Shown here piece after piece: positions 1 through 64,000 of a stretch of DNA of 64,000 nt. Position 1 is the first letter of the stretch. Every line of letters starts with the position of its first letter. This DNA is from Wenyingzhuangia aestuarii (GTDB taxonomy: Bacteria; Bacteroidota; Bacteroidia; Flavobacteriales; Flavobacteriaceae): the NCBI RefSeq assembly GCF_011927765.1, contig NZ_JAATJG010000002.1:124001-188000 (forward strand), in the 5' to 3' direction. Made by a program: the position numbers and the translations under genes. The notes below the pieces were generated by a model. That model saw nothing but the letters and a program-made list of their open reading frames with translations. It was not told where the DNA came from and did no database searches.

Positions 1-40
1 ACAGTCAACAGATAACCGTTAACGGAGATCAGTCAACAGA
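1..40. repeat. Short direct repeat with central palindrome
   Basis: The 11-mer cagtcaacaga occurs at 2-12 and again at 30-40. Between them lies the perfect 10-bp palindrome ccgttaacgg (16-25). It resembles short intergenic repeats common in Flavobacteriaceae, yet it is in frame with the ABC ATPase that follows. Confidence 0.55.
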
Positions 41-1313
41 CATCATTCTAAAAGTTGAAAACATATCTAAACAATATAGGTTAGGTACTTTGGGTACAGG
101 AACCATAAGTCACGATTTAAACAGATGGTGGCATCAAATTAGAGGGAAAGAAGATCCCTATTTAAAGATAGGAGAAACCAATGATCGTTCTACCAAAGGA
201 GAGTCTGAATATGTATGGGCCTTAAAAGATATTTCTTTTGAGGTAAAAAGAGGTGAAGTCTTAGGAATTATAGGAAAGAACGGTGCTGGAAAATCTACTT
301 TGTTAAAAATTTTATCAAAAGTAACAGGACCTACTACAGGGAGCATAAAAACTAAAGGTAGAATAGCCTCGTTGTTAGAGGTAGGAACTGGATTTCATCC
401 AGAAATGACAGGACGTGAAAATGTGTACTTAAATGGTGCCATTTTAGGAATGACCAAAAAAGAAATCAATGTTAAAATTGATGAAATTATTGCTTTTTCT
501 GGTTGTCAAAGGTATATTGATACTCCAACCAAACGTTATTCAAGTGGTATGACTGTTCGTTTGGCTTTTGCCGTAGCAGCTTTTTTAGAACCTGATATTT
601 TAATCGTAGATGAAGTATTAGCAGTTGGAGATGCTGAGTTCCAGAAAAAAGCCATTGGAAAGATGCAAGACATTTCTGACAGTGACGGGAGAACCGTATT
701 GTTTGTGAGTCATAATATGGCTGCTGTAAAAAGTTTGTGTACAAAGAGTGTCGTATTAAACAATGGAGAGGTAGTTTTTAATGGTGATGTACATGAAGGT
801 GTGAGTTTTTATTCCGATATGTTTTCAAAAGAACTACAAGAAGGAGCTAAAATAAAAGCCTTTTCAGATAAAGTATCAGTTGAGAAAATAATAATAAATA
901 AAGGAGATAAGCAGCTAACAACTGGATGTTCTTTATTTATTGGAGATAAAATTACATTCAAATTTACTTTATTAATAAATTCAATAACGGAGGGACTTTG
1001 TATTTCTTTGGATATACTTAATAAAAATGAAGAGTTTATAGCTCATATATCACATGAAGACGGTGAGATAGTTTTTGAACCAGTGTATGAAAGCGGAAAA
1101 ATTGAAGTAAAATTTACAACGGATAAGTTATTTTTTATCCCAGATATTTATAGCTTCAATTTATGGATTGGACAATTTCAAATTACTACATTATATACTA
1201 TGAAGAATGTTTTTTCATTTGTCTTAGAAGAAGGAGAGTTAGTCAAAAGGACAAAAGCATTACCAAGACATTCGAAATTTTTTTTAAACACAAAATGGGA
1301 AATAAATGATTAA
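3..1313 (+). CDS. Wzt-type polysaccharide ABC exporter ATPase (5' partial)
   Basis: ATP-binding subunit of an ABC exporter that moves a lipid-linked O-antigen or capsule chain across the inner membrane with a Wzm-like permease, which is not in the window. Walker A (GIIGKNGAGKST) lies near nt 264-299, the signature YSSGMTVRLAFAVA from about nt 537, and Walker B (ILIVDEVLAVGD) from about nt 597. The part after about nt 850 looks like the C-terminal glycan-binding domain of Wzt proteins. The first start codon in frame is TTG at 90, but the frame is open from nt 3 and family-like sequence (IILKVENISKQYRLG) precedes it, so the gene probably begins left of the window. The first dozen codons lie in repeat-like DNA. 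Confidence 0.9.
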   Translation, partial: SQQITVNGDQSTDIILKVENISKQYRLGTLGTGTISHDLNRWWHQIRGKEDPYLKIGETNDRSTKGESEYVWALKDISFEVKRGEVLGIIGKNGAGKSTLLKILSKVTGPTTGSIKTKGRIASLLEVGTGFHPEMTGRENVYLNGAILGMTKKEINVKIDEIIAFSGCQRYIDTPTKRYSSGMTVRLAFAVAAFLEPDILIVDEVLAVGDAEFQKKAIGKMQDISDSDGRTVLFVSHNMAAVKSLCTKSVVLNNGEVVFNGDVHEGVSFYSDMFSKELQEGAKIKAFSDKVSVEKIIINKGDKQLTTGCSLFIGDKITFKFTLLINSITEGLCISLDILNKNEEFIAHISHEDGEIVFEPVYESGKIEVKFTTDKLFFIPDIYSFNLWIGQFQITTLYTMKNVFSFVLEEGELVKRTKALPRHSKFFLNTKWEIND

Positions 1314-2169
1314 AGTTAGCTATTTAGTATCATATGATTATGCAATGTTTCATACATCAGTTAAGTTAATATATGACTATGTGGATAAAATCATTATTGC
1401 TATTGATAAAGATTATAAAACCTGGAGTGGTAATACTTTTGTAATACCCGATTCTTTTTTTGAAGAAGTTAAAAAAAATGATTTCAAAAATAAGATAGAA
1501 ATTTATAGAGATTCGTTTTACAATTCTAATTTTTCTCCAATGGAGAATGAAACAATTGAAAGAAATAAAATCTTAAAAAAATTAGGTTACGGGTGGAAGA
1601 TTCAATTAGATGTTGATGAATATATTTATGATTTTAAAAAAGTTGCAAAATATTTAAATAAATATTGGTTTTTATGCTTGTTTCCCAAAATTACTCCAAT
1701 TTGTTTTCGAGGGAAATGGATAACATTATATAAAGAATTACCTGATGGATATTTATATATTGATAATGGAGAAACATTTCCATTTATTACAAATCAAAAT
1801 AAAAATAATTGGGCTCGTTTTAGTGGCCCAAAAGTTAGAAACATAAATCCTAATATTTCTGTAATACATCAATCATGGGCTAGAGCAGACAATGAAATTT
1901 TACAAAAAATAAATAATTGGGGGCATAGAGATGATTTTGATACAGAAAAATATTTTAATTTATGGAAATCAATTAACAGTGATAATTATATAGAGTTTAA
2001 AAACATTCACCCATTAAGTCCTTCTATATGGAATAGATTAAATTTTTTAGCTTCAAATTCAATTACAGAATTTATTGATAATTATAGCGCTACAAATACG
2101 CAACAAATAAAATCAATTGATAAAAAATACTTTATAACAGCAATATTTAATAAATTAAAAATTAAATAA
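1306..2169 (+). CDS. Putative GT-A-like glycosyltransferase
   Basis: 287 residues, family not recognised with certainty. The N-terminus (MIKVSYLVSYDYAMFHTSVK) and an internal IQLDVDEYI segment near residue 103 look like the nucleotide-sugar fold and DxD metal site of a small GT-A glycosyltransferase, related to GT2-like proteins that carry a D-D/A-E motif. No signal peptide or membrane segment is evident, so it should act in the cytoplasm on a lipid-linked glycan. The ATG overlaps the end of the ABC ATPase gene by 8 nt and the next gene begins right after the stop, so it belongs to the same operon. It is very rich in A, K, N and I codons. Confidence 0.6.
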   Translation: MIKVSYLVSYDYAMFHTSVKLIYDYVDKIIIAIDKDYKTWSGNTFVIPDSFFEEVKKNDFKNKIEIYRDSFYNSNFSPMENETIERNKILKKLGYGWKIQLDVDEYIYDFKKVAKYLNKYWFLCLFPKITPICFRGKWITLYKELPDGYLYIDNGETFPFITNQNKNNWARFSGPKVRNINPNISVIHQSWARADNEILQKINNWGHRDDFDTEKYFNLWKSINSDNYIEFKNIHPLSPSIWNRLNFLASNSITEFIDNYSATNTQQIKSIDKKYFITAIFNKLKIK

Positions 2170-3063
2170 ATGTTAGCAATAGTAATACCATATTTTAAAT
2201 TGACTTTTTTTGAAGAAACAATACAGTCTTTAGTAAATCAAAAAAATAAAATTTTTACAGTTTATATAGGTAATGATGCTAGCCCCGAATGCCCTAAAGA
2301 ATTATTAGATAAATATAAAAATGAGTTAAATTTTAAGTACAAAAAATTTCCAGCGAATTTAGGTGGCTCATCTTTAGTAAAGCAATGGGATCGTTGTATC
2401 GATTTAATTGAGGATGAAGAATGGATAATGATACTTGGAGATGATGATATTTTAGGAGAAAATGTAGTTGCTGAGTTTTATAAGAATATTAAAGAAATAG
2501 AAAAACAAAATATTAATGTAGTTAGATATGCTACTAATAAGATAAATGAAAAAAATGATATTACTTCTATTCTGTATCAACATCCTGTTATAGAGAAATC
2601 TACAGATTTTATATTTCGAAGTAGTAGAAGTTCCTTGAGTGAATATATTTTTAAGAAAGAGCAAATTAGTAAAGTTAAATTTAAAGAATTTCCTTTAGCT
2701 TGGTATTCAGATATTTTGGCAGTTTTAGAATTCTCTAATTTTAAAAATGTGTATTCAATAACCAATGCCATTGTTTATGTTAGGATTTCAGATATTAGTA
2801 TTAGTGGACAACAAAACAATCAAGAAGATAAAAATAATGCAAGATTTAAGTATTATTATTATTTGTTAAAAAAGAAAAATGTTTTCTTTTCTAAAGCACA
2901 AAATGTTTTATTGTTAAATATGTTAAACAAAACATACATTAATAATAAAAAGAATGTTTTTTTTTTATTAAAGGCATTATATATACATATTTCTGTGTTT
3001 TATTTTTTTTATATTATTCATTTTTTTAGAGATATTATAAAATCAATTAAAACACGAAATTGA
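2170..3063 (+). CDS. GT2 family glycosyltransferase
   Basis: 297-residue cytoplasmic or membrane-associated family 2 glycosyltransferase. It begins with the typical beta strand and loop (LAIVIPYFKLTFFEETIQSL) and has a nucleotide-sugar/metal motif GDDDILG with D91-D93. The last 40 residues are aromatic and hydrophobic (FYFFYIIHFFRDIIK), consistent with attachment to the inner membrane. It starts directly after the previous stop, and its own stop overlaps the next ATG as TGATG. Donor and acceptor cannot be told from sequence. Confidence 0.85.
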   Translation: MLAIVIPYFKLTFFEETIQSLVNQKNKIFTVYIGNDASPECPKELLDKYKNELNFKYKKFPANLGGSSLVKQWDRCIDLIEDEEWIMILGDDDILGENVVAEFYKNIKEIEKQNINVVRYATNKINEKNDITSILYQHPVIEKSTDFIFRSSRSSLSEYIFKKEQISKVKFKEFPLAWYSDILAVLEFSNFKNVYSITNAIVYVRISDISISGQQNNQEDKNNARFKYYYYLLKKKNVFFSKAQNVLLLNMLNKTYINNKKNVFFLLKALYIHISVFYFFYIIHFFRDIIKSIKTRN

Positions 3064-4094
3064 TGCGTAAAGGAGAAAATATATCTAAAGATGTTTTAAT
3101 AGAGACGAGTGAATCGTCGCATCGAGTAATTATTCCATTGTATATACCAAATGAAGAGGAGTATTATAAAGAAGCTTATAAAATATTTGAAATATGTTTG
3201 TTTTCAATACTTAAAACAAGTACTAGTATATTAAAAGTTTCAGTTATAAGTAATGGTTCATGTAACTCAGTAAATCAGAAATTGTTAAAGTTACAGGTAG
3301 AAGACTATATAGATGAATTAATTATTGAAAAAGAATCCATAGGAAAGATTAATAGTATATTAAAAGTATTAAGAACTGCGGAAGAAAGGTTAATTACCAT
3401 AACCGATGCAGATGTATTGTTTTGTAATGGTTGGGAAGATGCAGTTGTTAATGTATTTGAAGCATTTCCAAAAGCAGGAGCTGTTTGTCCTGTACCCGTT
3501 TTTAGAAAACATTTAAGTTTAACATCTAATATCTGGTTACGCTATATGTTCTCTAAAAGATTATATTTTAGACCCGTTAAAAATTCTAAGGCATTAACAC
3601 GTTTTGCTAATAGTATAGGGTGGCCATGGTTAGATGAAAAATGGAAAGATGTTATAGGTACTATACAAGCAAAAAATGGAACAATAGCTGTTCTTGGGTG
3701 TTCGCACTTTGTAGCGACTTACAAAAAAGAGGTTTTTGAAAAATTACCGAGGAAAAATTCTATATATAAATTAGGAGGGGATAGTGAGTTTAAATATACA
3801 GATCAACCGGTGCTAAAGAAAGGAGGTTATAGATTATCAACTTATGATAATTATGCATATCATATAGGTAATAAATTAGACAATTTTATATTAGAAGAGT
3901 ATAAAAAGTTAAAAATGAATTCTAATAAAATTAATGAAGATTATTCAACTTTAACTAAATTGAAAAACAATAGTGTAGAATATTTTATATCGGAATTCAT
4001 CATTCAGAAAATATTTTATTTCAGAATCATAAAAAAAATGATATTTAGAAATAAAGGTTTGAGTGAACATCAATACAGAAATTTTACTACATGA
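3063..4094 (+). CDS. GT-A (GT2-like) glycosyltransferase
   Basis: About 343 residues. A GT-A fold is indicated by an N-terminal segment with RVIIPLYIP and VSVISNGSCN and by a DxD motif (ITDADVLF; D115 and D117). A region around ALTRFANSIGWPWLDEKW precedes a second conserved-looking block, GGDSEFKYTDQPVLKKGG, which is likely the acceptor side. I take the ATG at 3063, which overlaps the preceding stop by one base, rather than the TTG at 3060. The stop overlaps the next ATG (ATGA). It is part of the glycan operon; sugar specificity is unknown. Confidence 0.75.
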   Translation: MRKGENISKDVLIETSESSHRVIIPLYIPNEEEYYKEAYKIFEICLFSILKTSTSILKVSVISNGSCNSVNQKLLKLQVEDYIDELIIEKESIGKINSILKVLRTAEERLITITDADVLFCNGWEDAVVNVFEAFPKAGAVCPVPVFRKHLSLTSNIWLRYMFSKRLYFRPVKNSKALTRFANSIGWPWLDEKWKDVIGTIQAKNGTIAVLGCSHFVATYKKEVFEKLPRKNSIYKLGGDSEFKYTDQPVLKKGGYRLSTYDNYAYHIGNKLDNFILEEYKKLKMNSNKINEDYSTLTKLKNNSVEYFISEFIIQKIFYFRIIKKMIFRNKGLSEHQYRNFTT

Positions 4095-5170
4095 TCACAA
4101 TAGCTTTAACATATAGAAATAGAGATATCATAAGTGTTGAGAAATGCTTAAACTCTTTGGCAAATCAAACTATAAAGAATTTTATAGTATATCTAGTTGA
4201 TTATGGAAGTCATCAGCAATATCAATCATTACTAAAAAAATTAGTATCTAAATATTCATTTATTGAGCTAATTCAGGTACCTACTCAAAATCAGTTATGG
4301 AATAAAAGCAGAGCTATAAATATAGCTTTAAAAAAATGCCATACAGAATTTTTTGTAATGGGAGATATAGATTTATTATATCATCCTAATTTTTTAAACA
4401 AAGGAGTCGAACTTGCTAAAAAGTTTGATGCTGTTTATTTTAGATATGGGTTTTTAAATAAAGAAGAATCTCAAACAAATAAAGAATTTATAGAGTATAA
4501 GATTGATTATTTTGGAGACGAGAAAGGAACAGGAACCAATATTTATAAGACAGATGTTTTAAAAGATATAAATGGATATGATGAATTTTATCATGGTTGG
4601 GGTGCAGAAGACACAGATGTTCATTTAAGGTTAAAGAATGCAGGTTATAGTATTCGTTATTATGATAATGAAATATTGGTCAAGCATATTTACCACCCTA
4701 AGACCTATAGATCAAAAAAGAGTAAAGAACCTTTTCATAGTGGTTTAGAAAAAATAAACCATCATTATATGTTACATCATCAAGATTTAGATGTAACAAA
4801 AGCCAATTTAAAATATAATTGGGGTAGTTTACCTACGCAAAAACAAATAGAGCTAATAAAGGATCCATTAGATACTTTTTCTATTTCTAATAAAAAAGAG
4901 GACGTTGATGCTTTTGTAATAGGAGTATTACCACAATTAAATAAACCATTAGAAATACATATAGAAAAAGATGAAAAAACACATCTAATAAAAAATTCAA
5001 TAAAAAGGATATTAAAAAAGAAGTATGTACAGTTTTATAGTTTAGAGGCTATTAACAATAAGGTTTTAGATCAATTAATCTCTAGTCAGCGTTTGTCTTT
5101 ATACCGTTATGAAATAGATTGGGATTTGGAAAAAATAACTTTAAAAATAATTCCACTTGAAAGCAAATAA
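4091..5170 (+). CDS. GT2 glycosyltransferase with galactosyltransferase-like C-terminal motif
   Basis: 359 residues. The GT2 domain has ITIALTYRNRDIISVEKCLNSL at the N-terminus, the DxD motif MGDIDLLYH (D92, D94) and the motif GWGAEDTDVHLRLKNAG near residue 172, which is typical of the C-terminal part of beta-galactosyl- or N-acetylgalactosaminyl-transferases and chondroitin-polymerase-like GT2 enzymes. The last 100 residues are a separate polar tail of unknown role. The ATG overlaps the preceding stop by 4 nt. It is likely cytoplasmic, adding a hexose or HexNAc during repeat-unit assembly. Confidence 0.8.
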   Translation: MITIALTYRNRDIISVEKCLNSLANQTIKNFIVYLVDYGSHQQYQSLLKKLVSKYSFIELIQVPTQNQLWNKSRAINIALKKCHTEFFVMGDIDLLYHPNFLNKGVELAKKFDAVYFRYGFLNKEESQTNKEFIEYKIDYFGDEKGTGTNIYKTDVLKDINGYDEFYHGWGAEDTDVHLRLKNAGYSIRYYDNEILVKHIYHPKTYRSKKSKEPFHSGLEKINHHYMLHHQDLDVTKANLKYNWGSLPTQKQIELIKDPLDTFSISNKKEDVDAFVIGVLPQLNKPLEIHIEKDEKTHLIKNSIKRILKKKYVQFYSLEAINNKVLDQLISSQRLSLYRYEIDWDLEKITLKIIPLESK

Positions 5171-6293
5171 AAAAATATTAATGGTTTCTATGCCCACATT
5201 ACATTTTTTTCGTTGGGCTAATCAATTAAAAGATAGTGGTTATGAAGTGTTCTGGTTTGATATAACTGGGATGAGTGCTTATGTAGAGAAGATTAATTGG
5301 ATTCATCAAAAAATAGATTGGAAGCTTAAATGGAATTATCCAAAGAGAAACTTTGTGAAAAAGAGGTTCCCAGGCATATATGATTTTATTCAAAAAAAAA
5401 ATGAAAAAGATACAGCCGTTGAGTTTGAACGCTATTTAAATGAAGTAAAACCTGATATTGTGCATAGTTTTGCCTTATATGTTTCATGCGCACCTATTAT
5501 TGATGTGATGGAAAAGTACGTTCATCAAAAATGGATTTATTCTTCATGGGGAAGCGACTTGTTTTATTTCCAAAATTTCCCAGAATATTTAAAAGATATC
5601 AAACGTATTTTGCCACGTATTAATTATTTGTTTACCGATTGCAAGCGTGATTATAACATAGCAAAAGAATACGGTTTTAAAGGTGAGTTTTTGGGAGTGT
5701 TCCCTGGTGGTGGTGGATTTGATATAGCAAAAATGGAAACTTATAGAGAACCCATACCTAGTAGAAAAACAATTTTAATTAAAGGTTTTCAAGGTCGTTC
5801 AGGTAGGGCTATACCCGTTTTTAAAGCGTTAGAAAGACTAAAAAATCAACTTATAGATTTTCAGATTGTTGTTTTTGGAACGGATCCTGAAGCTTTTCAA
5901 TACCTAGAATCATCAGTATTAAATCATTGGGAGAATTTTAATGTTATTGGAAAAATTTCTCATGATGAAGTATTGCAATTAATGGGTAAAGCATTAATAT
6001 ATGTTGGTAATAGTAATTCAGATGGAATGCCAAATACTTTATTAGAAGCTCTTTGCTTGGGAGCGTTCCCCATACAATCAAACCCAGGAGGTGTTACAGA
6101 AGAAGTAATTAATCATGGAAAAAATGGTTGTTTAATAGAAGATTGTGAAAATATTTCTGAAATTAAAAGTATTTTAGAAAAGACAATAATAGAAGTGAAA
6201 TTTAAGAATACAGATAGCTTTCCAAAAATTGATTATGATTTTAAAAACATTCAGCAACAAGTAATTTTAATTTATGAACATAAAATTATATAG
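5157..6293 (+). CDS. GT4 family glycosyltransferase
   Basis: GT-B fold retaining glycosyltransferase of 378 residues. The N-terminal half starts KKILMVSMPTLHFFRWANQL. The C-terminal half has the nucleotide-sugar site NSDGMPNTLLEALCLGAFPI, where the first acidic residue of the usual E-x7-E motif is Asp. The start is a TTG at 5157 inside the end of the preceding gene; the ATG at 5181 would remove the first beta strand, so I prefer TTG. It overlaps its upstream neighbour by 14 nt and its downstream neighbour by 20 nt, which suggests translational coupling. Confidence 0.85.
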   Translation: MKANKKILMVSMPTLHFFRWANQLKDSGYEVFWFDITGMSAYVEKINWIHQKIDWKLKWNYPKRNFVKKRFPGIYDFIQKKNEKDTAVEFERYLNEVKPDIVHSFALYVSCAPIIDVMEKYVHQKWIYSSWGSDLFYFQNFPEYLKDIKRILPRINYLFTDCKRDYNIAKEYGFKGEFLGVFPGGGGFDIAKMETYREPIPSRKTILIKGFQGRSGRAIPVFKALERLKNQLIDFQIVVFGTDPEAFQYLESSVLNHWENFNVIGKISHDEVLQLMGKALIYVGNSNSDGMPNTLLEALCLGAFPIQSNPGGVTEEVINHGKNGCLIEDCENISEIKSILEKTIIEVKFKNTDSFPKIDYDFKNIQQQVILIYEHKII

Positions 6294-7224
6294 AGCATCT
6301 TCTCTAAAATATACGCCTTTTGATGATTTTGTAGAAGGTGATCTAGATTATTTAAAGGAAAAAGGGATAATGATGACTTCTTCTCTTAAAGAAGCGGATG
6401 TAATAGTGTCTCAAAATACAAAACATTTTAAAAAATATTTTTTTAAAGCTTTGTTTGGAAAAAAACTATTAATCTGGACTACAGAGCCTAGATTTTGCAA
6501 AGTGTTTACATCTAAAACTAAGTTATTGGGGTTGGTAGATTGTAATATTATGAATTTGTATACCCAAGACATATTCATAAACAGTATTTCCATTCATTGT
6601 TATTTAATAAATAAGAGCTTAAAACCATTAGATAATGATTTTAAGTTTAATTCTAAAAAAACAATAGCATTAATGTCTTACTATAAAGGAATAAATGCTG
6701 CTCCATTCATAAGAAATGGAGAAAATATAGACTTAATAGCATTACGTTCTAAAATAGCATTAGAAGGAGCTAAATTGGGAAGTATTGATGTGTTTGGAAA
6801 AGGATGGCCTTCTGGAATCTCTAAAGAAGATTCTAGGGATGGTGCTTGGGGCGTGAGAAAACCAGAATTATTAAAAAATTATAATTTTAATTTTTGTTTT
6901 GAAAATACGGCTACTCATAATTATATGACAGAAAAGATATGGGACAGTATATCTAATTATTGCCTCCCAATTTATTATGGGAAACATACAAATGCTTATA
7001 GTTTATTTCCTGAAAATAGTTTTATAGACTATTCTAAATTTAATTCACCTAAAGAATTATTTGATTATATAGACAATATGAGTTCAGAAGAATTTGTTTG
7101 CAGAATGAATAAATGTATTGATGTATACAATCATATAAGTTCTCAAAACCCTGAATTGGCAAAAAAAGAAAGAAAAAAAGTTCTTGATAAAATAGTAGAA
7201 AAAGTAAAATTAATGTGTCACTAA
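6274..7224 (+). CDS. GT10 family (alpha-1,3/4-fucosyltransferase-like) glycosyltransferase
   Basis: 316 residues. The conserved C-terminal block NFCFENTATHNYMTEKIWDS followed by ISNYCLPIYYG is the hallmark of GT10 alpha-1,3-fucosyltransferases, which use GDP-fucose. The preceding region (IDVFGKGWPSG) fits the family. It predicts fucose or a related 6-deoxyhexose as a side branch of the glycan made by this locus; no GDP-fucose synthesis gene is in the window. The ATG at 6274 lies within the previous gene. No transmembrane segment is obvious. Confidence 0.85.
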   Translation: MNIKLYRASSLKYTPFDDFVEGDLDYLKEKGIMMTSSLKEADVIVSQNTKHFKKYFFKALFGKKLLIWTTEPRFCKVFTSKTKLLGLVDCNIMNLYTQDIFINSISIHCYLINKSLKPLDNDFKFNSKKTIALMSYYKGINAAPFIRNGENIDLIALRSKIALEGAKLGSIDVFGKGWPSGISKEDSRDGAWGVRKPELLKNYNFNFCFENTATHNYMTEKIWDSISNYCLPIYYGKHTNAYSLFPENSFIDYSKFNSPKELFDYIDNMSSEEFVCRMNKCIDVYNHISSQNPELAKKERKKVLDKIVEKVKLMCH

Positions 7225-7226
7225 TT

Positions 7227-8147
7227 ATGGTAAAAGACCAATTAAATACAGTTAGTGTTTTTATGTTAGTTTACAATCAGGAACAATATATAGAACAAAC
7301 AATTTTATCTGTGCTAAATCAGAAAACATCTTTTCCTTTTAATCTAGTAATAGGAGAGGATTGTAGTACTGATAATACTTTAAGAATAATTAAAACACTA
7401 AAAAATAAATATCCACATAAAATTAAACTTCTTAAATCTAAGAATAATATTGGATTAATTCATAATTTCGTTAGAACCGTTAAAGAATGTGATGGCGAAT
7501 ATATTGCAATTTGTGATGGTGATGATTATTGGATTGATGAATACAAACTTCAAAAACAAGTAAAATTTTTAGAGGAAAATAAAGATCATTCAATTGTTTT
7601 TACAAATAAAAAAAACCTCTTTAGCGATGGTAATTTGATAGAGTCTAAAGATGAGAAACCAGAAACCTCTGACTTTAAAGATTTAATAAAAGGAAATTAT
7701 ATAGCATCTGTAACAGTTCTTTTTAGAAATAAAATAAGAAATTTAACCATACCAGAATGGTTTCTTAAATACCCATATGGAGATTGGCCTTTATATTTAT
7801 TAATTATTAATGATGGTTCTAAAATTAAATATCTTAATGAGTATACAGCCATATATAGAACAGATATTGGTGTTTCATCAAAACTTAGAAAAAATATAAG
7901 TGATATAACTAAGGTTAATTTAAATATCTTAAAAGATGTATATGATGATGTTTTTTTTAGTAAACGCAAAGCGAGTATTAAGAAAAGTATTATAGAACAT
8001 GAAATAAAGCTAATGACGAGTTTAAATAGAGAAAAAAAATATGGGAGTTCATGCTATCAATATTTACAATTAATTCCTAAAAGTAATGTAATTGATTTGA
8101 CGAACAAATATCTGTATTCTCTGAAATTAAGTATTATTAGAAAATAA
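7227..8147 (+). CDS. GT2 family glycosyltransferase
   Basis: About 306 residues. It has a classic GT2 start (VSVFMLVYNQEQYIEQTILSV), IGEDCSTDNT and the DxD-type motif CDGDDYWIDEYKLQKQ. It is probably an inverting transferase for a repeat-unit sugar. A GTG at 7215 overlaps the preceding gene, but the ATG at 7227 gives a standard GT2 N-terminus, so I use that. The C-terminal third is lysine-rich and without recognisable motifs. Confidence 0.85.
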   Translation: MVKDQLNTVSVFMLVYNQEQYIEQTILSVLNQKTSFPFNLVIGEDCSTDNTLRIIKTLKNKYPHKIKLLKSKNNIGLIHNFVRTVKECDGEYIAICDGDDYWIDEYKLQKQVKFLEENKDHSIVFTNKKNLFSDGNLIESKDEKPETSDFKDLIKGNYIASVTVLFRNKIRNLTIPEWFLKYPYGDWPLYLLIINDGSKIKYLNEYTAIYRTDIGVSSKLRKNISDITKVNLNILKDVYDDVFFSKRKASIKKSIIEHEIKLMTSLNREKKYGSSCYQYLQLIPKSNVIDLTNKYLYSLKLSIIRK

Positions 8148-8151
8148 AATA

Positions 8152-9309
8152 ATGAAAAAAACAGCAATCATACCTTTACGCAAAGGCTCTAAAAGTATCA
8201 TCGGTAAAAACAAACGTAAAATGGTTGGAAGACCTTTGTTTACGTGGGTTTTAAAAGAAGCTATTTTTTCTAATTTAGACGAAGTAATTGTTTTTACAGA
8301 CGATCTAACCATTATAGAATTTATAGAAAAAGAATATACATGGACACCTAAAGTAAAAGCAATTCTTAGAAATGATGAAAATGCAAACGACACAGCTTCT
8401 ACAGAAAGTGTGCTTTTAGAGTTTAGTGAGTTAGTAAATTATAAGTATGATATCTTATGCTTACTACAAGCAACCTCTCCGTTAACAACTTCGGAGTCTA
8501 TTAATGATTGCTTAAATTCAATTGTAGAAAAAAAATATGATGCCTCTTTAACCGTTGTTAACACACATCGTTTTACATGGAATACAAACGGAACACCACA
8601 AAATTATGATGTGTTTAATAGACCAAGAAGACAAGATTTTGAGGGCTTATTAATAGAGAATGGAGCTGTTTATTGTACAACTAAAACTGCTTTTATAAAT
8701 TCAAAAAATAGGGTAAGTGGTAAAATTAAATTGGTTTACATGCCAGAAGATTCTTTGGTTGAAATAGATTCAATGACTGATTGGTTAATTGTAGAAGAGT
8801 TATTAATAAACAGACTTAAAAAGCAAAAAAACACAAATAAAATTACACACGTAGTCTTAGATGTAGACGGAGTATTTACAGACGGAACTGTCAGTTTTAC
8901 AAAAGATGGAGAGCATACCAAAAGCTTTGATATGAGAGATGGTATGGGCTTAGAAATATTACGTGGTCTTGGCATAGAAGTTTTAGTAATGACTTCTGAA
9001 AAATCGGAATTGGTAGCAGCACGAATGAAAAAATTACAAATAGATCAAGTGTATTTAGGTGTAAAAGATAAGTTTGCTTTATTACAACAAATAAGACAAG
9101 AAAAACAAATAACTTTAGGTAATATAGCTTATGTAGGAGATGATGTTAATGACCTAGCAAATATATGTAGCGTTGGTTGGTCTATAGCTCCTTACAATGC
9201 AACCAATATTGTAAAACAAAACGCAGACACAGTTCTTACTAAAAACTCTGGGAGCGGTGCTATTAGAGAAGCCTGTGAGTTTATCTTAAATTACAACAAG
9301 CGTTTTTAA
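8152..9309 (+). CDS. neuA: CMP-nonulosonate cytidylyltransferase fused to KdsC-like HAD phosphatase
   Basis: 385 residues in two domains. Residues 1 to about 225 form an N-acylneuraminate cytidylyltransferase with the CTP-binding loop PLRKGSKSIIGKNKRKMVGRP, and LLQATSPLTT and VEIDSMTDW further on. Residues from about 230 form a KdsC-type HAD phosphatase with nucleophile motif LDVDGVFTDG (D237, D239) and GDDVNDLAN. Together they would dephosphorylate a nonulosonate 9-phosphate and activate it to the CMP sugar. The same two-domain order is known in animal CMP-sialate synthetases. It lies 129 nt upstream of the NeuB-type synthase, which would supply its substrate. Confidence 0.88.
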   Translation: MKKTAIIPLRKGSKSIIGKNKRKMVGRPLFTWVLKEAIFSNLDEVIVFTDDLTIIEFIEKEYTWTPKVKAILRNDENANDTASTESVLLEFSELVNYKYDILCLLQATSPLTTSESINDCLNSIVEKKYDASLTVVNTHRFTWNTNGTPQNYDVFNRPRRQDFEGLLIENGAVYCTTKTAFINSKNRVSGKIKLVYMPEDSLVEIDSMTDWLIVEELLINRLKKQKNTNKITHVVLDVDGVFTDGTVSFTKDGEHTKSFDMRDGMGLEILRGLGIEVLVMTSEKSELVAARMKKLQIDQVYLGVKDKFALLQQIRQEKQITLGNIAYVGDDVNDLANICSVGWSIAPYNATNIVKQNADTVLTKNSGSGAIREACEFILNYNKRF

Positions 9310-9393
9310 AAAAAGTAATACTATCAAATAAATATTTAAAATATTCTAAAAGTAATCCTGACAATAAGTTTCTGTTATTTTCTAATAAAAGGG

Positions 9394-9424
9394 TTTGCGC
9401 TCAGGTAAGAAAAGAATATTTTTG
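9394..9424 (+). promoter_or_regulatory. Consensus Bacteroidota promoter for the neuB-type gene
   Basis: TTTG at 9394-9397, then exactly 19 nt, then TATTTTTG at 9417-9424. This matches the Bacteroidota consensus TTTG-N19-TAnnTTTG without a mismatch. The start codon at 9439 is 14 nt past the -7 box, implying a very short leader. Confidence 0.7.
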
Positions 9425-9438
9425 AAAAAACTAATAAC

Positions 9439-10314
9439 ATGACTCAAAAGTTTGAACAACCATTTGTGATTGCTGAAATAGGATGTAACCATAAAGGAGA
9501 TATGTCCATTGCAAAAGAATTAATAAAAGTAGCTAAAATATTTTGTGATGTAGATGCTGTAAAGTTTCAAAAGCGTAATAATAAAGAGTTACTTACGGAA
9601 GAACAATATAACCAACCACATCCAAATCCATCAAATTCTTATGGAGAAACTTATGGATTACACAGAGAGTTTTTAGAGTTTTCTGTAGAACAACACGCTG
9701 AGTTGAAAGAATATTGTGAGGAAATAGGGGTTGTTTATTCAACGTCTGTTTGGGATGTAACTTCTGCAAAAGAAATTGCTTCTTTAAACCCAACATTTAT
9801 TAAAATTCCATCAGCATGCAATAACAATTATGAAATGCTAGGTTGGATTTGTGAAAATTACTCAGGAGAGATTCATGTATCTACAGGAATGACTACAAAA
9901 GATGAAATTGATACATTAATTCAGTTTTTTGTAAATCACAAAAGAAATAAAGATGTTGTTCTGTACAATTGTACATCAGGATACCCAGTACCTTTTAAAG
10001 ATGTATGTTTGCTAGATATTTTAAAGCTTAAAGAAAAATATGAAGATTTGGTAAAACACATTGGTTTTTCAGGTCATCATTTAGGGATAGCGGTTGATGT
10101 TGCTGCATACACTTTGGGAGCACCTATTATAGAGCGTCATTACACGTTAGATAGAACTTGGAAAGGGACAGACCATGCAGCATCGTTAGAGCCAATGGGC
10201 TTACGTAAGTTAACTAGAGATTTAAAAGCTGTGCACGATGCATTAGCTTATAAAAGTCAAGATATTTTACCTATTGAGGTTCCGCAGAGAACAAAATTAA
10301 AAAACAAAAAATAG
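9439..10314 (+). CDS. neuB: NeuB-type nonulosonate synthase lacking the SAF domain
   Basis: 291 residues. It condenses phosphoenolpyruvate with ManNAc, ManNAc-6-P or mannose-6-P to give a nonulosonic acid. The TIM barrel starts FVIAEIGCNHKGDMSIAKEL and has AVKFQKR, IKIPSACNNN and STGMTT. The likely metal ligands lie in GFSGHHLG and IERHYTLDR, and KGTDHAASLEP follows. Usual NeuB proteins are about 340-350 residues with a C-terminal antifreeze-like SAF domain; here the protein ends about 30 residues after the barrel, so that domain is missing. No NeuC epimerase is nearby, so a KDN-type pathway is possible. Confidence 0.82.
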   Translation: MTQKFEQPFVIAEIGCNHKGDMSIAKELIKVAKIFCDVDAVKFQKRNNKELLTEEQYNQPHPNPSNSYGETYGLHREFLEFSVEQHAELKEYCEEIGVVYSTSVWDVTSAKEIASLNPTFIKIPSACNNNYEMLGWICENYSGEIHVSTGMTTKDEIDTLIQFFVNHKRNKDVVLYNCTSGYPVPFKDVCLLDILKLKEKYEDLVKHIGFSGHHLGIAVDVAAYTLGAPIIERHYTLDRTWKGTDHAASLEPMGLRKLTRDLKAVHDALAYKSQDILPIEVPQRTKLKNKK

Positions 10315-10320
10315 TAGTTT

Positions 10321-11142
10321 ATGCTGTTTTCAAATAAAATACGTCTTTTTTGGTGGAATGAAATTAAAATACAAGGTAAATCTTTTGAAAACTATGGAGA
10401 TTTAGTTGGGAGATATCTTGTAGAGAAAATTGCTAAAAAAGAAGTCGTTTGGGTAAAGCCAAAAAATTTTTCAATCTTAAATTGGTTTTGTCCTATTTAT
10501 GTAACAGTAGGAAGTATTTTAACACATATTACTAACAATTGTATTGTTTGGGGAAGTGGTATTATTGCAAAACAATATGCAATACCAAATGCTAAATTCT
10601 TAGCTGTTAGAGGTCCACAGACAAGAGCCCATTTATTGGATCAAGGATATAAGGTTCCAGAAGTTTACGGAGATCCTGCACTTTTATTACCCAATTATTA
10701 TTCTCCTAAAGTAGAGAAAAAATATAAGTATGGAATTATTCCACATTATAATGATATGACTATTGTTAAAAATTGGTATAAGAATGATGAAAATGTGTGT
10801 ATTATTGATTTAATGACGAATAATGTTGAAGCTAAGACGGATGAGATTTATAGTTGCGAAAAAATAATATCTTCATCTTTACACGGAATCATCATTGCTC
10901 ACGCATATGGAATTCCGGCAGTATGGCAACAATTTTCTGATAAGGTTTTTGGAGATGCTATCAAATATCAAGACTACATGGAGTCAGTAGCTATTAATTT
11001 TTACAAACCCACAATAAGAACTGCTCCATTTACTTTGGAAGAATTAGAGGAGTTGTTTGAAAAAAATCCAGTATTGCCACAAAAGAACAAAATAGAAAGT
11101 TTGAAAAAAGGATTAATGGAAGTTTGTCCTTTTAAAAGCTAA
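10321..11142 (+). CDS. Polysaccharide pyruvyl transferase family protein
   Basis: 273 residues of the CsaB/WcaK-like family. Family features are IWWGSG-like CIVWGSGIIAKQYAIPNAKF, the motif AVRGPQTRAHLLDQGYKVPE followed by YGDPALLLP, and the C-terminal SSSLHGIIIAHAYGIPAVW. Such enzymes transfer pyruvate from phosphoenolpyruvate to a sugar as a ketal, though several members act as glycosyltransferases. It starts 6 nt after the NeuB-type gene and probably shares its promoter. Pyruvate would add negative charge to the glycan; this role is inferred. Confidence 0.8.
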   Translation: MLFSNKIRLFWWNEIKIQGKSFENYGDLVGRYLVEKIAKKEVVWVKPKNFSILNWFCPIYVTVGSILTHITNNCIVWGSGIIAKQYAIPNAKFLAVRGPQTRAHLLDQGYKVPEVYGDPALLLPNYYSPKVEKKYKYGIIPHYNDMTIVKNWYKNDENVCIIDLMTNNVEAKTDEIYSCEKIISSSLHGIIIAHAYGIPAVWQQFSDKVFGDAIKYQDYMESVAINFYKPTIRTAPFTLEELEELFEKNPVLPQKNKIESLKKGLMEVCPFKS

Positions 11143-11199
11143 ATTATTTTTAGTTATACATAATAAACACAAGTTTTAAATAAAAGAATTAAGTTACCA

Positions 11200-12594
11200 A
11201 TGAGTAAAAAAGTATTTGTTTTTTTTCCTGATGGAGTTGGCCTTCGCAACTTTGCATTCACTAATTTTAAAAACATTGGAGAACAACAAGGTTTTAATAT
11301 TACTTATTGGAACAATACCTTGTTCTCTATTCATGATGAATTAGGTTATCAAGAAGTTAAGATAGAGAAACAATTAACTCATAAATTAACACCTTTATAT
11401 TTACGAGCTCGTAAGAGAATAGAGTTAAACATATCAGAAAAAAAATTTAAGGACTCTGTTTATCCAACCTATAAATTTCCATTATCTTTTAATGGTTTTA
11501 CAAATGTTTTAAAAAGTAGCTTTGTTAAAGTTTTAATAGGGTTAAATAACTCAGAAAAAGGGTTACATCGCATTAGAAAAAAGATTGATGCCTTAGAAAG
11601 ATCTACATTAAAATATAAATATTGCAAAGAACAATTAGAACAGCATAGACCAGATTTAATTTTTTGTACAACACAACGTGCATCACAATCTATAAGTGCA
11701 TTGTTGGCTGCAAAAGATTTAGGAATTCCTGTGGTAACTTTTGTCTATTCTTGGGACAATGTACCCAAAGCTATGCAAGTGGTAAATACAGATTATTATT
11801 GTGTTTGGAGTGATTTAATGAAAAAAGAATTACTTAAATACTATCCTTTTGTTCAAGAAAATCAAGTGTTTGTAACGGGAAGTCCTCAGTTTGAACCCCA
11901 TTTTAACAAAACTTTAGCACAATCTCGTCAAGAGTTTTGTGAACAATATAATTTAGATATACATAAAAAATACATCTGTTTTTCAGGGGATGATGAAACT
12001 ACTTCACCTTTAGATCAATACTACTTAGAAGATTTAGCCAATGTAGTTAGAGATTTAAATAAAAAAGGAGAGAACTTAGGAATTATTTACAGAAAATGCC
12101 CTGTAGATTTTACGACAAGATATAACAAGGTTATTAATGAAAATAAGGATGTTATTCATGTAATAGATCCTATATGGAAACAAGTAGGTGCTAATTGGAA
12201 TCAAATATTGCCTACTAAAGAAGATTTTAAATTATTATATAATGTATGCGAACATAGTGAGTTTGTAACTAATGTATGTTCCTCTACCGTGTTTGATTTT
12301 GTAGCACATAATAAGCCTTGTATTTATTATAATTATGAACAACCACAATTAAAAAAAGGAATTCGTGATATTGGTCAGAATTATAAATATGTACATTTTA
12401 GAAGTATGCCTAGTAGCAATGCAGCCGTTTTTTGTACCCATAAAAATGAACTAGAAATCATTGTAAAGTCTATTTTAAACGGTACTCTTTCTAATGTTAC
12501 CGAAGGAAAAAAATGGTTTGAAATAGTAGCAGGTAAAACTCCCTCACAATCCTCAGAAAAAATATGGGAAGCCATTCATAAAATTTTAAATTAA
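11200..12594 (+). CDS. GT-B-like transferase of unknown specificity
   Basis: 464 residues. Two Rossmann-like halves are visible: VFVFFPDGVGLRNFAFTNF at the N-terminus and, in the second half, a segment with HVIDPIWKQVGANWNQILPT and NVCSSTVFDFVAHNKPCIYYNYE. The middle (IFCTTQRASQSISALLAAKD, FVYSWDNVPKAM) recalls bacterial surface-glycan transferases related to CDP-glycerol transferases and UDP-sugar epimerase-like GT-B folds. It lies just after the nonulosonate genes, so it may be the transferase that uses the CMP sugar; this is inference from position. No signal peptide. Confidence 0.55.
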   Translation: MSKKVFVFFPDGVGLRNFAFTNFKNIGEQQGFNITYWNNTLFSIHDELGYQEVKIEKQLTHKLTPLYLRARKRIELNISEKKFKDSVYPTYKFPLSFNGFTNVLKSSFVKVLIGLNNSEKGLHRIRKKIDALERSTLKYKYCKEQLEQHRPDLIFCTTQRASQSISALLAAKDLGIPVVTFVYSWDNVPKAMQVVNTDYYCVWSDLMKKELLKYYPFVQENQVFVTGSPQFEPHFNKTLAQSRQEFCEQYNLDIHKKYICFSGDDETTSPLDQYYLEDLANVVRDLNKKGENLGIIYRKCPVDFTTRYNKVINENKDVIHVIDPIWKQVGANWNQILPTKEDFKLLYNVCEHSEFVTNVCSSTVFDFVAHNKPCIYYNYEQPQLKKGIRDIGQNYKYVHFRSMPSSNAAVFCTHKNELEIIVKSILNGTLSNVTEGKKWFEIVAGKTPSQSSEKIWEAIHKILN

Positions 12595-12595
12595 T

Positions 12596-13744
12596 ATGCA
12601 TATTGCTTTCTTAACACCAGAATATCCACATATAAAAACAGGCCATTCTGCGGGTATTGGTTCCAGTATAAAGAACTTGGTACAAGCACTGGGTAAAGAA
12701 CAGCACCAAATAACTGTCTTTGTATATGCTCAAAAAAACAATGAAATTTTTAATGACAATGGTGTAACTATTCATTTGATAAAAAATGAAAAATACACTT
12801 TTGGAAAATGGTATTTCTACAGAAAACATATCCAAAATTATATAAATAATATAACAGCATCAGAAAAAATTGAGATCATAGAAGCTCCTGATTGGACAGG
12901 AATTACCGCTTTTATGTCCTTTAAAATTCCATTAGTAATCAGACTACATGGGAGTGATGCTTATTTTTGTTATTTAGAAAAACGCAAACAGAAATTAAAA
13001 AATTTTTGGTTTGAAAAATTAGCAATAGCTAAGGCAAATGCATTTATAGCACCAACAACATATGCTGGAAAAGTGTCTAAAGATTTGTTTAAGATAAAAA
13101 ACAAAGAAATAAAAACGATTCATAATGGGGTTGAGTTGAATCGTTTTGAGAAATACCCAACAGATCAATATAGTAATGGATTAATTCTATACTTTGGAAC
13201 AATAATTCGTAAGAAAGGTGTGTTAGAATTACCGGCAATTATGGCAGAGGTTGTAAAACAATATCCGCAAGCACATTTGGTGTTAATAGGAGATGATGCT
13301 CGTGATATTAAATCTAATTCACCGTCTACTTGGGAATTGATGAAAGAACAATTAAATAGTTTTTCTACGAAAGTAAAAGTAGTATATCTAGGTAAAGTTC
13401 CATATGATGCTGTTCAAGATTATATTAAAAAGGCTCATGTGTGTGTATTTCCAACCTATGCCGAAACCTTAGGAATGGTGACCATAGAGTCTATGGCTAT
13501 GCAAAAAGCAGTAGTAAATAGTAATATAGGTTGGTCGCAAGAACTAATTATAGATGGAGAAAGTGGATTTTTAGTACACCCTTCTGATCATTCTGAATAT
13601 GCATCAAAAATTGTGAAAATTTTAGAAAACAATACGTTAAAAGATACTATTGGTAAAGCAGCTAGAAAAAGGGTAGAACAAGTATTTGATATTGATAAAA
13701 AGGCGGTTGAAAATGTTACTTTTTATAAAAAAATAATTAGTTAA
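12596..13744 (+). CDS. GT4 family glycosyltransferase
   Basis: 382 residues with a GT-B fold. The N-terminus MHIAFLTPEYPHIKTGHSAG with GIGSSIKNLVQALG is a typical GT4 acceptor-domain start. Further on are RLHGSDAYFC, HNGVELNRFE and LYFGTIIRKKGVLELP, and the donor motif AETLGMVTIESMAMQKAVV has the intact E-x7-E. It is a cytoplasmic retaining transferase using a nucleotide sugar. It starts 1 nt after the preceding stop. Confidence 0.88.
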   Translation: MHIAFLTPEYPHIKTGHSAGIGSSIKNLVQALGKEQHQITVFVYAQKNNEIFNDNGVTIHLIKNEKYTFGKWYFYRKHIQNYINNITASEKIEIIEAPDWTGITAFMSFKIPLVIRLHGSDAYFCYLEKRKQKLKNFWFEKLAIAKANAFIAPTTYAGKVSKDLFKIKNKEIKTIHNGVELNRFEKYPTDQYSNGLILYFGTIIRKKGVLELPAIMAEVVKQYPQAHLVLIGDDARDIKSNSPSTWELMKEQLNSFSTKVKVVYLGKVPYDAVQDYIKKAHVCVFPTYAETLGMVTIESMAMQKAVVNSNIGWSQELIIDGESGFLVHPSDHSEYASKIVKILENNTLKDTIGKAARKRVEQVFDIDKKAVENVTFYKKIIS

Positions 13745-13745
13745 A

Positions 13746-15281
13746 ATGGTCGTTGTATATCATAAAAATAATCAGGTAACAGAAGTTGTTACTCACAATA
13801 ATAAACCAGTTTCTTTTAATTCAAAAGCAAGCATCGCTAATGTTTTGTTTAAAATAGCTGAGCAGTTTCCTGAAAAGATGATATTTTGGTGTCATCAATC
13901 TTTTAAAGAGAGTTTAAATCTAAAAGATTATGATGAATATTTTCATCACCACAGAATGATGCTTTCTTACAATCCTTCTTCTTTTAATTTTCTATCAAAC
14001 AAAATAGGCTATGTAGAACGTTCTTCATTTGTAAATGTAAATAAAGGAGTGAGGTATCCTACATGGCAAATGAGCAGTGTTGTAGGAGTTATTCATGCAT
14101 CTATATTGCTAAAAAGAGTTGTAAAACCACATAAAGATTTAGATTACTTTTTAAATTCTTTCGCAAAATTAGCAATGCCTAAAGGATTGTTGTGTTATTC
14201 TGAACCCAAACTATTAAAAAAGGTTTTATCAAACAATGCCCCAACAGCATCTAAATATATATTGTATAAGTTTGTAAGACAACATTATAAATTTATTTGG
14301 TTGTTTTTATTGTTTTTTAATGAGTTAATTTTTGATAAAAAACTAAGTATTCTCCCTTTTATAAGTGCACTTTTTTATAAAAGTAAAAAACAGACTAAGA
14401 TTGATGTAAGTAATATAAAAGTAAACGCTATAGGTAAACAATTGAAAAATCGAACCATAGATGTCTTAATACCAACATTAGGACGTAAAGAACATTTGTA
14501 TAATGTCTTATTAGATTTGTCCAAACAAACATTGCTTCCTAATAGAATAATAATTGTAGAACAAAATGCAGAAGAAGGTTCAGTATCAGAATTAGATTAT
14601 TTGAAAAATGATTGGCCTTTTAAAATAGATCATACTTTTATACACCAATTGGGAGCGTGTAACGCCAGAAATATAGCTTTGTCTAGAGTAACTTCGGACT
14701 GGGTTTTCTTTGCAGATGATGATGTTCGATTTGAAAATGATTTGTTAAGTAAATCTTTTGATTACATACAGAAATTTGGAATTTCTAGTTTAACCATGAG
14801 TTGCTTGCAAAAAGGGGAGGTTGAAAATAACCAGATACCATTTCAATGGGGTGGTTTTGGAACCAATGCTTCTTTAGTTGAAAGTGATTATTTGAAAAAT
14901 TGTAGTTTTAAACCCGAACATGAATTTGGATATGGTGAAGATACAGATTTTGGTATGCAGTTAAAAAATAAAGGATGTGATATTATATACCTTCCGTATG
15001 TTAAAATGCTCCACCTTAAGGCTCCTATAGGAGGTTTTAGAGCTAAGTTCTCTCCTATGTGGCAAAATGATGCAATTCAACCCAAACCATCACCAACAGT
15101 GATGGCTTATAATTTAAAACATTTAACACCAGAGCAATTAAAAGGATACAAAACCTTACTTTTTATAAAGTTTTATAAGAAACAGTCTATTAAAAATCCA
15201 TTTTTATATATAAAAACAATGAATTTAAAGTGGAAACAAAGTGTTTATTGGGCTACTAAAATGATTAAAAATGAAAATTAG
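13746..15281 (+). CDS. GT2 glycosyltransferase with 235-residue N-terminal extension
   Basis: 511 residues. The GT2 domain occupies about 237-450: DVLIPTLGRKEHLYNVLLDL, HQLGACNARNIAL, the metal motif FADDDVRFEND and the galactosyltransferase-type motif FGYGEDTDFGMQLKNKG. The first 235 residues do not match anything I recognise; they contain a histidine-rich stretch (EYFHHHRMM) and a hydrophobic aromatic segment near residue 185 (FIWLFLLFFNELIF) that may sit in the membrane. The end overlaps the next gene by 11 nt. Specificity unknown. Confidence 0.78.
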   Translation: MVVVYHKNNQVTEVVTHNNKPVSFNSKASIANVLFKIAEQFPEKMIFWCHQSFKESLNLKDYDEYFHHHRMMLSYNPSSFNFLSNKIGYVERSSFVNVNKGVRYPTWQMSSVVGVIHASILLKRVVKPHKDLDYFLNSFAKLAMPKGLLCYSEPKLLKKVLSNNAPTASKYILYKFVRQHYKFIWLFLLFFNELIFDKKLSILPFISALFYKSKKQTKIDVSNIKVNAIGKQLKNRTIDVLIPTLGRKEHLYNVLLDLSKQTLLPNRIIIVEQNAEEGSVSELDYLKNDWPFKIDHTFIHQLGACNARNIALSRVTSDWVFFADDDVRFENDLLSKSFDYIQKFGISSLTMSCLQKGEVENNQIPFQWGGFGTNASLVESDYLKNCSFKPEHEFGYGEDTDFGMQLKNKGCDIIYLPYVKMLHLKAPIGGFRAKFSPMWQNDAIQPKPSPTVMAYNLKHLTPEQLKGYKTLLFIKFYKKQSIKNPFLYIKTMNLKWKQSVYWATKMIKNEN

Positions 15282-16269
15282 TTTAATTATATGCACCTAC
15301 AAACGTTCTATTTCGCTATTAAAATTATTAAAAACAGTGGAGGTACAAAACCTGTATCCTGATGAAATTTTAGTCATAGATGGTTCCACAGATGAGTTAA
15401 CAAAAGAAATACTAACTAAAAATAGTTTTAAAAATTTAACATATTATAAAGTTAAGCCTAATCAAAGAGGATTGACAAAACAACGCAATTTTGGAATAGA
15501 TAGTTTAAAACAAGATACTGATATTGTTTGTTTTTTAGATGATGATACGGTATTAGACAAAGATTATTTTAAAAATTTGAAAACTGTTTTTGAATCTGAT
15601 GATAATATTACAGGGGTTGGAGGTATTGCTACAAATGAAAATAAATGGAAACAAAATACATTAGATTATTACAATCCTAAAAAATACATAAGCATTGATG
15701 GATTTCATGTGAAATTAGGTCAAAGACATGTACTTAGAAACTATTTAAAAATAGGGAGCAGTCAATTACCAGGAGTAATGCCTGAATTTTCTAACGGATT
15801 GTCTTGTGGTTATCCTTTAACAGGAAAAAGTTATCCTGTAGATCTATTGATAGGAATGTCTATGTCTTTTAGAAAAAAAGTGGTTGACAGTATTAAGTTT
15901 TCTACCTATTTTGAAGGTTATGGATTGTATGAAGATGCAGATTTTTCTATAAGAGCTTTAGAATATGGTAAAAATGTATTGGCTACCAGCGTGCTTTTAG
16001 AACACCATCATGATGCTGCAGGTAGACCCAATCAATTTAAATATGGTAAAATGGTAACCAGAAATGGTTGGTATGTTTGGAGAATTAAGTATGCAAATCC
16101 TAGTTTAAAAGCACGTTTTAAATGGAACTCAATAGCAGTTGTCTTAACCGGTTTAAGATTTGTAAATGTAATTACAACACAAAAAAGAAAAGAAGCTTTT
16201 ACAGAAGCTATAGGTAGGTGTGTTGGCTTATTTTCTTTAATTTTTAACAAACCAAAACTAAAAATGTAA
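15271..16269 (+). CDS. GT2 family glycosyltransferase
   Basis: 332 residues. N-terminal ISLIICTYKRSISLLKLLKT, donor-site VIDGSTDE, the motif CFLDDDTVLDKDYF and the acceptor-side motif GLYEDADFSIRALEYG are all GT2 features. A C-terminal segment (FKWNSIAVVLTGLRFVNVIT) could associate with the membrane. Probably rhamnosyl-, glucosyl- or galactosyl-transfer in repeat-unit assembly; the exact donor is not readable. It overlaps the preceding gene by 11 nt and precedes a GT4 gene by 1 nt. Confidence 0.87.
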   Translation: MKISLIICTYKRSISLLKLLKTVEVQNLYPDEILVIDGSTDELTKEILTKNSFKNLTYYKVKPNQRGLTKQRNFGIDSLKQDTDIVCFLDDDTVLDKDYFKNLKTVFESDDNITGVGGIATNENKWKQNTLDYYNPKKYISIDGFHVKLGQRHVLRNYLKIGSSQLPGVMPEFSNGLSCGYPLTGKSYPVDLLIGMSMSFRKKVVDSIKFSTYFEGYGLYEDADFSIRALEYGKNVLATSVLLEHHHDAAGRPNQFKYGKMVTRNGWYVWRIKYANPSLKARFKWNSIAVVLTGLRFVNVITTQKRKEAFTEAIGRCVGLFSLIFNKPKLKM

Positions 16270-16270
16270 G

Positions 16271-17356
16271 ATGGAGTGTATTTTTATTTCAGTGTCTATA
16301 GGAGATAATAAGGTTTTTAATTATTATAATGAATTAGGGTATGCATTTTTAAAAAATAAATTTAAAATAGTATATATATATGATCATTGTGTTAAAGATC
16401 TTCCTGAAAATACTAAGAACAGACTCCATTATACATGGCCAAGTTATAGACCAACTAAACTTAAAGATTTTATATTTTTAAACAAGCTTATAAAACAACA
16501 TAAACCTATATGCTGTATTTCAGTTTTTGGGTCTGTTAATGTAATGACAATTGTAAGTTATTTAAAAAAAGTTAAAAACAGAGTTGCTTGGATTCGTACA
16601 ACAAATAATCAAATTAATTTAGACTCAAGAAACAAACTAAAGTCTAAACTTTTAAATGTAAGAAAAAGGTACATTTATAGATTGTTAACAAATGTCTATA
16701 CAAATTCTAATGGTACTAGAAATGATATTATAAAATCATTTAAATTACAAGAATATAAAATTAAGGTTTTACATAATCTAACCAATAAATCTAATTTAAG
16801 GCTTTTATCTAAAAATGAAAGAGATCAATCAATAACAATAGTTGGTAGACTTAATAAATCAAAAGGCCATCAAGGATTAATTGTACAGTTTAAACAATTA
16901 CTATCAGTATATCCATCGATAAAACTAAACATAATAGGGACTGGTCCTCTAGAAAATGACCTTAGAAATTTAGTCTCAGAGTTAAATTTGTGTAGTAATG
17001 TTGTTTTTCATGGAAATGTTCCAAATGATTTAATAGCTAGTTTTTTTTCAAAAACTTTAATAGGTATATCTGCCAGTTTTAGTGAAGCTTTTGGATGGGT
17101 AAATATAGAGGCTTTAAGAGAGGGGACTCCTATAATTTCAACGCCTACAGAAGGTGCTAAAGATATTATAGTTGAAAATTTAAATGGAGAGTTTTTTTCT
17201 CACAAGCAAAAAAAGTCTTTAAGCAGTAAAGTCAAGTTAATAATATCAAACTGGGATAATTATTCGCAAGGGGCTGTTGATGTTTTTACATCAAAGTTTA
17301 GTTTTGAGAGTCAGATCGAAAATCACTGTAGAATAATTATAAATAATTTTAAATAA
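16271..17356 (+). CDS. GT4 family glycosyltransferase
   Basis: 361-residue GT-B enzyme. The second half is clear: ITIVGRLNKSKGHQGLIVQF, IGTGPLENDLRNLVSEL, VVFHGNVPNDLI and the nucleotide-sugar motif FSEAFGWVNIEALREGTPII with E-x7-E intact. The first half (MECIFISVSIGDNKVFNYYN) is less conserved, as is usual for the acceptor domain. It is flanked by other transferases with 0-1 nt spacing. A cytoplasmic retaining glycosyltransferase. Confidence 0.86.
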   Translation: MECIFISVSIGDNKVFNYYNELGYAFLKNKFKIVYIYDHCVKDLPENTKNRLHYTWPSYRPTKLKDFIFLNKLIKQHKPICCISVFGSVNVMTIVSYLKKVKNRVAWIRTTNNQINLDSRNKLKSKLLNVRKRYIYRLLTNVYTNSNGTRNDIIKSFKLQEYKIKVLHNLTNKSNLRLLSKNERDQSITIVGRLNKSKGHQGLIVQFKQLLSVYPSIKLNIIGTGPLENDLRNLVSELNLCSNVVFHGNVPNDLIASFFSKTLIGISASFSEAFGWVNIEALREGTPIISTPTEGAKDIIVENLNGEFFSHKQKKSLSSKVKLIISNWDNYSQGAVDVFTSKFSFESQIENHCRIIINNFK

Positions 17357-18475
17357 ATGAAATTCGGAATTATAACACATGCTGTCCATAAGATTAAAGA
17401 TGGACAAATTTATGCTTATGAACCTTATGTTCGTGAAATGAATTTGTGGTTAAGTTATGTGGATGAAGTTTTAATTGTTGCTCCAATTTCAGAAGAAAAA
17501 ATTAGTGATATAGAAGTTTTATATTGTCATAATAAAATAAAAGTAGTTCCAATCCCTAATTTTGATATTACCACTTTTAAGAACCTAATAAAGTCTTTGT
17601 TTGTTATCCCTAAAATATGTTGGATAATTTATAAAGTAATGAAACAAGCAGATCACATTCATTTGCGTTGTCCTGGTAATATTGGTTTGTTGGGGTGTTT
17701 AGTGCAAATTTTATTGCCATCAAAAGACAAAACAGCTAAATATGCAGGGAATTGGGATCCTAATAGCAAACAACCTAGTACCTATAAAATTCAAAAATGG
17801 TTATTGAGTAATACTTTTTTGACAAAAAACATTAAAGTCTTGGTTTATGGAAATTGGCCCAATCAATCTAAAAATATAATTTCATTTTTTACGGCTAGTT
17901 ACCATAAATATGAAATAATAGACACACCACAGAAAGACTTAAGTAAACAAATTAATTTGATTTTTGTTGGAGGATTAACTCCAGGTAAACAACCTTTGAT
18001 TAGTGTGAAAGCAACTCATAAATTAATACAAAAAGGCTATAATGTTGTGTTAAACATATATGGAGATGGTGTAAAAAGAGTGGAGCTAGAAACCTATATA
18101 AAAGCAAACAATTTAGAAGATAAAGTTATACTACATGGCAATGTTACTAAAGATGTAGTAAAATCAGCTTTTCAGCAATCTCATTTCCTTATTTTTATAT
18201 CAAAATCAGAGGGTTGGCCTAAGGTAGTTGCAGAAGCCATGTTTTGGGAATGTCTGCCAATATCAAGTAAAGTTTCTTGTATTCCCTACATGTTGGGGAA
18301 CAATACTAGAGGGCATATTGTAAACTCTAATATTGATGAAGTTGTAATGGCTATTGATAATTACATCAAAAAGAAAGACATGTATGCAGATCATACTCAA
18401 AAAGCAAAAGATTGGTCTAGAGAGTTTACACTAGAAAAGTTTGAAAATGAACTAAAAGAATTATTGAATGTCTAA
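17357..18475 (+). CDS. GT4 family glycosyltransferase
   Basis: 372 residues, GT-B fold. The C-terminal half has LIFVGGLTPGKQPLISVKAT, NIYGDGVKRVELETYI, VILHGNVTKDVV and the donor motif KSEGWPKVVAEAMFWECLPI (E-x7-E). The N-terminal half carries HIHLRCPGNIGLLGCL and AGNWDPNS. It begins immediately after the preceding stop and its last codons overlap the next gene by 8 nt. Part of the same glycan assembly operon. Confidence 0.86.
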   Translation: MKFGIITHAVHKIKDGQIYAYEPYVREMNLWLSYVDEVLIVAPISEEKISDIEVLYCHNKIKVVPIPNFDITTFKNLIKSLFVIPKICWIIYKVMKQADHIHLRCPGNIGLLGCLVQILLPSKDKTAKYAGNWDPNSKQPSTYKIQKWLLSNTFLTKNIKVLVYGNWPNQSKNIISFFTASYHKYEIIDTPQKDLSKQINLIFVGGLTPGKQPLISVKATHKLIQKGYNVVLNIYGDGVKRVELETYIKANNLEDKVILHGNVTKDVVKSAFQQSHFLIFISKSEGWPKVVAEAMFWECLPISSKVSCIPYMLGNNTRGHIVNSNIDEVVMAIDNYIKKKDMYADHTQKAKDWSREFTLEKFENELKELLNV

Positions 18476-19541
18476 AACTTTAAACGTTATACAAGTTATA
18501 GATTCTTTGGCTGTGGGAGGAGCTGAAATGATGGCAGTTACTATCGCAAATGAATTAGTTGAAAGAGGAATAGACTCACACATATGTGTAACAAGGTGTA
18601 ATGGAGAATTAGCAAAAAAAATTGATAAAAAAGTAAAGTGTATTTATCTAGCAAAAAAAAGAAGTTTAGATATTAAGGCTTTTTTTAGACTAAAAAAATA
18701 CGTTAAAAAAAATACTATTAATATAGTACACGTGCATAGTACTTCGGTCTTTTTTTGCTTTATGCTAAAGTTGTTTTGTGTAAAACCAAAATATATATGG
18801 CATAATCATACAGGTATAAATACAGAATTGAAAAAGGGAGGTAAGTTTATTTTATTAAAATTTATTTTAAATTTCTATGACAATATAGTTAATGTATCTA
18901 AAGATTTAGATATTTGGACTAAATCAGTTTTAAAACTAAAAAAATCTGTATTTATAGCTAATTTCCCTTCTGTAAGTAAAGAAAAAAAGACTGAATTAAA
19001 ACTCAAAAAAAGTAACAAAATAATTATTCTAGCAGCAATTAGAAAAGAAAAAGATCATTTTAATTTAATTAGAGCTTTTAATTTGATACAAGATAAATAT
19101 CAAAATTGGTCATTACATATTGTAGGTAAAATTTATAATGATGTAGTGAGTGATGAGTTAATAAAGTATATTAAAGAGAATGATCTTGAAAAAAAAGTTT
19201 ATTTATACGGTACAGTATTAGATACTTCCTATGTACTTTCTCAATCAGATATAGCTGTATTATCTTCTTATTCCGAAGGGCTTCCAGTTTCTTTATTAGA
19301 GTATGGTTTAGCAGGCTTGCCTGTGGTAGTAACAAATGTGGGAGAGTGTAAAAATGTAGTTGGAGATAATGGGTTGGTTGTTGAAAAGAAAAATAGTAAA
19401 AGTCTGTCTTTAGCTTTAGAAAAGTATATTATAAATAATAACTTTAGAAAAGAAATGGGGCAGAAATTCCAACATCATGTTGATGAGAATTACTCAAAAA
19501 GTTCTTACTTTACAAATCTATTAAGCTTGTACAATCAATGA
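18468..19541 (+). CDS. GT4 family glycosyltransferase
   Basis: 357 residues. It begins with the common GT4 motif VIQVIDSLAVGGAEMMAVTI and contains VHVHSTSV, WHNHTGIN, ILAAIRKEKDHFNLIRAF and YGTVLDTSYVLSQSDI. The donor motif YSEGLPVSLLEYGLAGLPVV has an intact E-x7-E. The start overlaps the previous gene by 8 nt and the stop overlaps the next start by 4 nt (ATGA). A retaining cytoplasmic transferase. Confidence 0.88.
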   Translation: MSKTLNVIQVIDSLAVGGAEMMAVTIANELVERGIDSHICVTRCNGELAKKIDKKVKCIYLAKKRSLDIKAFFRLKKYVKKNTINIVHVHSTSVFFCFMLKLFCVKPKYIWHNHTGINTELKKGGKFILLKFILNFYDNIVNVSKDLDIWTKSVLKLKKSVFIANFPSVSKEKKTELKLKKSNKIIILAAIRKEKDHFNLIRAFNLIQDKYQNWSLHIVGKIYNDVVSDELIKYIKENDLEKKVYLYGTVLDTSYVLSQSDIAVLSSYSEGLPVSLLEYGLAGLPVVVTNVGECKNVVGDNGLVVEKKNSKSLSLALEKYIINNNFRKEMGQKFQHHVDENYSKSSYFTNLLSLYNQ

Positions 19542-20863
19542 TAAAAAATAGAACCTTACTTGTAGGAATCCATTTACTTGCAGGTTTTTTCTTAACTATT
19601 TCTATAGTTCCTAAGCTTGTTGCTATGGGAGTGTTAGTATATGCTTTGTTTGATATTTATGCTACTAAAAATAAGAACAATCAATCGTTTTTGTGGGCAG
19701 CTTATTTTGTGAGTGCAGAGGTGTTAATGAGAATGACGGGAGGGGCTGTTTTTTGGGAAATGGGTAAGTATGTCACTATGTTACTTCTCTTTTTAGGTCT
19801 TATGATAGAAGAAAAACACAAAGGTGTTCCCGTTGTTTTTTTAATGTATATTTTATTGTTGTTAGTGGGTGTCGCTTTTTCTAACATTCCTGCAGGATCT
19901 TCTATTAGAAAAGCAGTAGTTTTTAATTTAAGTGGTCCTATTACTTTGGGAGTTGCAGCAATGTATTTTTACAAACGAGATGTAGAGTATGAACGCTTTA
20001 AAGAAATATTATTTTTTTCACTGCTTCCTGTTTTATCTATGTTGGTGTTGTTATATTTTAGAACTCCAAGTTTGAAAGAAATTACGTTTGGTTCTTCAGC
20101 TAATTATAGTACTTCTGGTGGTTTTGGACCTAATCAAGTAGCTACTGCATTAGGGTTTGGAATTTTTTTAATGGCTACTTTATTATTGGTAAAGGAAAAA
20201 GTATCTGGTTATTTAGCAATTGATGTTTTGTTGCTTTTCTATTTAATTTATAGAGGTTTGTTAACTTTTTCTAGAGGGGGGATTTTAACTGGTTTTATTG
20301 CTTTTTTATTACTTTCTATATTCTATTTATATTCAAGAGGTAAAATATCATCTATATTAAAGTATATGGGAATGATGTTGTTTTTTTTGGTGTCTGTATG
20401 GATCTATAGTACTAATATAACAGGAGGAATGTTAGAAAATAGATATTTAGGACAAAATACAAAAGGTGAACAAAAAGAAGATATATCCTCGGGGAGAGTA
20501 AAGATTTTTGAGAACCAACTGGAAACATTTATGGAAAACCCAGTTTTTGGAATTGGTGTAGGTTCAGGTAAGTATGAGAGACTTGAAGAAGAAGGACATG
20601 TAACTGCAGCTTCTCATAATGAATTGAGTAGAATGTTAGAAGAGCACGGGCTAATAGGATTGTTTGCTTTGCTGTTACTTTTTTTTGCATCAACAATGAA
20701 TTTTTTTGAACAACCTCTTTACTTTAAAGGTTTTGTAGTAGCCTTTGCTACAATATGGTTTTTAACCATCAACCATTCCGCCATGCGTGTAGCTTTTCCA
20801 GGGTTTATCTATGGGCTAAGCTTGATTAATATTGTAAAAAGTGATCAAAAAAGGAGGCTATGA
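19538..20863 (+). CDS. Wzy/WaaL-type O-antigen polymerase or ligase
   Basis: 441-residue integral membrane protein with about ten to twelve hydrophobic segments. Features of the Wzy_C superfamily are FSRGGILTGFIAFLLLS, the short periplasmic loop with SSGRVKIFENQLETFMENPV leading to FGIGVGSGKYE, and SHNELSRMLEEHGLIGLFAL. It would join undecaprenyl-linked repeat units, or ligate glycan to lipid A core, on the periplasmic side. Wzy and WaaL cannot be separated from sequence alone. Its place among the transferases and the initiating phosphotransferase favours a polymerase. Confidence 0.82.
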   Translation: MIKNRTLLVGIHLLAGFFLTISIVPKLVAMGVLVYALFDIYATKNKNNQSFLWAAYFVSAEVLMRMTGGAVFWEMGKYVTMLLLFLGLMIEEKHKGVPVVFLMYILLLLVGVAFSNIPAGSSIRKAVVFNLSGPITLGVAAMYFYKRDVEYERFKEILFFSLLPVLSMLVLLYFRTPSLKEITFGSSANYSTSGGFGPNQVATALGFGIFLMATLLLVKEKVSGYLAIDVLLLFYLIYRGLLTFSRGGILTGFIAFLLLSIFYLYSRGKISSILKYMGMMLFFLVSVWIYSTNITGGMLENRYLGQNTKGEQKEDISSGRVKIFENQLETFMENPVFGIGVGSGKYERLEEEGHVTAASHNELSRMLEEHGLIGLFALLLLFFASTMNFFEQPLYFKGFVVAFATIWFLTINHSAMRVAFPGFIYGLSLINIVKSDQKRRL

Positions 20864-21879
20864 GAATTTTGTATTTAGGAAATGATTTGTCTAGATCATC
20901 AAAGTACCATAGCGCTTACGCAACATTAAAAAGCAACTTGATCAAAGAGGGTTATACAGTTTATACGGCATCTTCTAAAGAAAATCAATTGTTAAGGTTG
21001 TTAGATATGTTGTTTCATATTGTAAAATATAGGAATAAGATAGATTATGTTTTGATTGATACTTTTAGCACAAATGCTTTTTATTTTAGTTTTTTATGTG
21101 CTCAATTAGCACGATGCTATCAACTAAAATACATTCCCATTTTACATGGAGGAAATTTGCCTCAAAGAATTGAAAACTCTGTTTTTTTATCGAATTTGAT
21201 TTTTAATAACTCCTATAAAAATGTAGCTCCTTCTAATTATTTAAAGAAGGCTTTTCAAAAAAAAGGATACCCTTCTATTTTAATTCCAAATTCAATAGCA
21301 ATTGATTGCTATTTTTATAAGGAAAGGAGTGTTTTAGCACCTAAGCTTTTATATGTAAGAGCTTTTGCTAATATTTACAATCCTACAATGGCCATAGAGG
21401 TTTTTAAAAAACTTTTAGAAACAGAGCCTAGTGCTGAATTGTGCATGGTAGGACCTGATAGAGACGGAACGTTAGCTACGGTTTTAGAAGCAATTAAACA
21501 GAATAACTTAGAAGAAAAAGTGAAAATCACAGGAGTTTTACCTAAAGAAGAATGGCATCAATTGTCTGTAGACTATGATATTTTCATCAACACAACCAAT
21601 GTTGACAATACTCCCGTAAGTTTAATAGAAGCTATGGCTTTAGGTATGCCTATTGTGTCTACCAATGTGGGGGGGATTCCTTATTTAATGGAAGATGGTA
21701 GTGATGGAATACTTGTCAATCCAAACTCGGTAACCGAAATGTATGATGGAATTGTTTCTTTATTAGAGGATAGCAGTAAAGCCAATTTATTGTCTAAAAA
21801 TGGAAGAGCAAAAGCAGCACAATTAGATTGGTCTTTTGTGAGTCAGGAATGGAAAAAAGTGCTAGGACATGTTGAGTAA
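20860..21879 (+). CDS. GT4 family glycosyltransferase
   Basis: 339-residue GT-B enzyme. It begins MRILYLGNDLSRSSKYHSAY, has LHGGNLPQRIENS, LIPNSIAIDCY and MVGPDRDG. In the donor site NVDNTPVSLIEAMALGMPIV the first position of E-x7-E is Asp, as in the GT4 gene at 5157. It overlaps the polymerase gene by 4 nt and the following adenylate-forming enzyme gene by 11 nt. Confidence 0.86.
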   Translation: MRILYLGNDLSRSSKYHSAYATLKSNLIKEGYTVYTASSKENQLLRLLDMLFHIVKYRNKIDYVLIDTFSTNAFYFSFLCAQLARCYQLKYIPILHGGNLPQRIENSVFLSNLIFNNSYKNVAPSNYLKKAFQKKGYPSILIPNSIAIDCYFYKERSVLAPKLLYVRAFANIYNPTMAIEVFKKLLETEPSAELCMVGPDRDGTLATVLEAIKQNNLEEKVKITGVLPKEEWHQLSVDYDIFINTTNVDNTPVSLIEAMALGMPIVSTNVGGIPYLMEDGSDGILVNPNSVTEMYDGIVSLLEDSSKANLLSKNGRAKAAQLDWSFVSQEWKKVLGHVE

Positions 21880-23149
21880 GTTCATCTTTAATATGGGGCA
21901 ACAATTAAGAAATCCATCCATCCAAAAATGGTTTGATTTTTTAAAAACTTCTGAGAACTGGTCTATTGAAGAGTTAGAAGTTTATCAACTAGAAAAATTA
22001 AAAGAATTGTTGAGTTTTGCTTATGAAAATTCAGATTTTTATAAAAGGTTGTTTGATGATCATAATATTTTGTTAAAGGATATACAATCTCTGTCAGACC
22101 TTAGTAAAATTCCTACCATTGAGAAGCAAGATTTGTTGCAATTCAATCATGAAATTCATACTCAAAACACGTACAAGACTTTAAAAGCAACAACTTCAGG
22201 TAGCTCAGGAGAATCTCTAGTTTTTCAGAGAGAAGAAGCTACAGATTCTTTTAATAGAGCTTCCATTTTTAGAGGTTATAGTTGGTATGATGTACAGCCT
22301 TGGGATAAAAACGGTTATTTCTGGGGATTTAATTTTAGTTGGAAACAAAAACTAAAAACGAAAATCTTAGATGTGTTACAAAACAGATTTAGAATTTTTA
22401 GTTATGATAAAAATTCGTTTGAAGCCTTTGTGAATAAATTGGGTACAGCCACTTATTTACACGGATATTCATCTATGATTTACCAAACTGCCAAGTTGGT
22501 GAATGAAAGAAATTTGGCAAAACCGAAACATATCAAATTAGTAAAAGGAACTAGTGAAAAGATTTTTGAGAAGTATCAAGAAGAAGTAAAAAAAGCTTTT
22601 GGAGTTCCTATGGTTAGTGAATATGGAGCTACGGAATCTGGAATTATTGCTTTTGAATGTCCGGAAGGAAACATGCATTTAAACATGGAAGGTGTTTTGG
22701 TTGAAGAAATCAATCATGAAATTGTAGTAACCAATCTACAAATGAAATCTTTTCCCATTATTAGATATAAATTAGGAGATTATATTTCTTTGGAAAAGGA
22801 TGATTATCAATGTAACTGTGGAAGAGCTCATAAAGTTTTAAAAGAAGTTACGGGTAGAGTAGGTTCTAACGTATACGGAAAACAAGAAATATATCCTAGT
22901 TTGTATTTTTATTATATTTTTAAAAATTTAGTAAAAACTTATGGACTTAAATTAAATTATCAGGTTCATCAATCTAAAAAAGGATTTTTAATTTTTACTA
23001 TAGAACAGCAATTAGAAGCTCAGGATTTAATTTATTTGGAAAAAGAAATCAGAAAATATTTTAAAAATGATGTGAATTTCGAAATTCATTCCAATCAAAC
23101 CCTACTATCAACAAAAGGAAAATTCAAGAGTTTTATTTCCAAATTATAA
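21869..23149 (+). CDS. CapK/PaaK-like adenylate-forming enzyme
   Basis: 426 residues related to phenylacetate-CoA ligase and the CapK proteins of capsule loci. The phosphate-binding loop is ATTSGSSGES near residue 108-117, the ATP motif is EYGATESGIIAFECP, and HLNMEGVLVE and PIIRYKLGDY follow. Members encoded in polysaccharide clusters are thought to activate a carboxylic acid for attachment to the glycan; the acid here is unknown. Four cysteines (ECPEG and CNCGRAH) may bind a metal. It overlaps its upstream neighbour by 11 nt. Confidence 0.8.
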   Translation: MLSKFIFNMGQQLRNPSIQKWFDFLKTSENWSIEELEVYQLEKLKELLSFAYENSDFYKRLFDDHNILLKDIQSLSDLSKIPTIEKQDLLQFNHEIHTQNTYKTLKATTSGSSGESLVFQREEATDSFNRASIFRGYSWYDVQPWDKNGYFWGFNFSWKQKLKTKILDVLQNRFRIFSYDKNSFEAFVNKLGTATYLHGYSSMIYQTAKLVNERNLAKPKHIKLVKGTSEKIFEKYQEEVKKAFGVPMVSEYGATESGIIAFECPEGNMHLNMEGVLVEEINHEIVVTNLQMKSFPIIRYKLGDYISLEKDDYQCNCGRAHKVLKEVTGRVGSNVYGKQEIYPSLYFYYIFKNLVKTYGLKLNYQVHQSKKGFLIFTIEQQLEAQDLIYLEKEIRKYFKNDVNFEIHSNQTLLSTKGKFKSFISKL

Positions 23150-23151
23150 GT

Positions 23152-23901
23152 ATGACAAATCAGCCTTTAGTTTCTATTATTACACCTAGTTATAATTCTG
23201 AAAATTTTATTTCAGAGACCATAAACAGTGTTTTAAAGCAAACGTATCAAAATTGGGAGTTGCTAATTACCGATGATGGTTCTACAGATAGTTCTACAAA
23301 AATTATTAAGAATTTTATAGAACAAGATTCAAGAATTCAGTTATTTACGATTCAAAACGGCGGAGCTGCTGTAGCAAGAAATAATTCTATAAAAAATGCC
23401 AAGGGGATTTATATAGCTTTTTTGGACAGTGATGATCTTTGGTTGCCTACAAAACTAGAGAAACAGATTGCTTTTATGGAAAGGAATAAGTATGCCATTA
23501 GTTATACTTCTTACCAAAGAATGTCGGAAATAGGAATGTTGTTAAATGATGAGGTGTCTATTTTTAAAAGAGTTAGTTATGCAGATATGTTAACATCCAA
23601 TAAAATAGGTTGCTTAACAGCTATTTACAGTACTGAAATTTTGGGTAAAGTATACATGCCTCTTATTAGGAAGAGACAAGATTATGCTTTATGGTTAAAA
23701 ATTTTAAAGAGAACTCCATATGCATTTGGGTTAGATGAGGTTTTAGCAACGTATAGAATTCGAGAAGCTTCTTTGTCTGCCAAAAAAACAGAAATGTTAA
23801 AATGGAACTGGTTGTTGTTTAGAAAGGTAGAAAAGAAAAGTGTTTTAAGCTCTTTTTATTATGTTTTATATAATGTTTATTATAAATTAATGCATAAGTA
23901 A
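23152..23901 (+). CDS. GT2 family glycosyltransferase
   Basis: 249 residues, a compact GT2 with all main motifs: VSIITPSYNSENFISETINS, ITDDGSTDSS, GGAAVARNNSIKNAKG and the metal-binding LDSDDLWLPTKLEKQ. QDYALWLKILKR marks the acceptor side. It is close to the bacterial transferases that add the second sugar to the undecaprenyl-diphosphate-linked monosaccharide, and the next gene encodes the initiating phosphotransferase, which fits that role. It starts 2 nt after the CapK-like gene. Confidence 0.9.
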   Translation: MTNQPLVSIITPSYNSENFISETINSVLKQTYQNWELLITDDGSTDSSTKIIKNFIEQDSRIQLFTIQNGGAAVARNNSIKNAKGIYIAFLDSDDLWLPTKLEKQIAFMERNKYAISYTSYQRMSEIGMLLNDEVSIFKRVSYADMLTSNKIGCLTAIYSTEILGKVYMPLIRKRQDYALWLKILKRTPYAFGLDEVLATYRIREASLSAKKTEMLKWNWLLFRKVEKKSVLSSFYYVLYNVYYKLMHK

Positions 23902-23935
23902 TTCCTTATATTTACCCGATAATATTTAGTTAAGT

Positions 23936-25321
23936 ATGGCTTTAAAAACAAAATTGTATTTATCAGAAAGAATTGTCTTACTTAGAATTATAGATGTTCT
24001 GTTTATTGGAGTGGGGTTGATGCTTTCTAGTTTATTCTTAAATTTTAAATATTTAAACTTATTACATGCTCCAATATCTATAAACACCATTGTTTTAATG
24101 GTGTATTATTTGGTCTGTGCACAGGTTTTTCAAATGTACAGTTTAAGGGATTCTGCAAGTAGGTTTCAGACCGTTAGAAATTTGTTTATAACTACCTGTG
24201 TGTGCTCTTTATTATATTTATATACTCCAATATTAACTCCAGTTCTTCCTTCTAATAGAATAGATATTCTAATTTTTTATGCTACCATTTTTCTATCTGT
24301 TTTTTTATGGAGAAATATTTACATTTTCACAATTTCTAAAAGACAGTTTTACAAGCATATATTATTGGTTGGAGGGAATAAAGAAGTTTTAACTGATATG
24401 TATTTTCATGCAGGAACTTATGCTAGAGATAATGCTATTGTTGGCTATATATCAGAAGAACCACTTGAGAACAATAATAGTTTTTTAGATGTTGAAACTA
24501 CGGATTTAAACAGAGTGATAGAAAATAATGATGTGAAAGAATTAGTAATATCATTAACCGGGTTTTCTGAAGAAAGTATTGGTATTTTAAATCAGAAATT
24601 AGCACGTGTTTTTGAGCAAGGAATTAATATTGTTAATTATGAGGATTACATAGAAAGAATTACACAGTGTGTGCCAGAAAACAACTTAACTCAATACTTT
24701 TATAAATATTTTAATTTTAGTGAAAACCATGAGAATCGACTTTATTTAGCGGTTTTAAGACTTATAGATATAGTTGCAGGAATTATTGGTTTAGCCTCGT
24801 TACTATTGTTTTTACCCTTGGTTTTATTAGGAAATTTAGCAGGTAATAGAGGACCTCTTTTTTACGCACAAGAACGAGTGGGTAGAAAAGGAAAAATATT
24901 TAAAATTGTGAAGTTGAGAAGTATGGTAAATGGTGCTGAAAAAAATGGAGCACAATGGGCTGTTAAAAATGATAGTAGAATTACTCGCTTTGGTAAGTTT
25001 TTAAGAAAAACCAGGCTAGATGAAATTCCTCAGTTTTGGAATATTTTAAAAGGAGAAATGAGTTTAATTGGACCAAGACCAGAAAGACCTGAGTTTGTTA
25101 AAGAATTGGAAAAAGAAATTCCTTTATACGGAATTAGAAACGTAATTAAACCAGGATTAACAGGTTGGGCACAAGTTATGTATCCTTATGCAGCTACTAT
25201 AGAAGAGCAACAAAAAAAATTGAGATACGACTTGTATTATATTAAAACTAGAAGTTTGTATTTAGATTTTAAAATTGTAATTAAAACCATTAACACCGTT
25301 TTATACTTTAAAGGTCAGTAA
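23936..25321 (+). CDS. Undecaprenyl-phosphate sugar phosphotransferase (WcaJ/ExoY-type)
   Basis: 461 residues. It transfers a sugar-1-phosphate to undecaprenyl phosphate and so starts repeat-unit synthesis at the inner membrane. There are four N-terminal membrane helices, a Rossmann-like CoA-binding region (ILLVGGNKEV), a fifth hydrophobic hairpin near 275 and the catalytic domain: ERVGRKGKIFKIVKLRSM, RITRFGKFLRKTRLDEIPQF, LIGPRPERPEF and PGLTGWAQV. It closes the glycan operon. Its last 21 nt overlap the 3' end of the convergent DUF4105 gene. Confidence 0.92.
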   Translation: MALKTKLYLSERIVLLRIIDVLFIGVGLMLSSLFLNFKYLNLLHAPISINTIVLMVYYLVCAQVFQMYSLRDSASRFQTVRNLFITTCVCSLLYLYTPILTPVLPSNRIDILIFYATIFLSVFLWRNIYIFTISKRQFYKHILLVGGNKEVLTDMYFHAGTYARDNAIVGYISEEPLENNNSFLDVETTDLNRVIENNDVKELVISLTGFSEESIGILNQKLARVFEQGINIVNYEDYIERITQCVPENNLTQYFYKYFNFSENHENRLYLAVLRLIDIVAGIIGLASLLLFLPLVLLGNLAGNRGPLFYAQERVGRKGKIFKIVKLRSMVNGAEKNGAQWAVKNDSRITRFGKFLRKTRLDEIPQFWNILKGEMSLIGPRPERPEFVKELEKEIPLYGIRNVIKPGLTGWAQVMYPYAATIEEQQKKLRYDLYYIKTRSLYLDFKIVIKTINTVLYFKGQ

Positions 25322-26431
25322 AATTTGGTTTATATAGATGCTAGCAATGGTGATTGCTAATATATAAATGCTTGTATTGAATTGTTGAAAACCAACGAAT
25401 CCAATAATTAAGAAAGCTATAAATTGTAGGATTCCCATATAGCTTACTATTGTTTTTAAGCTGTTTTTAATAAAAGGAAATAGAAATAATAACGGACTAG
25501 CCCATAAAATATTCATATTCATTTTAGTAGTGCTGTGCTCTGTTAAAAACCATAAGCTAAACACAACCAATCCAAGAATTCCATATAAAAGGCTTAGTGT
25601 AGAAATCCAAGCTTTTTTCTTTTTTACAAGACTAAACAAAGTAAAACTAAAAAGGAGTAAAGCTATAAATAACGGACTTACAAAAAAGTTTGTTTTGCTG
25701 CTTTTTAGATTGTAATCTGGCAAAACATAATTTTCTTTTTCAATAAGTTTAGATCCATTTAAACGACTGTTTTTAAACCCGCTGTAAACATAATCCGGTA
25801 AAAACATATATTGCTTTAAACTCGCTTTTTTGTCTATTACAGAGCCTAAAGCCAAATCAATACCAAACTTAGCCCAAGAGTTTGGTACCAAGTATAAATG
25901 AATAAGTTCTCTATGGGTTAAATCTTTAGGGAAGTCTGTATAATCAAAATCCACTTTACCAATACTTTTTTCTATAACTTCGTGCATTTTGGTAGCACAA
26001 TTATCGTAGAAAAAGTCATACTGATAATCTTTGTTTTCTGGCAAAGCATTCCATTCCAAATAGTCAAATACTTTCTGGTTTTGCTCTTTTGTTAAGTTTA
26101 AGGTTTGTGCTTTTACCCATCTATTTTCTTTGTAATAGGTATAAGGAAAGTATTTAAATTCATAACTACTTAGTTGATATAACAACTTCCCTTGACAAAA
26201 TTTTAAATAAAAATTAGGAGTGTTAAAATCAAAAGTTCCGTAGTTGTAAACTCTATCTAAATTGTTGGCAGTATCTTTTACTCTAATAGCACTGTGTCCA
26301 AATGATGAATACAATTCATTCTGACCAGGAGCACAGGTTAAAATGCTGATTTCTGCCTTAGGAGATAGTTGAGTTTTTTTTTGTGCAAATAAAGAAAGTG
26401 TAAAAAAGAATAGGATGTATAATGATTTCAT
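25301..26431 (-). CDS. DUF4105 membrane protein
   Basis: 376 residues with a signal peptide (LYILFFFTLSLFAQ). The DUF4105 domain follows, with LTCAPGQNELYSSFGHSAIRV and DFFYDNCATKMHEVI: the conserved His and Cys are those of a papain-like/NlpC-related fold, as in the N-terminal domain of Lnb lipoprotein acyltransferases. Four or five hydrophobic helices fill the last 130 residues. It is likely an envelope enzyme acting in the periplasm; its substrate is unknown. The ATG overlaps the stop of the upstream PorV-like gene by one base, so the two are co-transcribed. Confidence 0.75.
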   Translation of the reverse strand: MKSLYILFFFTLSLFAQKKTQLSPKAEISILTCAPGQNELYSSFGHSAIRVKDTANNLDRVYNYGTFDFNTPNFYLKFCQGKLLYQLSSYEFKYFPYTYYKENRWVKAQTLNLTKEQNQKVFDYLEWNALPENKDYQYDFFYDNCATKMHEVIEKSIGKVDFDYTDFPKDLTHRELIHLYLVPNSWAKFGIDLALGSVIDKKASLKQYMFLPDYVYSGFKNSRLNGSKLIEKENYVLPDYNLKSSKTNFFVSPLFIALLLFSFTLFSLVKKKKAWISTLSLLYGILGLVVFSLWFLTEHSTTKMNMNILWASPLLFLFPFIKNSLKTIVSYMGILQFIAFLIIGFVGFQQFNTSIYILAITIASIYINQILLTFKV

Positions 26432-27513
26432 TATCTCATTTCGTTAAGTTCTATTTTTATAGAAAAGATGTTAGAGTAGTTAACTCCAGAACTAGCTCCA
26501 ACGTTTGTTAACGCATAATCTAGGTGAATTTTTTTAAATATAATTCCCATTCCCAAACTAGGTTCTAAAGTCACAGTTTCTGAATAGTCAAAATCTATTT
26601 CTCTTTGAATATTACCTAAACCAGCTCTAAAATAGGTTCTGTTTTTATACCCTAATTCCAATCCTAAGTTAGGAGAAAAACTAGCGTATTTAGATGAAAA
26701 TAAATCGTTTGTTTCTATAAATCTACCAATCAAATCAATAGAAGCTAATAAAGAATATTTTTCATTTAGTTGTCCTGAATAAGAAGCTCCTATCTGAAAT
26801 TTAGGAAGTGTTAATTCATATTTATCTGGAGCGATTTGATTTTGTCCAGCTTCTTGAGTTTGTGCATTTGCAATAGCATCAAAAATAGCATCATCAACAG
26901 TCCATGCTGTAAAAGTAGTGGTTACATCACGTATGACAGCTCCTAATTTAATTGCTTTCCATTGGTATTGAGCACCAATGTCAAAACCAAAACCATTTGC
27001 TTGTGCAAAACCACCAATATTTCTTCGGATTATTTTTCCGTTTACTCCAACGTTTAAATGCAATTTAGGAAAAGCTTTTGCCAAACTAAAAATAGCAGCA
27101 ACATCCGCACTAGAAAAAGCAGAAACATTGTTATAGTTTATGTTTCCGTTGCTATCTATTAAATTGGTTGTGTTTAAAATGTTATCAACTCCTAGTCTTA
27201 TAATAGAAATACTTATAGCTACTTCATCTCTTTCTACAGGCAAAGCTGCACCAAAATAATCATAACTACCAATTCCATTAAAAAGTGAATTGTGCATGGC
27301 TGCAAATTCAAAATCTTGTACCGTAATAATTCCTGCAGGGTTCCAATAACCAGCTTCTACTCCAGTAACAAAAGAAGATACAGATTTTCCCATAGCCATG
27401 GCTTTAGCACCAACACCAATGTTTAAAAATTCATTGGAATAGCTACGAACCAACTGAGCTTGAGTTGTTAAGGTTGTAATTAGTACTAGGGTTAGTATGT
27501 AATATTTCTTCAA
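26431..27513 (-). CDS. PorV/PorQ family outer-membrane beta-barrel protein
   Basis: 360 residues with a cleavable signal peptide ending TTQAQ. The mature start (GVGAKAMAMGKSVSSFVTGV then EAGYWNPAG) is the FadL-like signature shared by PorV and PorQ, proteins linked to type IX secretion in Bacteroidota. Alternating hydrophobic strands run to the end (SIKIELNEMR). Whether it is a true PorV that shuttles cargo to the attachment complex or a paralogue cannot be said. It forms a two-gene operon with the DUF4105 gene. Confidence 0.75.
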   Translation of the reverse strand: MKKYYILTLVLITTLTTQAQLVRSYSNEFLNIGVGAKAMAMGKSVSSFVTGVEAGYWNPAGIITVQDFEFAAMHNSLFNGIGSYDYFGAALPVERDEVAISISIIRLGVDNILNTTNLIDSNGNINYNNVSAFSSADVAAIFSLAKAFPKLHLNVGVNGKIIRRNIGGFAQANGFGFDIGAQYQWKAIKLGAVIRDVTTTFTAWTVDDAIFDAIANAQTQEAGQNQIAPDKYELTLPKFQIGASYSGQLNEKYSLLASIDLIGRFIETNDLFSSKYASFSPNLGLELGYKNRTYFRAGLGNIQREIDFDYSETVTLEPSLGMGIIFKKIHLDYALTNVGASSGVNYSNIFSIKIELNEMR

Positions 27514-27548
27514 AAGAGGTTTAGTTTCAATAATAACTTAAAAGTATA

Positions 27549-27556
27549 CAAATATA
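27549..27556 (-). promoter_or_regulatory. Candidate -7 box for the PorV-like operon
   Basis: On the minus strand this reads TATATTTG, a perfect TAnnTTTG box, 36 nt ahead of the start codon. I see no TTTG at the ideal 19-nt distance, so the -33 half is weak. Confidence 0.4.
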
Positions 27557-27604
27557 TTGTTTCAACTTTAAGAATAGAAGACAAATTTAAATTAACTTAT
27601 TTTA

Positions 27605-27634
27605 TTTAGTTACACAAAACTATGTTTAGATTTG
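27605..27634 (+). promoter_or_regulatory. Candidate promoter for pssA
   Basis: TAGATTTG at 27627-27634 is a perfect -7 box. TTTA at 27605-27608, 18 nt before it, is a near-match -33 box. The start codon is 26 nt past the -7 box. Confidence 0.45.
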
Positions 27635-27659
27635 CAGTTGTATAAAAAGTGAATATAAT

Positions 27660-28388
27660 ATGAAAATTTTTAAGTTTATTCCCAATCTGTTAACCTTGTT
27701 AAATTTATTATCAGGATGTTTGGCAGTAGTATATGCAGTTAACAATCAAATTCAGTCTGCTGTTTTGTTTGTAATGTTGGGAATTCTTTTTGATTTTTTT
27801 GATGGATTTGCTGCTCGTTTGTTACATGTTCAAAGTGAATTAGGAAAACAATTAGATTCTTTGGCAGATATGGTTACGAGTGGAGTAGTACCTGGAATTG
27901 TAATGGTGCAAATGTTATTAAAATCGGGGAATAGTGAGCCATTAACTTATATAGATGGCTTTGAAAATTTTCCTTTTTTAGCGATGGTAGGTTTCTCAAT
28001 AACGCTAGCTTCTTGTTACCGATTGGCTAACTTTAATATTGATGAAAATCAGACTGAAAACTTTGTAGGTTTACCAACACCTGCTAATACCTTGTTTATT
28101 CTTTCTTTACCTCTAATGCATGTGTATCCAGAATATCAATACATTAGTTATATTGTAGATAATCAGTATGTATTGTTATTGGTAACGGTATTGAGTTGTT
28201 ATATGCTAAATGCAAATATTGAATTGTTTGCTTTAAAGTTTAAAACCTTTGCTTTTGCAGAAAATAAGCTAAAGTATATATTCTTACTATTATCTATAGT
28301 TTTGATAGTTGTAATTAAGTTAGCTGCAATTCCCGCAATTATTTTAATGTACTTGTTACTATCCACCCTAAATAATAAGAAGAAGTAA
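27660..28388 (+). CDS. pssA: CDP-diacylglycerol-serine O-phosphatidyltransferase
   Basis: 242-residue inner-membrane enzyme that makes phosphatidylserine, the precursor of phosphatidylethanolamine. The CDP-alcohol phosphotransferase signature D-G-x2-A-R-x8-G-x3-D-x3-D is present as DFFDGFAARLLHVQSELGKQ followed by LDSLADMVTSG. It has seven or eight hydrophobic segments; the start MKIFKFIPNLLTLLNLLSGC is typical of the family. It stands alone on the plus strand between two minus-strand operons, with its own candidate promoter. Confidence 0.92.
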   Translation: MKIFKFIPNLLTLLNLLSGCLAVVYAVNNQIQSAVLFVMLGILFDFFDGFAARLLHVQSELGKQLDSLADMVTSGVVPGIVMVQMLLKSGNSEPLTYIDGFENFPFLAMVGFSITLASCYRLANFNIDENQTENFVGLPTPANTLFILSLPLMHVYPEYQYISYIVDNQYVLLLVTVLSCYMLNANIELFALKFKTFAFAENKLKYIFLLLSIVLIVVIKLAAIPAIILMYLLLSTLNNKKK

Positions 28389-28403
28389 TTTTTACTTCTT
28401 CTT
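28377..28403. terminator. Palindromic bidirectional terminator between pssA and lptB
   Basis: Perfect 12-bp arms, aagaagaagtaa (28377-28388) and ttacttcttctt (28392-28403), around a 3-nt loop. Each arm holds the last codons and stop of one of the two convergent genes. Confidence 0.6.
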
Positions 28404-29135
28404 AAATCTATTTTCTTTTAATACAAAACTTTCTCCTAAGTAAACTCTACGAACCATTTCGTCATCGGCTAGTTCTTGCGGAGTTCCACTTTTTAGAATA
28501 CTTCCTTGGTACATTAAGTAGGTTTTGTCTGTAATGGCTAAAGTTGCCTGTACATCGTGATCGGTAATTAAAATACCAATGTTTTTGTCTTTTAAAGTAG
28601 CTACAATAGATTGAATATCTTCTACCGCAATAGGATCTACCCCAGCAAAAGGTTCATCTAACAAAATAAATTTAGGATCCGATGCTAAACATCTAGCTAT
28701 TTCGGTTCTACGTCTTTCTCCTCCAGACAATAAATCTCCTCTGTTAGTTCTTACGTGTCCTAAACTAAATTCTTCTATTAATTCTTCTAGTTTTTGTTTT
28801 TGCTGTGCTTTGGTTCTATCTGTAAACTGTAAAACAGAAAGGATGTTTTCTTCTACTGTTAATTTTCTAAATACAGAAGCTTCCTGAGCTAAATAACCAA
28901 TACCATGTTGTGCACGTTTATACATAGCATAATCGGTAATTTCTTTGTCGTCTAAGTAAATATGACCTTCGTTAGGTTTTACCATTCCTACAATCATGTA
29001 AAAAGAAGTGGTCTTACCAGCACCATTAGGTCCTAACAATCCAATAATTTCACCTTGTTCTACTTGTAGTGAAATTCCTTTTACAACTTTTCTACTTCCG
29101 TATAATTTCTGAATATTATCAGCTCTTAAAATCAT
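28392..29135 (-). CDS. lptB: LPS export ABC transporter ATPase LptB
   Basis: 247 residues. Cytoplasmic ATPase that powers lipopolysaccharide extraction from the inner membrane with LptF, LptG and LptC. Walker A is [19 protein letters not shown], the Q-loop region is [13 protein letters not shown], the signature is [16 protein letters not shown] and Walker B is [13 protein letters not shown]. The coupling-helix region [11 protein letters not shown] is diagnostic of LptB. It is the last gene of a three-gene operon with tatC and kdsD; spacing to tatC is 3 nt. Confidence 0.94.
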
Positions 29136-29138
29136 AAA

Positions 29139-29942
29139 CTAGAGTTTATCTTGTTTTTTAACAATTACTTTAGATACCCAAATACTAATTTCGTAAAGAA
29201 TTAAGATAGGGATAGCTACAATAATCTGACTCGCAACATCTGGGGGGGTAATAATAGCAGAAACTATCAAAACCAGTACCAAAGCGTGTTTTCTGTAAGT
29301 TTTTAAAAACTCTGGAGTAATCAACCCAAATTTTGTTAAAAAATACACAACCAAAGGCAATTCAAATACCACAGAAACACCTAGTAAAGTGTTTGTAATT
29401 AAACCTATATAACTGTCAAATTGAAAGTTGTTTACAATTAAATCTGTAATCTGGTAATTGTAAAAGAAATAGACAGACATGGGAGCTATAATAAAATAGC
29501 TAAAAGACAATCCTATGATTAATAACAGCGTTGCAATTACAATAAAACCTTTACTTTTTTGTCGTTCTTTGGGAGTTAAACCAGGCATAATAAAACGCAT
29601 CATTTCCCAAATAATATAAGGGAAAGACAAAATAAGACCCAGTATAAAACTAGACCACAAGGCATTCATTAACTGATTGGTAGGTGCTAAACTTTGTAGC
29701 TTAGCATTAAAGCTAATATTACAAAAACTGCTTTCCAATCCCATTTTTGTAAATAAATCACAAAACCATTGATAAGTAATAAAATCGGGTTGTAAGTGGG
29801 CTAATAAAAACTGATTGTATACTTGCTTTTGAAATACAAATAAGATAATAGTAAAGATTAATACACATATGGTAGATCTTACCAAGTGCCATCTTAACTC
29901 TTCTACATGGTCCAAAAAAGACATTTCATTTTTCTCTTCCAT
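29139..29942 (-). CDS. tatC: Twin-arginine translocase subunit TatC
   Basis: 267 residues with six membrane helices. TatC is the receptor of the Tat pathway and binds twin-arginine signal peptides of folded proteins at the inner membrane. The conserved cytoplasmic N-terminus MSFLDHVEELRWHLVRS and the later FELPLVVYFLTKFGLITPEF and AIITPPDVASQI are family hallmarks. An insert near residues 45-80 contains two cysteines, a variation often seen in Bacteroidota. It lies between kdsD and lptB with 3-nt gaps. Confidence 0.95.
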   Translation of the reverse strand: MEEKNEMSFLDHVEELRWHLVRSTICVLIFTIILFVFQKQVYNQFLLAHLQPDFITYQWFCDLFTKMGLESSFCNISFNAKLQSLAPTNQLMNALWSSFILGLILSFPYIIWEMMRFIMPGLTPKERQKSKGFIVIATLLLIIGLSFSYFIIAPMSVYFFYNYQITDLIVNNFQFDSYIGLITNTLLGVSVVFELPLVVYFLTKFGLITPEFLKTYRKHALVLVLIVSAIITPPDVASQIIVAIPILILYEISIWVSKVIVKKQDKL

Positions 29943-29945
29943 AGT

Positions 29946-30908
29946 TTAGAAAATACCTTCTTTAATTAAATCGTGAATATGAATAATTCCTTTGTAATTG
30001 TTGTGTTCATCAATCACAATTAGTTGAGAAATATTATTAGTTTCCATCGTGTCCATTGCTTCAATAGCCATGGCATCAATGTTTATTGTTTTAGGAGTTG
30101 TAGACATAATATCTTTTGACGTAAGTAATAAAAAGTCATCACTTTTGTTCAACATTCGTCTAATATCTCCATCGGTTATAATTCCAACCAATTGATTATT
30201 GTCTAAAACAGCAGTTGCTCCCAAACGTTTGTTAGAAATTTCTAACAAAGCATCTTTTACACTGGTGTTGATAGCAACTTGTGGAGCTTCATTTTTCTCT
30301 ACCAAATCGCTTACACGTAAATATAATTTTTTACCCAAAGCACCTCCCGGGTGGTATTTGGCAAAATCTTTACTTGTAAATTGATTTAATTCTAACAAAG
30401 TAACCGCAATAGCATCTCCCATGACTAACTGAGCCGTGGTACTTGTGGTAGGTGCTAAGTTATTAGGACACGCTTCTTTTTCTACAAAAGTGTTTAAGGT
30501 ATAAGTTGCTTGGGTTCCTAAAAAAGAATCTTTATTTCCCGTAATAGCTATAATAGGATTGTTGTTTCTTTTAATAAGTGGAATTAACACTTTAATTTCT
30601 GGAGTGTTTCCACTTTTAGAAATACAAATTACCACATCGTTATCCTGTATAATTCCTAAATCTCCATGTATAGCATCGGCTGCATGCATAAAAATAGAAG
30701 GAGTACCTGTAGAATTTAAAGTGGCTACAATTTTGGTAGCAATGGCTGCGCTTTTACCAATACCGGTTATAATTAACCGTCCTGTACTTTTAAGAATACA
30801 TTTTATGGCATTTTCAAAATTAGAATCAATTAAATTGGTTAAATTAGCAATAGCATTGCTTTCTAGTTCAATAGTTTTCTTGGCAATAGAAAGTATATCG
30901 TTATTCAA
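29946..30908 (-). CDS. kdsD: Arabinose-5-phosphate isomerase KdsD/KpsF
   Basis: 320 residues. It converts ribulose-5-phosphate to arabinose-5-phosphate, the first step of Kdo synthesis for LPS. Residues 1-195 are a SIS sugar-isomerase domain (TGRLIITGIGKSAAIATKIV, CISKSGNTPEI, NLAPTTSTTAQLVMGDAIAV). Two CBS motifs fill about 205-320 (GIITDGDIRRML, GIIHIHDLIKEG). It heads the kdsD-tatC-lptB operon, so two of the three genes serve LPS. recQ diverges 70 nt away. Confidence 0.94.
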   Translation of the reverse strand: MNNDILSIAKKTIELESNAIANLTNLIDSNFENAIKCILKSTGRLIITGIGKSAAIATKIVATLNSTGTPSIFMHAADAIHGDLGIIQDNDVVICISKSGNTPEIKVLIPLIKRNNNPIIAITGNKDSFLGTQATYTLNTFVEKEACPNNLAPTTSTTAQLVMGDAIAVTLLELNQFTSKDFAKYHPGGALGKKLYLRVSDLVEKNEAPQVAINTSVKDALLEISNKRLGATAVLDNNQLVGIITDGDIRRMLNKSDDFLLLTSKDIMSTTPKTINIDAMAIEAMDTMETNNISQLIVIDEHNNYKGIIHIHDLIKEGIF

Positions 30909-30978
30909 GGCTGTAATTTTTACTGAAAAAAGTTATATCTTTAATTGCAAATGTATTTAAAATTAGCATACTATTATT

Positions 30979-33183
30979 ATGAATCAAGATAAAATTGATT
31001 TGTACGGGCCGCTAAAAAAGTATTTTGGCTTCAACAAATTTAAGGGTTTACAGGAGGGTGTCGTAAGAAGCATTGTAGAAGGGAATGATACGTTCGTAAT
31101 CATGCCTACAGGTGGTGGAAAATCACTTTGTTATCAACTTCCAGCATTAATGCAAAGTGGAACTGCTATTGTGGTTTCGCCGTTAATTGCGTTAATGAAA
31201 AATCAGGTAGATGCCATTCGTGGTATATCTGATGACTATGGAGTTGCTCATGTTTTAAATTCGTCGTTAAATAAAACGGAAATTAATAGAGTAAAAACGG
31301 ATATAGCAAATGGAGTTACAAAGTTATTGTATGTAGCACCAGAGTCTTTAACCAAAGATGAATATGTTGACTTTTTAAAAGAACAGGATATCTCTTTTTT
31401 TGCGATTGATGAAGCACATTGTATTTCAGAGTGGGGACACGATTTTAGGCCAGAGTACAGAAACTTAAGAAGAATTATTCAACGTATTGGAGATGTGCCT
31501 ATTATTGGTTTAACCGCCACGGCAACTCCTAAGGTACAAGAAGATATTATTAAAACATTGGCTATGAACAATGCCAATACTTTTAAAGCATCTTTTAATA
31601 GACCGAATTTGTTTTATGAAGTACGACCTAAAACCAAAGAAGTTGCTAGTGATATTATTCGATTTATAAAACAACACTCAGGAAAGTCGGGTGTGATTTA
31701 TTGTTTGAGTAGAAAAAAAGTTGAAGAACTTGCACAAACGCTTCAGGTAAACGGAATTTCGGCTTTGCCTTATCATGCAGGTTTAGATGCCAAAACAAGA
31801 GCTAAACATCAAGACATGTTTCTAATGGAAGATGTAGATGTAATTGTGGCTACCATTGCTTTTGGAATGGGGATTGATAAACCGGATGTACGTTTTGTAA
31901 TTCACCACGATATTCCTAAAAGTTTAGAAAGTTATTATCAAGAAACAGGTAGAGCTGGTCGTGATGATGGTGAAGGAATTTGTTTGGCTTTTTATGCTTA
32001 TAAAGACATAGAAAAGTTAGAGAAATTTATGGCCAACAAACCTATTGCAGAGCAAGAATTAGGACATGCATTGTTGCAAGAAGTTGTGGGTTATGCTGAA
32101 ACTTCTATTAGTAGAAGACAGTATTTGTTACATTATTTTGGAGAAGAGTTTGATCCTGTAAACGGATTGGGTGCCAAAATGGATGATAATACTAAAAATC
32201 CTAAGAAGCAGACAGAAGCTAAAGATAGTGTTGTAGCCTTGTTAAAGGTGATTAGTGGTTCTAAAGAAAAGTACAAAACCAAAGATATTGTGGCTACCTT
32301 ATTAGGGAAGGCCAATGCCATGTTAATATCTCATAAAACCAACGAAAGAGATTTCTTTGGAATAGGTAAAGACAAAGACAATCAATATTGGACAGCTTTA
32401 ATTCGTCAAACTTTAGTAGGTGGTTTTTTACGCAAAGAAATAGAACAATACGGAGTGGTAAAATTAACTCCTAAAGGATTGGACTTTTTAGAAAATCCAA
32501 CTTCTTTTTTAATGACAGAAGATCATATTTATGTAGATGAAGATGATAGAGCTGTGATTATAGCCAATGCGAAAAACAAAGCAGCCGTTACCACCGATGC
32601 TCAATTAATGGGTTTATTAAAGTCGTTAAGAAAATCGGTAGGAAAAAAGAAAGGAATTCCTCCTTATGCTATTTTTCAAGATCCTTCTTTGGAAGATATG
32701 ACTTTAAAATATCCAACCACTATAGAAGAGTTATCTAATATTCATGGAGTAGGAGATGGGAAAGCTAAAAAGTTTGGTAAAGAGTTTGTTGATTTAATTG
32801 ATAAATATGTTAAAGAGAATAATATAGAAAAGCCAGATGATTTGGTGGTGAAAACTACTGGAGAAAAATCAGGGTTAAAACTATATATTATTCAGAATAC
32901 AGATAGAAAATTACCTTTAGAAGATATTGCTAGTGCAAAAGGTTTAGAGATGAATGATTTGATTAAAGAAATTGAATCTATTGTGTATTCTGGAACCAAA
33001 TTAAATATAGATTATTACTTAGAAGATATCTTAGACGAGGATCAGCAAGAAGAACTTCATGATTATTTTATGGAGGCTGAAACAGATAGTATTAAAGATG
33101 CTTTAGATGAATTTGATGGTGATTATGACGATGAAGAATTACGTTTAATGAGGATTAAGTTTATTAGTGATATAGCGAATTAA
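30979..33183 (+). CDS. recQ: ATP-dependent DNA helicase RecQ
   Basis: 734-residue 3'-5' helicase for replication-fork repair and recombination. Motif I is MPTGGGKSLCYQLPALM, motif II is DEAHC followed by the aromatic-rich loop SEWGHDFRPEY, motif III is GLTATATPKVQEDI, and motif VI is QETGRAGRDDG. An RQC-like winged helix follows (about 380-530) and an HRDC domain lies near 535-620 (YAIFQDPSLEDM). The usual zinc-cluster cysteines of the RQC region are not seen where expected. The long acidic tail ends the protein. Single gene with its own terminator. Confidence 0.95.
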   Translation: MNQDKIDLYGPLKKYFGFNKFKGLQEGVVRSIVEGNDTFVIMPTGGGKSLCYQLPALMQSGTAIVVSPLIALMKNQVDAIRGISDDYGVAHVLNSSLNKTEINRVKTDIANGVTKLLYVAPESLTKDEYVDFLKEQDISFFAIDEAHCISEWGHDFRPEYRNLRRIIQRIGDVPIIGLTATATPKVQEDIIKTLAMNNANTFKASFNRPNLFYEVRPKTKEVASDIIRFIKQHSGKSGVIYCLSRKKVEELAQTLQVNGISALPYHAGLDAKTRAKHQDMFLMEDVDVIVATIAFGMGIDKPDVRFVIHHDIPKSLESYYQETGRAGRDDGEGICLAFYAYKDIEKLEKFMANKPIAEQELGHALLQEVVGYAETSISRRQYLLHYFGEEFDPVNGLGAKMDDNTKNPKKQTEAKDSVVALLKVISGSKEKYKTKDIVATLLGKANAMLISHKTNERDFFGIGKDKDNQYWTALIRQTLVGGFLRKEIEQYGVVKLTPKGLDFLENPTSFLMTEDHIYVDEDDRAVIIANAKNKAAVTTDAQLMGLLKSLRKSVGKKKGIPPYAIFQDPSLEDMTLKYPTTIEELSNIHGVGDGKAKKFGKEFVDLIDKYVKENNIEKPDDLVVKTTGEKSGLKLYIIQNTDRKLPLEDIASAKGLEMNDLIKEIESIVYSGTKLNIDYYLEDILDEDQQEELHDYFMEAETDSIKDALDEFDGDYDDEELRLMRIKFISDIAN

Positions 33184-33202
33184 TTCGTTCAATATTCAAA
33201 AC

Positions 33203-33236
33203 AAAAAGAGCCATCTATTGTAGATGGCTTTTTTTG
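33203..33236. terminator. Terminator between recQ and the histidine kinase gene
   Basis: Stem agccatcta/tagatggct with a 3-nt loop, flanked by an A-run on the left and a T-run on the right. It can serve both convergent genes. Confidence 0.8.
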
Positions 33237-33253
33237 TTTCTGTAAGTAGCATA

Positions 33254-36200
33254 TTATTTTCTAAACTTATTAATAAGCTTTAGCAGTAATTCTTTGTCTA
33301 AAGGTTTAGGTATATATCCATCAAAATTTAATTTATTGGCTTTTTCAATATCGTCTGTAAGCGCATGTGCTGTTTGTGCAATAACAGGGATTAACGGGTT
33401 TGTTTTCTTTATTTGTACACAAGCATCCCAACCATCTAAAACAGGCATTTTAATATCCATTAAAATCAAATCTATGTCTTTGTTGTTCTCACAAATATCA
33501 ACAGCTAATTGTCCGTTACGTGCTCTAATAATATTGTAGTCTTCGTTTTTTAATATTTGTTCAATATAAAAGAAGTTACTTTCATTGTCTTCTGCTACTA
33601 GAATGGTAAAGTTTGATTTGTTTTTAGAAACAATTTTTAAAGGGATCTCATCCACTTGGCTGTCGTCCACTTCTTTTATTTCAAAAGGAATATGAAATTT
33701 AAATGTAGCCCCTTTATTAGCTTCAGATTCAAGTTCAATGGTTCCATCCATTAAATTGATAATCTTTTTGATAATAGAAAGTCCAAGTCCTGTACCTTGT
33801 GCAAATTCATTTAGTTTTGTGAATCTTTCAAAAACTTTATCGTGTTGGTTTTTAGGTATACCTATACCTGTGTCTTTTACAAAACAGGTAACATTAGAGT
33901 TGTTGTCTACATAGTAACCAAAGGTGATTGATCCTTTGTTGGTGAATTTTAAAGCATTGGTAATAAGATTTATAAAAATCTGTTTTAATCTGTTTTTATC
34001 TGATGAGATTAGGATTTTAGAATATTGAGGATCCATAATTAAGGTTACATCTTCACAACATTTATGTTCAAAAATGGTATGTAAACTTTTTAGCAAAGAG
34101 TTTAAGTCAAATAAAGTAGGCTTAATCTCAATAGTTTCAGATTCTATTCTTGCAAAATCGATTAAATCATCAATAAGTCTAAGTAAGACTTCACTCTGGT
34201 CGTGAATAATTCCAGAAAATTCTTTAAAATCTTCACTTTTTGTTTCTTCTGCAATAATGGTAGAAAATCCAACAATAGAGTTTAAAGGTGTTCTAATTTC
34301 ATGACTCATAGAAGCTAAGAAAGCAGTTTTTAATCTGTCTGCTTCTTCAGCTTTGTTTTTAGCTTCTTCTAAATCACTTAATATTTTTTTCTTTTCGGTT
34401 ATATCTTCTTTTAAAGCAATAAAGTGAGTTATTTTATTTTCGGAGTTTTTAACTGGAGCTATGTTTACGTTTTCCCAATACAAATCACCGTTTTTCTTTT
34501 TGTTTCTAAACTCACCATACCAGCTTTCTCCGCTTAGTAATTTACTCCACATTTCTTTATAGTACTCTTTACTGTGGTAACCCGAGTTTAAAATTTTAGG
34601 ACTTTTACCTATGGTTTCTTGTATAGAGTAACCTGTTGTTTTTTCGAAAAATGGATTTACATATTCTATAATTCCATCTGTATTTGTAATAATGATACAG
34701 ATTGGGCTTTGGTCAATGGCCTGAGTTAGCTTGTTTTTTTCTTCTTCTATTTTTTTTCGGTCACTAATATCTCTAACAAAAGCTAAAAATAGTTTTTTTC
34801 CTTTATCATAAAAGACACTAAGTTTAACTTCTACAGGAAAAACAGTTCCGTCTTTTCTTTGGTGTTGCGCAACAAAGCTGGTTGATGTTTCTGGGCTAAT
34901 ACTATTCCAAGCTTTGTAAATTTCATCTTTGGATGCAATATTTTTATCAACATCAAAGATTGTTAACTTTTTAATCTCATCAATGCTATAATTAAGATCT
35001 CTAGTAGCTTTTATATTGGTGTCTAGTATATTTCCTTCAATATCATGTAAATAGATAGCATCGGGTGCGTGTTTAATTAAGCTTTTAAATTTTTGCTCAT
35101 TATCTTTTAACGCATTTTCTGCTATTTTTTGATTGGTAATATCGGTATGTGTACCAATAAGCCTTATCGCTTTTCCGCTTTCGTCATGCTCAAAAATTTT
35201 AATTCTAGAGCGAACCCACATCCATTCCCCGTTTTTTTGTAGGAATCTAAATTCTTCATCATAAGAATCTGTTTTACCGGCTAGAAAATCTTCTGTTTTG
35301 GTTTGTACGTTTAAAAAATCGTCTCTGTGAACTCTTTTTTCCCACTCTTTAAAGCTTCCGCTAAACTCATTAGGCTCGTATCCGGCCATGGTGTAGTAAC
35401 GAGCATCAAAATAAACTTTGCCTGTTGGAATGTCCCAGTCAAAATAACCATCGTTGTTAACGGTAAGGGCTAGGTTATTTCTTTCTTCGCTAATTTTTAT
35501 TTTTTCCTCAGCAACTACTTGTTCTGTAATATCTGTTGTAGACACCCAGCATCCTTCTATTTCTGTTTCGTTTTTGTATAGGCTAATTAAATTGTTTAAA
35601 AAGTATTTAACCTCTCCAGCTGCTGTAGCTTCTTCGGTTCTTAAGTTTTTCCATTCGTAATTATTACTAATATAAAGATCAATCATGTATGTCATTGTTT
35701 CTTCATCATCCCAAATATAGGTTAGGGGTTTGTTTAGTAATTCATTGGCATTGTTAAATCCGTAAAATTGAGCTAGAATGTCGTTACACTCAGCAATGTA
35801 AGAGTTGTCTTTAATAAATTGAAATTTCTCTTCTCTTGAAAATCCTATTTTAAACGTTTCTTTAAATTTTATTCTAATTAAACCTTGTATAGAAGAGTCC
35901 ATTAGCTTTTTGTAACCTTCTTGACTTTCTTTAAGTTTAATTTCTGCTTCTTTTTGTGGGGTAATGTCAAGAAGTGTTCCTTCAATTCTTAAAGGAGATT
36001 CCGTATCGTCCTGAAAGGTTTGTGCATTAATCATTACAGTAAGTGGCTCTCCATTTATTTTTTTTGCTGTAATAACGTAGTTTTTAATATAGCCGTACTC
36101 TTTTAAATGATGGGTTAGTTTGCTTCTTTCTTCATCATTACCCCAAAAATCTGAGATGAATAGTTTTGAGTAATTTTTATGTGGAGTTAAGCCTAGAATG

Positions 36201-36943
36201 TTTTCAAACTCATGATTGTAACTTAGAATTTCTCCGTCAATGGTTGCTGTGTAAAACCCTTCTAGTAAATTTAAAATTGTATTTCTGTGTTTGTTTTCAG
36301 AAATTAAAATTTCAGCATTTAGCTTTTTTATTTTGTGAAATGATACATATATATAATAGCCTAAAGTCAATAAAATAATTAGAATAAAATATCTTGTGTA
36401 TATAAAAAACGTAATCTTTTTCTTGGCAGTATTAAGTGTTTGACTGTTGGTGTTAATTAGCTGGTCTGTGGCAATGTTGTTGTTAATTTGAGTTTCTTCA
36501 ATTTGATCAAAAAATGTTTTTTTATAATTTATGTAAGAATCACTTTCTAGAATAGCTAATGCTTCTTGTTTTTTGTTTAAATTGTTTTTTAGAAGTGCTT
36601 TCTTTTCTAAATTAAGAATAATAGTTGCAATACTATCTTGAAGAGGGCTGATGTCTGTAATTTGACCAAATGTATTGTTAAAAGAAGCTCTATTACTGGT
36701 GTAGCTTTCTAACCAAGCATTATTAGAGGTTTTAATATAGTTTTGAAGATTATATGTAAGTCCTGTGTTTAAAGTTAAGAGTTTGTTTATTTTTCTAAGC
36801 TGATTTTGCTTTAGGTCCACTTGTGTAAAATTAGATATAACCGATTTTGTTTGGTTTATAATGTATAAGTTAACCGTCATGCATAGAATGAGGCATATTG
36901 AGAATATAAATAGGGTAACTTGTTTTACAGTAAATTTTCTCAT
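33254..36943 (-). CDS. Multi-PAS hybrid sensor histidine kinase
   Basis: 1229 residues. A membrane helix at about 8-28 and another near 180-200 enclose a periplasmic, helical CHASE3-like sensor. Roughly five PAS/PAC modules follow (about 212-855); landmarks are GRIL-type NEEFSGSFKEWEKRVHRDDF, DTNIKATRDLNYS and ENVNIAPVKNSENKITHF. Then come HisKA with SHEIRTPLNSIVGFS, the ATPase domain (NLITNALKFTNKG, VKDTGIGIP, GTGLGLSII) and a C-terminal receiver (LVAEDNESNF, DLILMDIKMPVLDG). No DNA-binding output is present, so a separate response regulator or phosphotransfer protein is expected. No partner gene is adjacent. Confidence 0.93.
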   Translation of the reverse strand: MRKFTVKQVTLFIFSICLILCMTVNLYIINQTKSVISNFTQVDLKQNQLRKINKLLTLNTGLTYNLQNYIKTSNNAWLESYTSNRASFNNTFGQITDISPLQDSIATIILNLEKKALLKNNLNKKQEALAILESDSYINYKKTFFDQIEETQINNNIATDQLINTNSQTLNTAKKKITFFIYTRYFILIILLTLGYYIYVSFHKIKKLNAEILISENKHRNTILNLLEGFYTATIDGEILSYNHEFENILGLTPHKNYSKLFISDFWGNDEERSKLTHHLKEYGYIKNYVITAKKINGEPLTVMINAQTFQDDTESPLRIEGTLLDITPQKEAEIKLKESQEGYKKLMDSSIQGLIRIKFKETFKIGFSREEKFQFIKDNSYIAECNDILAQFYGFNNANELLNKPLTYIWDDEETMTYMIDLYISNNYEWKNLRTEEATAAGEVKYFLNNLISLYKNETEIEGCWVSTTDITEQVVAEEKIKISEERNNLALTVNNDGYFDWDIPTGKVYFDARYYTMAGYEPNEFSGSFKEWEKRVHRDDFLNVQTKTEDFLAGKTDSYDEEFRFLQKNGEWMWVRSRIKIFEHDESGKAIRLIGTHTDITNQKIAENALKDNEQKFKSLIKHAPDAIYLHDIEGNILDTNIKATRDLNYSIDEIKKLTIFDVDKNIASKDEIYKAWNSISPETSTSFVAQHQRKDGTVFPVEVKLSVFYDKGKKLFLAFVRDISDRKKIEEEKNKLTQAIDQSPICIIITNTDGIIEYVNPFFEKTTGYSIQETIGKSPKILNSGYHSKEYYKEMWSKLLSGESWYGEFRNKKKNGDLYWENVNIAPVKNSENKITHFIALKEDITEKKKILSDLEEAKNKAEEADRLKTAFLASMSHEIRTPLNSIVGFSTIIAEETKSEDFKEFSGIIHDQSEVLLRLIDDLIDFARIESETIEIKPTLFDLNSLLKSLHTIFEHKCCEDVTLIMDPQYSKILISSDKNRLKQIFINLITNALKFTNKGSITFGYYVDNNSNVTCFVKDTGIGIPKNQHDKVFERFTKLNEFAQGTGLGLSIIKKIINLMDGTIELESEANKGATFKFHIPFEIKEVDDSQVDEIPLKIVSKNKSNFTILVAEDNESNFFYIEQILKNEDYNIIRARNGQLAVDICENNKDIDLILMDIKMPVLDGWDACVQIKKTNPLIPVIAQTAHALTDDIEKANKLNFDGYIPKPLDKELLLKLINKFRK

Positions 36944-37600
36944 TTTTAGTAGGGGGGTATTTTTGTTTTTAATAGCAATTGTAATTTAATAAAAAAAAAG
37001 GATAGAAATGTCGTTTTTAAATAGGTATAAACAAAGAATGCACTAATATTTAAATTAGTGCATTTTAAGAAAAAAAAGTTTTGTTTTGGATTCTTAGAAA
37101 TTAAACTTTTTAGTAGTCTTTTTTTGTTGTTTAAGGTGTAACTGTCTGTATTGTAATAATATGTTCAGGAGTTGTTACGTTTTATACTCTAGGTAACTTA
37201 TAAAATAACTGTATTTTCTTCCAAAATGTTCTTTACTAATTATTAGTACTAAATTACCTTGTGCAGAAACTTTATGAGTGGTATTAAACTTAAAAAATAT
37301 TCTTTTTAAGGCTAAGTCGCTTAATGTAGCTCTTAAAACAGATAATTAATTGGGAATATTTCTGTTAGGTTGTAGTTAATGATGATCATTAAAATAAGCT
37401 GTTAATTATACTAATTACATCTTTTTTAATTTCTGAATAAGGTAAAAGGTTTTTAATTTTATTAGAAAATAGCTTTAGGTATATTGTGTCTGTAACAATT
37501 TTAATATCAATAATTTGTTTTGAAAAGGCAATTCTATGTTTCAAAAAATAGATTGAAAACATAGAATTACCTTTGGAGTACTGGGGATAAAAAGAGTGTG
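36944..37600. other. Non-coding gap of about 650 nt
   Basis: No convincing gene on either strand. It holds an AT-rich hairpin with arms aatgcactaat/attagtgcatt (37037-37064) and, at the right end, the terminator of the GH16 gene. The rest is A/T-rich with short hydrophobic-codon runs but no start-to-stop frame of note. Confidence 0.6.
37523..37574 (-). terminator. Terminator of the GH16 lipoprotein gene
   Basis: Long hairpin: aaggcaattctatgttt pairs with aacatagaattacctt with one G-T wobble. On the minus strand it lies 27 nt past the stop and is followed by a T-rich tract. Confidence 0.65.
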
Positions 37601-38590
37601 TTATTTATCTTCTAACTTCCAAGTTCTAACCCAATCGTATTTGGTGGTTAAATCATCAAAAGAGCCCGTTTCAAAAATACTTCCCTCTGGGTCAATTGGG
37701 TTCCAATCGTAAGTTTCTATAGCCATGGTAATGTAACCTTCTAAATCAAAATCTGTTGTGGGAGTAATAGAATAAACGTGTTTACCGTCTAGATAGAATA
37801 AAATTTCAGTGGGAGATTTCCACCAACATCCATATACAAAAAATCTACTATTGTTTGTTTCTGTTAATTTAATACTTCCAGATGCTCTGGTTTCTTCACC
37901 TATGTCACAACTTCTGTTGTGTCTAATTGTATTTGAGTGGTAAATTTTATCCCAGCCGCTAGCCCAAGAATGGGTATTGCTATGTACACGACCTACACAT
38001 TCTTGAATATCTAGTTCTAGTTTTCTAATAGGACCATTGTCGCAGTTTTGTTTAAATGCAATCCAAAAGGTAGAAGACATAACAGTTTTGTTTGCTTTCA
38101 TTCTACATTCGTAATACAATCCATGTTTTGCAGTTGTTTTAGATCTAATAATTGCTCCTCCGTGAGTCCAATTTATATTTCTTACGTTTTTTGGTGTGTC
38201 ATATTTTACAGTGGTTACATTTAAATTTCCATCACTTACGCTCACATTTTCAGCTTCAAATAAAGCAGGAGGTCTACCGTACCAACTAAATCCATCGGTA
38301 GCTGGGTTTCTGTGCCATTTATCATCATCAAAAGTAGTGCTGTTAAATTCGTCAGAAAGTGTTTCTACTTTTACCCATGTTTTGTCAGTAGGTGTAGGAT
38401 TTTCGGTGCTTAAAAAATAAGGCTGATCTGGAGAAGGAGCTGTGTCTTCTTCTGTTTCATCAGGTTGATTTTCTTCTGTACTAGGAGGGGGAATAAAGTT
38501 GATGTCAGAAGTGTTCTTTTTACTACATGATACAATCATCATGCAGAAAAGAAATAAAGGGAACTTTAAATGTTTAAGAAAAAATAACAT
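37601..38590 (-). CDS. GH16 family endo-glycanase, lipoprotein
   Basis: 329 residues. A lipobox (MMIVSC, Cys22) follows a hydrophobic signal, then an acidic Pro-rich linker, so the enzyme is probably outer-membrane anchored. The GH16 domain begins WVKVETLSDEFNSTTFDDDKW. The catalytic beta-strand motif E-x-D-x-x-E is intact: E192, D194, E197 within LELDIQECVG. The WYGRPPALFEAENVSV and HGGAIIRSKTTAKHGLYYEC blocks recall beta-agarases and porphyranases, so a red-algal galactan is the likely substrate; the subfamily is uncertain. It stands apart from the other catabolic genes at 56-64 kb. Confidence 0.85.
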   Translation of the reverse strand: MLFFLKHLKFPLFLFCMMIVSCSKKNTSDINFIPPPSTEENQPDETEEDTAPSPDQPYFLSTENPTPTDKTWVKVETLSDEFNSTTFDDDKWHRNPATDGFSWYGRPPALFEAENVSVSDGNLNVTTVKYDTPKNVRNINWTHGGAIIRSKTTAKHGLYYECRMKANKTVMSSTFWIAFKQNCDNGPIRKLELDIQECVGRVHSNTHSWASGWDKIYHSNTIRHNRSCDIGEETRASGSIKLTETNNSRFFVYGCWWKSPTEILFYLDGKHVYSITPTTDFDLEGYITMAIETYDWNPIDPEGSIFETGSFDDLTTKYDWVRTWKLEDK

Positions 38591-38631
38591 GTTTACTATT
38601 TGTTTGTTGTGTTACAAAGTAAATAGTAAAC
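38591..38631. promoter_or_regulatory. Inverted repeat directly upstream of the GH16 start
   Basis: Perfect 11-bp arms gtttactattt (38591-38601) and aaatagtaaac (38621-38631) with a 19-nt spacer, touching the start codon of the GH16 gene. It could be an operator or a 5' mRNA hairpin. Confidence 0.45.
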
Positions 38632-38717
38632 AGTGTTTTATAGGATAACAAATACTCTTTTTAGAGAAACAAAGGTTGAATGTTTTTGTTTAGAGTGTCT
38701 AAAAAAAGGATGTGTTG

Positions 38718-39146
38718 TTAGTATTGAATAATTTCATTTTCGTTAAAATGGAAAGTACTTTCTATAACTGCATTTTCATCGCTGTCAGAACCGTGTATAG
38801 CATTGTTAGAAATTGAAGTAGCATATAAGTTTCTAATGGTTCCTTCGGCAGGATCAACCGTAGCACCAATTAAAGCTCTAAAATCTTCTACAGCATTTTT
38901 TTTCTCTAAAATGGCCGCGATAATTGGACCGCTAATCATAAAGTCTATTAATTCTTGAAAAAACTTTTTGTCTTTATGGATTGCATAAAATTCAGCAGCT
39001 TTTTCAGGAGATAGTTTGGTTAATTTTAAAGCTACTATTTTAAAGCCAGAATTGGTTATTTTCTGAATAATAGCCCCAGTGTTACCCTGAGCAATTGCAT
39101 CAGGTTTAATCATTGTAAAGGTTCTGTTGTTAGTCATTGTTGACAT
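38718..39146 (-). CDS. ndk: Nucleoside-diphosphate kinase
   Basis: 142 residues, full length. It transfers the terminal phosphate from ATP to other nucleoside diphosphates via a phospho-histidine. Motifs are [10 protein letters not shown] at the N-terminus, [20 protein letters not shown] and GPIIAAILE, and the active-site segment [13 protein letters not shown] holds the catalytic His. The start could also be the ATG three codons in (MTNNRTFT). It diverges from the Pel-like operon and has no operon partner. Confidence 0.95.
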
Positions 39147-39239
39147 TCTTTGGTTTAAGAAGCTAATATACTTTTTTCATAAAATATAAACCAATGTTTA
39201 ATCAAGTAATTAGAATATTGATATTTGACAAATTTATGG

Positions 39240-39270
39240 TTGTTCTACGGTTTGTTAATTGTTATATTTG
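39240..39270 (+). promoter_or_regulatory. Promoter of the Pel-like operon
   Basis: TATATTTG at 39263-39270 is a perfect Bacteroidota -7 box. 19 nt upstream lies TTGT (39240-39243), a near match to the -33 TTTG. The pelF ATG is 32 nt past the -7 box. Confidence 0.55.
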
Positions 39271-39301
39271 TGGTTAATCCCAAAACAAAGAACCCTACAG
39301 G

Positions 39302-40771
39302 ATGGCTAAATCAGTAACGTTAATTGGTGAAGGGAATTATCCTTTTATGGGAGGAGGGGTTTCTACCTGGTGTCACTCTATTTGTACTGAAATAAGCGAT
39401 GTTGATTTTAGTGTGTTTTCTTTTACAGCAGATGTTGTTGCCCCTATTTATGAACTACCTAAGAATGTGGTTTCTGTAAAACAAGTACCTTTATGGTCTG
39501 TAGAAGAGCCCATTGAACTGTTAAGATACAATGAAAAGTATTTTGATAGGGTCTTAAAAAAAGAAAGAACCAAGTCTAGTGTAATTCGCAATCAATTTAT
39601 TCCTCTTTTTGATCAGTTTATAAAAGCTATTTTTTCTAAAGAAGATGATGCTGAATATCTCTTAGAATTGTTAGTTCAATTGTATACCTATTTTACAAAA
39701 TACGATTACAAAGAGAGTATGTATAGTATTGAAGTCTGGGATCATTACAAAGGTGTAGTAAGTAATATATCTGAGGATGATACCTATATTTCTAAAGTAA
39801 AAATATCAGACATTGTAACCTCTTTAAGGTGGATTTATCGTTTTTTATTGCCAATTACTATAGATTTAGATAAAACAGATATCAATCATGTTACCATATC
39901 TGGATTTCCTTTTTTACCCGTAATTATTGCCAAACACAAACACAATACTCCTGTAGTATTAACAGAGCATGGAGTGTTTATGAGAGAGAGACTTATCAAC
40001 TTAAGTAGTTCTCCTATGTCTTATTTTTTGAAATTATTTTTGATCAATTTCTCCAAAATAATAACAAGACTAGCTTATAATAGTTGCGATGTAATTGTAT
40101 CTGTAAATACCTACAATTTAAAGTGGGCAGAAATGTACGGGGCCGATCCTAAAAAATTTAAAGTAATCTACAATGGTGTAGATGAAGAACGATTTGTGCC
40201 AAAACCAAAACCCAACAAACATAAAGATACCAAAGTGGTAGTAGCTGCTGCTAGAATTTTTGAGTTAAAAGACATTTTAACCATGATAAGATCTTGTGCG
40301 GAGGTTAAAAAAGAAATCCCAAACTTAAAATACATTGTATATGGTAATAATGATGCTGTTCCAGAGTATACCGTAAAATGTGAAAATTTAATAAAGGAAT
40401 TAGGTTTAGAAGACTGTTTTATTTTAGCAGGTTTAAACACAGATCCTCCTTCTATTTTTGTGGAGGGAGATATTTCTATTTTAACTTCTATTTCAGAAGG
40501 TTTTCCATACACCATTATAGAATCTATGAGTTGTGGAGTACCTGTGGTTTCTACAGATGTTGGTGGTGTTAAAGAGGCTATAGAACACGGTGTAGATGGT
40601 TTTGTTTGTAAGCCCAAAGATTATAAAGGAATAGCAGAAAAGGTAATTCTTTTGTTAAAAGATGACGAGTTAAGAAAAGAAATGGCTAGAAAAAGTAGAG
40701 AAAAAGTAGTAAACAATTTTACAATTAAAGTAGTAAAAGATGCATACTCAGAACTATATAAATCATTATAA
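39302..40771 (+). CDS. pelF: PelF-type GT4 glycosyltransferase
   Basis: 489 residues. The PelF signature is at the start: LIGEGNYPFMGGGVSTWCHS. The donor site ISEGFPYTIIESMSCGVPVV has E399 and E407 (E-x7-E), and the C-terminus carries VVAAARIFELKDILTMIRS. In Pseudomonas, PelF is the soluble cytoplasmic polymerase that uses UDP-HexNAc to make the GalNAc/GlcN-rich Pel polymer. The next gene is PelG-like, as in known pel operons, which supports the call. It leads a six-gene operon with gaps of 0-3 nt or overlaps. Confidence 0.88.
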   Translation: MAKSVTLIGEGNYPFMGGGVSTWCHSICTEISDVDFSVFSFTADVVAPIYELPKNVVSVKQVPLWSVEEPIELLRYNEKYFDRVLKKERTKSSVIRNQFIPLFDQFIKAIFSKEDDAEYLLELLVQLYTYFTKYDYKESMYSIEVWDHYKGVVSNISEDDTYISKVKISDIVTSLRWIYRFLLPITIDLDKTDINHVTISGFPFLPVIIAKHKHNTPVVLTEHGVFMRERLINLSSSPMSYFLKLFLINFSKIITRLAYNSCDVIVSVNTYNLKWAEMYGADPKKFKVIYNGVDEERFVPKPKPNKHKDTKVVVAAARIFELKDILTMIRSCAEVKKEIPNLKYIVYGNNDAVPEYTVKCENLIKELGLEDCFILAGLNTDPPSIFVEGDISILTSISEGFPYTIIESMSCGVPVVSTDVGGVKEAIEHGVDGFVCKPKDYKGIAEKVILLLKDDELRKEMARKSREKVVNNFTIKVVKDAYSELYKSL

Positions 40772-40773
40772 TT

Positions 40774-42363
40774 TTGAATCCAATTCCTGAGAAAGTTTCA
40801 GATTTAATACTAGAAATAAAGAACTTAATAGGTATGCCTGTTGGGGCTAATGCTGTTATGGCTGTGTTAGAATCTATGGGGATTAGAGAAATTGATGTGG
40901 TAGAAGATTACCAACAAGAATCTTTGGCAACAATGGCTACACTTATTTATAACGAATTATTAAAAGAGGAATATACAGATGAAGAAATGAATCCTTCTAA
41001 TTTAGACGTATATGTATCGTCATATGAGGGTTTTAATAAAGTTAAAGAGGGAACAAAGTTCTACATAAAAGGATTGTTTAGTGTGTTGCCTGTGTTTCTT
41101 CAAATTTTTTGTGTGGTCTATTTTGGTTATGCTATTTGGGTAAATGTTGGTTTTAACGATTTGCAAAGTACAGCCGTTGTTTTGGCTGTAATTTGGGCTT
41201 TAATTTTAACAGGAGGATTTATACAGGTTATAGGTAGAGTAGGCTCTTATTATTGGAGTTCCTTGCAAAGAGTAAAATCGTACATAGCCATGAATAGGCT
41301 GTTTTTTAAAGCCGCTAGATTTGTGGTCTTTGTATTGTTGTTTATGAATATAGTCAACTTTTTTCTTCATCTATATCCGTACATAATGATGCTTATTTTT
41401 AGTATTTATACATTTCTAATAAGTATTCTTTTGTTGAGTTTAGCCTTAATGTACCCTATAGAAAAAAGATGGACTATTTTGTTTTCTATATCAGTAGCTA
41501 CAAGTATTGCTTTATGCTTGCACTTTTATACAAATATTCATGTTTTTATTACCCATTGGATAGGAATCTCTATTGTTATTTTAGAATCTTTTTTAGTGTA
41601 TAAATGGTCTTTTAAAGGTGTTGAAAGTCAAAAGAAAAAAGATGCCAAAAAGTTTATTAGATATGGAGTTATAATTTACAACAATAACTTGTATTTTTTG
41701 TATGGTGTTTTTTTGTACATCTTAATTTTTATGGATCGCTTTTTAGCTTGGTCTGCAGATAGAGATAATACGGTTATTCCTTATATAGTATACTATGAAA
41801 AGGATTATGAAATAGGAATGGATTTGTCTATTATTATTTTCTTTTTAGTAGCTGGAGTTTTAGAATATAGTATGCATGTTTTTTCTAAACAGTTGTCTGT
41901 TGTCTTACAAAAATTAGATTTTTATAGCTTAACTGTTTTTAAAAGGGAGTTTGCTTATTTGTATTTAAGAAACTTACTTGTGTTTTTAGGAACCTCTTTA
42001 GTGGCTTTTTTATTGGTCTACAGTTTTATGTATTACGACTGGGGGTATAAAAGTGCCTTTGGAGAAAGTTTTCCGGAAATTAGTAACAAAGTACTTATGT
42101 ATGGTAGTGTAGGTTATTTTTGTTTGTCGTGGGGGATGCTAAATGTATTGTATATGTTCCGATTGAATCAACCTAAAAATGCTGTTAAAATTATAATCTT
42201 AGCAGTAATTATAGATTTTGTAGTAGGAGCACTTTGCAGCAGAATGATTAGTTATGAGTACAGTGTGTATGGAATGTTAGCAGGTATGTTATTTTTCTTA
42301 CTAGGAAGTCTTTATTATAATTATAAAATCTTTTCAAGAATAGACTATTATGCCGTGTTATAG
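40774..42363 (+). CDS. PelG-like polysaccharide transport membrane protein
   Basis: 529 residues with about twelve membrane helices. PelG is the MATE/MOP-like inner-membrane partner of PelF. The segment YGVFLYILIFMDRFLAWSAD (D321 in FMDRF) and the later PYIVYYEKDYEIGMDLSIII closely recall PelG, where an I/F-D-K/R-x-I/L-F-W pattern precedes a similar loop. The first 105 residues form a soluble, acidic extension (VAVLESMG-like helices) not expected in PelG. It starts at a TTG 2 nt after the pelF stop; no ATG gives a complete N-terminus. Confidence 0.72.
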   Translation: MNPIPEKVSDLILEIKNLIGMPVGANAVMAVLESMGIREIDVVEDYQQESLATMATLIYNELLKEEYTDEEMNPSNLDVYVSSYEGFNKVKEGTKFYIKGLFSVLPVFLQIFCVVYFGYAIWVNVGFNDLQSTAVVLAVIWALILTGGFIQVIGRVGSYYWSSLQRVKSYIAMNRLFFKAARFVVFVLLFMNIVNFFLHLYPYIMMLIFSIYTFLISILLLSLALMYPIEKRWTILFSISVATSIALCLHFYTNIHVFITHWIGISIVILESFLVYKWSFKGVESQKKKDAKKFIRYGVIIYNNNLYFLYGVFLYILIFMDRFLAWSADRDNTVIPYIVYYEKDYEIGMDLSIIIFFLVAGVLEYSMHVFSKQLSVVLQKLDFYSLTVFKREFAYLYLRNLLVFLGTSLVAFLLVYSFMYYDWGYKSAFGESFPEISNKVLMYGSVGYFCLSWGMLNVLYMFRLNQPKNAVKIIILAVIIDFVVGALCSRMISYEYSVYGMLAGMLFFLLGSLYYNYKIFSRIDYYAVL

Positions 42364-43147
42364 TAAATTAAATATAATAGTAATGTTGATGATGTTTTCG
42401 TCTATTTTTGGGGCTAACAAACCCGATTTTTTTGTGTGTTATGCAAAGGTGCCTACATCTCAAATACAAGGGTTTAATACGGTATTTTTAGAATCTGCTT
42501 TTTACAATCATGCCGAGGTAGAGTTACTAAAGAAAAACAACAAAAAAGTATATGCTTACATCAGCCTAACAGAAGTAAGCAAACATAATACAGGTTTGTA
42601 TCAAAAGTTAAGTCCTTATTTGTTGTCAGAAAACAGCAATTGGAATAGTGCCTATATCAATATTTCTAAAGCTAAGGCAAGAGCTATTCTTATAGATGAA
42701 ATAGCAACTATTTATAGCAAAGGCTTTGATGGGCTTTTGTTAGACAATTTAGACAATGCATCAATTCATGGTCCATACAAGGTTTTACAGTCTAGTTTGA
42801 TCCAGTTAATAGAAGAAATTAATCATAAATTTTCGGATAAAGATTTAATCCAAAATGGAGGGTTGTTTTTGTTAGAAAAAACACATACAGTCATAAAAGG
42901 AATATTGGTAGAGTCTGTTTTTACAGATTACGATTTTCAGTTAAAAACATATAAAATAAGAAACAAGCAAGAAGCTGTGCTTAAAAAAACAAGTTTCATA
43001 AATACCATAAAACATTACAAGTTAAAAGGGTATGTAATAGAATACGCAAGCCAAAAAAGCGTAGTTCAAAAAATTTATAGAAAATATAATTTAAATCAGT
43101 TATCTGTTGTGGTAACGGATATTAATTTATCAAATAATTTAAAATAA
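42350..43147 (+). CDS. GH114-like secreted glycosidase (PelA hydrolase-like)
   Basis: 265 residues. A signal peptide (LNIIVMLMMFSSIFGA) suggests export to the periplasm. The rest is a TIM-barrel like GH114 endo-alpha-1,4-polygalactosaminidases: KVYAYISLTEVS, then GFDGLLLDNLDN at residues 125-136, and IQNGGLFLLEKT. The hydrolase domain of PelA belongs to the same superfamily, and the position next to pelF/pelG fits. Activity is not proven; which acidic residues are catalytic I cannot say. It overlaps the PelG-like gene by 14 nt. Confidence 0.72.
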   Translation: MPCYSKLNIIVMLMMFSSIFGANKPDFFVCYAKVPTSQIQGFNTVFLESAFYNHAEVELLKKNNKKVYAYISLTEVSKHNTGLYQKLSPYLLSENSNWNSAYINISKAKARAILIDEIATIYSKGFDGLLLDNLDNASIHGPYKVLQSSLIQLIEEINHKFSDKDLIQNGGLFLLEKTHTVIKGILVESVFTDYDFQLKTYKIRNKQEAVLKKTSFINTIKHYKLKGYVIEYASQKSVVQKIYRKYNLNQLSVVVTDINLSNNLK

Positions 43148-43150
43148 AGT

Positions 43151-45103
43151 ATGCTATATATAGGTCCTTTAAGAGTCCTTTTATTAGTGCTTTTTTTCTT
43201 ATTTATAGGAAAAAAAGTATTTAGATACCCTTTGCCCGATGACAGAATTAATTTTTTTGTTAGAAAATGGCTTAAGTATGGAACCTTTATGTTTGTGAGT
43301 GTGTTTATACTACATCAACTAGGTTTTTATGACTTGTTTACTGTGTTGTTAATTATTGTGTTGCTAGTAGTAGCACATATTTTGGGAATTAAGTTTAGAG
43401 ATATTTTTGCCATTAGCGAACGATCTAATGTTTTGTTATTGTACTGGGTAAATCTTTTAGAAAAAAAATATTTGGGAACTTATGAAGTCAAGCCCAAAAA
43501 GAAAATTCAGATCATAAAAGGAGAGTACATGTTCCTTATTAATATCTTATTAGTAAGTGGGGTCTTGTTCTATTTTTTAAGTAACGATTTGTTTACATCT
43601 ACCTTTTTATGGAATGATGATTTACTGAAGATTAGACTTTTTAACAGTCAAAAATGGTTTGTAGAAGGAATGGTAGAAATGGGAGATTTTCCATTTATTT
43701 CTATTTATGCAAAACTTACAGGATTAACTAACGAGCTAGCTTTAAAAACTTTTGGAGTGGTAGAGTTAATTATTTTGGCTGTTGTTATTTGTTGGTTTAC
43801 ATATAGAGTAACCAACAGGTCACATATTTTGGCAACATTAGCTATGCTATCATTAGTAGGCTTGTTTTTATATGCACCTATACATACCGGATATTTAACG
43901 GCTCACAACTCTATTTATTTAAGTTTAAGTTTTGCGTTACCTTTAATGGTGTTTGCTATGGAGCAAAAAAAAGAGTTGGTATATCACAGATTGTTTTGGT
44001 TTAGAATGCCTGTCATTTTTTTAACCTTATTTTTTATAAACCTACATGTTTACATTGTTATATTACCTGTGTTTTTTGTATCGTTAGCTTTATTTAAAAA
44101 GAGTAAAAAAGGAACTTTAAGGTTTTTAGGAGCCTATGCTTTATCGCTAACAATAGGTTTCATATATATTTATTTAGTAGCAGATTGGAACTATTTTATG
44201 GCCTATATAAGAACCAATTTAATTGCCGTAAACACCTACACCTATCCGGAAACCATTAAATACAATTGGAGCGATTACATAAACTGGTATCTGTACATAG
44301 GTTTGTTTTTTAATGCTTTATTATTCATCACCTTTAAAAAGAAAAATGTAGACACAAAAGTATTGGTTTTTAATTCTTTTATGGTTTTTGTGTTTTTGCT
44401 GTTTAAAGTCAATACTTATTTTATAGATAAAGATGTCTTAACAATTATTGTTAGAATTTTTATGCCTGCAACGGTAGTATCTGCTCTATACGCTGTATAC
44501 AGTAATGTATTAGGATTTACGTTTTTACAAAAGTTAAGAACCAGTACTGTTGCTAGTTTGTTGTGTATTAGTGTGTTTCTAGGTTTGTGTTTTAATTATC
44601 AAAAAGATAAAATTCACAACATTGTAAAGCCAGATAATTATGCCAATACCGTTTTAGAAGCTTACAATAAAATATTGATGAATAACTTGCCTTATTCTTA
44701 TATGTTGGTGAATGATAGTGAGCACTTTATCTTAAATAGTGATAGTCATTTTTTGATGAACTATAATGAGTTTACTCACAATTATGCAGAAAAAGATTCC
44801 ATATATAACAAGTATAAAACAAAGCAGAAAGTTTTAAAAAAACATCCTGAATATGTATTGCCTAACAGTATATATGTGTTTAAATACGATGATTATGGGA
44901 AAAATAATTCTGATGATCGTATAAGTAATATAAAAGAGATTAAAGAAAATAGCCGTGAAAATACTGCTATAGACAGTGTGTTAAACATACTAAGAAAAAG
45001 AGGTAGAACAGTAAAGGTGTATTACAAAGAGAATAATATATCGGTATATGAAATAGAAAATATTTCTAACTCTAGTAATGTAATAGATTTAATGTTTCAG
45101 TAA
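43151..45103 (+). CDS. Polytopic membrane protein of unknown function in the Pel-like operon
   Basis: 650 residues. There are about twelve hydrophobic segments in the first 500 residues and then a soluble C-terminal part of about 150 residues (after NYQKDKIHNIVKPDNYANT). A loop after the fourth or fifth segment (FLWNDDLLKIRLFNSQKWF) has paired Asp residues, recalling GT-C-type membrane transferases, but no family match is certain. No GGDEF, GAF or PilZ-like motif is seen, so it is not an obvious PelD. In the operon it takes the place where an inner-membrane assembly component would be expected. Confidence 0.55.
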   Translation: MLYIGPLRVLLLVLFFLFIGKKVFRYPLPDDRINFFVRKWLKYGTFMFVSVFILHQLGFYDLFTVLLIIVLLVVAHILGIKFRDIFAISERSNVLLLYWVNLLEKKYLGTYEVKPKKKIQIIKGEYMFLINILLVSGVLFYFLSNDLFTSTFLWNDDLLKIRLFNSQKWFVEGMVEMGDFPFISIYAKLTGLTNELALKTFGVVELIILAVVICWFTYRVTNRSHILATLAMLSLVGLFLYAPIHTGYLTAHNSIYLSLSFALPLMVFAMEQKKELVYHRLFWFRMPVIFLTLFFINLHVYIVILPVFFVSLALFKKSKKGTLRFLGAYALSLTIGFIYIYLVADWNYFMAYIRTNLIAVNTYTYPETIKYNWSDYINWYLYIGLFFNALLFITFKKKNVDTKVLVFNSFMVFVFLLFKVNTYFIDKDVLTIIVRIFMPATVVSALYAVYSNVLGFTFLQKLRTSTVASLLCISVFLGLCFNYQKDKIHNIVKPDNYANTVLEAYNKILMNNLPYSYMLVNDSEHFILNSDSHFLMNYNEFTHNYAEKDSIYNKYKTKQKVLKKHPEYVLPNSIYVFKYDDYGKNNSDDRISNIKEIKENSRENTAIDSVLNILRKRGRTVKVYYKENNISVYEIENISNSSNVIDLMFQ

Positions 45104-48100
45104 ATGAATAAATATATAAGTCTTTTAATAGGATTTATTTTTCTTATATCGTGTGGTAAAGAAAAAATAATAAAAAGGAAGATTGTTACTCCTAAGCAAG
45201 ACCATCAAGTTTTGTTTGTAACCAATCCAAAAGATAGCATGTCTTTGGTTATAGAAGATAACATGAGGCACCTGTGTGATTATACCAAATTTTCTTTTAA
45301 AACCATTGAGAATGTAGATCTAGATTATTTAGATAAAATTAACGATAACACTTCTTTGTTAGTACTTACGGGTTCAGATACATTGCATCAAAAAACGATT
45401 AAAAAAATTGTAGAATACGTTAAAAAAGGAGGTACGTTGTGTATTCCTAATGCAACCAAAGATCAAAGATTATCGTATTTATTAGGACTTAAATTAGATG
45501 CCGATTTTGGTTTAGATTTTACCTCTAGCGGATTTTCTTTTAACGAAGTTTTAATTCCAGGTTATCCTAAAAAAACATACAAACCCACCTATGTACATGG
45601 AGGCTTAGGAAGTCATAATTTTAATGAGGATGTAAATGTATACGCATCGGCAGTAAACAATCCGTTGTATCCTGTAATTATAGAAAACTATGTAGGTTTA
45701 GGAAAAACCATTTATGTAAATAGTTATTATCAATACGAAAAAGATGATAGAGGTTTGTTATTTATGCCTGTATTAAAAGCCATGGAAGGAATTCCTTATC
45801 CTATAGCTAATGTTAGTACTATTTTTTTAGATGATTTTCCATCACCCGTATATCCTAGTAAACCAGAACCTATAAAAACAGAATTTAATTTATCTAATGC
45901 TGAATTTGTTAGGCAAATTTGGTGGCCAGATATGGCTAAATATGCAGACTCTTTAGATATTAAATACACAGCATTATCCATATACGACTATAGTTTAAAC
46001 ACCGTACCTCCTTTTTCTTATAGCGAATGGGAACAAGTGCAAGACTCTACCTATGTTGGTAAAAAAAGTATTGTATCAACAATTTCTAAAAGTGTGGTAA
46101 AAGACGGGCACGAGCTCGGTTTACATGGTTACAACCACGTTTCTTTGTTAAATGAGGAATGGAACAAAAGACCAGATTACATGGCCATGGCATTGCAAAG
46201 TGTGTCTAAAAAATGGAAGACAGAAAATTTTGGTAAACTACCTGTTTCTTATGTGCCTCCTACTAATTATATTGATAGTATTGGTATTCAAGCTTTGCGA
46301 AAAGGAATGCCTTCTGTAAAATATATGTGTAGTTTGTATTTGGGAGAAAAACACGATGGTGGTGGTAGAGAGTTTGATGTAGATCCTTATAACAAAAACT
46401 TGTTTGATTACCCCAGAATATCAGATGGTTATGAACCTAATGATAAAATTAAGTTCTCTTATTATTCATTGTTTTTATATACAGGTATTTGGACACACTT
46501 TATTCACCCAGATGATATCTATCAAATTCCAAATGAAAACAATTTAGAAAGTAGGGGAGAGTTTGAGTTTAGAAATAAAAATAGTTTAGGTTGGAGGTCA
46601 ACTCCCTCAAGACCCGATAAAAAAGGTTTGCTAACTCTTTTTATAGAAGATGTTGTAACACCCATTAAAAAAACATACCCATTACAGCGCTACAAAACAG
46701 TAAAAGATGCTGTGCCTATTGTAAAGAATTGGAAAACAACTTATCCAGAATATAAAATTACAGAAGATGAATTAACATTGGTGTCTAACAAAAACACAAA
46801 GGATTCTTACTGGTCTGTATTTATTGGGAAAAATTTTGCTAGAGAATACGAAAAATCCTTAATTGTAAACGATGTTATCTATACCAAAACCAAGTATTTA
46901 GATGGTTACTTGTATTCCTTTTTAATGAAAGAGAAGTCTATAGTTTTAATGAATGTAAATCATCTAAAATCACAACTAGTTCAGCTAAAAACAAGAGATT
47001 TAGAATATGAACTTTTTGAGCTGTTAAATGGTAAAATTAAAAATTTAATTAAACAAAACAGACTAAGAGAGGCTACCAATGCTTTGGAAGCTTATATTAG
47101 TGAAAGGCCAACTATTAAAGACAACGTATTTAGAATTTATGCCAAATACATGTCTTGGCAAAATAGAAACGATGCCACTTGGAAATTCTTGTACGATTAT
47201 AGCAACCGCTACAAAACCAAAGATAATTTTGATTATTCTAAAACTTTAAAACAATACTTAGCATTACCTAGTACCGATGTTTATAATTTATGGTTGTACA
47301 AATACATGTTGTTAGAACCAAAAAACACAGCACATTACAAAGAGTTTATTGCTAATAATTACGAGCCTAGATTTTATAGCGAAATCAAAAGGATGTATAA
47401 AATCATTCAAAAACTAGAGCCTTCTCATCAAAATAGAGCAAACTACTTGATGTTTTTAGTAAGCTATTATCCTGATGATTTTGCCAAAGAATTAAACATG
47501 GATGAGGTGTGTAGCAATCCACTTTTAAAAGAAGAATCTTCAAACTTTGCATGGTTCTTTTCAGAAAGAAAACAATACAAAAAAGCCATTGCTTGCAGTG
47601 GTTGTAATAACGGAATAATAGACGATGATACAAAGTACAGTTGGTATACTGCTTTAGGTGATACTACAGCTGTTAAAACATTGTACTATGATAGATATTT
47701 TAAAGATTTATTATACAACAATCCAGAACAAGCCTTAAAAGAAGTAGCAACTAAAGATGTTTGTAAAGATGAGCTATATGTAAAGCATTCTGATGAAATT
47801 ACTTGGCTATATGCGGGTAAAGAAAATTATAAAAAAGCACTTTCTTGGAGTACTTGTTCAGACAGTATAAAACTGTTAGATAAGTTTGATTGGATGTATA
47901 AAATGCAAGACAAACAAGCGATTAAAACTGCTTATCAAGAACATTTGGCTTTACAAAACCATGCACAAACTAATTTACTAGCAGAAATTGTTGCTTTAAG
48001 AAAAAATAGTTTTTCCAATGCAGATACTAATAATGCATTAAAACAAGCAGAGCAGGCTTATTTAAATTTTGAAGAGCATCACACAGAAGACAATGCTAAA

Positions 48101-49222
48101 TTGGCCAATTATGTAGCAGATATTTATTTAGAAGACAATCTATTTAAAGAAGCTTGGCAAGTGGTTAATACAATGCCGGAGGGTACTTTAAAAGCAGAAA
48201 AACAAGCCTTGCTAAATGAGCAAGTTTTAGCTCAGAAAACAAGTATTCAAACTTATTTATTAGCCAATCAAGAAGAGTTGTTTTACCCTAAGGTATTAGA
48301 AAGCGTAAAAGCTTCTATTGTTTTTAGAGAACATAATTATGCTGAGTGGGAATCCGTTATTTCTTTAGATAAAACAAGTGTAAATGCCATTGTAAATAAT
48401 TTATCTGGAGTTGTGGTAGCTAAAAATGAACACAAGCACAGAGTTACTTTGCACAATCCTAATATTTATAAGGTTAAAAACTTAAACAGGTTAAATCGTT
48501 TCAGAAGAGAAAACATTCAACATACCTATTTTGGTTTAAAATACGCTTATATAAACGATAAGGTTGTAGACAATTGGAACTATCAGCTAGGAGCGGGAAT
48601 GGATGTAAGTGTTAAAGGAAATAAAAACTTGTACAACCTTATGGGGGGAGTTTCTTACAAGGCAGAAACCATGTTTTCTAACTTACAATTTACCCACGAT
48701 GTTCCTTTAACAAGTGTGGCTTACACATTAGGTATTTACGACACTAAGCTTAGTTGGTATTCCGAATATTTTCATCATAAAAAAAATGAATTTAGGCTTA
48801 CCGTAGAAGGAGATTTGTATAGTGATGGTAACAATCAAATAGCCACTGTTGTTCGTTATTATAGATTATTTAGCCTTAGTAAAAAAAGTACTTTATCTCC
48901 ATTTGCAGAAACAGCTTACAGTGCTAGTAATGCAAATTTACCTGGGGGTTTACCTTATTTTGCATTAAAAAGTAGAGCTTATTACGGAGGAGGTCTAAGG
49001 TATCAATACCTAGTGCCAGAAAACGATTATTTTAATAGGTTTTCAGGGATGATAGAACCCTCTTATTTTACAGATACATATTACAATACCTTTGGTAGAT
49101 TCTACGGAGAGTTAACATATAAATTTAGAGATTATACTTTTTTCTATTTCTCTGGAGAATATTTTTCACAAGACAATTTTTATTCAAATACATTCAATGT
49201 TGGTTTTAAACACATATTTTAA
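45104..49222 (+). CDS. Lipoprotein fusing PelA-like deacetylase, helical repeats and outer-membrane barrel
   Basis: 1372 residues. A lipobox (LISC, Cys17) ends the signal peptide. Residues about 30-600 resemble DUF2194/PelA-type polysaccharide deacetylases of the CE4 kind: D243-D244 in IFLDDFPSPVYP and H341-x3-H345 in LGLHGYNHVS are the expected metal ligands. Residues about 640-1080 are helical repeats resembling TPRs (RLREATNALEAYISERP, LFKEAWQVVNTMPEG). Residues about 1110-1372 are alternating beta strands ending in Phe (FNVGFKHIF), as in outer-membrane barrels and PelB. It would deacetylate, guide and export the polymer in one chain. Domain borders are estimates. Confidence 0.75.
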   Translation: MNKYISLLIGFIFLISCGKEKIIKRKIVTPKQDHQVLFVTNPKDSMSLVIEDNMRHLCDYTKFSFKTIENVDLDYLDKINDNTSLLVLTGSDTLHQKTIKKIVEYVKKGGTLCIPNATKDQRLSYLLGLKLDADFGLDFTSSGFSFNEVLIPGYPKKTYKPTYVHGGLGSHNFNEDVNVYASAVNNPLYPVIIENYVGLGKTIYVNSYYQYEKDDRGLLFMPVLKAMEGIPYPIANVSTIFLDDFPSPVYPSKPEPIKTEFNLSNAEFVRQIWWPDMAKYADSLDIKYTALSIYDYSLNTVPPFSYSEWEQVQDSTYVGKKSIVSTISKSVVKDGHELGLHGYNHVSLLNEEWNKRPDYMAMALQSVSKKWKTENFGKLPVSYVPPTNYIDSIGIQALRKGMPSVKYMCSLYLGEKHDGGGREFDVDPYNKNLFDYPRISDGYEPNDKIKFSYYSLFLYTGIWTHFIHPDDIYQIPNENNLESRGEFEFRNKNSLGWRSTPSRPDKKGLLTLFIEDVVTPIKKTYPLQRYKTVKDAVPIVKNWKTTYPEYKITEDELTLVSNKNTKDSYWSVFIGKNFAREYEKSLIVNDVIYTKTKYLDGYLYSFLMKEKSIVLMNVNHLKSQLVQLKTRDLEYELFELLNGKIKNLIKQNRLREATNALEAYISERPTIKDNVFRIYAKYMSWQNRNDATWKFLYDYSNRYKTKDNFDYSKTLKQYLALPSTDVYNLWLYKYMLLEPKNTAHYKEFIANNYEPRFYSEIKRMYKIIQKLEPSHQNRANYLMFLVSYYPDDFAKELNMDEVCSNPLLKEESSNFAWFFSERKQYKKAIACSGCNNGIIDDDTKYSWYTALGDTTAVKTLYYDRYFKDLLYNNPEQALKEVATKDVCKDELYVKHSDEITWLYAGKENYKKALSWSTCSDSIKLLDKFDWMYKMQDKQAIKTAYQEHLALQNHAQTNLLAEIVALRKNSFSNADTNNALKQAEQAYLNFEEHHTEDNAKLANYVADIYLEDNLFKEAWQVVNTMPEGTLKAEKQALLNEQVLAQKTSIQTYLLANQEELFYPKVLESVKASIVFREHNYAEWESVISLDKTSVNAIVNNLSGVVVAKNEHKHRVTLHNPNIYKVKNLNRLNRFRRENIQHTYFGLKYAYINDKVVDNWNYQLGAGMDVSVKGNKNLYNLMGGVSYKAETMFSNLQFTHDVPLTSVAYTLGIYDTKLSWYSEYFHHKKNEFRLTVEGDLYSDGNNQIATVVRYYRLFSLSKKSTLSPFAETAYSASNANLPGGLPYFALKSRAYYGGGLRYQYLVPENDYFNRFSGMIEPSYFTDTYYNTFGRFYGELTYKFRDYTFFYFSGEYFSQDNFYSNTFNVGFKHIF

Positions 49223-50138
49223 GCACTTGTTGCTATTGGTTGTTTTAGTAGGCTGTAGTACTACTAAAAAAACAGTTGTTGCTTCTCAAAAAATGCAGCA
49301 AATGGTAATAGAGATCTCTAAAAAAGCAAAGGACTATAATACTAATTTTAGCATTATTCCTCAAAACGGATTAGAACTTCTATACCAAAATATAGAAAGG
49401 TCTAACGGGTTAGATACTTCTTACGTAAATGCAATAGATGGTGTAGGTGTAGAAGCCTTACATTATCATAAAACAATAGTAAAAGATAACTACAGACAAT
49501 TGTTGCTCTCTAAATTGCCTAAAGAAAAAATAGTATTGTCCTCAGAATATGTAGGGAAAGATGCCGATTTGTTAAAGGCAAAGCAGTTAAACCTAAACAA
49601 AGGATATATTCCATTTATTCGTACCCAAAACAATCTGTATTACAAAGACATTCCGGAAACGATAAATACAGTTAAGGATATTAAAAAATTGTCCGACGTT
49701 AAAAATTATTTGTATTTAATAAATCCAGAAGCCTATAACACCAAACAAGCCTATTTACAAGCATTATCTACAACCAATTACGATTTGTTATTGATTGATT
49801 TATTTTACAATGATGTTCCTTTAACTCAAAGCGATGTTGCGTATTTAAAAGTTAAAAAAGATGGAACTCAACGCAAAGTAATTGCTTATATGAATATTGG
49901 TGCTGTAGAGAATTACAGATATTATTGGAAAAAAGAGTGGACTAAAAAACAACCTTCTTGGTTTAAAAAACAATACGAAGGCTATGAAGATGAATATTGG
50001 GTTGCGTTTTGGAATCCAGAGTGGAAACAAATAATTTATCAAGCTAAAAACTCTTATTTATCTAAAATATTAGAACGTAATTTTGATGGTGTTTACCTAG
50101 ACAATGTAGAGGCATATTATACGCTTTACCATAATTGA
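49197..50138 (+). CDS. GH114/TM1410-type lipoprotein glycosidase
   Basis: 313 residues. Lipobox LVGC (Cys20) then a Ser/Thr/Lys linker. The C-terminal 150 residues match the TM1410 group of GH114-like proteins: LLLIDLFYNDVPLTQSDV, VIAYMNIGAVENYRYYWKKE, WVAFWNPEWKQIIY and NFDGVYLDNVEAYY. Such proteins are sometimes mislabelled as cysteinyl-tRNA synthetase-related. It is probably an envelope glycosidase acting on galactosamine-rich polymer. It overlaps the fusion gene by 26 nt, so it belongs to the Pel-like operon. The N-terminal 130 residues are less conserved. Confidence 0.75.
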   Translation: MLVLNTYFKHLLLLVVLVGCSTTKKTVVASQKMQQMVIEISKKAKDYNTNFSIIPQNGLELLYQNIERSNGLDTSYVNAIDGVGVEALHYHKTIVKDNYRQLLLSKLPKEKIVLSSEYVGKDADLLKAKQLNLNKGYIPFIRTQNNLYYKDIPETINTVKDIKKLSDVKNYLYLINPEAYNTKQAYLQALSTTNYDLLLIDLFYNDVPLTQSDVAYLKVKKDGTQRKVIAYMNIGAVENYRYYWKKEWTKKQPSWFKKQYEGYEDEYWVAFWNPEWKQIIYQAKNSYLSKILERNFDGVYLDNVEAYYTLYHN

Positions 50139-50206
50139 TCGTAGTAATAGCTAAAAAAATAAGGGAACATATACAGAATATATTTTAAATTGTATTTTAG
50201 CACCTT

Positions 50207-51238
50207 ATGAATATAAAGGACATTAACGTTTTAAAAACGTATTTTAAGACCCCAAAGAAAATAGTTTTTGTAGCTCACAAAAATCCTGATGGAGATGCTG
50301 TTGGATCTACCACTGCTTTGGCAGGTTTTTATAAAAAGTTAGGACATCAAGTTCAGATTGTTTTACCCAACGGAATCCCTGATTTTATTTCTTGGATTCC
50401 AGGAGCAGATCAAGGATACAGATACGATCTTCAAAACATACAATCTAAAAGAGCCTTAGATGAAGCTGATGTTGTTTTTTTACTAGATTTTAATGCATTG
50501 CATAGAGTAGGAGATGATATGCAAAAAGGTTTAGAAGCCTTTAAAGGGGATTTTATCATGATAGATCATCATCAACAACCTGATGATATTGCCATGGTTA
50601 CATATTCAGATACGTCAATTTGTTCTACTTGCCAAATGGTGTATCATTATATAGATGCTTTAGGACAAACAGATTTAATAGATGAAGCTATTGCTACAAG
50701 TATTTATACAGGTATTATGACAGATACGGGATCTTTCCGTTTTCCATCTACCACTAGTACTACACATAGAATTATAGCCAATTTAATTGATAAAGGAGCT
50801 AAAAACTCAGACATTCACAATCAGGTATATGCCAATAACTCTTATAGCAGGTTGCAGTTGTTAGGAAAATCTTTAACCAATTTAAAGGTGATAGAAGATT
50901 GTAAAACAGCTTATATAACTTTAACACAAGAAGATTTAAAAAAGTACAATTATACCAAAGGAGATACCGAAGGAGTTGTAAACTACGCACTGTCTTTAAA
51001 AGGAATTGTTTTGGCGGCTATTTTTATAGAAGATACAGATCAAGGAATTGTAAAAATATCTTTTCGCTCCAAAGGAAAATTCTCTGTTAATAAATTTGCA
51101 AGAAACTATTTTGATGGAGGAGGGCATGACAACGCAGCGGGAGCAAGATCTACCACATCTTTAGAAGAAACGGTTCAGAAATTTAGATTGTTAGTACCTA
51201 ATTATAAACAAGAATTACTGGTTTCTTATGAACTATAA
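50207..51238 (+). CDS. DHH-family phosphoesterase (NrnA-like oligoribonuclease/pAp phosphatase)
   Basis: 343 residues. DHH domain with VFVAHKNPDGDAVGSTTAL, VVFLLDFNALHRVG and the name-giving IDHHQQPDD; DHHA1 domain with SFRSKGKFSVNKFARNYF and DGGGHDNAAGARS. NrnA enzymes degrade nanoRNA of two to five nucleotides and dephosphorylate pAp with manganese in the cytoplasm. It lies 68 nt after the Pel-like operon and overlaps gldI by 11 nt, an arrangement common in Flavobacteriia. Confidence 0.9.
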   Translation: MNIKDINVLKTYFKTPKKIVFVAHKNPDGDAVGSTTALAGFYKKLGHQVQIVLPNGIPDFISWIPGADQGYRYDLQNIQSKRALDEADVVFLLDFNALHRVGDDMQKGLEAFKGDFIMIDHHQQPDDIAMVTYSDTSICSTCQMVYHYIDALGQTDLIDEAIATSIYTGIMTDTGSFRFPSTTSTTHRIIANLIDKGAKNSDIHNQVYANNSYSRLQLLGKSLTNLKVIEDCKTAYITLTQEDLKKYNYTKGDTEGVVNYALSLKGIVLAAIFIEDTDQGIVKISFRSKGKFSVNKFARNYFDGGGHDNAAGARSTTSLEETVQKFRLLVPNYKQELLVSYEL

Positions 51239-51749
51239 TTGGCTAATTGTTTTGGGTGTATTTTTTGTTTCATGTACAGAATCTAAACCCAGAAGACCTA
51301 TTAACAAAAGGACTTCGGAAAAAGTGGAATATTCTGTTTTGTACAACAAACAAATCAATAGTATTCAAGAGCAATTAATCAAAGAGTATATTCAGAAAGA
51401 TTCGCTTTTAAATTATCAATATTCTCCATTTGGTTTTGCTTATGCGGTGGTAAAACCATCAACAAAACCCAAAAAAGTAATTAGAGAAAACTCGATAGTT
51501 ACCTATTCTAAAACGGTTTATTTCTTAAATAATAAGTTAGTTTATCCAGAGGAAATTCTAACCAAGCAATTAGATAAGTCTAATTTGATTAAAGGAATTG
51601 CAGAGGGGCTTAAATTAATGCAAGAAGATGAGGAAATTAAATTTATTTTTAGTTCATTTGTAGCCCACGGATTAAGTGGTGATAAAAATAAAATAGGAAG
51701 TCAAACTCCTATTGTAGTAAATATTAAACTTTTAAAAATAAATAAGTAA
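51228..51749 (+). CDS. gldI: Gliding motility lipoprotein GldI, FKBP-type prolyl isomerase
   Basis: 173 residues. Lipobox FVSC follows a short signal peptide. The body is an FKBP-like fold: VIRENSIVTYSKTVYFLNNK, NLIKGIAEGLKLMQEDEEIKF and SFVAHGLSG. GldI is needed for gliding and type IX secretion in Flavobacterium and is thought to help fold periplasmic Gld proteins. Its coupling with the NrnA-like gene upstream and a second FKBP lipoprotein downstream (3 nt) supports the call. Confidence 0.82.
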   Translation: MNYNWLIVLGVFFVSCTESKPRRPINKRTSEKVEYSVLYNKQINSIQEQLIKEYIQKDSLLNYQYSPFGFAYAVVKPSTKPKKVIRENSIVTYSKTVYFLNNKLVYPEEILTKQLDKSNLIKGIAEGLKLMQEDEEIKFIFSSFVAHGLSGDKNKIGSQTPIVVNIKLLKINK

Positions 51750-51752
51750 GAC

Positions 51753-52448
51753 ATGAACATCATTAAAGGACTAGCTTTAGGATTAGCAGTAACAGGAATG
51801 GTATCTTGTAACCAACAAGCACCAAAAAAAACATCGTTAGCAACAGAAATGGATTCTGTAAGTTATGCTTTAGGTGCATATATTAATGGAAACTTTAAAG
51901 TAAGTGAAGATTTTAAAGATTTAGATTTAAATGTTTTTAACCAAGCATTAACAGAATCTCAAGATACTGCTAAAGCATTAATAGCTCAAAAAGATATTGC
52001 TCCAATTTTAATTGCTTACACTAAAAAAATAGCTGAAACAAAAGGTGCCTCTGCAAAATCAGAAGGAGAAGCATTTTTAGCAGAAAATAAAAAGAGAGAA
52101 GGAGTTGTAGTTACAGAAAGTGGATTGCAATACGAAGTATTAAAAGAAGGTTCTGGTGAAAAGCCATTAGCGACCAACACAGTAAAAGTACACTACCACG
52201 GAACTACACCTAGTGGAGAAGTTTTTGATAGTTCTGTAGATAGAGGAACTCCAGCTGAATTTCCTTTAAACAGAGTAATTCCAGGATGGACAGAAGGTGT
52301 TCAATTAATGTCTGTTGGTTCTAAGTACAAGTTTTATGTGCCTCAAGAATTAGCTTATGGAGCTAACGCACCTCAAGGTGGAAATGGACCAATTAAACCT
52401 TATATGCCATTAGTATTTGAAGTTGAATTATTAGAGATTGTTAAGTAA
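51753..52448 (+). CDS. FKBP-type peptidyl-prolyl isomerase lipoprotein (Mip-like)
   Basis: 231 residues. Lipobox MVSC (Cys19). An N-terminal helical FKBP_N dimerisation region runs to about 115 (SYALGAYINGNFKVSEDFKD) and the FKBP_C catalytic domain from about 120 on: VVTESGLQYEVLKEGSGEKP, VKVHYHGTTPSGEVFDSSVD, VIPGWTEGVQLMSVGSKYKF and PQELAYGANAP. It should speed proline isomerisation in periplasmic or outer-membrane proteins. Last gene before a strong terminator. Confidence 0.92.
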   Translation: MNIIKGLALGLAVTGMVSCNQQAPKKTSLATEMDSVSYALGAYINGNFKVSEDFKDLDLNVFNQALTESQDTAKALIAQKDIAPILIAYTKKIAETKGASAKSEGEAFLAENKKREGVVVTESGLQYEVLKEGSGEKPLATNTVKVHYHGTTPSGEVFDSSVDRGTPAEFPLNRVIPGWTEGVQLMSVGSKYKFYVPQELAYGANAPQGGNGPIKPYMPLVFEVELLEIVK

Positions 52449-52472
52449 TTAACAAAAACTTATATACATACA

Positions 52473-52507
52473 AAAAGCCCAATTAAGAAAATCTTAATTG
52501 GGCTTTT
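52473..52507 (+). terminator. Strong intrinsic terminator after the FKBP gene
   Basis: 16-bp perfect stem aaaagcccaattaaga/tcttaattgggctttt with a 3-nt loop, ending in a T-run, 24 nt past the stop codon. Confidence 0.9.
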
Positions 52508-52567
52508 CTTGTTATTGTAATACAAGTAGAAAGTTTATCTTTACGCTTTAAAAATAAATAAAACTTC

Positions 52568-54046
52568 ATGAGCTTATTTCAAGATCAGCCTTTAAAAATA
52601 TACAATTCAATCACAAAAACGAAAGAACTATTTACTACCGTTACACCTGGTAACGTGGGTATGTATGTTTGTGGACCTACCGTGTATAGCAATGTACATT
52701 TGGGAAATGTTAGAACGTTTATGAGTTTTGATATGGTGTTTCGTTACTTACAACATTTAGAGTATAAAGTACGCTATGTACGTAACATTACAGATGCAGG
52801 TCATATGGAAGATGATGCAGATGAAGGTGAAGATAAAATTGCTAAAAAAGCAAGAATAGAAAAAATAGAACCCATGGAAGTGGTGCAACGTTATACCTTA
52901 GACTTTCATACTATTTTAGAAAAATTAAATAATTTGCCTCCTAGTATAGAACCAACAGCTACAGGGCATATTATTGAGCAGATTGAACTTATTAAAGATA
53001 TTTTAGACAAAGGATTGGCTTATGAGGTAAATGGTTCTGTTTATTTTGATGTATTAAAATACAATCAAGACAAAACCTATGGAGTCTTATCGGGAAGAAA
53101 TATAGAAGATGCAATTCATAATACACGTGTGTTAGATGGTCAAACAGAAAAGAGAAACCCTCAAGATTTTGCTTTGTGGAAAAAAGCAAGTCCACAACAT
53201 ATTATGCGTTGGCCCTCTCCATGGGGAATTGGTTTTCCGGGTTGGCACTTAGAGTGTACGGCCATGAGTACAAAATATTTAGGAGATAAATTTGACATTC
53301 ATGGAGGAGGAATGGATTTAAAGTTTCCACATCACGAATGTGAAATAGCACAAGCTGAGGTTTGTAATGGTCATGATCCTGTTAATTATTGGATGCACGC
53401 AAATATGTTGACTTTAAATGGTCAGAAAATGTCTAAATCTACAGGAAATAACATCTTACCAAATGAGATATTTTCAGGTGAAAACAATATTTTATCAAAA
53501 CCATTTACACCTTCGGTAGTTCGTTTCTTTATGATGCAAGCACATTACCGCAGTGTTTTAGATTTTTCTTCAGAAGCTTTAGAGGCCTCAGAAAAAGGAT
53601 ATAATAAATTGGTAGAAGCTGTTAAAAACTTAAGTAATATTCAGGCTGGAAAATCATCAACATTTGCAGTGTCCAAGTGGATTCAAGATTGTTACGATGC
53701 GATGAATGATGACTTTAATACTCCTGTATTAATAGCCAACTTATTTGAAGCAGTTAAACAAATCAACTTGTTAAAAGAAGGAAAAGCAAGTTTAACGCAA
53801 ACAGATTTAGATTTGTTGACAAACACTTTACATGCTTTTGTGTATGATGTATTAGGTTTGGTAACCGAAACTGTAGCAGAGGGGACTGATAAGTTAGAGG
53901 GAGTTGTAAATATGTTAATAGGAATGCGTAAGCAAGCTAGAGATAATAAAGACTGGGCTTTGTCTGATCAAATTCGTGATGAATTAAAAGCCTTAGGAAT
54001 TCAGTTAAAAGACGGAAAAGACGGAACTGCTTTTATTGTAGATTAA
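52568..54046 (+). CDS. cysS: Cysteinyl-tRNA synthetase
   Basis: 492 residues, full length. Charges tRNA-Cys. The HIGH motif is HLGN (H44) in [15 protein letters not shown], the KMSKS loop starts at K287 ([10 protein letters not shown]), and the zinc ligands are expected at the Cys of CGPTVY, the Cys of WHLECTAMS and in [12 protein letters not shown]. The DALR and C-terminal domains follow with [20 protein letters not shown]. It is followed 6 nt later by yidD and then lgt. Confidence 0.97.
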
Positions 54047-54052
54047 AACATT

Positions 54053-54307
54053 ATGAATCGTGTAAAAAAAATAATTGTATTTCCATTTATTCTATTGATT
54101 CGTTTTTATCAAGGAGCTATTTCTCCTTTTACACCAGCTACTTGTAGGTATCAACCAACCTGTTCTAGTTATAGTATAGAAGCTTTGCAAAAGCATGGCA
54201 TTATTTATGGAGGATGGTTGGCTATAAAGCGTATTGCTAGCTGTCATCCGTGGGGAGGAAGTGGTTTTGACCCAGTACCAGAAAAACAAAATAAAAAAGA
54301 ACTATGA
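54053..54307 (+). CDS. yidD: Membrane protein insertion efficiency factor YidD
   Basis: 84 residues. The whole family pattern is present: [20 protein letters not shown] then [15 protein letters not shown] and [12 protein letters not shown]. YidD is a small inner-membrane-associated protein with conserved cysteines that aids YidC in membrane protein insertion. Usually it neighbours rnpA and yidC; here it lies between cysS and lgt. The stop overlaps the lgt ATG by 4 nt. Confidence 0.95.
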
Positions 54308-55116
54308 ATTTATTAGCCGTTACTTGGGATCCATCACTTGGTTTGGACCTAGGTTTTTTTGTGATTAGATATTACAGTTTAATGTTTGTGATCGCCTTTG
54401 CATTGGGATATCAAATCATGAAGAAAATATTTATTCATGAAAAAATTGAATTAGAAAAACTAGATAAATTATTAATGTATGTTGTGTTTGCAACTATTTT
54501 AGGAGCAAGACTAGGACATGTTTTCTTTTACGATTGGGCTTATTTTAGTCAACATCCTGAAGAAATATTGTTGCCTTTTAAATTTCAACCTACGTTTAGA
54601 TTTACAGGTTTTGCAGGATTGGCAAGTCATGGTGCAGCCATTGGTATTATTGCTTCTTTGTGGTATTTCTCTAAAAAAATATTACAAAAACCTTTGTTAT
54701 ATGTGTTAGACAGAGTGAGTTTAACCATTGCTAGTGGAGGAGTTTTTGTTCGTTTAGGGAACTTAATGAATTCTGAAATTATTGGACATCCAACAGGAAC
54801 CGATTATGGATTTATTTTTAAAGCTTTGGGAGAAGATTTTCCAAGACATCCTACACAATTGTACGAATCGTTTGGGTATTTAATAGTGTTTGCAATTATC
54901 TTTTATATGTTCTGGAAAACCAATGCCAAAGAAAAATTAGGTTTGATATTTGGTGTTTTCTTTACTTTACTATGGTCTGTTAGATTTGTTGTCGAATTCT
55001 TTAAAGAAGCTCAGGTAGATGAACGAGCTAGTTGGGCATTAAATACTGGACAATGGTTAAGTATTCCTTTAATCTTAATTGGAATTTATTTTATTATAAA
55101 AGCTAAAAAGAAATAA
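54304..55116 (+). CDS. lgt: Prolipoprotein diacylglyceryl transferase
   Basis: 270 residues with seven membrane helices. It transfers diacylglycerol from phosphatidylglycerol to the lipobox Cys, the first step of lipoprotein maturation. Key segments are [47 protein letters not shown] and the signature [20 protein letters not shown] with [12 protein letters not shown]. At the signature start Val replaces the common Gly ([10 protein letters not shown] versus GRLGNFINGE). The window encodes many lipoproteins that depend on it. Confidence 0.95.
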
Positions 55117-55119
55117 TAC

Positions 55120-55152
55120 AAAAAACGATAACTAAGGTTGTCGTTTTTTTTT
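55120..55152 (+). terminator. Intrinsic terminator after lgt
   Basis: Stem aaaaaacgataac/gttgtcgtttttt with one G-T wobble and a 4-nt loop, running into a T-rich stretch. Confidence 0.75.
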
Positions 55153-55183
55153 GCTGTTTTTTTAATCCTTATGTGTTCCTTAA

Positions 55184-55245
55184 AAAAGCACCTGTACTTT
55201 TTGTTAAGAGCTGCTGAGGTTTTATTGAAAAGCACAGGTGCTTTT
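55184..55245. repeat. Inverted repeat in the lgt-GH16 gap
   Basis: Perfect 12-bp arms aaaagcacctgt (55184-55195) and acaggtgctttt (55234-55245) with a 38-nt spacer. A nearby pair of similar stretches (taagagctgctgaggttttatt and taagagctgaggtactttta) shows local duplication. Confidence 0.6.
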
Positions 55246-55281
55246 GCCTAAGAGCTGAGGTACTTTTATTTTTTGCTGCTA

Positions 55282-56085
55282 GTGCTTTTTTCCACAGATT
55301 GTTTGTAGCTAGTTTAAGTGTTTCCAATCCTTGTTTTAGGGTGTTCAATTAGCTTGTACTGAGTTACACTCTAAGTAGAGTCGAGAACATTGAATCATAG
55401 CTTTTTTTTAGTTCTTTTCCTGTCTAAGAAATTCCATTGTAAAAGATATAAATATTGGTGTTTAGGATTGTTTTGTATTCTACTTCTCGACTGCGCTCGA
55501 AGACCATTCATAGCAGTTATGAGTAAAGGTTTTTGTTGTCTGTTTTTTTAATCCTTAGGTGCTTTTTTTTACAGATTATTTGTAGCTAGTATATGTATTT
55601 CCAATCCTTGTTTTAGGGTGTTCAATTAGCTTGTACTGAGTTACACTCTAAGTAGAGTCGAGAACATTGAATCATAGCTTTTTTTTAGTTCTTTTCCTGT
55701 CTAAGAAATTCCATTGTAAAAGATATAAATATTGGTGTTTAGGATTGTTTTGTATTCTACTTCTCGACTGCGCTCGAAGACCATTTATAGCAGTTATTAG
55801 CAAAGGTTTTTGTTGTCTGTTTTTTAAATCCTTATGTGCTTTTTTCCACAGATTGTTTGTAGCTAGTATATGTGTTTCCAACCCTTATTTTAGGGTGTTC
55901 GATTAGCTTGTACTGAGTTACACCGAAGTAGAGTCGAGAACATTGAATCATAGTTTTCTTTTAGTTCTTTTCCTGTCTAAGAAATTCCATTGTAAAAGAT
56001 ATAATTACTGGTGTTTAGGATTGTTTTGTGTTTTACTTCTCGACTCCGCTCGAAGACCATTCATAGCAGTTATGAGTAAAGGTTT
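55282..56085. repeat. Three tandem copies of a 277-bp non-coding unit
   Basis: The unit starts gtgcttttttccacag at 55282, 55559 and 55836, and the internal mark gtgttcaattagcttg recurs at 55341, 55618 and 55895: the period is 277 bp both times. Copies 1 and 2 are almost identical over more than 200 bp; copy 3 has a few changes and diverges after about 56085. Each unit contains agtcgagaa and, about 95 nt on, its complement ttctcgact. No start-to-stop frame runs through the units, so they are non-coding. It fills most of the 1-kb gap between lgt and the GH16 gene. Confidence 0.9.
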
Positions 56086-56118
56086 ATTGGACTGTTTTGA
56101 GATGAAAAATAGCTAGTT

Positions 56119-57312
56119 TTATTTTGTAAGCCATTCTATTTGATAGGTATAACTTCCTTTTTTAGAAACTTTATCTTTCAATTTTAACTCTTGTGTTTGA
56201 TGTCCAAATCCTGCTAATAATTTAACTGTACTTTGTGAGACTAGTTTGTTTTGGTTGTCCATTACCTTTAAAACAGCTTTTTTGTTTTGATTGGCTTTGT
56301 AAGTAAAAGAAATTTCTATTTTTTTTCTACCCAACACTTTTGGAGTTTCTGTCAATTGAATCTCTTCAGTATAAATAGGAGTCCCGCTAGAGGGTTCACT
56401 CTGATGGATAGGAACTAGTTTGTAGGCACGAATCCAGTCGTAGTAAGAAGTGTTAATCGCATCGTTATTTAACTCTTCTACGGTAGGCACAGGCTTTACC
56501 CAATTGTAAGTTTCTGTAACCATGTTAATTTTCATAGTTCTATCAAAAGGTTTGTCAACAACTTCTGTACTTACTTTTACGTCTCCCACAAAACGATTGT
56601 CTGCATAAAAAGAAACTTCATTGGCATTTTTCCAATAAGCTCCATAGGTATGGAAAGCTTCCCAAGATTCTGTATCTAATTTTGCATTGCTTTTATGTCC
56701 ATTTCCTTCAATAGCATTGTTTCCTGCCGAATAGAATTTTTCTCTACCACCTTCACAATCTATATATCGGTAATGGGTGTTAAAGTTCATTTGCGTTCTA
56801 AACTTGTCGGTTCTGTTAAAAGTACCTCCAATACTTTCTATAATATCTAGTTCTTGGCTGTATTTATCTTTTGCACAATTTTGTCCGTTACTTTTTTTAG
56901 TAACAAAATCTACGGGTTGTTTGCTGTTAGACATCCAAAAGGTGGTAGACATGTTAATTTTAGAAGCTTTAAAGTTTACTTCGTAATATCCAAAATGAGC
57001 GGTTTCTTTTTTACTTTGTACTGCACCTCCAGCAATGGTATATCCGTCAGTTTCTTTTGCCAACACTGCATTTTTAATTTGCATGGTTCCATTGTTTACA
57101 GAAATTGTACTAGGATGAAACATGGCAGGCTTTCTTCCTTTCCAACCTTTAAAGGTGTCGTTCCATTTGGATTTGTCTAATTGATTACCGTTAAACTCAT
57201 CAGAAAACTCTTCGTTTAATACCCAACGAAATCCTTTTTTAGGAGTAGGAGGATCTGCAAATAAACTAGTAATAGTACATAACGATAATGCGAATGTTAT
57301 TAATTTTTTCAT
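56119..57312 (-). CDS. GH16 family endo-glycanase with C-terminal beta module
   Basis: 397 residues with a signal peptide (ITFALSLCTITSLFA). The GH16 domain spans about 25-290: WVLNEEFSDEFNGNQLDKSK, WKGRKPAMFHPSTISV, GGAVQSKKETAHFGYYEVNF and the catalytic motif E154-x-D156-x2-E159 in QELDIIESIGG. Inserts with cysteines (QNCAKDKYS, IDCEGGRE) may form disulfides. The last 90 residues are a separate beta-sandwich-like module of unknown binding role. The domain layout resembles agarases and porphyranases, so a red-algal galactan is the probable substrate. It is next to a GH2 and two sulfatases on the same strand. Confidence 0.87.
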   Translation of the reverse strand: MKKLITFALSLCTITSLFADPPTPKKGFRWVLNEEFSDEFNGNQLDKSKWNDTFKGWKGRKPAMFHPSTISVNNGTMQIKNAVLAKETDGYTIAGGAVQSKKETAHFGYYEVNFKASKINMSTTFWMSNSKQPVDFVTKKSNGQNCAKDKYSQELDIIESIGGTFNRTDKFRTQMNFNTHYRYIDCEGGREKFYSAGNNAIEGNGHKSNAKLDTESWEAFHTYGAYWKNANEVSFYADNRFVGDVKVSTEVVDKPFDRTMKINMVTETYNWVKPVPTVEELNNDAINTSYYDWIRAYKLVPIHQSEPSSGTPIYTEEIQLTETPKVLGRKKIEISFTYKANQNKKAVLKVMDNQNKLVSQSTVKLLAGFGHQTQELKLKDKVSKKGSYTYQIEWLTK

Positions 57313-57427
57313 AAAAAAATAGGTGTCTTTGATTTATAGATTAAAATTAATTAAAACCTCTAGCAACTTGGGGGACGGTTGATTTATTGTGTATTTCAAA
57401 TGATTCGTATGCTCCCAAATAAAAGAA

Positions 57428-57461
57428 AAACCTCCTAAAACTATATTGTTTTAGGAGGTTT
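57428..57461 (-). terminator. Terminator of the GH2 gene
   Basis: 14-bp perfect stem aaacctcctaaaac/gttttaggaggttt with a 6-nt loop; on the minus strand it follows the GH2 stop by 22 nt and runs into a T-rich tract. Confidence 0.85.
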
Positions 57462-57483
57462 GCTTGTGTTGTAAACTACAAGT

Positions 57484-60798
<3,315 letters not shown>

Positions 60799-60845
60799 TT
60801 ATATATGTAGACCAAATGTCTAATAGATGAGCTTAGCAGTAAAAG

Positions 60846-60876
60846 AAACTCCCTAAGTTATTTACTTAGGGAGTTT
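60846..60876 (-). terminator. Terminator of the first sulfatase gene
   Basis: 13-bp stem aaactccctaagt/acttagggagttt with a 5-nt loop, 20 nt past the stop on the minus strand, followed by a T-rich tract. Confidence 0.85.
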
Positions 60877-60895
60877 TTAAGATTGTTAACATTAT

Positions 60896-62416
60896 TTAAA
60901 GCTTGTGATAAATAGCTGAAATATCCAAAGGATCGTTCATGTCTTTTTGTAGTTGTAACAAATCTTTAAATAATTGCTGTACTCTTTCTTTTTGTTCAGG
61001 ATTACTAGCAAGGTCTTGCATTTCTTCCGGATCGTTATTCATATCAAACAGCAGTACTTTTTCAATTTTAGGATATACTAATAATTTGTATCCATCTTTA
61101 CGAATCATTCTTTGTACATCTAAATAGGCTCCATAAATTTCTTTGTAGTTGCTTTCTTTTTTAGTTCCTCTAGCAATGTCTAAAAAGCTATTGAATTCTA
61201 TGTAGTTAGGTTTTTCTACTTCTGCAATATCTAGCGCTGTAGCCATTGCATCTTGTAAATAAACTTCTGTATTTACTCTTTTGTCTTTAGGAATGTCTGG
61301 TCCTAAAACAACCATAGGAGGTCTTATACTGTGGTCAAATAAGTTTTGTTTTCCTAGTAAACCGTGTCTACCCATTGCCAATCCGTGATCGGCTGTAAAA
61401 ATAATGTAGGTATTGTCTAGTTTTCCTGATTTTTCTAAAGCTTCTAAAATCAATCCAATTTGTGCATCGGCATGTGTAATACTTGCGTAGTATTCTTTGG
61501 TGTGAGTTTTAATGGCATATTCTGTTCTAGGAAATGGAGCCAAAGCTTCGTCTCTTAAATTGTTATCGTTACCAATAGATTTACGGTAAGGATATTCAGG
61601 AATAAAACTTTCTGGAACTGAAATTTTATTCACATCGTATAAGTCTTGATATTCTTGTGGAGCTTGTCTAGGATCGTGAGGAGCATTAAAAGCCAAATAC
61701 ATAAAAAATGGATTGTCTTTTGTTTTTGCTTCATCAATAAAAGAAATAGCGTCATCTTTTAAAACTTCGCTCCAATGTTTACCACCTTGCCAAAAACCTC
61801 CAAATTTAGAATCGGTAGGATCCCAAGAATGATCGTTTTCATTTTGTGGTCTATTGTATCCAATAGGCATAATATCATCAGGATTGGCACCTTTTATTTT
61901 TGAAATAGAATCAAATTTTTTATTCATTGTTTTCCAGTCCCAATTGTCTAAAGGCATTCCTGGACGTTCGTGCTTTACATGGTTAAAAACTAATTTAGGA
62001 TCTACATGTACATGCCATTTTCCTGTCATGTAAGTTTCGTACCCTCCAGACTCTAATAACTTAGCCCAGGTTTTGTTAACATTGCCGTCTTTTTTAAATT
62101 TTCCTGTAAATTTTTTAGCATTCCAAACAAATCTACCTGTATTCATCATAGCTCTAGAAGCCAAACAAACGGCACCACTCCAAGATCCCATATTGTAGGC
62201 ATGTGTAAGTGTCGTTCCGTTGTGTACTAACTTATCCATGTTAGGAGTAATAATTTCATTATTCCCTAATGCGTGAATAGAAGAATAGGTTTGATCATCT
62301 GTAAAAATAAAAACAATATTAGGTTTTCCTTTTTGTTCTTTCTTTTTGTTGTCTTTACCACCACAGCTAGCCAAAGCTAAACTTAAGGAGATAAATAGAA
62401 TTTGTTTTATAAACAT
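60896..62416 (-). CDS. Type I sulfatase, lipoprotein
   Basis: 506 residues. Lipobox ASCG (Cys18). The metal and active-site start is IVFIFTDDQTYSSIHALGN; the formylglycine motif is C84-L-A-S-R88, a C-x-A-x-R variant of the usual C-x-P-x-R. Later marks are GKWHVHVDP, FNAPHDPRQAPQEY and FTADHGLAMGRHGLLGKQNL. It would cleave sulfate esters from an algal polysaccharide after activation by a formylglycine-generating enzyme encoded elsewhere. The second sulfatase is 134 nt upstream. Confidence 0.92.
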   Translation of the reverse strand: MFIKQILFISLSLALASCGGKDNKKKEQKGKPNIVFIFTDDQTYSSIHALGNNEIITPNMDKLVHNGTTLTHAYNMGSWSGAVCLASRAMMNTGRFVWNAKKFTGKFKKDGNVNKTWAKLLESGGYETYMTGKWHVHVDPKLVFNHVKHERPGMPLDNWDWKTMNKKFDSISKIKGANPDDIMPIGYNRPQNENDHSWDPTDSKFGGFWQGGKHWSEVLKDDAISFIDEAKTKDNPFFMYLAFNAPHDPRQAPQEYQDLYDVNKISVPESFIPEYPYRKSIGNDNNLRDEALAPFPRTEYAIKTHTKEYYASITHADAQIGLILEALEKSGKLDNTYIIFTADHGLAMGRHGLLGKQNLFDHSIRPPMVVLGPDIPKDKRVNTEVYLQDAMATALDIAEVEKPNYIEFNSFLDIARGTKKESNYKEIYGAYLDVQRMIRKDGYKLLVYPKIEKVLLFDMNNDPEEMQDLASNPEQKERVQQLFKDLLQLQKDMNDPLDISAIYHKL

Positions 62417-62441
62417 AGCTTTAATAAATATTTGATGTTAT

Positions 62442-62449
62442 CAAAAATA
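62442..62449 (-). promoter_or_regulatory. Candidate -7 box of the first sulfatase gene
   Basis: The minus strand reads TATTTTTG, a perfect TAnnTTTG, 26 nt before the ATG. The -33 element is not at the ideal spacing. Confidence 0.4.
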
Positions 62450-62550
62450 TAAAAACACTTTCAATACATTATCAATATATATAGACATAAAAGAATACAT
62501 ATGTGTTAATATAGGGGTAATGATGTTGAAAATGTTTTTAATAACGGTTC

Positions 62551-64000
62551 TTAATGTCCTCCATCTGGATGACTGTCGTTTGTATATCTATATACAGCAG
62601 GAGTTCCTTTACCTCTAGCATAGGTAATTTGTCTTTTCCAAGCTGCTTTTAATTTATGAAGAACTGCTGTATGTTTTGGGTTATTGATTAAATTGTGTAA
62701 TTCGTTAGGATCGTTTTTTAAATTGTACAATTCCTCATACACAGGTTGTTCTCCTTCTAAAGAAGATTCTGCCAAATGTCTGTAGTAAGCAATATCTGGA
62801 TCGTGTACTGCATATAACATTTTGTTTACAGGAATTCCCATTGCTTTAGCTGTTTTAATTTCTTGAGTAGCAGAACGAGTGGTGTTTTTGTAATAACGAA
62901 TGTATTTCCATTCTTTATCTTGTACAGCTTCACATTTAGGATTTCCAAAGTGAGTAGACCATAAATTTTCTGTGTAGGTATAGTCTCTTACTTCTTTGTT
63001 TCCTCCTTTAATTAAGTTAGAAATATCTTTTCCTTGCATTTCTTTAGGAATTTCTATTCCTGCCATAGCCAACATCGTAGGAGCAATGTCTATTGTTTGT
63101 ACCAAAGCATCACTTCTCATTCCTCTTGTTTTTCTTTTTGCTTTAGGATCTAATACAATAATAGGTACGTGTGTTGTTTTTTCATAACACAAAGCTTTTC
63201 CACCTAAACCTTGTTCTCCCATAAATAAACCGTGATCAGAAGTAAAAATAATGATGGTTTTTTTATTGATTTTTAAGTCTTTTAATTTTTTTCTTAAGTT
63301 TCCAACCAAACGATCAATACCCGTCATAGCTTCTAATTGACGAATATATCTTTCTTTTACGTCTTTTGGAGTATCAGAGTAATTGTATCCATCTTGTCTG
63401 TCTTCTGCTCTTAATAAATCAGCAGGTAGCTTAGGAGTTTTAATATCTTTTTTAGCAATATAGTTCTCAGGTAAAGGAATTTCTATATCTCTATATTTAG
63501 TTCTATATAAAGCATCATCCGTAGGTTTTAGTTTCATAGTTTTAGTACTGGCACTATGAGGTAAATTAAAATTGATAGATAACATAAAAGGTTTGTCTAA
63601 AGGTCTTGATTCTAAGAATTTTATAGCACCTTTTAATTTACGAGCATTAGGATCTAAAAAATCATCTACACCTTCGTTAATTACCTCTGGTTGCGTGTTG
63701 GCAATGGCATCGTTAAAAATTTTGTGTCTATCTTTAGGATAGAATCCTAAGTGACCGTGACCAGCATACCAATAATCAAAACTTTTTTCCATAAGTCCAC
63801 TATCGTAACCTCCTTCTCCAACAGGAGCGTGATTTTTACCTATCCAACCAGTATAGTATCCTGCATTACGCATAACCATTGGATATGATTTTTCCCAAGC
63901 TTTGTCTGATACAGCAGTTCCTGAATTAAAGTTGACACCGTGTTTACGTTCGTATTGTCCTAACAAAATAGAAACTCTACTAGGGGTGCAAATAGCACTA
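62551..64000 (-). CDS. Type I sulfatase, 5' end beyond the window
   Basis: The open frame runs to the right edge. Reading beyond the first in-frame start (TTG, 63966) gives SAICTPSRVSI-LLGQYERKHG, which includes the canonical formylglycine motif C-T-P-S-R with the Cys codon at 63988-63990. So the true start lies outside and the protein is a standard S1 sulfatase. Other marks are GWIGKNHAPVGEGGYDSG, NFNLPHSASTKTM, FTSDHGLFMGEQGLGGKALC and ELYNLKNDPNELHNL. Substrate probably a sulfated galactan or other algal glycan. Part of the catabolic gene group on this strand. Confidence 0.92.
   Translation of the reverse strand, partial: SAICTPSRVSILLGQYERKHGVNFNSGTAVSDKAWEKSYPMVMRNAGYYTGWIGKNHAPVGEGGYDSGLMEKSFDYWYAGHGHLGFYPKDRHKIFNDAIANTQPEVINEGVDDFLDPNARKLKGAIKFLESRPLDKPFMLSINFNLPHSASTKTMKLKPTDDALYRTKYRDIEIPLPENYIAKKDIKTPKLPADLLRAEDRQDGYNYSDTPKDVKERYIRQLEAMTGIDRLVGNLRKKLKDLKINKKTIIIFTSDHGLFMGEQGLGGKALCYEKTTHVPIIVLDPKAKRKTRGMRSDALVQTIDIAPTMLAMAGIEIPKEMQGKDISNLIKGGNKEVRDYTYTENLWSTHFGNPKCEAVQDKEWKYIRYYKNTTRSATQEIKTAKAMGIPVNKMLYAVHDPDIAYYRHLAESSLEGEQPVYEELYNLKNDPNELHNLINNPKHTAVLHKLKAAWKRQITYARGKGTPAVYRYTNDSHPDGGH

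Follow-up and report, generated by a model that had tools for sequence, protein, structure and literature searches.

A Pel-type operon of Bacteroidota that joins a PelADA-type deacetylase to a predicted exporter and includes a GT-C-fold membrane protein

The window analysed here is a stretch of 64,000 nucleotides from the marine flavobacterium Wenyingzhuangia aestuarii. Six open reading frames follow one another on its + strand between positions 39302 and 50138, separated by intergenic gaps of 2, 3 and 0 nt or overlapping by 14 and 26 nt, and this array is a real, Pel-type locus. Pfam assigns GH114 to genes 3 and 6 and DUF2194 to gene 5; genes 2 and 4 matched no Pfam family above cut-off. A first-pass annotation of the same DNA had described six same-strand genes with gaps of 0-3 nt or overlaps, among them a PelF glycosyltransferase, a PelG-like transporter, a GH114-like secreted protein and a GH114/TM1410 lipoprotein, and had regarded the whole as a distinct Pel architecture. 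The arrangement, these four identities and the distinctness of the architecture are all upheld by the analyses reported here.

Gene 1 (39302..40771, +) encodes a 489-residue PelF-type GT4 glycosyltransferase, the predicted polymerase. It scored 180.3 bits against the PelF equivalog NF038011, for which the curated cut-off is 100, with residues 5-486 aligned to positions 2-489 of the 489-position profile, and by this measure of sequence it is PelF. In a PelF tree it falls with other Bacteroidota PelF in a clade of their own (100/100), the sister of which is formed by PelF proteins of Deinococcus, Streptomyces, Thermus and Kocuria. The loci of that sister group also pair PelF with an unnamed membrane protein, and four of the five records have an annotated polygalactosaminidase in the vicinity. 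They differ from the present operon in that the PelF genes adjoin Agd3-like (CE18-type) deacetylases rather than PelADA (the three neighbours of about 700 residues that were scanned all resemble Agd3, one of them at a score below the cut-off), and no barrel fusion was noticed in their annotated stretches.

Gene 2 (40774-42363, +, TTG start) is the most divergent of the recognisable components. The protein of the window did not match the PelG profile PF16933 (gathering score 29 bits). Orthologues in the same operon position pass that cut-off in 5 of 27 operon genomes (in one of these, G135, only when neighbouring frames are counted), fall under it in 4 and are unmatched in 18; those that pass align from profile position 23-32 through 452 of 452. 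A predicted structure (pLDDT 81, pTM 0.76) contains 12 long helices from residue 87 onward, and Foldseek matched it to MATE proteins, WzxE and MurJ, with modest scores (best E 6.7e-4, TM about 0.5). Comparison of the family profile with four PelG proteins gave full-length alignments that were not significant (P 0.02-0.03), and an unrelated pair scored as low. Although PF16933 misses the window protein, the orthologues above the cut-off and the modelled MATE/Wzx/MurJ (MOP) fold together argue that gene 2 is a divergent PelG carrying an extra N-terminal domain. In the family alignment a helical domain of about 95 residues (40774..41058) precedes the PelG-aligned, MOP-fold exporter part (41059..42363). 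This N-terminal domain can be aligned with proteins encoded next to PelF in Deinococcus, Streptomyces and Thermus (probability 87.6%; four proteins compared, Kocuria left out), a likeness that is suggestive only.

Two genes encode predicted hydrolases. The secreted, GH166-like product of gene 3 (42350..43147, +) matched two solved PelA structures, 5TCB at E 2.9e-9 and full-length 9CGY at E 3.9e-8, and its catalytic residues D132 and E188 are present in all 99 alignment rows (96 of them distinct); judged by sequence, it is a PelA-type hydrolase. Gene 6 (49197..50138, +) encodes a lipoprotein-like protein that matched TM_1410 at E 1.2e-20. The match falls into two stretches whose order is exchanged: residues 185-307 align to chain positions 44-161 (i-E 1e-15) and residues 29-125 to positions 175-269 (i-E 0.04, weak when taken alone). 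Against TIGR01370 it scored 129.8 bits, below that model's cut-off of 181. The swapped order of the halves, a departure from the GH191 family to which TM1410 and Env-GH191 belong, recurs in 35/35 rows, and so do E86 and D302, at the positions of the family's catalytic Glu and Asp (PMC12054363). Truncation was considered for gene 6 since its Pfam match ends half-way, and was rejected: the W. heitensis copy stops at the same residues, and the two halves of gene 6 stand in exchanged order. Our alignments thus identify gene 6 as GH191-like with exchanged halves. Of the two GH191 enzymes in that same paper, one member is active on Pel, and the Thermotoga maritima enzyme neither bound nor cleaved the oligomers tested.

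Gene 5 (45104-49222, +) had been read in the first pass as a deacetylase, helical-repeat and barrel lipoprotein. The first two parts of that reading are borne out by matches, and the barrel is predicted from the pattern of its sequence. A lipobox-like signal (Cys17) and a CBM114-CE26 deacetylase of PelADA type occupy residues 1-570 (45104..46813). Residues 25-570 scored 225.5 bits against PF09960 (DUF2194), residues 21-482 matched Bacillus cereus PelADA 9ZAU at E 1.3e-46, and in profile comparison positions 31-570 aligned to PelADA chain positions 26-548 at E 6.7e-78. The CE26 motif consists of the MT1 DD pair, HxxxH, the MT3 prolines, an arginine and the MT5 histidine with its following aspartate (PMC13254593), and the corresponding positions D243, D244, H341, H345, P385, P386, R438, H468 and D471 are each conserved in 104/104 rows, 101 of which are distinct. 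Neither the three matches of gene 5 at E<=1 nor the nine obtained with residues 1-571 alone at E<=10 include full-length PelA 9CGY, and PelADA is assigned to CE26 whereas Pseudomonas PelA belongs to CE21 (PMC13254593). The deacetylase is therefore not that of Pseudomonas PelA, and the earlier proposal that PelA had been split and part of it moved onto PelB is not supported in that form. The sequence is most simply explained as the union of a PelADA of Gram-positive type with a PelB-like exporter.

The predicted exporter part of gene 5 comprises a TPR-like region at about residues 650-1080 (47051..48343) and a predicted outer-membrane beta-barrel at about residues 1085-1372 (48356..49222). Profiles of the former matched helical-repeat proteins (best 5.5e-6, LapB 0.0028, BcsC 0.019) and, weakly, the TPR region of PelB (P 6e-4, probability 11.6%). 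The C-terminal part holds 19 candidate strand windows, and strand-like alternation occupies 40% of its windows; the figure is 9% for the TPR part and 17% for the CBM-CE part. Profile comparison of the predicted barrel with the 16-strand barrel of PelB gave no match, so the two are tied by architecture alone. The claim that every enzymatic and export role of Pel could be assigned was thus too broad on this count, and it had also overlooked the GT-C fold of gene 4.

Gene 4 (43151..45103, +) encodes a polytopic membrane protein of 650 residues with 10 hydropathic segments and a C-terminal domain that mixes helix and strand. Its AlphaFold model (pLDDT 80.6, pTM 0.82) has the fold of GT-C glycosyltransferases: each of the 50 entries in the VIA-align list is either a GT-C enzyme or a GPI-transamidase subunit of that fold (best Z 18.7, for 426 residues at rmsd 8.3), the fold matches include OST, ArnT, PMT, Emb and AftD, and the best Foldseek match had E 7.7e-5, with TM 0.3-0.4. 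Acidic residues are conserved at D426 and D549 (50/51 rows each). A further acid lies within residues 155-160 in 46/51 rows, at a position that varies; these residues lie in the first outer loop, which we take to be the GT-C catalytic loop. One of 23 members of the gene 4 family matched DUF6541 at 4e-6.

The Pel chemistry set out in the available portion of the literature has no place for a GT-C gene, which counts against a Pel-type product. One possibility, which we consider open to reasonable doubt and somewhat less probable than even, is that the operon makes a relative of Pel, a decorated or mixed aminosugar polymer that would receive side sugars from the GT-C protein before or while the fused protein trims and exports it. 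The fold, the conserved acids and the occurrence of the gene in 29/29 loci, as often as PelF, are consistent with this idea, as is the proximity of the sister PelF clade to Agd3-like deacetylases; against it, the first-loop acid has no fixed position, and the deacetylase, the CBM and the two hydrolases all come from families in which some enzymes or modules act on alpha-1,4-GalNAc/GalN chains (PMC13254593, PMC12054363). The same unfixed acid would suit an inactive GT-C-like scaffold that replaces PelD and PelE and anchors PelF at the membrane, the product then being plain Pel. A polytopic partner is constant across loci, and PelD and PelE are not recognised among the operon genes; yet gene 4 showed no similarity to PelE or PelD in profile comparison and its acidic residues are strongly conserved, and we regard such a scaffold as less likely than not, close behind the decorated product. 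Both ideas are refinements of the Pel-type explanation that we prefer, and the first is compatible with it.

The first-pass annotation anticipated that the other genes would accompany PelF and PelG in related genomes, and they do. Five core genes share a strand and keep a single order in 27/29 loci of a family and phylum set that includes the window, and in 66/80 titled loci by a strict rule that allows called starts to overlap by up to 80 nt; three genomes are common to the two sets. Fourteen titled loci fail the rule: ten run into the end of a contig, two (L119 and L135) hold all five genes in order with start overlaps of 92 and 101 nt, and in two (L154 and L161) the frames are broken. Retention of the order at these frequencies argues for synteny beyond chance. 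PelF and the gene 5 fusion occur in an identical set of 27 among 395 genomes (lists matched by eye), and within the survey the layout is found in Bacteroidota, where many relatives carry it. In Flavobacterium, the gene directly upstream of pelF was rejected as an operon member (helicase-like by eye; gaps of 262-366 nt in three loci). Also upstream of the operon, in the window itself, lies an EPS-like cluster whose genes encode glycosyltransferases and an undecaprenyl glycosylphosphotransferase (319 bits to TIGR03025, for which the cut-off is 296), as might be expected if the six genes belonged to an ordinary capsule or EPS cluster, with a GT4 enzyme of generic kind, a Wzx flippase and unrelated carbohydrate enzymes side by side. 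That reading is very improbable: it is contradicted by PelF and PelG families that meet curated cut-offs (PelG by its orthologues), by the tight linkage to galactosaminan-type enzymes, and by a genome-wide scan in which the eight other matches to the PelF model scored 19-41 bits, compared with 176 for gene 1.

As the earlier annotation noted, none of the operon genes is recognisable as PelC, PelD or PelE. The PelD profile PF16963 had no match here, nor in any of the control genomes, so its silence carries no weight. No GGDEF domain was found in the window genome, a search that was positive in 8/14 controls, or in 26 of the 29 operon genomes, the window genome included. Since PelD is not recognised and most operon genomes have no detected GGDEF domain, control of the operon is probably independent of c-di-GMP.

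The operon shares features with both described kinds of Pel locus. With pelABCDEFG of Pseudomonas (PMC7112168, PMC12022489, PMC12141448) it has in common PelF, PelG, a PelA-type hydrolase, a deacetylase and the layout of a TPR-plus-barrel exporter, the barrel being predicted here. It differs in that hydrolase and deacetylase are encoded by separate genes, the deacetylase is CE26 and fused to the exporter, the predicted barrel has no detectable similarity to PelB, and PelC is missing from the recognised genes along with PelD and PelE. In Pseudomonas, PelA and PelB interact to carry out deacetylation and export; here both steps would fall to one protein. With the Gram-positive pelDEADAFG of Bacillus cereus (PMC7112168, PMC13254593) it shares PelF, PelG, a CBM114-CE26 PelADA-type deacetylase and a separate hydrolase; the helical repeats and predicted barrel fused to that deacetylase, the GT-C gene, the N-terminal domain of PelG, the want of a recognised PelD or PelE and the Bacteroidota host set it apart.

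We propose, with good though not complete confidence, that these genes constitute an operon for the synthesis, modification and export of a Pel-type galactosaminan in a layout that this survey met in Bacteroidota. PelF would work in the cytosol, polymerising an N-acetylhexosamine from its nucleotide-activated form, most likely UDP-GalNAc, and the PelG-like MOP protein would move the chain across the inner membrane. Once the chain is in the periplasm, the CBM114 domain of the gene 5 lipoprotein may bind it while the CE26 domain takes off some of the acetyl groups, and the helical scaffold could guide the chain to exit through the protein's own C-terminal barrel, so that a covalent link would couple deacetylation to export. 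Two hydrolases, one GH166-like and the other GH191-like with exchanged halves, may shorten the polymer or clear it away. The probable task of the GT-C protein is to transfer a sugar from a lipid carrier onto the chain, or else to act as a scaffold in the membrane. Computation establishes the identities of the genes, the folds of genes 2 and 4, the conservation of catalytic residues, synteny, co-occurrence and the lack of GGDEF domains; from these we infer the nature of the polymer, its export through the barrel, the role of the GT-C protein and how the operon is controlled. Points that speak against the proposal are the missing profile similarity to PelB barrels and the weak helical-repeat match, the failure of PF16933 to detect gene 2 together with its modest fold matches, the Agd3-like neighbours of the sister PelF group and the inactivity of the T. 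maritima GH191 enzyme on the oligomers tested. A bolder proposal, offered tentatively and with slightly less than even confidence, is that the operon defines a distinct Bacteroidota branch of Pel, largely independent of c-di-GMP, in which one machine deacetylates and exports, a periplasmic GT-C enzyme yields a decorated Pel, and the swapped GH191 enzyme is tuned to that product.

Our results add Bacteroidota of marine and freshwater habitats to the bacteria with Pel-type loci; the main text of the Pel papers searched for this phylum does not name it. Deacetylation-export coupling is still described by models in the available part of the Pel literature, and the fusion offers a single protein in which it could be tested. 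A Pel system that has no recognised PelD and resides mostly in GGDEF-free genomes raises the question of what else activates PelF, and the GT-C subunit hints at chemistry beyond that in the accessible Pel literature. This rebuilt machinery matters because it predicts Pel-type biofilms across a large bacterial group, most of whose members would lack the signal molecule by which Pel is usually activated.

The six plus-strand open reading frames at window positions 39302-50138, in which neighbours overlap or lie 0-3 nt apart, form a genuine Pel-type operon, and its architecture is both distinct and conserved. In order, they encode PelF (gene 1), a PelG-like exporter (gene 2), a PelA-type hydrolase (gene 3), a polytopic membrane protein (gene 4), a fusion protein (gene 5) and a GH191-like protein (gene 6). 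The first-pass annotation had claimed such an operon and such an architecture, and this is borne out by a layout that is conserved in relatives. An upstream EPS-like cluster (11200-25321), with glycosyltransferases and an undecaprenyl glycosylphosphotransferase, is separate from the operon, and a minus-strand gene for a distant kappa-carrageenase-like protein (37601-38590; 41 bits, cut-off 350) adjoins it without being part of it.

Across the phylum, 28 of 395 genomes passed the cut-off for DUF2194, the deacetylase family of the fusion gene, one of them (G252) by a marginal partial match of 30.8 bits and the other 27 with open frames of 1268-1372 aa. The PelF cut-off was passed by 27 genomes, the same 27 as for the fusion gene when the lists were compared by eye; in both surveys at most three candidates were scored per genome, and PelF was reported only at E<=1e-30, limits under which weaker or additional copies may have escaped notice. 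Close relatives carry the operon only sporadically: 3 of 60 genomes passed the DUF2194 cut-off. The five core genes stand in order in 27 of 29 loci (the window and 28 others), the exceptions being L051, where other genes separate the membrane gene from the fusion gene and no homologue of gene 3 was detected, and L072, which has a split gene 3. The same order was found in 66 of 80 titled loci, the best 80 of 387 relatives from a scan, a set sharing three genomes with the first. Ten of the 14 failing loci lie at contig ends, two (L119, L135) have called starts that overlap more than our rule allowed, and two have broken reading frames, affecting several genes in Flavobacterium davisii (L161) and the fusion gene in an uncultured Aquimarina (L154). 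Gene 6 is absent from some operons; where present, it follows the fusion gene, precedes pelF or lies upstream in inverted orientation. Because the best 80 of 387 relatives form the basis, fusions may also occur outside Bacteroidota. Two loci titled as bins of Bifidobacterium breve (L172) and Sphingobacterium thalpophilum (L145) have flavobacterial-type operons and probably come from mislabelled or mixed metagenome bins.

Against a cut-off of 100 bits, the PelF equivalog model matched gene 1 over the full profile at 180.3 bits, and across the window genome the same model gave 176 bits at gene 1 versus 19-41 bits for eight other matches. In a 40-row tree of 23 operon PelFs, 12 plasmid-encoded PelF or PelF-like proteins and five other GT4s of the genome, which leaves out the PelFs of P. 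aeruginosa and B. cereus, the Bacteroidota PelFs form a single clade (100/100), separate from those of Pseudomonadota and Fusobacteriota. The sister group of this clade (95/95) consists of the Deinococcus, Streptomyces, Thermus and Kocuria proteins. Support for the root is weak (73/88), and the outgroup sits on very long branches. In the plasmid loci of these sister genera (L077-L079, L081, L175) an unnamed protein of 420-505 aa adjoins PelF, and of three neighbours of about 700 aa that were scanned, two passed an Agd3 model and one fell below its cut-off. These loci possibly represent a further uncharacterised galactosaminan system.

The assignment of gene 2 leans on its orthologues and its predicted structure. 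No Pfam family matched it above cut-off, and PF16933 (PelG), which at E<=0.001 was found in 14 of 395 phylum genomes, had no match in the window genome. In the 27 operon genomes, five gene 2 orthologues exceeded the curated PF16933 cut-off over nearly the whole profile (one, in G135, only when frame neighbours were counted), four more fell below it and 18 genomes had no match; profile comparison of the gene 2 family with four PelGs was not significant. The AlphaFold model (pLDDT 81, pTM 0.76) matched MATE transporters, WzxE and MurJ at E 6.7e-4 or weaker, with TM about 0.5, and PMC13254593 places PelG in the MATE/Wzx/MurJ superfamily. About 95 N-terminal residues precede the PelG-aligned part; they can be aligned with the PelF-adjacent proteins of the sister group at 87.6% probability, which is suggestive at most.

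Gene 3 matched solved PelA structures (5TCB, 2.9e-9; 5TSY, 2e-8; 9CGY, 3.9e-8), and its D132 and E188 are conserved in 99 of 99 rows (96 distinct) of 240-310 aa proteins above the score filter. In gene 6, residues 185-307 correspond to TM_1410 chain positions 44-161 (i-E 1e-15) and residues 29-125 to positions 175-269 (i-E 0.04, weak by itself), so that the two stretches stand in swapped order; a related NCBIfam model also matched in two stretches (129.8 bits, under its cut-off of 181). The swapped order is present in all 35 proteins (34 distinct) that matched both halves of gene 6, as are E86 and D302. GH191 was founded on a T. maritima enzyme, without activity on the oligomers tested, and an environmental enzyme active on Pel, both with the catalytic Asp before the Glu (PMC12054363); no word beginning 'circular' occurs in the main text of that paper.

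Gene 4 matched no family below E 0.1. A model built from 51 relatives (pLDDT 80.6, pTM 0.82) gave Foldseek matches to C-mannosyltransferase, oligosaccharyltransferase and ArnT, six at E<=0.001 with TM 0.3-0.4, and unrelated proteins at lower ranks. VIA-align listed 50 entries, all of them GT-C enzymes or GT-C-fold GPI-transamidase subunits, with a best Z of 18.7 (426 residues, rmsd 8.3). Acidic residues are conserved at D426 (50/51), D428 (46/51) and D549 (50/51), and an acid of variable position lies within residues 155-160 in 46/51. By its modelled structure, gene 4 has a GT-C fold, with putative glycosyltransferase activity.

Regulation may also depart from the Pseudomonas pattern. A search that was positive in 8 of 14 control genomes detected no GGDEF domain in the window genome. 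Of the 28 further genomes with the operon, 25 likewise gave none, and one or more were found in G070, G074 and G299. A streptococcal PelD without GGDEF is reported in PMC7112168, and Pel without c-di-GMP therefore has precedent. No PelD is recognised here, although the PelD model search also matched no control genome. In 21 of 28 relatives an extra gene of 518-547 aa lies between genes 2 and 3; the scanned copy (L053:4615-6237) carries an HD_5 domain, whose GYP-like motif looks degenerate by eye, and this gene might take the place of PelD. L051 and the region just upstream (G299:C83; same phylum, other family) hold two adjacent pelF-like genes, a pelG-like gene, GT-C, SpoIIE-GAF, GAF-HD_5 and a small STAS gene, then the fusion gene.

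In literature on PelF/PelG and Pel in Bacteroidota, and on pel operons, DUF2194, DUF3492 and PelADA/CE26, judged mostly from search listings and mostly outside subscription papers, we recognised no description of this system; no word beginning 'bacteroid' occurs in the main texts of PMC7112194, PMC7112168, PMC12022489, PMC12141448 and PMC13254593.

For gene 5, the fusion gene, the nearest titled relative among the best 80 of 387 listed, from Wenyingzhuangia heitensis, is 76% identical over residues 1-1372. Residues 21-482 match PDB 9ZAU (E 1.3e-46), and a profile of the protein matches it over positions 31-570 (E 6.7e-78); 9ZAU is Bacillus cereus PelADA, the founder of CE26 and CBM114, and the CE26 motif residues named in PMC13254593 align to D243, D244, H341, H345, P385/P386, R438, H468 and D471, each conserved in 104 of 104 rows (101 distinct). 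The earlier reading of a Pel-type operon stands, with the origin of the deacetylase, then derived from a split PelA, revised by the PelADA match and the nature of gene 4 by its GT-C fold. In 75 of 104 fusion proteins a lipobox-like motif occurs among residues 1-60. Helical repeats follow the deacetylase (best profile match 5.5e-6; LapB 0.0028; BcsC 0.019) and show weak profile similarity to PelB. In the C-terminal 290 or so residues, strand-like alternation marks 40% of nine-residue windows, with Trp and Tyr scored as apolar, versus 9% for the helical repeats and 17% for the CBM-CE part, giving 19 candidate strand windows; profile comparison of the predicted barrel with PelB barrels detected no similarity. 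PelB is described in PMC12141448 as a TPR scaffold with a 16-strand barrel, PelA being bound to the scaffold. Whereas PelA and PelB of Pseudomonas are a two-protein complex, gene 5 would hold the counterpart functions in one chain.
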